DNA of 32,064 nt from Xanthobacteraceae bacterium (GTDB lineage Bacteria > Pseudomonadota > Alphaproteobacteria > Rhizobiales > Xanthobacteraceae): positions 1 through 32,064 of the forward strand of contig JASHVC010000659.1 of NCBI GenBank assembly GCA_030039655.1. The letters are read 5' to 3'. A program made the translations under genes and the position numbers. Each line of letters begins with the position of its first letter. The first letter of the stretch is position 1. The notes under the pieces were generated by a model. It ran no database searches and was not told the origin of the DNA. It worked only from the letters and a program-made list of their open reading frames with translations. Of the stretch, positions 1 through 32,064 are shown piece by piece.

Positions 1-636
1 AGCTCTTCCCATCCCGAGACGATCCACGATTTTTATGGCTTTCCCAAAGCGCTCTACGAATTGCGTTACGGCGCGCCGGGCGATCCGCGGCTCGCCACGC
101 GGCTGCAAAGCCTCCTCACAGGCGCCGGTATCGCCTCGGGCATCGATGCCAAGCGCGGCCTCGATCACGGGGTCTGGGACCCACTTCTGTTGATGTATCC
201 ACGCGCCGACATTCCAGTTATCGAACTCTCAGTGCAGCCCGAACGCGACGCCAGCTGGCACTACAAAGTTGGGCAGTCCTTGGCCGCTCTACGAGACGAG
301 GGCGTGCTGATCATCGGGTCCGGCAACCTTACCCACAATTTGCGGGAGGCGTTCGGTAGACGGCAGCAACAAACACCGGTTTGGGTGACGGCCTTTGCGG
401 AATGGGTTTCGGAGCGGGTCGCAAAGAACGACACCGCGAGCCTTCTACAGTGGCAACGCTTGGCGCCCTACGCGCAGCAGAACCATCCAACCACGGAGCA
501 TTTTTTGCCATTCTTTGTCGCGCTTGGCGCTAGCAAAGATTCATCGGGTTCGCACCGATTGAACAATGAAACCGCCATGGGCGTCCTTGCCATGGATGCG
601 TATGTCTGGAATGGCGCAAAGGCAACACCACTCTAG
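1..636 (+). CDS. DODA-type extradiol ring-opening dioxygenase (LigB family), 5' end missing
   Basis: The reading frame is open from the first base of the window, so the gene begins outside it; the TTG at 61 is internal. The first visible residues are HDFYGFP followed by LYE and YGAPGDP, the N-terminal signature of the 4,5-DOPA/LigB-like extradiol dioxygenases. Further on, GSGNLTHN and a C-terminal EHFLPFFVALGA match the conserved metal-site and C-terminal motifs of the family. These non-haem metal (Zn or Fe) cytosolic enzymes open catechol-type rings with O2; the natural substrate of most bacterial members is unknown. About 211 codons are visible of a usual 255-280. The gene has no evident link to the polysaccharide genes. 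Family assignment is firm, substrate is not. Confidence 0.9.
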   Translation, partial: SSSHPETIHDFYGFPKALYELRYGAPGDPRLATRLQSLLTGAGIASGIDAKRGLDHGVWDPLLLMYPRADIPVIELSVQPERDASWHYKVGQSLAALRDEGVLIIGSGNLTHNLREAFGRRQQQTPVWVTAFAEWVSERVAKNDTASLLQWQRLAPYAQQNHPTTEHFLPFFVALGASKDSSGSHRLNNETAMGVLAMDAYVWNGAKATPL

Positions 637-850
637 GTTTCCGGAATCGAATCCGACTGCGGGAAACGGCCGATATTTCTGTGCCCTGTCGCCGCCAAGT
701 CTCCCGCGTGACACCAGCCATCGACGGCAGTTAACCCTCAATGCAACGAGAAAAATCAAAGCTGCAGTTCCGTTTTAAGGTGAGATGACGGACGGCGGTG
801 CGCGGCGGCTTCTCCAGTTCCGTACCTGATAGAACCGCGCACGCACCCGG

Positions 851-3127
851 ATGCACTCCTCCCACGACACCTATCCGCTTTCGTCTGTGCCGAAGGTCGC
901 CTCCGAGCGCCCGTTCACGCTCGGAATTTACCTGGCAACGCTCTTTTTGTCGGCACTCCTTATCTTCGCGATCCAGCCGATGTTCGCGAAAATGGTGCTG
1001 CCCAGGCTTGGCGGCTCTCCATCCGTCTGGTCTGTGGCCATGGCGGTGTTCCAGACCGCATTGTTAATTGGATACATTTACGCACATCTGTTGACGCGGG
1101 CGCTCACACCGCGAGGCGCAGCGTTTGTGCATCTGGCATTCCTAGCTGTTGTCGCGATGACCCTGCCGCTTGGCATCGCCAAGGGATTCGGCACACCGCC
1201 TCACCATTGGGTGATGCTTTGGCTGGTTGCACTTTTCTTTGCTTCGATCGGCCCGCCGTTCATCGCACTGGCTGCCAGCGCCCCATTGCTGCAAAACTGG
1301 TTCGTGACTACCGGGCACCCCCATTCAGCAAATCCTTACGCCCTCTATGCCGCTTCCAATCTCGGTTCCTTTTCTGGATTGCTCGCCTATCCATTTTTCG
1401 TAGAGCCGCTGTTCCCCTTACAGATTCAGCTCATCTTGTGGACTGCCGGCTTTTGCGCGCTGATACCGCTGTACGCGATCGCCGCCAGCGCGTCTTGGGT
1501 CGGCGATCTCAACTCCCCACACTCCGAAATCGAGCGCGAAACGCGTCCATCGGTGAAACAATGCTTATCGTGGACGGTGCTCGCCGCCGTACCGTCAGCG
1601 CTCGTAATAGCAGTCACTGCTTACATCAGCACCGATCTTGCCGCCGCACCATTCCTTTGGGTGCTACCGTTGGCACTTTATTTGCTGAGCTTCGTGGCGG
1701 TGTTCCGCAACCGCCCGTGGATTGATCATGCGGCAGTACTGCGGCTCCTGCCGTACGGGGTTGCACCGCTCGCGGTGAGTGCCTTCGACGGCTACAAAGC
1801 CTTCTGGATTGTCATCGTCGCCCTTCACCTCATCGCCTTCGTGCTGATTGCACTTGCCTGCAGCGGCGAAGCGTATCACACGCGGCCTCATCGCAGCCGT
1901 TTGACCGACTTCTATCTTTGGACTGCGTTTGGCGGGGCACTCGGTGGCATTTTCGCCGGCCTGATTGCCCCGAATGTGTTCAGCAGCATCTACGAATATC
2001 CGATTCTGCTCGGCGGCGCACTTCTGGTGCTGCCGGGAATGTTCGAGGGAGGCTGGCAGCGCTTTATCGACCTTTCAGGGCCGCCGCTGATCGCGGGGAC
2101 AATAGTTGCAGCGCTGGCTGTTGCCCAAGACCTACAGCGGGCACTTGGCATTCATCTTCCTCACGGTGTCTCCGTCGCAGTTCTGCTCGCCCTGACGGCA
2201 GCAATGCTGCTCCGCGCGCGTTTTCTGGCCGGCTACTTCGGCGTTTTTGTACTCGTCCTGCTGGTGATGCGGCTCTGGGCGCCAGGCGATAAGCCGCTGC
2301 TGACGATCCGCAGCTTCTTCGGCGTCCACCAGGTAGTCGAAACCGGTGACCGGACACATCACCTGTTGATCGACGGCACCACGATACATGGCGCCGAGGA
2401 GGTGCAAGACCCTGCCGGCATGCCCGTACTCGGACGACCGGTGCCGCTAACGTATTACTACCCCGGTGGACCGATGTCGGAAGCCATAGAGGCAACGCGG
2501 GCCACGCAGGGCGACTTCAATAACGTGGCGGTTATCGGGCTTGGGGCTGGCAGCCTCGCCTGTTACCGGCGTGAAGGCGAACGATGGACATTCTTCGAGA
2601 TTGATCCGGTGGTCGCGAGTATCGCGCAGGATCCAAGGTTCTTTCGCTTCCTTTCCGTCTGCGCACCAAACTCGCCGATCGTGCTCGGCGATGGGCGGCT
2701 TACGCTCGCGGCCATGACGGAACGCTATGACCTGATTGTACTCGACGCCTTTTCGTCCGATACGATTCCGGTTCATCTCCTCACGCGCGAAGCGTTCGAT
2801 GCGTATCTATCTCACTTGGGGCAAGGCGGCACGATCCTCGCCCACGTCTCCAACCGGCATTTGGAGCTCGTGAGCGTGGTGGCCGCCGTCGCGGCCACAA
2901 AAGGACTCGTTGCCTACGTTAAATATGACCGCGATCCTCTCGATCCCGACCGGACCTACCGGTTTAACTCTGTTGTCGTTACACTAGCCAGAAGCGACGC
3001 CGATTTAGGCGAGTTACCGACGCGCAAGGGGTGGCATCGAGCGATGAGTCACGGCGTTACCCCCTGGACTGACGACTATTCCAACGTGCTCGGGTCGCTC
3101 ATACGACAAAGGCTAGAAACACGGTGA
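851..3127 (+). CDS. Multi-pass membrane protein fused to a spermidine-synthase-like (SAM-fold) domain
   Basis: The 758-residue product has about a dozen hydrophobic segments in roughly residues 25-480, starting with a stretch that contains FAIQPMFAKMVLPRLGG, typical of the fused spermidine-synthase-like transporter family. The C-terminal soluble domain (about 490-758) is a Rossmann-type aminopropyltransferase/methyltransferase fold: glycine-rich motif GLGAGSLACY near residue 564, acidic FFEIDP near 581, GDGRL near 613 and LDAFSSDTIP near 631. The canonical glycine loop of true spermidine synthases is altered, so polyamine synthesis should not be assumed; the role of the fused family is largely unknown. 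The start is the first ATG after an in-frame stop; no strong ribosome-binding site is visible, so it may lie slightly downstream. It is followed by a minus-strand gene and appears monocistronic. Confidence 0.88.
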   Translation: MHSSHDTYPLSSVPKVASERPFTLGIYLATLFLSALLIFAIQPMFAKMVLPRLGGSPSVWSVAMAVFQTALLIGYIYAHLLTRALTPRGAAFVHLAFLAVVAMTLPLGIAKGFGTPPHHWVMLWLVALFFASIGPPFIALAASAPLLQNWFVTTGHPHSANPYALYAASNLGSFSGLLAYPFFVEPLFPLQIQLILWTAGFCALIPLYAIAASASWVGDLNSPHSEIERETRPSVKQCLSWTVLAAVPSALVIAVTAYISTDLAAAPFLWVLPLALYLLSFVAVFRNRPWIDHAAVLRLLPYGVAPLAVSAFDGYKAFWIVIVALHLIAFVLIALACSGEAYHTRPHRSRLTDFYLWTAFGGALGGIFAGLIAPNVFSSIYEYPILLGGALLVLPGMFEGGWQRFIDLSGPPLIAGTIVAALAVAQDLQRALGIHLPHGVSVAVLLALTAAMLLRARFLAGYFGVFVLVLLVMRLWAPGDKPLLTIRSFFGVHQVVETGDRTHHLLIDGTTIHGAEEVQDPAGMPVLGRPVPLTYYYPGGPMSEAIEATRATQGDFNNVAVIGLGAGSLACYRREGERWTFFEIDPVVASIAQDPRFFRFLSVCAPNSPIVLGDGRLTLAAMTERYDLIVLDAFSSDTIPVHLLTREAFDAYLSHLGQGGTILAHVSNRHLELVSVVAAVAATKGLVAYVKYDRDPLDPDRTYRFNSVVVTLARSDADLGELPTRKGWHRAMSHGVTPWTDDYSNVLGSLIRQRLETR

Positions 3128-3234
3128 GGTTAGCCTATGCGCAGCGTCGATGGCCTTGACTTCGGCGCGCCCGGAGCCAACGACCTCCAGCAAGAGCAGC
3201 GGCGAACCCGCATCCGGCAGAGACGCGAATATCC

Positions 3235-3471
3235 CTAGTGCTGCGGGATAGCCAGCCCCTGTCCGGAATAACGGCGCATATAAGGCAAGAGTCGTTCCAG
3301 ACGCTCGTATCGCCGATTGAGATGATGTTCTACGAGCGAGCCCGGGTCCTGCACCGGAGTGGGTTCGGATATTTCCGAGTCAGCGCAAAATTCGCTGCAA
3401 TAGAACCGCTCGCGCGTGCCTTTCCACGCCGACCTAATCTCTAACGGCCTATCACAGAAAACGCATCGCAT
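3235..3471 (-). CDS. Small Cys4 putative zinc-binding protein
   Basis: This 78-residue product begins MRCVFC and continues with YCSEFC, giving four cysteines (C3, C6, C25, C29) in a CxxC...CxxxC arrangement suited to one structural zinc. The C-terminal half is Arg/Tyr/Leu-rich (RRYERLERLLPYMRRY) and probably helical. A purine-rich GGGGAG sits about 8 bases upstream of the ATG on the minus strand, which supports translation. I do not recognise a named family; small single-zinc-finger proteins of this size are common conserved hypotheticals in Bradyrhizobium-like genomes. Function unknown. The overlapping plus-strand frames have no comparable pattern and were left out. Confidence 0.62.
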   Translation of the reverse strand: MRCVFCDRPLEIRSAWKGTRERFYCSEFCADSEISEPTPVQDPGSLVEHHLNRRYERLERLLPYMRRYSGQGLAIPQH

Positions 3472-3789
3472 CGGTAAGCTCCCCTACTCTCTCCGAACCC
3501 TAACGCACGTCCCCGGACAGAGTTTCGTTAGCCCTGCCGTTTTTATCGAGAAAGCGCCAAAGCCAGTACGTGGACCATTGTCTTGGCGAAGCATCCGGTC
3601 GCCCCAACATCACAAACATGGCGGCGCTCACTTCTCGTTGTGAATTTGCCAATCCAGCGAGGAATGACAACAATCGCGATCGGCAAATTCAATCCATCCC
3701 GCATTTAAGGTTAAGCCCAGATGCCGATTGGCGACATCTGCATTGCTGATAATGAGGCACGTTGCGGCGAAAACAACTAGGCGTCAAAG
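3472..3789. other. Intergenic region, no gene seen
   Basis: This 318-bp gap lies between the divergent small zinc protein and the secreted Pro/Tyr-rich protein, so it should hold both promoters. The minus-strand ribosome-binding site of the zinc protein lies at its left end. A GATAAT hexamer near 3750 could be a -10 for the plus-strand gene, but no partner at proper spacing is convincing. Open frames inside it are short and lack protein-like composition. Confidence 0.5.
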
Positions 3790-4158
3790 ATGCGCGCTAC
3801 CGTTGCTGCTGTCATATTGGGAATTCTGCTGCTCGCGTCCTCCGACACAACTGCAGATGCCCGTGGTGCGGCGTATGGAACAGCCTCGCCACATTTCACG
3901 CCCCATTACCTCTCGCCGCCCTCGTATCCGGCTTTCCGCCGGCGACCGCTGTATGGTGGCTTCATCGGCGCCCCGTTCTTTGGGCCGGATGACTTCTTCG
4001 ACACCCCACCCTATGCCCCCTATGTGCCGGACATTTCCTCCAGTTATCCCAGCGCACCGCCGACGCGGGGCTGCCCGCAGCCCACACAGAGGACCGTAAC
4101 TGTGCCCGCCGAAGCCGGCGGCACACAACAGGTTACGATTACGTACTGCCATCCCTAG
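3790..4158 (+). CDS. Small secreted Pro/Tyr-rich protein
   Basis: The 122-residue product starts with a clear Sec signal peptide: a short basic n-region (MRAT), a hydrophobic core (VAAVILGILLLAS) and a likely cleavage after TADA near residue 23. The mature part is rich in Pro, Tyr, Phe and Gly, with low-complexity stretches, and ends with TVTVPAEAGGTQQVTITYC followed by HP. The two mature cysteines, in RGCPQP and ITYC, could form a disulfide that closes a small C-terminal beta module. Short exported proteins with this tail are familiar in Bradyrhizobium-type genomes, but no function is known to me. AGGCG lies about 8 bases before the ATG. The gene stands alone. Confidence 0.72.
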   Translation: MRATVAAVILGILLLASSDTTADARGAAYGTASPHFTPHYLSPPSYPAFRRRPLYGGFIGAPFFGPDDFFDTPPYAPYVPDISSSYPSAPPTRGCPQPTQRTVTVPAEAGGTQQVTITYCHP

Positions 4159-4693
4159 CCCAACCTCTATTGCTCGGCCTAAGGGGCATTTGCGCGCTTA
4201 AACGCGAGACTTTGCGGAATTGGCTTTGCCAGATACGAAACAGTCCATAGAGTACAAGTGATCTCCCCGCTCGCGACAATCATCCTCGTCTCAGCCCCTT
4301 AGAGCGGCTTGCAACACGCAGCCGCAAGTAATCGCCGCCGAACAAGCGGCTTGCGCATGTGGTCCGATTGGCATCAACCCCCTAACAACGACAGAACTTG
4401 CACCAGCTAAAGAGCGCTCTGCGCAAGCTTGACGAGCGCGTAACCGACGAGGCCAATCCACGCCATGGACAATGCCAGTCCCAATGTGAGCAAAACGCGA
4501 GTGGCCATCACGGTCACCACAACACAAGAGTTTGCAAAAAGTGAGGCGCTCAATCGTTCAAACCGCGGAATCAAATCTATTTCCTACGAAGACCGAATGT
4601 GCCTTGTATGGATATCGCAGGATTGTCATTGCCTGGAGACCACGTCATGTGGCTACCGACACCACCGATGCGAATTCGACCGCAAACTCGCGG
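4159..4693. other. Intergenic region apart from one very short ORF
   Basis: These 535 bp separate the secreted protein from the 3' end of the minus-strand glycoside hydrolase. The only protein-like reading frame seen is the 33-codon membrane-peptide ORF at 4407-4508. The longer frames in other phases are Cys/Arg/Ser-rich in the manner of chance GC-rich ORFs. No clear terminator hairpin with a T-run was found. Confidence 0.5.
4407..4508 (-). CDS. Possible 33-residue single-pass membrane peptide
   Basis: Reading the minus strand from the ATG at 4508 to the TAG at 4407 gives 33 residues: a short MATR n-region, then an almost uninterrupted hydrophobic helix (LLTLGLALSMAWIGLVGYAL) and a VKLAQSAL tail. 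This is a compact single transmembrane segment with a basic N-terminus, the usual form of a small membrane protein. It overlaps a longer 78-codon frame in another phase that has no such organisation. The ribosome-binding site is weak (a GGTGA about 6 bases upstream). No known family is recognised; whether it is translated is uncertain. Confidence 0.42.
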   Translation of the reverse strand: MATRVLLTLGLALSMAWIGLVGYALVKLAQSAL

Positions 4694-6013
4694 CTAAGGC
4701 TTGACCTCAACAATTAAGGCATGGTCGTTCAACGTCAAAGCGACAGAGCTGACATTGCTCAGGGTTTGCGTGGGATCGGTGCCGACAGTGACGTCGTAGA
4801 TGTTGACGGTACCGTAAGCCGCACCCAGGTTGACCGTCACGCTATCGTTGCCTCTGACATTTTCATCCCAGATCACAAGCTCGAAGGCCCCACTGCTCTT
4901 TTGTAGGAGCAGATCGTGCACGGTCGTCGATTGATTAGCGATCGAATAGGGCAGATGGCCTAGCGGGCTGATAGGACGGTCATCAGCCAAAATCGCCGTC
5001 AGATTGTGAATATAAGTTGCAGCGGGTTTCGGCGTCGAGTCTGAATGGAACAGTCCTTGGTTGCCGGTGCCACCTTCGCCGTCGCGTAGCTGATAAATAA
5101 ACGTGTAGCGCCATCCGCGCTTGAATTGCGCAAGGTAAGCATTCACCAAGACTGTACCCTGAACCCTTTCGCCTCCCAAATCCGACACGGAATCCCAACC
5201 AGTTTCCGTAGTAACGCGCGGCAGGGTCATAAGATCGTGTGTGGCGTAGCCCTGAAAGTGCCCGCGCCAAGTGCGTCCGTATTCGACAAAGAGTCCGTCC
5301 CACGGACCGTTCAATACCGGGTCGGCCGCGTTCCATGCCTGGTTGTCTGTGTAGATTCGTCGAGTGCTGGACACATAGTTGTGGGGATTGGCATAATCGG
5401 CATATCGCGTGCCATCAGGGAACGTTGCTCCCGCTCCCGACGGAATCGTCAAGAACTGCAGCCCCACGTTGTCGGTCTCGCCCCCGGCTTCCGATACCGC
5501 AAAAACCGGATAGGTCCTTAATTCTGCATCCGACTTGACTGCTTCGTAGAGGTCTTTTTGAAGCTGCGCGACTGGCGCCCAAGATCCTTTTCCTCCTCCG
5601 GTTTGGCCATTGTAAATGATCGGAAAATTGTTGGGTTCGTTGGCGCCCTCGAAAGCCATCAAGGCCCCCGACGCCGCCAAAGCCTTACCGATCGCGATCG
5701 TACTTTTCAGATCCCCCTGGGCAAAAAGGTCCAAACGAATGCCAGTTTCGCGATGGATCAATTGAACCTGCGAGGAGTTGCGCCCTCCGTCGCGGATGTT
5801 ACGCACACCTAAGTATCTCAGTGGGGCGACGTAGGACCCCCCCGACACTCCTTGGTCAATGTGAGTTATCACTCCAAGCGAGCTCAGAAATGCATCGGAA
5901 CTTACCGCGGTTACACTGGAATCCGGATCCGAAGATGCCGAATTCATGCCTAAAATCACCAGCGCCTGGGCCAAAACGAGCCGTCGTACCCGAATGGAAC
6001 ACTTATATGGCAA
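4694..6013 (-). CDS. Secreted glycoside hydrolase, clan GH-A-like (TIM barrel plus beta domain)
   Basis: The start chosen is TTG at 6013 because GGAGG stands 5 bases ahead of it; GTG at 6025 is the alternative. Numbering from TTG (439 residues), residues 1-27 form a basic/hydrophobic export signal ending near NSASS. The barrel follows with two clan GH-A hallmarks: acid/base Glu126 in GANEPNN at the end of strand 4 and nucleophile Glu270 in TTETGW at strand 7. Residues from about 345 on look like a small beta-sandwich, common after GH5/GH39-like barrels. A retaining exo- or endo-glycosidase acting outside the cytoplasm is expected. It is divergently transcribed from a glycosyltransferase at the edge of the polysaccharide locus, so trimming or turnover of that polymer is a reasonable inference. 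The exact GH family and substrate are not determinable here. Confidence 0.85.
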   Translation of the reverse strand: MPYKCSIRVRRLVLAQALVILGMNSASSDPDSSVTAVSSDAFLSSLGVITHIDQGVSGGSYVAPLRYLGVRNIRDGGRNSSQVQLIHRETGIRLDLFAQGDLKSTIAIGKALAASGALMAFEGANEPNNFPIIYNGQTGGGKGSWAPVAQLQKDLYEAVKSDAELRTYPVFAVSEAGGETDNVGLQFLTIPSGAGATFPDGTRYADYANPHNYVSSTRRIYTDNQAWNAADPVLNGPWDGLFVEYGRTWRGHFQGYATHDLMTLPRVTTETGWDSVSDLGGERVQGTVLVNAYLAQFKRGWRYTFIYQLRDGEGGTGNQGLFHSDSTPKPAATYIHNLTAILADDRPISPLGHLPYSIANQSTTVHDLLLQKSSGAFELVIWDENVRGNDSVTVNLGAAYGTVNIYDVTVGTDPTQTLSNVSSVALTLNDHALIVEVKP

Positions 6014-6148
6014 AGCATCCTCCACTTCATAGGGGAAGTTGTTTACGTTCGATCCACTTGATGTATGAAATCAACCCACCGATCTGAGCGAGCTACGGCG
6101 AAAGCGCCAGGCACGTTTCTCGACATCATCGTCAAGGTCGACGTACCC

Positions 6149-7246
6149 ATGGAATTTGTAATAAATGGCCGTTTTTTGACCCAGCAGATAACCGGAGTGC
6201 AGCGCTACGCCCGCGAACTGGTTCAGGCGTTCGACGAGTTCCTGGACCATGATCCGAATGTGAAAATCACAGTTCTTTGTCCTCGACTTTCAACACTCGC
6301 GCCGGCGTGGCGCAACATCAAACTGCGCCAGGTTGGGCGCCTACAGGGGCACATTTGGGAACAAATCGAACTGCCGTTATACGCTCGCGGCAAAACGCTA
6401 TTCTGTCCGGCCAACACGGCGCCGCTAATCTCGTTGTTTCGCGCGTCGCCTGTTGTCGTCACGCTCCATGATCTTTCCTACAAGTATTTCCCGGACGCCT
6501 ATCAGCTGGCATTCAGGCTGTGGTACAAATTTCTCATTCCGCTCGTTTTGCGGCGGGCCAGCGCGATCATTACGGTTTCTCAATCCGAGCGCCGAGCCAT
6601 CCTGTCTTTTTATCCGTATGCGGCCTCGCGCCTGCACGCCATAGCCAATGGAGGTTTGCCGGCGGAAATTTCGCGCGAGCAAGCGCGCTTTGCCCAACAA
6701 CGTGGCGACTTTATTCTCTATGTCGGCTCACTCAGCAGGCGAAAGAATTTTCCAAGAATGTTCGAGGTTGCCTGCCGACTAGCGCGCGAACACGGATATC
6801 ACTTCACATTTGTCGGTAATACACCGAAAGGTCTCGTCTCTTCTGCGGCGGTTGTGCCCAAAGATATTTCGTCCAAGGTTATCTTCGTCGGTGCAATCGA
6901 CGATTTTGCCACACTCATTCCTTATTATCGAACAGCTGCCTGTTTTCTATTCCCGTCATTGTACGAATCATCTGGCTTGCCCCCGATTGAGGCCATGACG
7001 TTTGGCTGTCCGGTTGTTGTATCCGACATACCAGCGCTGCGAGAGCGCTGCGGGGACGCCGCAATGTACTGCGACCCGTATGACGCCGATTCAATCTACA
7101 ATGCAGTCCTCCGCGTAATGCAAGACGAAAAGCTGCGCTTCAGCCTAGGCACAAACGGGCAAAAGCGGGCCGAAAGCTTTACGTGGGCCGCTTGCGCTCG
7201 CGAGACGAGCACCCTTATCGCTCAACTCGCGCGAAGTACCACGTGA
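6149..7246 (+). CDS. Family 4 (GT-B) glycosyltransferase
   Basis: From ATG 6149 the product is 365 residues and starts MEFVINGRFLTQ, as homologous mannosyl/rhamnosyl-type transferases usually do; an upstream in-frame ATG at 6065 would add 28 residues unlike the family, so 6149 is preferred. The N-lobe has the GVQRYA segment near residue 16 and LHDLSY near 106. The C-lobe has LYVGSLSRRKN near 190-200 and the EX7E pair Glu273/Glu281 in LYESSGLPPIEA, which binds the nucleotide-sugar. It is a retaining, cytosolic, membrane-associated transferase that adds one sugar to a lipid-linked glycan. It heads a same-strand row with the GT9, polymerase and GT2 genes, 82 bp ahead of the GT9 gene. Donor and acceptor unknown. 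Confidence 0.93.
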   Translation: MEFVINGRFLTQQITGVQRYARELVQAFDEFLDHDPNVKITVLCPRLSTLAPAWRNIKLRQVGRLQGHIWEQIELPLYARGKTLFCPANTAPLISLFRASPVVVTLHDLSYKYFPDAYQLAFRLWYKFLIPLVLRRASAIITVSQSERRAILSFYPYAASRLHAIANGGLPAEISREQARFAQQRGDFILYVGSLSRRKNFPRMFEVACRLAREHGYHFTFVGNTPKGLVSSAAVVPKDISSKVIFVGAIDDFATLIPYYRTAACFLFPSLYESSGLPPIEAMTFGCPVVVSDIPALRERCGDAAMYCDPYDADSIYNAVLRVMQDEKLRFSLGTNGQKRAESFTWAACARETSTLIAQLARSTT

Positions 7247-7328
7247 AGTTTGCGCGATGGGCAATTGACTCTGAGGGGCCGAAAACTCGAACACCTTAAT
7301 CAACTTCCGGCCGCAAAGTTAGGATAGG

Positions 7329-8600
7329 ATGGCAATTATAAGTTACCTCAAGGACCTTATGTTCACGAGGGCACCCTCCCCGCTTCATCGCTACGGTAAG
7401 CAGCGGCGGGAAATGACTGGGAGGTATCGGGCGCGTAACCCAGCACTCGTCGCGACTCTTATGTTCTTTGATCTTCTGGGTTCGCTTCACCCGCGCCGCA
7501 AGGGATCCTTGCCGATCGATCGCCCCATTCGGATATTAATTTGCAATTGGGGACACTTGGGTGATGTGATCGCAATATTGCCGCTGCTGCAGTTTCTCTC
7601 AGATCACCCACGTATTGGGAAGATTGGTGTCCTCGTCGGATCATGGTCAGCGTGCATCGTTTCTGACCTTCCGTTTATCGATAGAGTCCATTGTTTGGAT
7701 CATTTCTTGCTGGATCGGGCGGAAAAGACGAAATTCCAGAAGATACGAAACTACTTCGGACGACAGAGGAAGGTGATCCAAGAAATAAGAGATTATGACT
7801 ACGATGCCTCCGTAGATTTGTTTCCCGTCGTTCCCGCCACTCACCGGCTGATCTGGAAAGCGGGAATTCCCACACGAATTGGTTTTTACAGTAGCGGCCT
7901 CGGCACTTACTTGACGCATCCCTTTAGCTGGCCACACGACGATGAATACATATTGACCAGACAGTTGCGGCTGTTACGGCCTATTCTTGGAGCCGACACG
8001 CCGGAGGCGCTACCCGCTCTTTATCCTAGTTTAATACGTTCAAGCTTAGCCGAGCGCGGCCTAACGGCCGACCGGCGATACGTCCTCATGCACATGGGCG
8101 TCGGCGATTATCGAAGCTGGCCTTTTGCCAATTGGCTGGAGCTTGGCCGTGGTTTGAAGCAACGACGGCGAGACATCGTCTTTACCGGGGCGAAAGGCCG
8201 CGAGGCTGAAATGGCTGCCGATGCTGCAAAGCAATTGGGCGCGCAGTCTGTCGCCGGTGCGTTGTCTTGGAATGAATTTGTCAACTCGATTGCCAACGCG
8301 GCCGTAGTCATTTCAGTCGACACCGTAACCGGCCATTTGGCGGCCTGCTTTGGAATCCCGAGTATTGTCTTGCTTTCTGGCCGGTGGGGAAGCCGATTTT
8401 TTCGACCGAACAATGTCAATGCTGTCACATTAACGCATCCGGTCGGCTGCGCGCCCTGCTACCGGTCCATGGGCTGCCCGGCTATGGCTTGCGTCCAATT
8501 CATTTCGGTGGCGGACGTATTAAGCGTATTCGATGAGATTACTAGGAACTCAAAACGCGGTACCACTCTTGTTCTCCTCGATGCCGATCGGAAATCCTGA
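7329..8600 (+). CDS. Family 9 glycosyltransferase (heptosyltransferase-like)
   Basis: The 423-residue product has an unusual N-terminal extension of about 65 residues before the GT-B N-lobe, which begins with IRILICNWGHLGDVIAILP (residues 67-85), the glycine-bearing GDV loop of ADP-heptose:LPS heptosyltransferases. The C-lobe shows ISVDTVTGHLAACFGIP (Asp331 in the conserved D-x-x-x-x-H motif). The C-terminal cysteines C374, C377, C383 and C388 match the Cys-rich end seen in many GT9 proteins. It is predicted to transfer a heptose or another sugar to a glycan intermediate on the cytosolic face. AGGATAGG just upstream of the ATG is a good ribosome-binding site. A second GT9 gene occurs at 22363. 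Family certain, sugar unknown. Confidence 0.92.
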   Translation: MAIISYLKDLMFTRAPSPLHRYGKQRREMTGRYRARNPALVATLMFFDLLGSLHPRRKGSLPIDRPIRILICNWGHLGDVIAILPLLQFLSDHPRIGKIGVLVGSWSACIVSDLPFIDRVHCLDHFLLDRAEKTKFQKIRNYFGRQRKVIQEIRDYDYDASVDLFPVVPATHRLIWKAGIPTRIGFYSSGLGTYLTHPFSWPHDDEYILTRQLRLLRPILGADTPEALPALYPSLIRSSLAERGLTADRRYVLMHMGVGDYRSWPFANWLELGRGLKQRRRDIVFTGAKGREAEMAADAAKQLGAQSVAGALSWNEFVNSIANAAVVISVDTVTGHLAACFGIPSIVLLSGRWGSRFFRPNNVNAVTLTHPVGCAPCYRSMGCPAMACVQFISVADVLSVFDEITRNSKRGTTLVLLDADRKS

Positions 8601-8705
8601 CGCCCTTTGGATTGTAACGACGGCTTAACTTCTGCTATCAGCATAAGAAGCTCCGCGTGCCGCACTAGAAAACTCTCGTAGCTAGCGCGAATTGGCAAGG
8701 CGTAC

Positions 8706-10184
8706 ATGAACTATCCAGCTCTATTCTTTTGGGTATTGCTCCTTGGGAGCCTGATGGTCAGTCCCAGTGCACTGCTTGTGCTGCTATTTGCGTCGATGTC
8801 TTTTGCGAGCTTGGCATTAGTGCCGCCCGATATGGTAGGTGGAATATCGATCTTACCTGAACTGATGTTTGCAGTTATTCTGATCTTGAAAGTAATCACC
8901 CCGAAATTGCTGCCACCATCGCCAGACCTTACCGACGCTCTGCAACTCCGCAATTTGGGTTACTTGTTCCTATTTCTATTGGTCGGCCTGGTAGCGACCG
9001 TGATAGCGCCAAGGCTATTTTTGGGCGAGGTCGTTGTAATGCCGATGCGACTATCGTCGGCTCCAGACGTCCTGGCACCGGTCATATCGAATTTCACTCA
9101 ATCGGGCTATGTATCTCTGTCCGTCATGACGGTTCTTGCCGTCGTACTTATGGCGGATGAACCAAGATTCGCGGACACCCTGCTGAAGGGTGTGCTTGCT
9201 GGCGGCATTGTGTGTATCGCCACCGGTCTGGTTGACCTTGCGGCGTCGCTTGCCGGGAGCGAGAACCTGCTCGAGCCATTCCGCAATGCCAGTTACGCTT
9301 ATATTACGACTGCGGAGCTGGGCGGGACGAGACGCGTTGTCGGTTTTACACCTGAAGCTTCAGTTTATGGACCAATCTGCGTCCGATTAGCGGCTGCGGC
9401 TTCGCTCCTTCGCCCTCTCTACGCCGAAGGACGCCAACGCTTCTTCGCTACCATAGTTACCATCGGGCTCCTGGGTATGGCGCTCCTCTCCACGTCTTCG
9501 ACGGCCTACGCCGGATTAGCAGTATTGGGACTGGTATACGTGGGGAACTGGATCAGACGTGCCGTCTCTCCCACGCCATTAGGCCAGAGCGGGCTTCTTG
9601 GCGAATTACTGGTGGGTCTGGTTCTATTGATTGTTCTCGTGTCTGTTTTGCTTGCAAATGCGCAAGTATTCGATCCATTGCTCAATCTGGTTCAAGAGGT
9701 CATATTCAATAAATCCACCAGCTCTTCTTTTTATGAGAGATCCCATTGGAATGACGTCGCTTGGAAGGCGGTGGCTTCAACCTGGGGGCTCGGCGTGGGG
9801 TTTGGCTCCACACGAGCTTCGAGCTGGTACGTGGCAGTCATTAGCAATACTGGAGTGCTTGGGGCTGTCTTGATGGCAATCTTCCTCGTCCAAACTTTTC
9901 TACGACGTGCAATCTCGCCAGCTCGGTTACCATCGGAATTGCTGTCCGTCCTGAAGTTGTCGCTGCTGCCGGCCTTGGCTATGGCTGGTCTCAATGAACC
10001 CGGGCCGGATTTTGGGCTGTGGACGGCTGCTGTATTTGGGGCGATCGGAGGGATGGCGGCCCTCCGTCCTCGGCGTAGTGTCGTGCAGCCTATGACATTG
10101 GGCAATGCATTCACTGCACGTGCCGCCGTCCACAAGGCCGTAGGCTACCGGCCGTTCGGTTGGCCAGCTTCGCGCCATCGTTGA
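8706..10184 (+). CDS. O-antigen polymerase/ligase-like membrane protein (Wzy-type)
   Basis: The 492-residue product is hydrophobic throughout with roughly ten or more transmembrane helices. Two conserved patches support a Wzy/WaaL-superfamily enzyme: GFTPEASVYGP in the large loop near residues 216-226, and GLGVGFGSTRASSW (near 360-373) followed by SNTGVLGA, the form seen in exopolysaccharide polymerases. Such proteins sit in the inner membrane and join undecaprenyl-linked repeat units in the periplasm. AAGG lies 6 bases before the ATG. It lies between the GT9 and GT2 genes and is likely co-transcribed with them. With the flippase at the right edge and the Wzc-like protein, it makes a Wzx/Wzy-type set. 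Polymerase is favoured over ligase from context. Confidence 0.85.
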   Translation: MNYPALFFWVLLLGSLMVSPSALLVLLFASMSFASLALVPPDMVGGISILPELMFAVILILKVITPKLLPPSPDLTDALQLRNLGYLFLFLLVGLVATVIAPRLFLGEVVVMPMRLSSAPDVLAPVISNFTQSGYVSLSVMTVLAVVLMADEPRFADTLLKGVLAGGIVCIATGLVDLAASLAGSENLLEPFRNASYAYITTAELGGTRRVVGFTPEASVYGPICVRLAAAASLLRPLYAEGRQRFFATIVTIGLLGMALLSTSSTAYAGLAVLGLVYVGNWIRRAVSPTPLGQSGLLGELLVGLVLLIVLVSVLLANAQVFDPLLNLVQEVIFNKSTSSSFYERSHWNDVAWKAVASTWGLGVGFGSTRASSWYVAVISNTGVLGAVLMAIFLVQTFLRRAISPARLPSELLSVLKLSLLPALAMAGLNEPGPDFGLWTAAVFGAIGGMAALRPRRSVVQPMTLGNAFTARAAVHKAVGYRPFGWPASRHR

Positions 10185-10222
10185 AACGACCGAAGTTTGC
10201 GAAGAAGTAGTGGATTGAGACG

Positions 10223-11098
10223 ATGAAGTTGGGTCTTGTCGTTGCGTCCCATGGTCGACCGGCTCTCCTACAAAAAGTGTTAAGGAGAGTGATGGCGCAG
10301 GCCAGAATCCCTGATGAGATTATTCTTTCCCTGGTCGACCCCACAGACGCTCCCGAAGCTTCCTTTGTGCCTCTGGACTTGAGAATTGTGTTTGGAAGCG
10401 CGGGTCTTACATCACAGCGAAACCGAGGAATATCCTGCCTTATCAACAAAGCGGATGTCATTGCGTTCATTGACGACGATTTCATCGTGGGTGATGATTA
10501 TTTCCTCAATGTGGAGACAATTTTCGAGCAGGATGATTCGATCGTCGGAGTAACCGGCGAAGTCATCGCCGATGGTGCCAACTCGTCTGGCATGACATTT
10601 GAACAGGGTCGACGGTTGATAGAGCGATACGGTCGAGCCCAAAAACCGTCGGGATTCACGCGCGACGTCCTAGGCACCTATGGGTGTAACATGGCGTTTC
10701 GCGCCGCGCGGATTGGCTCGTTACGATTCGATGAACGATTAGTACTGTATGGTTGGTTGGAGGACCTCGATTTCTGTGGGGCGCTCAGTGGCTCTGGCAG
10801 AATTGTGAAAACCAACCTCGCCTGGGGGGTCCATCTCGGCAGCAAGGGGGGTAAGGGTAGCGAGATTCGCCTGGGTTATTCGCAGATTGTCAATCCGGCT
10901 TATATCGTCCGTAAGGGCAATTTGCCGCGTGCTTTCGCGCTCCAGCTCGCTGCTCGGAACTTCCTCGCCAACCTCGCTAAGAGTATTCGCCCGGAAAGTT
11001 ACGTTGACCGCCGCGGCCGGCTATTGGGCAACCTGCTTGGCACATTTCATTTGATCAGCGGCCAAGCGACTCCCGAATATGTGCTGAAGTTGAAATAA
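10223..11098 (+). CDS. Family 2 (GT-A) glycosyltransferase
   Basis: The 291-residue product begins LGLVVASHGRP, a typical first strand of GT2 enzymes. The metal/nucleotide-binding aspartates are in FIDDDF (84-86), preceded by SQRNRGI near 64-70. The putative catalytic base lies in WLEDLDF (Glu180/Asp181). It should be an inverting, cytosolic transferase adding a sugar to the lipid-linked glycan. It starts 38 bp after the polymerase gene on the same strand, so co-transcription is likely. It ends the left-arm plus-strand row, is followed by a small stem-loop and faces a minus-strand methyltransferase gene. The donor sugar cannot be read from the sequence. Confidence 0.92.
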   Translation: MKLGLVVASHGRPALLQKVLRRVMAQARIPDEIILSLVDPTDAPEASFVPLDLRIVFGSAGLTSQRNRGISCLINKADVIAFIDDDFIVGDDYFLNVETIFEQDDSIVGVTGEVIADGANSSGMTFEQGRRLIERYGRAQKPSGFTRDVLGTYGCNMAFRAARIGSLRFDERLVLYGWLEDLDFCGALSGSGRIVKTNLAWGVHLGSKGGKGSEIRLGYSQIVNPAYIVRKGNLPRAFALQLAARNFLANLAKSIRPESYVDRRGRLLGNLLGTFHLISGQATPEYVLKLK

Positions 11099-11101
11099 TC
11101 T

Positions 11102-11121
11102 CGGCGCATCTTGAAGCGCCG
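11102..11121 (+). terminator. Short stem-loop after the GT2 gene
   Basis: CGGCGC and GCGCCG form a perfect 6-bp stem around an 8-base loop, three bases after the stop codon and between convergent genes. No T-run follows, so it is either a weak terminator or an mRNA 3'-end stabiliser. Confidence 0.33.
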
Positions 11122-11253
11122 GCGACCAACACTTTTCAGAGCGGACATCCCATCGTCTACGCTCCTCTCTTTCCCAGAGTGACGTTCCCATGGTTTACCA
11201 ATCGAATGGCGGACGCAAGACGCAGCACAAAAATCCAACCCGATTTGCCACAC

Positions 11254-11916
11254 CTAAGTCCAATTGGCGTTGAATACCAGGATATTGTCCGAGTACCAAC
11301 ATGCAGTTCCCGCTGCTTTCCATTGGGCAGCGAGCCTCGCCGAACTGCTCTTGTCGAAAGAATGCCCTCTCTTTTCGAACTTCTCGATCCAATAGGAATG
11401 AGGTCGCTCGTTGATGTGGTCGGTACCGCCTTGACCGGGCGTCGCTGCCGACATGGCGACGAGTGGCGATAGTTTGCAGAGCAGATCGACGTAACGTGCC
11501 GCCGCCCAGCTTGGCAGATGCTCTGCGACTTCAAAACTCACGGCGAGATCGTATCGCGGCCCATTAAGGTGGTCGCGAGTGACATCAAATTTTTGCACAG
11601 GGAGCTGTCGATTGTGGCAATAAGCCAACCCGGCGTCGGAATATTCAAGGCCATATACTTCGCAATTCTGATGGCGAAACGCGTCGAGAAGCGCGCCTGT
11701 GCCGCAGCCTACATCGATTACTATTCGAGGATGAAAGGCATCCAGCATTGAGGCGGCCATGACTGCCGCACTCATCGCCGAGGGGCCCTCGACCATCTGT
11801 TCGTAATAGTCGTGATTATAAATTGAATTGTGAGGCGTCGTTAGATGAGTGCCAACTTTCGCAAGGTGCTTCGATTTGTGCACCACCGCTTTCATCCAGT
11901 GGGAGAGCACGCTCAT
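11254..11916 (-). CDS. Class I SAM-dependent methyltransferase
   Basis: The 220-residue product has motif I IDVGCGTGALL (about 67-77), an acidic GLEYSDAG after strand 2, and a post-motif segment VSFEVAEHLP that matches the small-molecule methyltransferase family. A ribosome-binding site GAGGG lies 6 bases before the ATG. It probably methylates a sugar hydroxyl, a carboxylate or an attached acyl group of the glycan. It is the last gene of the minus-strand export/modification set, 312 bp downstream of the adenylation-carrier-thioesterase gene. In ABC-exported O-antigens, terminal methylation can be the export signal read by the C-terminal domain of Wzt; whether this enzyme does that here is inference. 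Target unknown. Confidence 0.9.
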   Translation of the reverse strand: MSVLSHWMKAVVHKSKHLAKVGTHLTTPHNSIYNHDYYEQMVEGPSAMSAAVMAASMLDAFHPRIVIDVGCGTGALLDAFRHQNCEVYGLEYSDAGLAYCHNRQLPVQKFDVTRDHLNGPRYDLAVSFEVAEHLPSWAAARYVDLLCKLSPLVAMSAATPGQGGTDHINERPHSYWIEKFEKRGHSFDKSSSARLAAQWKAAGTACWYSDNILVFNANWT

Positions 11917-12228
11917 AGTAAACCCTCATGACAGTTTTCATATGTCGCTCATGGCAGCGAAAGCATGAGTGTGCAATTCAATCCGGACCAAAACCGATCG
12001 CATGAAAGCTGCAGCACCGATCCTCGCTCGACTAGTGCGTTCGCAATAGGTCGGAATTTTGTCCATAGCAAGGAGCTAGCGACCCGGCCAAACATTAAGT
12101 GGGCTGAGAAGACTGTTCCCTCGTTTTTGCCGCGGCGCCGGGTGACCATGTACAAGATCTTTTTCGCATTCCGGCATAATCCAACCTCATCACACAACCG
12201 CTGCGTCAAGCGCAATCCCCGCTCCTTC
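11917..12228. other. Intergenic region with an inverted repeat
   Basis: This gap of 312 bp lies between the carrier-protein gene and the methyltransferase. CTCATG (11948-11953) and CATGAG (11964-11969) are inverted repeats 10 bases apart, 32 bp before the methyltransferase start, a possible operator. A 97-codon minus-strand frame (11949-12242) spans the gap but has no recognisable protein features. No clear promoter was found. Confidence 0.45.
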
Positions 12229-14829
12229 TCAGGTCGACGCACTTTGGCTCAATACCCGTGCAAGCGATTCGACGTGACTTGTGACACAGGTCTTGTGCTC
12301 ACCTGGAATGACGACGTGCCGAACGTTTGAAGCCAATGCGGCCCAGGGCCGAGTGGACCAGTAAAAAACGCTCGCATTGTGTTCACAAACAATTGCAAGG
12401 ACGCTGCAGCGCAGTCTCGGAGGCACATAGTTTGCCATTGCGTGAAAATACAGTTCGTTACGCCGATAGCTCGCAGCAACGTCGGAGTTCGGTATGTTCT
12501 TACGCCCAACAAGTGTTTTTTTTAGCGACTCGAATGCGAGGGCAATCCACTGATTTGCGCTCCCGCCGGAATCTCGTGTCCACATCCACACCGCCGGAAT
12601 GACCTTGCGTCGGAGCGCGTGCCGCAGAGATGGCGGCCAAGCTACCGCAGACATACCATGTACCAATCGATTTAGGCCGCGAAACACCACGCGCGAGTTT
12701 AGCGAGAGGCTTTCAACCAATACGACAGAGTCGACTTCACGACCGAAGCGTTCGAGTTGATGCGCTATCTCCCATGCCAGCAGTCCGCCATTACAGTAGC
12801 CGCCAAGGTGGAACTTGCCGTGGGGTTGCAGCGCCAGTAACCGAGGCAGATACAAAAGCGCCATCTCTTCCATAACAAGTTCGGATCTTTCGTCGACACC
12901 TGGAAACGGCTGAACGAGATAGACCGCTTGATCCGAGTCGAGCAACGCAGCCAGCTTCGATGCATAAAAGCCGCGCGTCTCATAATCTCCATGGCAGAAA
13001 AATAGTGGCGTCCCTGAGCCATCTTTGACTTTTGTTACGAGCTCGCCGTCATCCGGAGCGTCCGTTGCAGCGCTGCGGGCAAGCTCATGGATCGTCAGTG
13101 CTTCCGTCAAAGCAGATGGCGGGAAGCGATGGCCTACCATCGTTTCAACGTCAAGAAGCATCTGTGCGGCAAGAAGGGAGTCTCCCCCCGCCTCGAAGAA
13201 ATCATCATGGATGCCTATATCCGCACGCTGCAATAATCGCTGCCAAATTTCGAAGATCTGAAACTCAAGCAACTGCTCTGGAGGATCGATCCGATGTTCA
13301 CGTTTGAGGGCCGCCGCAGCAAGTTCGGCTCTGAGAATCTTGCCGGTATGACTCTTTGAGAGTGCCGCAACGATGTCGATCCGTTGCGGGATTTTGAATG
13401 CGGCTAAGTGGCCACGAAGAAAGTCCTTCAACTCAACTGCCGTAGTCAGAACCCCCGGCTGGACAACGACAGCGGCCTCGACGTTCTCTCCCAATCGTGG
13501 ATGAGGAACGCCGAAAGCCACCGCCTCACGGACGCTCGGATGGCGCAGCAAGGCCTGCTCAATGTCATTGGGAGAGACTTTTTCGCCACCGCGATTTATC
13601 AACTCCTTGGCGCGGCCTACCAGCGTCAAAAATCCATCTGGATCAACGAAGCCGATGTCTCCCGTCGGTAACCAGCCGTCCTGCAAACCGGCTCCTGTCG
13701 CTCCATCCGCACCAAAATAGCCAGGCATGAGGCCTGGGCCGGTCACAAAAATCTCGCCAGTTTGTCCAACAGGAAGGGAGACGCCCGCTGACCCGCGCAC
13801 CTCCAGCTCGCCTGATGGGATCAGGCCGGCCGTGCCAGCCTTGCGCTTCACTGGAGGCGCCGGATTGGCGGCCATCACACCAGCTTCGCTTATCCCATAA
13901 ACTTCAAGAACCGGACAATCAAGAACAGCCTCCAGTTCCGTGCGCGTTCGACTGGGAAGAAAGGCGGAGCCCGATGTGACGAAGCGAAGAACGCCCTTTG
14001 GCGACCGCTTTGGGTTCGATCGAAATTCATCCAGAACCGCCTGGTAAAATGTCGGGCCGGCGGAAAACCATGTGGGCCGCAGCTCGTAAAGCCAATCGGT
14101 CAAGCGTTCTGACCGAACTCCGATTGGTATCGCTATGCTCTCACCAAGAAGAAGAGGAACAAGGACGTTCAACTTGGAACCCGCAGCGTAATAGGTGGGT
14201 AGCACACAAGCCGCGCGGTCGTCAGCGGTCAGCCCGAACCAGCCCGCCATTTTGCCGGCCAGGTCAAGCATGTTGCCATGGGTCACGGGGACTAACTTTG
14301 AAGGTCCTGTCGTCGCCGATGTTCGCAATAGCAAGATTGCGGATCGCGATGAAATTTCGGGTACAGACCGCGAGATCCCTTTGCCAGGACGAATACACCG
14401 CAGTTCAAAGCTTGACAGGGAGGTCGATGTCTTGGAGGCCTCGAAGATTCCGCACAAGTCGCCTTCCGCCGCCGCGCGTGCGGGGGACTCGACCCAGCAT
14501 GGAACAATCAAGGCATCTAAGTTTAATCTTGCCAACTCCTGCTCGAATTCACCGTGCGTCAGCCTCGGATTTAGTGGCACGCAAGTAGCGTGCGAGGCGA
14601 TGGCGACCGTGCTCAGCACCGATTCCAGGCCACTGGGAAGGGCAATACCTACTTGCGCGCCGTACTCGACACCGGCCGCGCACAACGCATCCCAAATTCT
14701 TCCGATTAGACCTATCAAGTCTTGATAGGACAGTGCATCGAGCCCAGAACTGATGATTGCTGGCCGGTCGCGATCGCGTGTCGCATGTTGAACAATGATG
14801 TCGAAAAATGTATGCTGCACTCTACACAT
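12229..14829 (-). CDS. Stand-alone adenylation-carrier-thioesterase (A-PCP-TE) protein, NRPS-like
   Basis: The 866-residue product has three domains. Residues 1-510 are an AMP-forming ligase: phosphate loop RTSATTGPSKLVPVTH (169-184), EVYGISEAG (about 309-317), Asp391 in WLPTGD, and the terminal catalytic Lys497 in SHTGK. Residues 520-590 are a phosphopantetheine carrier with Ser551 in FFEAGGDSL. Residues 605-866 are an alpha/beta-hydrolase thioesterase with GGYCNGG, so the nucleophile is Cys679 rather than Ser; the probable acid is Glu706 (VLVES) and the base His845 (GEHKT). No condensation or ketosynthase domain is present. The amino-acid-binding Asp motif of NRPS A domains is not evident near LPTYYAAG, which suggests an acyl or aryl acid substrate. 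It probably activates an acid, loads it on its carrier and transfers it to a glycan or amine. It lies in the minus-strand set with the ABC exporter and asparagine-synthetase homologue. Confidence 0.9.
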   Translation of the reverse strand: MCRVQHTFFDIIVQHATRDRDRPAIISSGLDALSYQDLIGLIGRIWDALCAAGVEYGAQVGIALPSGLESVLSTVAIASHATCVPLNPRLTHGEFEQELARLNLDALIVPCWVESPARAAAEGDLCGIFEASKTSTSLSSFELRCIRPGKGISRSVPEISSRSAILLLRTSATTGPSKLVPVTHGNMLDLAGKMAGWFGLTADDRAACVLPTYYAAGSKLNVLVPLLLGESIAIPIGVRSERLTDWLYELRPTWFSAGPTFYQAVLDEFRSNPKRSPKGVLRFVTSGSAFLPSRTRTELEAVLDCPVLEVYGISEAGVMAANPAPPVKRKAGTAGLIPSGELEVRGSAGVSLPVGQTGEIFVTGPGLMPGYFGADGATGAGLQDGWLPTGDIGFVDPDGFLTLVGRAKELINRGGEKVSPNDIEQALLRHPSVREAVAFGVPHPRLGENVEAAVVVQPGVLTTAVELKDFLRGHLAAFKIPQRIDIVAALSKSHTGKILRAELAAAALKREHRIDPPEQLLEFQIFEIWQRLLQRADIGIHDDFFEAGGDSLLAAQMLLDVETMVGHRFPPSALTEALTIHELARSAATDAPDDGELVTKVKDGSGTPLFFCHGDYETRGFYASKLAALLDSDQAVYLVQPFPGVDERSELVMEEMALLYLPRLLALQPHGKFHLGGYCNGGLLAWEIAHQLERFGREVDSVVLVESLSLNSRVVFRGLNRLVHGMSAVAWPPSLRHALRRKVIPAVWMWTRDSGGSANQWIALAFESLKKTLVGRKNIPNSDVAASYRRNELYFHAMANYVPPRLRCSVLAIVCEHNASVFYWSTRPWAALASNVRHVVIPGEHKTCVTSHVESLARVLSQSAST

Positions 14830-15051
14830 ACCACTGTTTTTGGGGCTGAACAGGGTCCCACTCAGCTTACCAGGGACAAAAGCCCTGTCGACAGTTGAAT
14901 CGGACTTCGACTACGGATGAAGATCAACGCGCCTTCCCTAATGAGACCCGCCAAGCTCATATCGTGGCAACATTTTATCTCTTCACCTCCAGTCACCCCG
15001 ATAGTCGGATATTCACATGTTGAGGAAAATTTTGACATAGCTGCAACGGTA

Positions 15052-17055
15052 TCATGCATTGGCAGTTTTGATCGGTTCGAACGGTGGAATCTCGCACATC
15101 GCAGTATCTTTCGCTCGAGCCTTGAATGCTTGCTCGAGCAAATATGCATTGAGTATGGGCCATACGGGACTAATGCTCTCTTCTCCTTCTGTCGCGCGCT
15201 GGACCGTCGCTCTCGCCAAGTAACCGTCCCATACCGGACTTTCGAGGAAGGAGCGGCTTGTGCTTACGTCAAGTAACCAGGATTTCAACGCGCCACGAGC
15301 CCAATGGTCCATTGGTGAGATAAAGCCGACCTTGATTTTGCGCAGCCGGATCGCATCAGGCATCACTCCTTGCATTGCGATGCGCAGCACACGCTTTGAC
15401 AGGCCGCCTCCGTTTCTGCTCGTATCCGGTAGGGAAAAGGCATAAGTAACAAGGCGCCAATCGAAGAACGGCATCCGCGACTCAATACCATGCGCCATCG
15501 ATGCGCGTTCAAAGCTTGCGGTAGTTGTTGGTACCCCATTGCCGTGAAAATTGGTGAACATTAAGGCTTGCAGGCTCGTAAGGTTTCGAGCGCGCGGATC
15601 TGAACTGCCATTATAGAGTCGTGCGGGACCAGTGTGGGGTCGCGACAGAAATTCGGCTGAACTGGTGTAGCGATGGCGCGCGCGCATCCCCTGAAGCAAA
15701 GCGCGCAACGACTGCATGGCACCCGGTCGCTTCAAAAAGTAGCGAGCTAATCGTGGAATCTCGCCCAGATAATTTATTTGTTCAAATCCGAAATTTCCGC
15801 CGACGAGACCTCGAATAACACGACGCATTTCCCAATAGCGCCGGAAGTCGAGCTGATTTACAGCCATCTGCGCAGCAGCTTCGAGATAATCTGGATCGCT
15901 GCCAAGCATTCCATCGGCAGCCACACCATCGAGGCTCACGCGAACGCCGGCGTGACGCATGGCGCGATAGAGAATCCACGATCCTACACGTGGGAACCAA
16001 TAGATTCTTTCATGGTCGAATATGACTCTCTCGATGCTATTGACCGCCAATTTTTCATCGATGTCGTGGAACTGCGGCACCAACCCAGTGTGATCAACAA
16101 TAATCTCGGCTTGCTGACGCTCGTCAGACGGCATGCCCGGAAAGCAGGCAACGAAGGCACGCCGCGAGTCTAGCGGAACACCGGCAAGGGGGCAGCCACG
16201 GCGGAGTTCCGCCAAGGCGCAAGCAATTGCGCCGGAGTCCAAACCGCCGCTCAGTGTGATTGCCAACGGAACGTCGCTGCGAAGCCGTAGGCGGCAGGCA
16301 TCAAAAAAAAGGGCGCGTAGTTCCTCCGCTTGTTCATTCAGGGTCGGCCGCGGCTTGGGTAAGTGATCGAGTGTGTTCCACCATTGATTGATCGTGGTAC
16401 GTCCATCAGCCTCGACCAGCATGGTTTGACCACCTAGCAGGCGACGAACTCCGGGCAATAGTGTGTACGATGTAGCTTCCTGCCCGTCGATATTAGTCAG
16501 CGTCTCGCTGACAATATCCTTATCGAGGGTGCCGTCACACCAGGATAAGGTGAGAAACGCCTTGAGCTCCGACGCGAAGATGAAGGCACCAGCACGATGG
16601 CTGTAGTGCAGTGGTTTGATGCCGAACCGGTCGCACGACAAAAACAGCCGACGCTCTTGAGTATCCCAGACGGCGAAAGACCATTCGCCATTGAAACGGA
16701 GCAGGCAATCCTGACCCCACTGTACATAAGCGGCGAGAACGACCTCGCTGTCGGAGTCAGAAACGAACCGGTAGCCAAGGCGGCCTAGCTCCTCGCGCAG
16801 TTCAACGTAGTTGTAGACCTCGCCGTTGTAGGTCAGCCAATACCGCCCCTCCGCATAGGACATAGGCTGCCGCCCACGCTCGGATAGATCGACGATGGCG
16901 AGTCGACGATGGCCGAGCCAAAGCCGTGCCTCAGGAAAATGCTCAATACCGAACCCATCAGGCCCACGATGGGCCAAACTATGGGTAAATGCGCCAAAGG
17001 CGTCCCCCGAAAGATCTTGGCTCGCATAACCCCAATAACCCGTAACGCCACTCAT
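15052..17055 (-). CDS. Asparagine-synthetase-like amidotransferase lacking the glutaminase Cys
   Basis: The 667-residue product has the AsnB layout: a class II glutaminase-like domain (1-210) with HRGPDG (29-34), RRLAIVDLS (50-58) and NGEVYNY (77-83), then an ATP-pyrophosphatase domain with the SGGLDS loop (269-274). Two key sites differ. Residue 2, the catalytic Cys of all active class II glutaminases, is Ser (codon AGT), and the in-frame TAG directly before the ATG excludes another start. The segment matching SGEGxDE is DGVAADG (376-382), so the catalytic Glu of AsnB is replaced by Val378. It may use free ammonia or an amine to make an amide, or may be inactive. AGGG lies about 8 bases before the ATG. 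It lies 82 bp after wzt on the same strand; similar amidotransferases occur in exosortase-linked polysaccharide clusters. Confidence 0.9.
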   Translation of the reverse strand: MSGVTGYWGYASQDLSGDAFGAFTHSLAHRGPDGFGIEHFPEARLWLGHRRLAIVDLSERGRQPMSYAEGRYWLTYNGEVYNYVELREELGRLGYRFVSDSDSEVVLAAYVQWGQDCLLRFNGEWSFAVWDTQERRLFLSCDRFGIKPLHYSHRAGAFIFASELKAFLTLSWCDGTLDKDIVSETLTNIDGQEATSYTLLPGVRRLLGGQTMLVEADGRTTINQWWNTLDHLPKPRPTLNEQAEELRALFFDACRLRLRSDVPLAITLSGGLDSGAIACALAELRRGCPLAGVPLDSRRAFVACFPGMPSDERQQAEIIVDHTGLVPQFHDIDEKLAVNSIERVIFDHERIYWFPRVGSWILYRAMRHAGVRVSLDGVAADGMLGSDPDYLEAAAQMAVNQLDFRRYWEMRRVIRGLVGGNFGFEQINYLGEIPRLARYFLKRPGAMQSLRALLQGMRARHRYTSSAEFLSRPHTGPARLYNGSSDPRARNLTSLQALMFTNFHGNGVPTTTASFERASMAHGIESRMPFFDWRLVTYAFSLPDTSRNGGGLSKRVLRIAMQGVMPDAIRLRKIKVGFISPMDHWARGALKSWLLDVSTSRSFLESPVWDGYLARATVQRATEGEESISPVWPILNAYLLEQAFKARAKDTAMCEIPPFEPIKTANA

Positions 17056-17137
17056 CTAATAGCCCTGGCCTGTGGCACCCGCGACTGCCTGTGACCGCAG
17101 ACCTGCCACGACTCCTTCACTCGAGTGCGCCTTTGCC

Positions 17138-18454
17138 TCACCTAAGGACTTCTGACGGACTCAAATCTCTCTTCGAACTTTCGCTAAAGACTTTGGAGAC
17201 GCTCACGGTCGAAACCGGCACGATCGAGCCATGATCCAGCGTGTAAGGGAAACTTCTCTTTGGGTCTGGGCTTTCAAAAATTTCGATAGTGACTACCTGC
17301 CGCACATAATCGCACGTTTCCGTGTTGTGCGGTCCTATCCAAAAGTCGAGCGTGTAAAGACCGGGAACCAATGGTGGCAATTCAATTCGGAGCTCAACGC
17401 GAAACGTTCCAGATGAACCGCCAATGAATGGCTCGCTCTTCGGCGATGCTTGCATGATACTGGCTGAACTCCGATCGGCAATGTCAACTGCTATATGTAC
17501 GGCCGGGCCTCCCGGTTCGGACTCTATGACGGCGCGACAAACAAGTATTAATTTCGGTTGCGTGCCCTCGACGTCAACGTCGATTGTTGCGAAGTATACT
17601 GCGGGCTTTGCAAGACCAGGCGGCCGCGTCCACGAACAGGCTTCCGATATCAACCTTTCTGAGGAGTAATGCTCAAGCGCTCTCACAACGTCGAATTTGG
17701 GGGAAGCCATACCTTTGCGCAAGACCAAGCCGTGTGTGCAAAGGCTGCGGATCGCCGCCTGATTGTGACTTACAAACAGGATCGTCCTGCCTCCTCGCGC
17801 AACTTCACTCATTTTACCGAGGCATTTTTTTTGAAATGCTGCATCCCCAACAGCCAAAACCTCGTCAATAATTAAAATCTCAGGCTCGAGGTGCGCGGCC
17901 ACTGCAAAAGCGAGCCGCACGTACATTCCGCTGCTATATTGCTTTACAGGTGTATCAAGAAATCTCTCGATCTCGGCAAACGATACAATCTCATCAAACT
18001 TCTTTCTGATTTCCCGCTGTGTCATTCCAAGAACCGCGCCATTGAGAAAAATATTCTCCCTGCCCGTGAGTTCGGGATGAAAGCCCGTTCCTACCTCAAG
18101 CAAACTCGCGACGCGGCCGCGCAGCACCACTCGCCCCTCGGTAGGTTCGGTGATGCGACTTAAGACTTTCAGTAAGGTGCTCTTTCCGGCGCCATTGGGA
18201 CCAATGATGCCCAACACTTCGCCCTCTTTCACCTCAAAGCTTACATTCCTGAGGGCCCAAAATTCCTCAATCGTATCACCCTGCACAATCTGACGGCCGT
18301 GCAGCAAATCGGCGGTTTTTCTCGCAAAGTTCTGAATTTCACGCCCAATTACGTCGCGCAGCGCCGTGTATTTGTAACGGCGGCCAATCTCGGTTCTGTG
18401 GCCGATCAGATAGCTTTTTGATAAGTTTTCGATTGTTATGATGCTGTCAGACAT
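17138..18454 (-). CDS. wzt: ABC polysaccharide exporter ATP-binding protein with C-terminal glycan-binding domain
   Basis: ATG 18454 is preferred to the TTG one codon earlier. The 438-residue product has Walker [10 protein letters not shown] (85-93), signature [11 protein letters not shown] (173-183), Walker B ILIIDE (193-198) and the switch His230 in FVSHN. The N-terminal 60-residue insertion before the Walker A region is typical of polysaccharide exporters. From about 265 to 438 an added beta-rich domain ([21 protein letters not shown]) fits the Wzt C-terminal carbohydrate-binding module, which in E. coli O9a-type systems recognises the finished glycan end before export. It follows the permease gene by 16 bp, so the two form one transcription unit. 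It powers transport of a lipid-linked glycan to the periplasmic side of the inner membrane. Confidence 0.95.
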
Positions 18455-18470
18455 CAACTTACACGCTCAA

Positions 18471-19295
18471 CTAAATCAGATCGGCAAAGCTCTTTTCCAT
18501 CTTCCGGAACTGACGAATTCCGAACCATAGAAACCACATAATAACGGCCGTGCTCACCAATTGGCCTGGCAGGTACAATGCGCTTTCTCCTCGCAAGATG
18601 CACCAACGAAACCCGTCGATAACGCCCACCATCGGATTAAGCGAATACAGTAGATGCCACTTCTGGGGAATCACGCTTGAACTGAATCCGACCGGCGATA
18701 GATAAAGACCAAGCTGCACGACGAACGGAATGACATAGCGAAAATCGCGGTATTTTACGTTAAGCGCTGTAATCCAGAGGGAGGGTCCAACGCTCGCCAA
18801 AAAAGCCAAAAGTACAAAAAAAGGCAATATAACAATTCTCCAGTCAGGCAGATATCTGTACCAACCCAGGAGCACAATTAAAATGCAAAAACTGATAAGG
18901 AAATCGGCAAATGCGACAACAATGGTCGCTATTGGAAGAATCACACGCGGGAAATAAACTTTGCTAATCAGCCTCTCATTGTTGATCAGGCTGTTGGAAG
19001 CGTCGCTCAAGCCGGTGGAAAAGAAGGTCCAGGGCAGGATTCCGGCGAGCACCATAAGGGCGTAAGGTGCGTTACCCTCCGTCGGCAATTTGGCAATACG
19101 GCCGAAAATCACCGTGAATACAATCATCGTCAGAAACGGCCGTATGAGTGCCCAAAGCACACCGATAACCGTCTGCTTGTATCGAACGGCTAGATCTTTC
19201 CAGGCGAGCACCCGGAATAGCTCGCGATATTGCCAGAGATCAAGCCAGTAATGGCGGTCGGCCCGGCCAGCCTCGATGACAATGGCATCGCGCAT
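18471..19295 (-). CDS. wzm: ABC-2 polysaccharide exporter permease
   Basis: The 274-residue product has six hydrophobic segments and family motifs: LAWKDLAVRYKQTVIGVLWA near residues 30-49 just before the first helix, NNERLISKVYFPR in the first cytoplasmic loop, and SPVGFSSS and LNPMVGVIDGFRW near the C-terminus, as in Wzm/KpsM-like permeases. ATG 19295 is preferred over the GTG at 19319, because a promoter-like sequence at 19332-19359 would put the transcript start only about six bases before the GTG. It forms the membrane channel for the adjacent ATPase. As first gene of the minus-strand set, it probably leads expression of wzt and perhaps the modification genes beyond. Confidence 0.95.
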   Translation of the reverse strand: MRDAIVIEAGRADRHYWLDLWQYRELFRVLAWKDLAVRYKQTVIGVLWALIRPFLTMIVFTVIFGRIAKLPTEGNAPYALMVLAGILPWTFFSTGLSDASNSLINNERLISKVYFPRVILPIATIVVAFADFLISFCILIVLLGWYRYLPDWRIVILPFFVLLAFLASVGPSLWITALNVKYRDFRYVIPFVVQLGLYLSPVGFSSSVIPQKWHLLYSLNPMVGVIDGFRWCILRGESALYLPGQLVSTAVIMWFLWFGIRQFRKMEKSFADLI

Positions 19296-19331
19296 AACAT
19301 CAACACTCGCTTGCGGCACCCAGCGTCACTT

Positions 19332-19359
19332 TCGATATAGCCGCACTGGGATATGTCAA
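19332..19359 (-). promoter_or_regulatory. Possible promoter of the wzm-wzt unit
   Basis: On the minus strand a perfect -35 TTGACA (19354-19359) is followed after 16 bases by TATCGA (19332-19337). Transcription would start near 19325, about 30 bases ahead of the ATG at 19295. The -10 is only a partial match. Confidence 0.42.
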
Positions 19360-19880
19360 GCTCGACCGCGGAAGGCCATAAAGCGCCGCCAATACGGGGG
19401 CGAGGACTCGATGTGCATCACCTTTGGGACAACCGGCGTCCGGATAAACCCTGCTGCCGTCTCATAACAGAAGCAATCAGCCATACACTTAGTCGCTAAT
19501 GATGCGGCCATTCTTAGGCACAGGAAAGGCGCGAATAAACCTACGGGCGCTCTTTCGCGACGCGCAACTCCCATGCATCTTCTAGCCATTCATGGGACGG
19601 CACGCTGCTGCCACAAAATATCGTTGAAGATGACATCATGCCGCACTATGGTAAATGGTCCAGTGGGAACGACTAAGCCGTTGCCAGAACGTCCAGCTTC
19701 GGTTAGCAGGTCGATCGGGATGAGCTGTTACACGCTGGAGATGGACGTTGCGCACAGGCACAAACGAGGAAGCTAACGGTTGAAAGCGAGTTTACCACTC
19801 GCTGGCCAGCCTTGCACGCCTGCTCGGCCAACTCGACCTGTATTCTCCGCCAATCGTTGAGGCATGAGAAGCTGAGGTTT
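19360..19880. other. Divergent intergenic region between wzm and a GT2 gene
   Basis: More than 500 bp without a convincing gene. The left end carries the possible wzm promoter. On the minus strand a closed stretch of about 40 codons around 19605-19730 has protein-like composition (GLVVPTGPFTIVRHD) but no start or family match, and could be a gene remnant. An inverted repeat lies at 19785-19803. No clear plus-strand promoter for the GT2 gene was found. Confidence 0.45.
19785..19803 (+). promoter_or_regulatory. Inverted repeat upstream of the GT2 gene
   Basis: AGCGAGT and ACTCGCT form a perfect 7-bp inverted repeat around TTACC, 77 bp before the GT2 start. It could be an operator or a leader hairpin; nothing identifies a binding protein. 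Confidence 0.35.
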
Positions 19881-20825
19881 ATGACTGAAGCTTCAGTAGT
19901 TATCTGTACACACAATCCGCGCTCTGACTATCTTTGCCGCGTCCTAGATGGATTACGTCATCAGTCGCTTCCTTACGATCAATGGGAGCTTTTGCTTGTC
20001 GACAACGCTTCTGAGCCTGCCCTCGCGTCCCATTGGGATCTCTCCTGGCATCCGAATGCCCGTCATCTACGCGAAGATGAACTAGGGCTTGCATCGGCCC
20101 GCCGATGCGGAATTGCGGCCGCAACTGCAGATTTTCTGGTCTTTGTTGATGACGATAACGTACTAGCGGAGAACTACCTTTCGGAAGCTCTGACGATCAA
20201 ACGAGAATGGCCCAAGCTTGGAACCTGGGGTAGCGGTACAATCATTCCAGAGTTCGAGCAACAGCCTGCGAACTACCTCAGGCCTTATTTGTATCGATTG
20301 GCTCTTCGTGAAAATAAGGAACCCTTTTGGAGCAATGTGTTGTCATGCGGCGACGCTATTCCACCTGGCGCAGGGATGTGCGTGCGCGTAAGCGTAGCCA
20401 ATGAGTACTGTCGCCTTCACGTAAAGGATACAATTCATCTCACTGGCAGAAGTGGCGGAACGCTTGTGGGACATGAGGATTACGAAATCAGCTTTGTCGG
20501 TTGCCACCTCGGGTATGGTATGGGAGTGTTTCCGGGCCTGCGAATGATACATTTGATCCCGAAAGAACGACTGTCAGACGAGTATTTCATTCGCCACGCC
20601 GAAGGGAACCAAGTCTCCGGAGGCTTACTTGCTTACAAATGGTTGGGCGAGGTACCGCCCAACCCATTTGCCTTGAAAGGGATCCTTTCGTTGATCAAGC
20701 ACGTGGTCCTGACTGGCGGATTTGATCGAAAGCTCTATCTAGCAGAAATGAAAGGAAGAATCGCCGCTCGTCGACTAGTCGCGAGACTCAAGGGTAAGGG
20801 CCAATCCGGCGTCGCGGCTTTATAA
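19881..20825 (+). CDS. Family 2 (GT-A) glycosyltransferase
   Basis: ATG 19881 is preferred to the in-frame ATG at 19812 because GAGG precedes it by 4 bases and the encoded EASVVICTHNPR is the usual first strand of GT2 enzymes. In this 314-residue frame the nucleotide-binding aspartate is in LLVDNAS (about 39-45), the metal-binding triad is in FVDDDN (Asp90-92), and GLASARRCGI (69-78) is the typical loop before it. GHEDYEIS later in the protein probably carries the catalytic acid pair. It is an inverting cytosolic transferase for the glycan. It begins a plus-strand row with the GT-B and GT9 genes, with gaps of 151 and 294 bp. Sugar unknown. Confidence 0.92.
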   Translation: MTEASVVICTHNPRSDYLCRVLDGLRHQSLPYDQWELLLVDNASEPALASHWDLSWHPNARHLREDELGLASARRCGIAAATADFLVFVDDDNVLAENYLSEALTIKREWPKLGTWGSGTIIPEFEQQPANYLRPYLYRLALRENKEPFWSNVLSCGDAIPPGAGMCVRVSVANEYCRLHVKDTIHLTGRSGGTLVGHEDYEISFVGCHLGYGMGVFPGLRMIHLIPKERLSDEYFIRHAEGNQVSGGLLAYKWLGEVPPNPFALKGILSLIKHVVLTGGFDRKLYLAEMKGRIAARRLVARLKGKGQSGVAAL

Positions 20826-20976
20826 GTAGAGCAACCGAGGCTCGGCCGACCATCGGCTCCGCCATTCTTCCTTCGGTCGATTTGCCGCTGGCGATCGCCC
20901 AAACTGATCAATACGCAACTGAACGATACTGCGCATCGCCTTGCCGGTCCCCTCCCGGACCTAGTCGGAGTCACGG

Positions 20977-22068
20977 ATGACGCGCGCAACTCGCCTACAG
21001 ATTCGCCCCATAAGGGTGCTGTCCATACCGGGGCAACGCCACGCGCAAAATTCCTATTTCGGCCTACTGTGGAACGCTGTGCAGGGGGCTGGAATCAAAA
21101 TGGTGGACGCGCGAACGACCGCCGCTCTTTTGCTAAAGTTCGACATCCTGCACTTGCATTTCCCGGAACACTTGGTCACCGAGAGACGGCTGCACTCTGC
21201 CTTGCTGATTGCGCCGATGTTCCTGTGCTACGTCGCCATCGCGAGAATGCTGGGCAAGAAATTCGTATGGACCATCCACGAAGTCTACCCAAAGCGACGG
21301 CAATGGCTGGCCCGGCCCTATCTCTGGTGTCTGCGCATTCTTGCGAACGCCTACATTTTTATGAACCGCACTTCGGAGCAAGAGTTCCTTAATCGATACC
21401 CCCGCCAGCGGCGAAAGGTGGCCTGGAGAATATCTCACAGTTCCTATCCAGTGACGAAGATTTCCACGATCCGCCGCAACGAAGTTCGTACCTCGCTGAC
21501 CCAAGGAGCCGATTGTCTCCTCGTGGGGTTCCTCGGGGAGATCAGACCCTACAAGAATCCCGCCGCACTCGCATTCCTACCAGCCACGGATCCGCACGGC
21601 CGGCTCGTGCGGTTGGTGGTGGCGGGAGCTTTTCACGAATCTTGTGACGTCGATGATATCGAAGCGAAGCTCAAGGCGATCAATCCCAATCGGTTGGTCC
21701 GAATCGAGGTTCGACTTTCTGACGACGAGCTCTCGGAGGCAATTCAATCCATCGATGTCGTCTTCATGCCCTATCTGCAAGGATGGAATTCAGGATTTGC
21801 CTTGTTGGCCTTGGCGTGCGGATCGCGGCTACTTTGTTCCGCGTTGCCGATGTTTCACGAAATTAGAGAGACGTTGGGTTCTCCTTGGATCTACTTGTTC
21901 GATCACACCACAGCGGACATGTCACAGGAGCTTATTGGCGCCATAGCCAGCATTTCGCTGGATAAACCTGACGAAGGAGATCGAGCCCGTCTTAAGCAGT
22001 TTCTTGCCGATAGAAGCTTTGAACAAGCTGCCTCGCTTTACTCCAAACTATATAGGTCGATTCTTTAA
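20977..22068 (+). CDS. GT-B fold glycosyltransferase
   Basis: The 363-residue product begins with a short basic leader and the strand RVLSIPGQRHAQNSY, followed by ILHLHFPEH near residue 56 and FVWTIHEVYPKRRQW near 91, both typical of the N-lobe of GT4-like enzymes. The C-lobe starts at VGFLGEIRPYKNP near 185. The nucleotide-binding region is FMPYLQGWNSGFALLALACG near 264-283, where the usual EX7E glutamates are not evident, so it belongs to a divergent subgroup. GGAG stands about 7 bases before the ATG. It probably adds one sugar in the cytosol during repeat-unit or chain synthesis. Family placement is fairly sure; subfamily and donor are not. Confidence 0.88.
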   Translation: MTRATRLQIRPIRVLSIPGQRHAQNSYFGLLWNAVQGAGIKMVDARTTAALLLKFDILHLHFPEHLVTERRLHSALLIAPMFLCYVAIARMLGKKFVWTIHEVYPKRRQWLARPYLWCLRILANAYIFMNRTSEQEFLNRYPRQRRKVAWRISHSSYPVTKISTIRRNEVRTSLTQGADCLLVGFLGEIRPYKNPAALAFLPATDPHGRLVRLVVAGAFHESCDVDDIEAKLKAINPNRLVRIEVRLSDDELSEAIQSIDVVFMPYLQGWNSGFALLALACGSRLLCSALPMFHEIRETLGSPWIYLFDHTTADMSQELIGAIASISLDKPDEGDRARLKQFLADRSFEQAASLYSKLYRSIL

Positions 22069-22362
22069 GCGAAAGCGAATTGGTTGCACCTATTTGACGG
22101 AGTTTCCCGGTCGATCTGACAGTCGCAATTGCGCCTAATCATAACTGTGGTAGCCTTCGCAGTTGGAAGCAGCGGTGATAGAGAAAATCGGCGGTGTGGG
22201 AGCGGTCCGCAAATCTGAACCGAGTGACAGCCCAAAGAATGTCTTTAATTGCCTTCACAAATATGCATTCGCTAGGCTAGTGCGTCATTGCCAGCATCAG
22301 CGATGCCGTCTCGCAATCACCGCGGGCTTCGGCCAGCAGCGTAATTGAAGGCCACAGTGTAG

Positions 22363-23469
22363 ATGTCCAGATCTACGGAGCTGCAACGTAATCTGGATTA
22401 CTATCTCGGCAACCTCGCCGCTCTAGTTTTTGCCGTTCATAGGCCGATCACTCCAACAATTGCAAACCCCGCACGCATAGGGCTAATTCAACCGACCGCA
22501 ATCGGCGACCTGATTGTGGCCTCTGGTCTGATCGCACACATCCGCGAGATATTTCCTCAAGCCGAGCTTTATCTTCTGCACGGCGCATCAAACCGCGCTG
22601 CGCTTGAGCTGCTGGAACCTGGTATCGTCGGCCAGATCGTTGATTTTACGAAGCCAGTAGCGGCGCTCAATCACATTCGTTCACTCGGGTTGGACATTCT
22701 TGTTGATCTCGTCCCATGGTCAATGCTTACCGCGCTGCTATGCCGGCTTTCCGGCGCTACATTAACCCTCGGCTTTGCAGCTCCGGGAAGATACCGCCAA
22801 TTCCTGCTTGCCCAGACAGCGAAGTATTCCTGTCGCGTACATCAGTCCGAAAACTTTAGGGTATTGGCCTCCTGCTTAAGTCCCATGCAGGACTATAAAT
22901 ATCGACTGCGGAAATCATTTCCTAAACCGGACATTCAGCTTCCTTATGATCGCCTGATCGTTTGTCACATTCAGCCTGGAGGCTCTCAAGCTCGCGCGAA
23001 GACCTGGCCGGCGGATCGATGGATCGATCTAGCCGGCCGCTTCTGCGACGCCGGATATGCCGTTGCCTTTTCTGGATCGGCCGCGGACCGATCTTCGGTC
23101 GAAAACGTGGTAGCCCAGGTCGAAGGGCCCGGACGGCTATGTATTGCGCTCGCTGGCAACATAACTTTGCCTGAGTTCTGCTTTGTGTTGCAGCACGCGA
23201 TGTTAGCCATATCTGTCGACACCTCGCCGCTGCACCTTGCCTCCGCTGTCGGGACCCCTGTCGTCGGGATTCATGGCCCGACGCTGTCGCGTCAGTGGGG
23301 AGCGATCTCACCTAACTCGAGGAGCATCGATGCTGCGCACCCGGCGGCCGGTTACATACAATTTGGCTATGAGAGTCACCCGTGCGCGCAAGAAATCATG
23401 CGGTCAATCTCGGTCGACCAGGTCTACCAGGTGGCCTCAACGTTCTTGCCAAAAATGAAGCTTGGATAG
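22363..23469 (+). CDS. Family 9 glycosyltransferase (heptosyltransferase-like)
   Basis: The 368-residue product has a 37-residue N-terminal extension before the first strand RIGLIQPTAIGDLIVASGL, the GT9 signature. The second domain begins at LIVCHIQPGGSQARAKTWP with the conserved K-x-WP segment, and carries ISVDTSPLHLASAVGTP (Asp near 283), the binding motif for the ADP-sugar, then GIHGPT. It is predicted to transfer heptose or a related sugar to a lipid-linked acceptor. It is the second GT9 of the locus, about 14 kb from the first, and only distantly similar to it. The upstream 294 bp hold no gene. A stem-loop separates its stop from the convergent kinase gene. Confidence 0.92.
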   Translation: MSRSTELQRNLDYYLGNLAALVFAVHRPITPTIANPARIGLIQPTAIGDLIVASGLIAHIREIFPQAELYLLHGASNRAALELLEPGIVGQIVDFTKPVAALNHIRSLGLDILVDLVPWSMLTALLCRLSGATLTLGFAAPGRYRQFLLAQTAKYSCRVHQSENFRVLASCLSPMQDYKYRLRKSFPKPDIQLPYDRLIVCHIQPGGSQARAKTWPADRWIDLAGRFCDAGYAVAFSGSAADRSSVENVVAQVEGPGRLCIALAGNITLPEFCFVLQHAMLAISVDTSPLHLASAVGTPVVGIHGPTLSRQWGAISPNSRSIDAAHPAAGYIQFGYESHPCAQEIMRSISVDQVYQVASTFLPKMKLG

Positions 23470-23486
23470 AATACGGATCGGATAAG

Positions 23487-23505
23487 GCGGCCTCTGGGAG
23501 GTCGC
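23487..23505. terminator. Hairpin between convergent genes
   Basis: GCGGCCTC and GAGGTCGC pair over 8 bp (one G-T wobble) with a 3-base loop, 18 bp after the GT9 stop and 53 bp before the end of the convergent kinase gene. It has no T-run, so it may be a weak or bidirectional terminator. Confidence 0.35.
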
Positions 23506-23557
23506 GGACGACGCACCTTGAGACGACGCAAACGAACTGTTGCGCAGCAAGATCGCC

Positions 23558-25975
23558 TCAATGCTCCGTATAGGTATAGCCGTATCTGGCGTAGTGCTTG
23601 TTGTAGTAGTAGCCCTGGGAGAAGGGGTCCATATTGCGCAGCTCGTGGAAATTCACCTTATTCAGCACAACGCCGACGATCTTATCGCTGGCGATCCCGA
23701 AGTGGGCGATCGCTTCCTCAATGACGTCAAATCGGGTCTGGCCCCAATTGATTACCAAGATGAAGGCGTCGACTAACGGCGAGATGGCGCGCGCGTCCGA
23801 AACAGGGCCGAGTGGCGGCAGGTCGACTAAGAGTTGATCGAACTTGGGTCGTGCCGCGGCGAGCACGGCCTGCATGCGCTGCGAACCAAGGAGATCACCT
23901 GAGTTCGCAATGCGCTGCCGTAGGACCGCCGGAAGAAAACAGAGCCGCTCGTCCGACACCACCCGCGTCACTTGCGACAACGGCATCGTGTTTGCCATGA
24001 GCTCTAAGAGTCCGGATTTGGCGTCGGGGCTTAGCCGCCGCGAGAGCTCCGGATTGCGCAAGTCGGCATCGATTAGCAGCGTGGAGCGTCCGCCGCTGGC
24101 GAGCACATTGGCGAGGTTGATTGCCACCGTGCTCTTGCCCTCGCCAGGGAGCGCCGAGATCATTCCAATGCACTGCATGGGCCGGGTCAGGGCCATAATG
24201 TCGAGCGCGGTCTTGACCGAGCGTAACCCCTCACTGAAATGTGAGAATGGATCGTCCAGCACCTTGTAGGTCAGATCCGCGCTGACCTCCGTGGGACTTG
24301 CTTTAGCTGGAACTAGGGCCGGTTGCTCCGAGGTTCCAAAGAATTTCATCCCCTGACCCACGTACTTTCCTAACAGCTTCAGCCCTTCTCCCATTTGATT
24401 CTGTTGCTTGCCGGATGCGATCAAAGGCACCAAGCCGAGACATTCGAGATGCAATCGCTCTTCGATGTCGCGCGGGCGGCGGACCGTGCGATCAAAATTG
24501 CGCAACACCAAAGAATGCCCTAGGCCAACTCCCACTCCGACAAGCAGACCGAGCAATGCCACCAGTGACGTCTTTGGGTAGCTTTTATGATAGGGCGGTG
24601 TCGCCGCCGAAATGACGCGAGCATCCGATATCGGAAACGACTGCTGCTGGACCGCTTCGGTGTATTTCCCCAGGAAATTCTCAAAGATCGTATGGTAGGT
24701 CTGCGATGCTGCCTGAAGTTCTTTCAGGTCGACCTGTGCCTGGCCACTCGCTCCGGCCTGCTGGACCTGCTTGGTGAGCGAGCCTCGAAGCGAATCCTCT
24801 CGCGCCTTCGCAATCTCGTAGTCGCTCTTATAGGTCTGGGCAATGCGCTGCAGTTCATCGACGATCGAGTTCTGCAACTCGACCATTTCGTTTCGCAGGC
24901 GGATCACGGCAAGGTGGTTTGGTCCATACAGAGGGGTCCACTGCGCCACGTGTTCGCGATCATCAAGATAGCGCTGTCGCAGCCGCGTAATAACGTCGTC
25001 GTGCAGCGTGTCGCTGACCGTGCCCAAAGCCTCGCCTGGAGTAGGCGACTGCAGCACTTGATTGACACGCTCAAGCCGAGCCTTGGCCTCGGCGGTTGCG
25101 GCCGTCGCGGTGATCATCTGGGTGTTTAGCTCTTGCAGCTGGAGATCGCTCAAAAGACCGTGACCACCGCCGGTGTCGACAATATTATTTTTCTCCTTGT
25201 ATTCTTCGACCGCCCGCGCTGCGGTGTTGGATTGGTTTCTCAGCTCGGCAATGCGTCCTTGAAGCCAGACACTTGCGCGCCGCGCGGCTTCGTACTTAAC
25301 GTTAAGCTGATCGTTAATGTAAGCATCCGCGACCGCATTGGCGATCCGGACGGCCTTTTGTCGGTCAGGAGAGCGAAACGATATCTCCAGCACGTACGTG
25401 AGATACATCCGTCGTACGTTAAGATTGCCCAGCAGGGTGTCGACTGCGATCCGTTGCCGCTCTGCGTCGGAAGGCACCGGAGCATCGTCGCTAAAACCAA
25501 AAATTGCTGAAAAGAGCCGTGTGAACGGCCCGCCCCTCGTATCGACGAAATCCGGATCGCTGGTCAGATTGAGGTCTTTGACCACCGCGAGCGCAATGCG
25601 CTTCGAGCGCACGATCTCAACTTCGCTTTCAACTTGCTGCGAATCCCACGAGTTATCGCCGACCACCTGATCGGTGTTTTTGAACAGCTCGATTCTACGC
25701 GAGTCCAGCGCGAGCTCGGCGGTCGCCGTATAGAGCGGCGTCGCAGTGAAAGAATAGATCAGCGCGACTGCGAGGCAAGCAATCGTCCATCCGGCGATGA
25801 CCCGCCGGTTGGATTTCATAAATGCATAGACATCAACGAGATCGATTCGCCGCCGCTCGTGACCATTATCGTACGGTCCATTGGCCCGGCGTCGCTCGTC
25901 ACCGTTGTCGTACCCCAGGTCCTGGGTCGGCCCAGTGCGTTGCAGCATGCCTACTCCGTAAGCGGACCCCGACAT
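23558..25975 (-). CDS. Polysaccharide co-polymerase with tyrosine-kinase domain (ExoP/Wzc type)
   Basis: ATG 25975 is chosen because a promoter-like sequence lies just upstream (25998-26025), which excludes the in-frame ATG at 26071. The 805-residue product has a cytoplasmic N-terminus with a duplicated YDNGxERRR unit, a first transmembrane helix near 59-80, a long periplasmic Wzz-like coiled domain (80-465), a second helix near 468-492, and a cytoplasmic BY-kinase with Walker A SALPGEGKST (607-616), Walker A' LLIDADLR (633-640) and Walker B LLVDLPP (715-721). It ends in a tyrosine cluster with seven Tyr in residues 789-802. Such proteins set chain length and coordinate export by cycles of autophosphorylation. 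It is the last gene of a minus-strand unit with a phosphatase and an O-antigen-ligase-like protein. Confidence 0.93.
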   Translation of the reverse strand: MSGSAYGVGMLQRTGPTQDLGYDNGDERRRANGPYDNGHERRRIDLVDVYAFMKSNRRVIAGWTIACLAVALIYSFTATPLYTATAELALDSRRIELFKNTDQVVGDNSWDSQQVESEVEIVRSKRIALAVVKDLNLTSDPDFVDTRGGPFTRLFSAIFGFSDDAPVPSDAERQRIAVDTLLGNLNVRRMYLTYVLEISFRSPDRQKAVRIANAVADAYINDQLNVKYEAARRASVWLQGRIAELRNQSNTAARAVEEYKEKNNIVDTGGGHGLLSDLQLQELNTQMITATAATAEAKARLERVNQVLQSPTPGEALGTVSDTLHDDVITRLRQRYLDDREHVAQWTPLYGPNHLAVIRLRNEMVELQNSIVDELQRIAQTYKSDYEIAKAREDSLRGSLTKQVQQAGASGQAQVDLKELQAASQTYHTIFENFLGKYTEAVQQQSFPISDARVISAATPPYHKSYPKTSLVALLGLLVGVGVGLGHSLVLRNFDRTVRRPRDIEERLHLECLGLVPLIASGKQQNQMGEGLKLLGKYVGQGMKFFGTSEQPALVPAKASPTEVSADLTYKVLDDPFSHFSEGLRSVKTALDIMALTRPMQCIGMISALPGEGKSTVAINLANVLASGGRSTLLIDADLRNPELSRRLSPDAKSGLLELMANTMPLSQVTRVVSDERLCFLPAVLRQRIANSGDLLGSQRMQAVLAAARPKFDQLLVDLPPLGPVSDARAISPLVDAFILVINWGQTRFDVIEEAIAHFGIASDKIVGVVLNKVNFHELRNMDPFSQGYYYNKHYARYGYTYTEH
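25847..25912 (-). repeat. 39-bp tandem duplication in the kinase N-terminus
   Basis: Two copies of YDNG(D/H)ERRR, 13 codons apart, encode residues 22-30 and 35-43 of the ExoP/Wzc-like protein. The DNA copies differ at several mostly synonymous positions, so the duplication is not recent. It lies in the cytoplasmic tail before the first membrane helix. Confidence 0.7.
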
Positions 25976-25997
25976 ATCCACTTCTTGTCTAAAACCA

Positions 25998-26025
25998 ATT
26001 CTACACCTCCACGATGGAGGCTCAA
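25998..26025 (-). promoter_or_regulatory. Promoter of the kinase gene with a palindrome in the spacer
   Basis: On the minus strand -35 TTGAGC (26020-26025) and -10 TAGAAT (25998-26003) are 16 bases apart. The spacer holds the inverted repeat CCTCCA-N3-TGGAGG (26006-26020), which fills the space between the two boxes and touches the -35. Transcription would start near 25990, some 15 bases before the ATG. A protein bound to the palindrome would block RNA polymerase; the regulator is unknown. Confidence 0.5.
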
Positions 26026-26259
26026 GATACACCCCTGCGCTGCAGCACAGTGGTCCCTGATATTTGCGCAAGCACCTAGGTCTCGGGCTGCAGCACCGCT
26101 AGCTCACATCAACCTGCGCTCGGCCGGCGCCAATTGTGGCGAAGGCCGATTTTGGTGGAAGCGCCTCGTGTCTACCCCGAGCTTGGGGGCAGGGGCCAAG
26201 CCTTGGTCGCAGCACTGGTGCTCCTGTCAATCCGTCGTCAATGGCGACCGAGTAATTCC

Positions 26260-26451
26260 TCAACCGGATTCGTCTAATTTCAAATCGTGACCGAACTGCA
26301 GCGTTCCTTCGCTATCCTTATGATGCGTGGCGCTGATTTGGACGACGGCCACTATTGCTAACGCGACAATTGCGGCGCCAGCCGACGCGACCAGAGGCCG
26401 CAGCAGGACGCGTTTGCCTTGATCCAGTGCCGCTCCAAGGACTCTCGTCAA
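26260..26451 (-). CDS. Possible small single-pass membrane protein
   Basis: This 63-codon frame opens with a TTG preceded by GAGAG and encodes one strong transmembrane segment (VASAGAAIVALAIVAVVQI, about residues 21-39) with basic residues before it and a short polar tail. It lies 47 bp after the phosphatase gene and 284 bp ahead of the kinase gene on the same strand, in a spot where a small accessory membrane protein is plausible. No family is recognised, and the TTG start weakens the case. Confidence 0.38.
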   Translation of the reverse strand: MTRVLGAALDQGKRVLLRPLVASAGAAIVALAIVAVVQISATHHKDSEGTLQFGHDLKLDESG

Positions 26452-26498
26452 CTCTCGCGATCAGGTAGTGTTAACGGGGGCCCGATGTGAAAACGGCG

Positions 26499-27374
26499 CT
26501 ATTTTGAGGGGGGAATAAAGCTCATGCGATCACTTTCAAGGATAAGACATGTAAGTCGACCGGTGGCGTAGGCGCCAGTGTCGATGTTGATGCGGTTGGT
26601 GCGGATGTCCGGTCTCACTACGGGTGTGTGCCCGTGAACGATCACTTTCTCATGGGCGCCCTCGTGAAGCAAAAAATCGTCTCGGATCGATAGCAGGTCC
26701 TCTTGCGCCTGCCTGGAAATCGGGATGCCCGGTCTCACACCAGCATGAACGAAGAAAAAGTCGCCGCAGGTAAACGAGAGCGCCAAGCTGTTGAGGAAAA
26801 GGCGGTGTAATTCCGGGAGATCCCGATTGAGGCCCGACGAGAGCGCGTTACTCTCCGCCTCGTCCGGTTTCAGCGATGGCGCAAAGCCATAGGAAAGCAA
26901 GGTGTCGAGACCGCCGTAACGGCGCCATTCATCCAAAATCGGCGGATTTTTCAAAAACTCAACAAGATATCCCTCGTGATTTCCCTTGAGACACACCGCG
27001 GGGTACTGGCGCCGACGGGCAATCAACAAGTCAAGTACCTCCCGCGACTGCGGACCACGGTCGACATAATCGCCGAGGAAGACATGGATCGCCTTCTCGG
27101 CCGATAAATCGGCAATGCTGGCGTCGATCCGTTCAAACATTTCGGCGAGCAGGTCGGCGCGGCCGTGGATATCACCAATCGCGTAGACCCGCACTCCCTC
27201 CGGCACTCGGGCCGTACGCAGGAGCTGCGATCGCCGTTTACGCCTGAAAAACACGTCAGAGCCAAACGGACGTTGAGGAATTGCGCATATCGCAATGCTC
27301 TTTGAGCGCGAACTTTCGGTACGTCTCGCACAATGCAGTTTTTGCCGCGAAGCACGAAGGTTGGTGTCCGGCAC
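26499..27374 (-). CDS. PPP-family metallophosphatase (serine/threonine phosphatase-like)
   Basis: The 291-residue product carries the complete metallophosphatase motif set: GDIHGR (67-72, Asp68/His70), GDYVDRG (101-107), GNHE (131-134), then HAGVRPGI and VHGHTPV with the two later metal-binding histidines. It matches bacterial PrpA/ApaH-like phosphatases, which use two metal ions to hydrolyse phosphoserine, phosphothreonine, phosphotyrosine or dinucleotide substrates. The first 55 residues are basic and unlike the family; the GTG at 27374 is the outermost start, and GTG codons near residue 57 are alternatives. The gene lies 18 bp after the O-antigen-ligase-like gene and upstream of the tyrosine-kinase gene, so dephosphorylation of the kinase is a plausible role. 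Confidence 0.9.
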   Translation of the reverse strand: MPDTNLRASRQKLHCARRTESSRSKSIAICAIPQRPFGSDVFFRRKRRSQLLRTARVPEGVRVYAIGDIHGRADLLAEMFERIDASIADLSAEKAIHVFLGDYVDRGPQSREVLDLLIARRRQYPAVCLKGNHEGYLVEFLKNPPILDEWRRYGGLDTLLSYGFAPSLKPDEAESNALSSGLNRDLPELHRLFLNSLALSFTCGDFFFVHAGVRPGIPISRQAQEDLLSIRDDFLLHEGAHEKVIVHGHTPVVRPDIRTNRINIDTGAYATGRLTCLILESDRMSFIPPSK

Positions 27375-27392
27375 ATCCCGCTCGGTGCCGAG

Positions 27393-28700
27393 TCACTGAA
27401 CCGTCCTACTGCGGCTCTGTGCAACAGCCAAGCCAAGCACGGTGGCAACGAGGATTAAGGCAGACGTCGCGAAAAGTCCCGGATTACCGAATGCCAAAAT
27501 TAATAGTGCCACCACCGTGCTAGCACCGGCGGCGGCGTAAAAAGAGTCCCGACCCCGGCTCATAGCCGCGCGCAGCAGCATTCCGGCGAAGGCCACGGCA
27601 GCGACAGCCCCCGCCCATAGGAGCGGCCGACCCCATTCCACGGCGATCTCTGCGGCCGCTGTGGGCGGCTGCAGATCGCTCACTGGGTCGTTCGGCTCTC
27701 GATAGATCGACACCAACGCGTGGTAGGTTCCTGCACCTGTTCCGATCCACCTGCTGGCAGTCAGCATGCGCTCCGTAATCGCGCTCGACGGCGATGGGGG
27801 CGGGGCAAATCTCACGGTGAAATCAGCGCGACCTTCGCTCATGGTATCTGCGACGATCCAGATCGCGATCGCGCACCCACCCAACGCTACGGCGAGGCCG
27901 CCCCACCCTCGCAATCCCAGTCGACGAACGAAGACAATTCCGAGGAGCGTGGCCAAGCCGGCAGCGGCTGCCAATAGCGTGTTCCCCACATCGCTCAAGG
28001 CGATGGCTCCAGCACATACAGCGAACATGCCACAGCTAACCAGGACGCTAGACGCTAATCTGTGGGCCGAGCGGTCGTCTTCAGCTTGGCGGGTTTCAAA
28101 GCGTTCATAGGTGCGGACCACGCACGCGGCAGCAAGGATGATCCCGAGTACAGCAGCGTTTAGGGCTCCGCCCCGCTCAACAAGGTCGTGTTGCTTATCG
28201 AGCCAGGCGAGCCCAAGAACGTCATTGGTTATCAGGAGGAGCCCTATCACCGCAGTGACTGCGGTCGCTGCAAACAGCACCTTTTCGGCACGCTGCCGGT
28301 CCACCGCGATGGTGCAAGTAAGGAGCAAAACACCCAGCCAAGCGAAATAGCGGCACAGGCTGAGCAGGGTCGAACCCGTATCGACACTGATGCTGCCCGT
28401 GAGCGATTGACCGAGCGCTGTTGCCGCACTTTGCCAGATCGAATTGGACAACCGCGAAGTGATCGGCAACGGCACGACCTGGAAAGCCATAAGGATCGGC
28501 GGCACCGCAGCCCAGATCGCGATTCCGGGTATCAGGAGACGGAGTGGCGGCACCTCGTTAGGTCTGAGACCCTTGGCGGCGATCACCAGCGCGAGGGCCA
28601 ACAAAGCGAACTCCACCCCAAGCGTCAGCGGGCCGTCGAGGGTGAGAACGACCGGCGCCATTCCGATCAGCGCGACCAGAAATAGCCAAGCAGGCAGCAC
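27393..28700 (-). CDS. O-antigen-ligase-fold membrane protein
   Basis: The 435-residue product is mostly transmembrane (about ten or more helices). RYFAWLGVLLLTCTIAVDRQRAEKVLFA follows the early helices (the key part is FAWLGV), and the main periplasmic loop has SRWIGTGAGTYHAL (about 316-329) followed by AVEWGRPLLWAG, the layout of O-antigen ligases and EPS polymerases. The His-x-His-Asn segment normally found between them is absent; the matching stretch reads QPPTAAAEI. GTG 28700 with GAGG 5 bases upstream is the start. It lies between the helical-repeat-like gene and the phosphatase gene in one minus-strand unit. It may polymerise or ligate the glycan; the missing His leaves activity open. 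Confidence 0.82.
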   Translation of the reverse strand: MLPAWLFLVALIGMAPVVLTLDGPLTLGVEFALLALALVIAAKGLRPNEVPPLRLLIPGIAIWAAVPPILMAFQVVPLPITSRLSNSIWQSAATALGQSLTGSISVDTGSTLLSLCRYFAWLGVLLLTCTIAVDRQRAEKVLFAATAVTAVIGLLLITNDVLGLAWLDKQHDLVERGGALNAAVLGIILAAACVVRTYERFETRQAEDDRSAHRLASSVLVSCGMFAVCAGAIALSDVGNTLLAAAAGLATLLGIVFVRRLGLRGWGGLAVALGGCAIAIWIVADTMSEGRADFTVRFAPPPSPSSAITERMLTASRWIGTGAGTYHALVSIYREPNDPVSDLQPPTAAAEIAVEWGRPLLWAGAVAAVAFAGMLLRAAMSRGRDSFYAAAGASTVVALLILAFGNPGLFATSALILVATVLGLAVAQSRSRTVQ

Positions 28701-28833
28701 AATGCCTCGTTTAGTGATTGGGATGCCCGGAGGATGCCCGCGGCAACCGACCAGCGCAAGGTGGTCCAGTCAAGCCGCCTGGCCGCAAGATCAGTCGGTG
28801 GCCGCAAATGTCCAACCTTTCGCGGGGGGACTA

Positions 28834-29532
28834 CTAGCGGGCAGGGCTTGACGACAAGCTTTGCCCGAAGGCGGGGTCGATTTGGCCGGCCACGTCCTGA
28901 ATAAGATGCCGGGATTGCGGGGTTCCTTGGCTGTAGGCGGACACCAGCGCCGGCCTGAGTTTTGGCCGCGACGTTAACACGGTTTCGACATCGCTGCGAA
29001 ATAGGCGCTCTAACTCCGGGTCAGTCGCGTCGTCAAGGCGAGCTGACATAACCAAGCGGAGCGGAACAAGCGAGTCTTCATGAGGTCCGCTGTAGTAGGC
29101 CATTTTTATGGTCTCGATCGACTTTGGTGCCTCCCATCGATAACGCGACGCGAGGTCGGCGAGCAGAAGCCACACTGAGGGATTTGTTGGCGACAAGCGG
29201 ACCGCACGCATCGCGCTAGTTCGGGCTTCGTCCAGCAGACGAGTCGATGCGCTGGCGGCCCACTCCAAATCTGCAAAGGTAAAGCTTGATTCAGCCCAAA
29301 GTTCGCCCCGCAGCCGGCCAACGCGGGCGGACCACAACGCATCGTCGCGCCGCGAGGCCGCAGCTGCAGCCGCTTCGCGGCTTGTGGGAAGAACCTTCAC
29401 TGAGGTCCGAGGAAGCTCCGCTAGCAACAGCCAGAGCGACGCGGCGCCTAGCATGACGCCATATAGGGACAAACCGAGACGGAACAGCAGTGAGGACCAG
29501 CGGCCTGTTGACGGTTGCGAACCAATCGACAC
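28834..29532 (-). CDS. Membrane-anchored helical-repeat-like protein of unknown function
   Basis: The 232-residue product has one transmembrane helix near residues 17-40 (LGLSLYGVMLGAASLWLLLA) and a long periplasmic part rich in Ala/Leu/Arg helices. Residues 101-131 (AMRAVRLSPTNPSVWLLLADL) resemble a TPR unit, and the rest is probably helical repeats too. GTG 29532 is used, with GGAAAG upstream. It is the first gene after the promoter at 29586-29613 and lies 133 bp before the O-antigen-ligase-like gene. Small TPR-like partners of this kind are common beside EPS polymerase genes, where they may assemble the membrane complex. No named family recognised. Confidence 0.72.
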   Translation of the reverse strand: MSIGSQPSTGRWSSLLFRLGLSLYGVMLGAASLWLLLAELPRTSVKVLPTSREAAAAAASRRDDALWSARVGRLRGELWAESSFTFADLEWAASASTRLLDEARTSAMRAVRLSPTNPSVWLLLADLASRYRWEAPKSIETIKMAYYSGPHEDSLVPLRLVMSARLDDATDPELERLFRSDVETVLTSRPKLRPALVSAYSQGTPQSRHLIQDVAGQIDPAFGQSLSSSPAR

Positions 29533-29585
29533 GGAGGCTACTTTCCGGTGAACCCGTCAAACATGGATCGACTAGGGGCAGGCGA

Positions 29586-29613
29586 AGTATATGAGTTGGC
29601 GCTTTGGCGTCAA
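29586..29613 (-). promoter_or_regulatory. Sigma70-like promoter of the kinase/phosphatase/ligase unit
   Basis: On the minus strand TTGACG (29608-29613) and TATACT (29586-29591) are 16 bases apart, each five of six to consensus. Transcription would start near 29578, leaving a leader of about 46 bases before the GTG at 29532. This is the best promoter match in the window. Confidence 0.6.
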
Positions 29614-30522
29614 ACACCTGGCGCAATCGAAAGGGGACCGGACGTCGCTCACGGCGGAGCCTAAGAAAAATGCGCTAGAACAAACGCAGAGCGCATCGAA
29701 GCGATAGAACAAGTCGTGAATTTCGAAGGTGCGATTGAAGCGTGGCACGTGCGAGCAATGGCCTTTGCAGTTCTGTAAGGCCGAGGCCGAATGAGGCGGT
29801 TGGTGAGACACCTAATTTTGTCAGCGATCCGACACAGTGGTTAGCTGAGATCACTTTTAAGACTTATGACGAATTAGCAAACGTTATAGTGGATTGGCGG
29901 CTTCAGTGCGGACCCCTTTCTAATCTGCCCCGCAATGGACACCGCCTCGACCACGACGAAATGCCGCAATAATTGCCCACAAACGCCGAGTTTGAGTCGT
30001 ATTAAAGTAAATTTAGCAGCTCAAGATGGAACTGGGGTTGCAATTCAGGCATAGCATCGCTAACAAATCGTGAAAATATGGGTGTTTGATGGCGTGCCGA
30101 TTCCGGACTTGGCAGGGTCCGCTGCGGAAAGTTGTCGGCGTAAGTCTAGTAGGTCCCCTGCCGCTGCGGGCGGCGAACTCCGTCGCATGGGGAACCATTC
30201 GGTGTCGCACGCTTTGGCTCGTCGTATCGCAACAAAAAAATATTAGGCAGGAACGCCTCAGTCGGGTGGCGCTGAGCCGACCGGGCCAATTTCATGCGTG
30301 CCGGACGTGTCGGCTTTCGGGAAGCGTCGACGATTCGATTTCTCTGTTGGAAATCGCTTCGCCACTTATCGAAACCGAGCGATTTGCGCCGCGGGGCCCT
30401 CCTAACGCGCACCTCGCGTAGCCAAAGGAACTGCCACTCCAATATCGGCTAATCCTGCGGCGAAGGAACCTTGGGAGCTGAACAGCTCGACTTGAACCAC
30501 GATCTTGTCACGCTGGGACTAA
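29614..30522. other. Long intergenic region, no convincing gene
   Basis: Over 900 bp separate the minus-strand unit from the sugar-transferase gene. The reading frames inside are short and lack protein-like composition; one at 29742-29972 faintly recalls a transposase C-terminus but does not hold up. Base composition is visibly more AT-rich around 29990-30080 and at an A7 run (30234-30240). An inverted repeat, GAGCTG-AA-CAGCTC (30475-30488), lies 34 bp before the transferase start. The length suggests complex regulation of the first committed step of glycan synthesis. Confidence 0.5.
30475..30488 (+). promoter_or_regulatory. Inverted repeat upstream of the sugar-transferase gene
   Basis: GAGCTG and CAGCTC flank AA, giving a 14-bp palindrome 34 bp before the ATG. 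With a 2-base centre it suits a dimeric DNA-binding protein better than an RNA hairpin. No clear promoter boxes surround it. Confidence 0.35.
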
Positions 30523-31377
30523 ATGGAGCGCATGGTGGCGTCCGACTCTGAACCATTGTTCGTCGATACATCGTTCCGGAATCTCGATCGGTCGATCGAG
30601 GATGAAGCACTTGGCGATTTGGGGCACGGGGTCGACGTACGGATAGGTAATCGCGACAGGCCTCGATACTCTTCCCGTGCCACAGGGAATCGCGTTTCTG
30701 CAGTAAGTGGCGCATATCGGGACAGATCCGAGAGTAACGACTATGAATCGCGGGTGTCCCGCCCGGTAGGTGGAGTTGTAAAGCGCATATTTGATGTCGT
30801 CGCCGCTCTCGCGGCCATCACGGCTTTGCTGCCGATGTTCGCAATTGTCTATATCGCTGTATACATGGAATGCCCGGGAGCCGTGCTGTTTCGCCAGCGT
30901 CGCGTCGGCTTTGATGGTCGGGAATTTACTTGCCTCAAATTCCGCACTATGGCCGTCGACGCCGATCGTGCGCTGCAGGAGTATCTAGCGAATAATGAAG
31001 ACGCGCGACGGGAATGGCAGACGACATATAAACTCCGGAACGATCCGCGTATTACCGCGGCTGGAAGAATTCTTCGCCGCTCCAGCGTCGACGAACTGCC
31101 GCAACTCTTCAACGTGCTCGCGGGAGATATGAGCATTGTGGGGCCGCGGCCAATTGTTGCGGACGAGGTCGCTCTGTATCGGGAGCATTTCAACGATTAT
31201 GCCAGCGCCCGGCCAGGCCTGACGGGGTTGTGGCAAGTCAATGGCCGCAACACGACAACGTATCCACAGCGGGTGGCCTACGACGTAGAATACCTGAGCA
31301 ATTGGTCGTTTATTCGCGATGTGCGGATCATACTTGCCACCGTCATGCATATCTGGGAAGGCAACGGCGCCTACTAA
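30523..31377 (+). CDS. Undecaprenyl-phosphate sugar-1-phosphate transferase (initiating glycosyltransferase)
   Basis: The 284-residue product has an 80-residue polar N-terminal region, a membrane helix (IFDVVAALAAITALLPMFAIV, about 89-110 in part) led by the family signature VVKRIFD, and the catalytic domain with FRQRRVGFDG (123-132), KFRTM (139-143), RRSSVDELPQL with Asp190/Glu191, GDMSIVGPRP (201-210) and PGLTGLWQ (231-238). These are the hallmarks of the bacterial sugar transferase family (ExoY/WcaJ/WbaP C-terminal domain). It transfers a hexose-1-phosphate to undecaprenyl phosphate and so starts repeat-unit synthesis for the Wzx/Wzy route. It is short, without the four-helix WbaP extension, like ExoY. 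Galactose, glucose or another sugar is possible. It is preceded by a 990-bp gap and is convergent with the flippase. Confidence 0.94.
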   Translation: MERMVASDSEPLFVDTSFRNLDRSIEDEALGDLGHGVDVRIGNRDRPRYSSRATGNRVSAVSGAYRDRSESNDYESRVSRPVGGVVKRIFDVVAALAAITALLPMFAIVYIAVYMECPGAVLFRQRRVGFDGREFTCLKFRTMAVDADRALQEYLANNEDARREWQTTYKLRNDPRITAAGRILRRSSVDELPQLFNVLAGDMSIVGPRPIVADEVALYREHFNDYASARPGLTGLWQVNGRNTTTYPQRVAYDVEYLSNWSFIRDVRIILATVMHIWEGNGAY

Positions 31378-31441
31378 ATCACGACCTAACCGTCGCTTAC
31401 TGACTGCAAAGTGATGGAACCTCGCGTTGTGTCGGATGATC

Positions 31442-32064
31442 CTATGGACGCGCAAAGAAACTTCCTGCCACACGCGTCCTTATCTCGCCAACGATGCCCG
31501 GATTGGTCAAATAAATAAGCAATGGATACGTCGCGCCACTCCACAGTGTGATCGCGATGATTTCCACCACGTCGTTTACGTGAACGTGCGATAGTCGCAG
31601 GAAAATCATCGCGGATCCGATGGTCACCAGCGAGCACAAGACCGGTAGTTGATAAATTTCGATGACCGTCGCCAGCGTACTGCCAAACGGACGCAGAACG
31701 AAGTAGGTATAAACTGGTGCGAACACAAAACAGAAAACGGCAACGCCCCATGCGACACCCTCGGCGGCTCCGAGCAATGCGCCGACGGTGACGGCCAATA
31801 CGAACCCTGGCAGGGACAATGCCGTCGAGACCAACTGAAAGCGGAACCTGCCATTTGCGCTCGCGAGCGCACTAACGACACACGGCACTAGGTCAAAGGC
31901 GAGCCCAACACTGAGGATCTGCATGGGCACGACCGATCCCATCCACCGGTCTGCAAACAAAAGGTGCAGAAACGGCTTCGCCAATGCGGCCTGAAGGCAC
32001 GAAAGCGGAAGGCCTACAGCAGCTACAATTCGTGAGGCGCTCAGTGCCGCAGTTTCGGCATCGG
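31442..32064 (-). CDS. Wzx-like polysaccharide flippase, N-terminal part outside the window
   Basis: On the minus strand the frame is open from the last base of the window to the TAG at 31442, so 207 codons of the C-terminal part are seen and the TTG at 31984 is not the start. At least five hydrophobic segments are present, with a segment reading LHLLFADRWMGSVVPMQIL, similar to the FG-x-x-W...A/V...Q-I-L region of the lipopolysaccharide/O-unit flippases of the MATE-like superfamily. Such proteins turn undecaprenyl-linked repeat units across the inner membrane. It is convergent with the sugar-transferase gene, 64 bp apart. Together with the polymerases and the ExoP/Wzc-like protein it completes a Wzx/Wzy set; no outer-membrane channel gene is seen in this window. 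Confidence 0.8.
   Translation of the reverse strand, partial: DAETAALSASRIVAAVGLPLSCLQAALAKPFLHLLFADRWMGSVVPMQILSVGLAFDLVPCVVSALASANGRFRFQLVSTALSLPGFVLAVTVGALLGAAEGVAWGVAVFCFVFAPVYTYFVLRPFGSTLATVIEIYQLPVLCSLVTIGSAMIFLRLSHVHVNDVVEIIAITLWSGATYPLLIYLTNPGIVGEIRTRVAGSFFARP

Follow-up and report, generated by a model that had tools for sequence, protein, structure and literature searches.

A putative glycan export and decoration gene block with an altered AsnB homologue in a Xanthobacteraceae contig

Gene Content of the Locus

The window, which is the whole stretch of DNA analysed here, has a length of 32,064 bases and is equal to its contig. A block of five minus-strand open reading frames (ORFs) runs from 19319 down to 11254 in the order Wzm, Wzt, AsnB homologue, A-T-TE protein, and methyltransferase (Table 1). 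The five genes of the original prediction are all present as ORFs at their predicted positions, and their Pfam and NCBIfam types agree; the end given for Wzm, 19295, does coincide with an in-frame ATG, but the called ORF begins at the GTG at 19319. The intergenic gaps measure 13 bp between Wzm and Wzt, 82 bp between Wzt and AsnB, 222 bp between AsnB and the A-T-TE gene, and 312 bp between the latter and the methyltransferase gene, so that Wzm and Wzt form the only tight gene pair of the block. With gaps of 222 and 312 bp, co-transcription is no more than a possibility, and this counts against the best explanation developed below. Promoter- and terminator-like sites are rarer than in shuffled sequence. 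A minus-strand ORF of 97 aa (11949-12242) with no Pfam match takes up the greater part of the space separating the A-T-TE and methyltransferase genes; it is probably a chance ORF. At an E value of 0.001, the sole PDB match of the methyltransferase is CalS10 (7.2e-5).

Table 1. Coordinates of the block genes and of the flanking genes in the window.
Feature	Position	Strand	Remarks
Wzm-type ABC-2 permease	18471..19319	-	282 aa from GTG at 19319; PF01061 (ABC2_membrane) 1.5e-20
Wzt-type ATPase, C-terminal beta-sandwich	17138..18457	-	438 aa from second codon, ATG
AsnB homologue, altered branch	15052..17055	-	TIGR01536; Asn_synthase and GATase domains
A-T-TE protein	12229..14829	-	866 aa; AMP-binding, AMP-binding_C, PP-binding, Thioesterase
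SAM-dependent methyltransferase	11254..11916	-	220 aa; PF13489 (Methyltransf_23) 3.3e-12
GT2	19812-20825	+	divergent from Wzm
Weak GT4-like	20977-22068	+	below cut-off; divergent from Wzm
GT9	22363-23469	+	flanking glycosyltransferase, divergent from Wzm
GT4	6065-7246	+	flank convergent with methyltransferase gene
GT9	7329-8600	+	flank convergent with methyltransferase gene
Weak Wzy_C-like membrane protein	8706-10184	+	below cut-off; flank convergent with methyltransferase gene
GT2	10223-11098	+	flank convergent with methyltransferase gene

Glycosyltransferase genes lie on the plus strand on both sides of the block. The designation "possible glycan export-and-decoration module" first given to the block stands as a description of it. 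A Wzc-type protein and a Bac_transf sugar transferase are encoded at 23558-31377, on the same contig as Wzm/Wzt. Relatives of the Wzc-type protein occur in 24 of 248 genomes of the family to which a Bradyrhizobium genome (G004) belongs, at a threshold of 1e-150 and with a best identity of 45%. The 20 window proteins scanned include no recognisable flippase (Wzx). The presence of Wzc-, sugar-transferase-, and weak Wzy-like genes beside Wzm/Wzt may reflect a mixture of two export routes, which again speaks against the best explanation. Two other ORFs are less easily placed. A minus-strand ORF of 443 aa (4694-6025), beside the glycosyltransferases, has no significant Pfam match. The ORF at 851-3127 encodes 758 aa, the C-terminal part of which is weakly spermine-synthase-like (E 0.017, below cut-off); its product was matched in 6 of 27 genomes, the best at 54% identity in G381, a genome of the same family as G004.

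The Export Pair

An ABC-dependent exporter of the Wzm/Wzt type requires an ABC-2 permease together with an ABC ATPase, and the two genes adjoin here. The permease reaches 59 bits against the NCBIfam model galactan_ABC_perm, below its cut-off, and the ATPase matches ABC_tran at 7.7e-25. Against the Pfam family Wzt_C the window Wzt gives a weak score of 19.3 bits, below the cut-off of 30.4; at E 0.01 the same family is matched by 36 of the 46 aligned Wzt members, the window protein included. A structural model of Wzt was built from an alignment of 46 of the 60 Wzt hits (pTM 0.54), its C-terminal part resting on the Aquifex rows. It aligns with full-length Aquifex aeolicus Wzt over both domains, with 35% identity in the aligned part. 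Sequence and model thus indicate that the window Wzt carries a Wzt_C-type C-terminal domain, putatively glycan-binding, and the presence of the additional domain foreseen for this protein is borne out by the Aquifex alignment and by the 36 matching members. In A. aeolicus, the C-terminal domain of Wzt binds a methylated terminal sugar, the methyl cap, according to the part of the article available (PMC9445017).

The A-T-TE Protein

The A-T-TE protein has adenylation, carrier, and thioesterase domains with their active residues, namely Ser551 in the carrier, Cys679 at the nucleophile place of the thioesterase, and His845. Conservation was assessed in the best 120 of 1570 hits, a set to which the window protein belongs. 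All 120 rows have the carrier Ser and the C-terminal Lys, the thioesterase nucleophile place is Cys in all 117 rows that cover it, and His is found in 116 of these 117. Such a Cys would be compatible with acyl transfer and with hydrolysis alike. CmaE is an enzyme that uses Cys. It is described as an aminoacyl shuttle in the accessible portion of its report (PMC8748450). Among solved structures, the adenylation domain is closest to oxalate-CoA ligases (6.1e-75 and 2.1e-74), and an amino-acid-activating match, linear gramicidin synthase, ranks later (8.3e-41). These matches point to a small carboxylic acid as the most likely substrate of the domain.

Altered Residues of the AsnB Homologue

The AsnB homologue scores 352.2 bits against TIGR01536, the model of the glutamine-hydrolysing asparagine synthase, above the cut-off of 267.1. 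Against TIGR03108 (XrtA/PEP-CTERM amidotransferase) it reaches 273.8 bits, below the cut-off of 816.9, and against NF033535 (lasso-peptide cyclase) 255.9 bits, below the cut-off of 525. On these scores an exosortase-type amidotransferase and a lasso cyclase, respectively, were rejected, and with the former (274 bits against 817) falls the parallel to exosortase clusters that had been drawn. A Pfam scan of 20 window proteins showed no exosortase or PEP-CTERM gene, the contig ending at the window.

The N-terminus of the protein reads Met-Ser-Gly, so that the glutaminase nucleophile Cys2 is replaced by Ser2. A stop triplet directly before the ATG leaves no room for a longer N-terminus. In the AsnB relative AsnH of Lactobacillus casei, this replacement (C2S) abolished the production of glutamate, as stated in the portion of the study available (PMC3885529). 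In the synthetase domain, alignment with Escherichia coli AsnB (1ct9) places V378 at E348, D381 at D351, and G382 at E352, and in a profile alignment with human ASNS this motif falls at E364, D367, and E368. Only one of the three pocket acids (D381) is therefore kept, E348 having become Val378 and E352 Gly382. In human ASNS these three residues form an acidic cluster, to which an inhibitor was bound through its amino group in modelling; with ammonium chloride, the variants E364A, E364Q, and D367A showed no activity. As far as the accessible text goes, the mutation evidence covers E364 and D367 and not the E368/E352 position (PMC6748925). By alignment, the ATP site is kept in the window protein, with the motif SGGLDS (S269-G270-G271, D273, S274), D381, and K575.

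A model of the protein, for which the alignment took 58 of the 120 AsnB rows, has a mean pLDDT of 88.6 and a pTM of 0.89. Its fold matches are, in order, the hydroxyamidotransferase 7ylz, asparagine synthetases, and beta-lactam and carbapenam synthetases; in sequence, beta-lactam synthetase is remote from the window protein (2.4e-4 by profile). The usual glutamine-dependent amide formation is contradicted by the residues and appears unlikely for this protein. The amide-forming AsnB of the original prediction is consequently not upheld, with Ser for Cys2, Gly for E352, and Val for E348.

Distribution of the Changes among AsnB Relatives

The AsnB set has 120 rows (the best 120 of 3032 hits), made up of the window protein and the 119 relatives closest to it. 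In a tree calculated by a quick method (LG+G4) with the trait columns left out, the window AsnB falls in a branch of 28 of the 120 rows (SH-aLRT 95). The E352-type Glu is absent from 27 of these 28 rows, hereafter the altered rows. The exception, P0146, has both Cys2 and the Glu and may be a retained, regained, or chimeric sequence inside the altered branch. Residue 2 is covered in 25 of the 27 altered rows, window included, and Cys is absent from all 25. Sequencing error is an unlikely cause of Ser2, since Ser is also found in 23 of the 24 other covered altered rows. Over the whole set, in which residue 2 is not covered in 6 of 120 rows, E352 is kept in 85 of 86 rows with Cys2 and lost in 25 of 28 rows with another residue. 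Outside the branch, E352 is lost in a single row, P0142, and Cys2 is lost with the Glu kept in P0150, P0155, and P0160. This small group represents a candidate second, separate loss of the glutaminase nucleophile.

With 27 of 28 branch rows altered and few exceptions in the tree, the joint loss of Cys2 and E352 is nearly a single event. A Fisher value of 8e-21 was therefore rejected as independent evidence of the joint loss, the tree needing three changes for each state; an independent-pairs test has three pairs, which puts significance out of reach.

Other positions of the active site are kept to different degrees. D351- and K449-type residues are present in all 27 altered rows, and the full ATP-site set (SGG, loop Asp and Ser, D381, K575) in 22, window included. 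The remaining five show losses in the PPi loop, with Asp replaced by Asn in three and Ser by Leu in two. An Asn77-type residue is lost in 5 of 27 altered rows, as is a Glu525-type residue. The E352 place varies among G, S, D, A, and K. Two pocket acids are kept in 16 of 27 altered rows and one in 11, in contrast to exactly two in all 92 rows keeping E352. In the two-acid altered rows the second acid is mostly a Glu at the E348 place. Loss of Glu at that place was tried as a marker of decay and rejected: Glu occurs there in none of the 92 E352-keepers, which have H, Q, S, T, or C, and in 12 of 27 altered rows.

Conservation of 95% or more in 62 outer rows is seen at 197 columns; in the branch, 33 of these drop under 80%, as against 7 in the sister group of 29 rows. 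The columns lost in the branch comprise 19 of 42 inside three synthetase-motif windows and 14 of 155 elsewhere, a comparison for which the windows were set after the list of lost columns had been viewed. The sister group leans in the same direction at a lower level (4 of 42 and 3 of 155). The 27 altered rows measure 645-700 aa and have a mean pairwise identity of 61%, compared with 73% in the sister group. These sequence features speak for the altered branch being a maintained protein with a changed site.

Co-occurrence in Relatives

Co-occurrence was estimated by a proxy, namely homologues on contigs of equal size across the three homologue lists, and not by reading adjacency in the DNA. Close A-T-TE relatives were taken as ranks P0006-P0037 (at least 49% identity), a cut between close and distant that was set after the list had been viewed. 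Contigs of at least 7 kb were counted, and homologues with no recorded contig size were left out. Sizes 7159 and 3481 were excluded for their different sources, and size 6172 (P0104 with P0203) is uncounted, being below 7 kb. At least 7 of 24 close A-T-TE contigs share their size with a listed AsnB after 7159 is dropped from an initial eight, as against 0 of 35 distant ones (best-120 lists; Fisher 0.001). By this proxy, the counts point to an association of close A-T-TE relatives with an AsnB. A Wzt relative is found together with an A-T-TE protein and an AsnB on contigs of 219325 and 64106, and with two AsnBs on a contig of 58205, again by equal size.

Four contigs have two listed AsnBs (equal contig size and source as proxy), and each pairs one member of the altered branch with one from outside. 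A random draw from the 28 and 92 rows would give such a pair with a probability of 0.36 per contig and 0.017 for four, if rows are treated as independent. Equal contig size thus suggests frequent pairing of the altered AsnB with a partner in which the E352-type Glu is retained. One outside partner, P0155 on the contig of 124020, itself has Ser2.

Among more distant relatives the association changes. In the Reyranella order, full-length A-T-TE relatives of 41-46% identity (L142-L152, L157, L158, L001-L003) occur in 14 of 76 genomes, a cut-off copy in G435 being uncounted. No AsnB lies near these genes in any of the 14 genomes within the stretch examined, and a distant ABC-ATPase match to Wzt is found near them in 5. 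The ORFs around A-T-TE loci were read in eight cases (L001-L007, L018). Ten neighbour ORFs of four Reyranella-order loci were scanned; eight were matched, none of them to a glycan enzyme, the types being DnaJ, xanthine dehydrogenase, acyl-CoA dehydrogenase, enoyl-CoA hydratase, lyase, luciferase, DUF1194, and TctC. A function unrelated to glycans is probable for this A-T-TE family. With such neighbours it is not tied to glycans as such, which counts against the best explanation.

Genome samples from the Alphaproteobacteria, in which two to four candidates were scored per genome, so that empty results are weak, gave few matches. No close A-T-TE protein was found in one order (17 of 397 genomes matched at 1e-90, best identity 40%) and none at 1e-150 in a class sample of 385 genomes. 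A close AsnB was likewise absent from one family (1 of 295 genomes at 1e-110, 40% identity) and, at 1e-120, from the 385 genomes of the class sample. A contig scan with 24 A-T-TE rows gave a top identity of 43% among the best 80 of 586 loci. In the Bradyrhizobium genome G004, contig C1 carries at about 41-71 kb (L155, L156) two AsnB-like genes (37% and 27% identity over the best part), both no more than about 30 kb away from an A-T-TE relative of 36% identity. The conserved co-occurrence on which the five-gene module had been staked is thus seen in part: by the proxy, A-T-TE with AsnB, and at times Wzt, recurs in closer metagenomic relatives, but in all 14 Reyranella-order genomes AsnB is missing from the stretch examined around the A-T-TE gene.

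Proposed Function and Alternatives

The probable function of the block is to decorate a surface sugar chain with an acid and a methyl group and to export it. As a best explanation, put forward tentatively and at less than even confidence, the block would be a module for ABC-dependent glycan export that also has a decoration arm, in which AsnB acts as a ligase using a nucleophile other than glutamine-derived ammonia. The adenylation domain would load a small carboxylic acid onto the carrier. The thioesterase would then hold the acid as an acyl-enzyme and pass it to a sugar amine or hydroxyl and not to water. AsnB would adenylate a carboxylate, with an amino sugar or a carrier-bound partner as nucleophile, acting like the beta-lactam synthetases and lasso cyclases. 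The methyl group may serve as a tailoring or terminal mark, possibly read by Wzt, and Wzm/Wzt would export the decorated chain. The domain make-up is read from sequence, and from it we infer the substrate, the transfer, the order of steps, and the export of this glycan. In the pathway first proposed, the export pair beside an acid-activating carrier enzyme and a methyltransferase is retained, and the glutamine-dependent amide step assigned to AsnB is not. A more specific version, in which the branch, from uncultured bacteria, has given up both glutamine and ammonia and serves as an adenylating ligase for glycan acylation, working with a Cys-thioesterase acyltransferase of the A-T-TE type and a synthetase-competent AsnB paralogue ahead of Wzm/Wzt export, is unlikely as a whole.

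The ligase is narrowly favoured because the ATP-site residues checked are all kept in the window protein, with the glutaminase nucleophile and the acidic cluster changed. Paired paralogues, drift at the changed positions, and the five altered rows lacking a loop residue bring a pseudoenzyme almost level with it. The altered AsnB could then be the non-catalytic partner of an E352-keeping paralogue encoded elsewhere, regulating or scaffolding glycan amidation, with the A-T-TE arm separate; this, too, is a possible reading about which doubt prevails. The four contigs with two AsnBs (equal-size proxy) all show the required pairing, the catalytic columns drift, with 5 of 27 altered rows lacking the full set of PPi loop, D381, and K575, and the length of 645-700 aa in all 27 means that such a protein is maintained. 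Losses of PPi-loop, Asn77-, and Glu525-type residues, together with the drift at E352, suit a non-catalytic protein and weigh against the best explanation. However, D381 and K575 are present in all 27 altered rows and the full ATP-site set in 22 of them, window included, two acids remain in 16, the scan of 20 window proteins revealed no second AsnB, and the pairing rests on the proxy and not on DNA read.

An ordinary glycan cluster, in which AsnB would make a sugar amide from free ammonia like the uronamide enzymes of the WbpS type, is rather improbable. WbpS, an AsnB homologue, is required for the uronamide of Porphyromonas gingivalis according to the available excerpt (PMC7468200), and the window protein exceeds the TIGR01536 cut-off and keeps its ATP-site residues; its acidic cluster, however, has one acid of three where all 92 E352-keepers have exactly two, and the human ASNS variants described above fail with ammonium chloride (PMC6748925, as far as available). 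Equally improbable is a role of the A-T-TE protein and AsnB in small natural product synthesis or acyl acid modification, with the exporter beside them by coincidence: characterised fungal A-T-TE proteins condense aromatic keto acids (PMC9047271, in the part available) and the Reyranella-order relatives lie near acyl-CoA dehydrogenase and enoyl-CoA hydratase genes, but the window genes sit within a glycosyltransferase cluster on the same strand as Wzm/Wzt, and Wzt relatives coincide in contig size with both A-T-TE and AsnB in two cases and with a pair of AsnBs in a third.

The ligase and pseudoenzyme readings have different consequences. The family model, that of a glutamine-hydrolysing asparagine synthase, predicts an amidated sugar, which the residues make unlikely for the whole branch. 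If the branch is a ligase, it would represent a route attaching carboxylic acids to surface glycans and would add to the AsnB-type enzymes that use a nucleophile other than ammonia. A pseudoenzyme would make the paired branches a clean case of a divided AsnB.

Comparison with Known Systems

The two-domain Wzt of the A. aeolicus WzmWzt exporter resembles that of the window; it differs in that no A-T-TE protein or AsnB is described with it in the accessible part of the article (PMC9445017). AsnB family members in glycan clusters are known from the WbpS-type uronamide synthases and the XrtA/PEP-CTERM amidotransferases, as far as the available text of PMC7468200 extends. Unlike the XrtA/PEP-CTERM amidotransferase, the window AsnB lacks Cys2 and E352 and lies far below the TIGR03108 cut-off. 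The AsnB fold is also common to the beta-lactam and carbapenam synthetases and the lasso cyclases; one of the latter, McjC, forms an amide through an acyl-AMP and has no glutaminase domain, according to the portion of the source available (PMC4979651). The window AsnB differs from beta-lactam synthetase and the lasso cyclases in its remote sequence, and no ring closure is implied for it.

The transporter of the Vibrio cholerae O1 antigen is of the Wzm/Wzt type. In the part of the article available, the O1 locus holds genes for the N-acyl tetronate, for transport, and for modification, the antigen being methylated in serotype Ogawa (PMC3441752). The likeness lies in acyl, transport, and modification genes sharing one locus; AsnB and a fused A-T-TE protein are not described there in that part, and no perosamine synthesis genes were recognised among the 20 window proteins scanned, although such genes may lie beyond the contig. 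Neither the five-gene combination, nor the altered AsnB branch, nor its link to A-T-TE proteins was found among the open-licence literature matches listed. The view that no described system has this combination is in agreement with that search, but the theme itself has a precedent in V. cholerae O1. What is known is therefore the general theme of acyl, transport, and modification genes, as in V. cholerae O1, and what is new is the altered AsnB branch.
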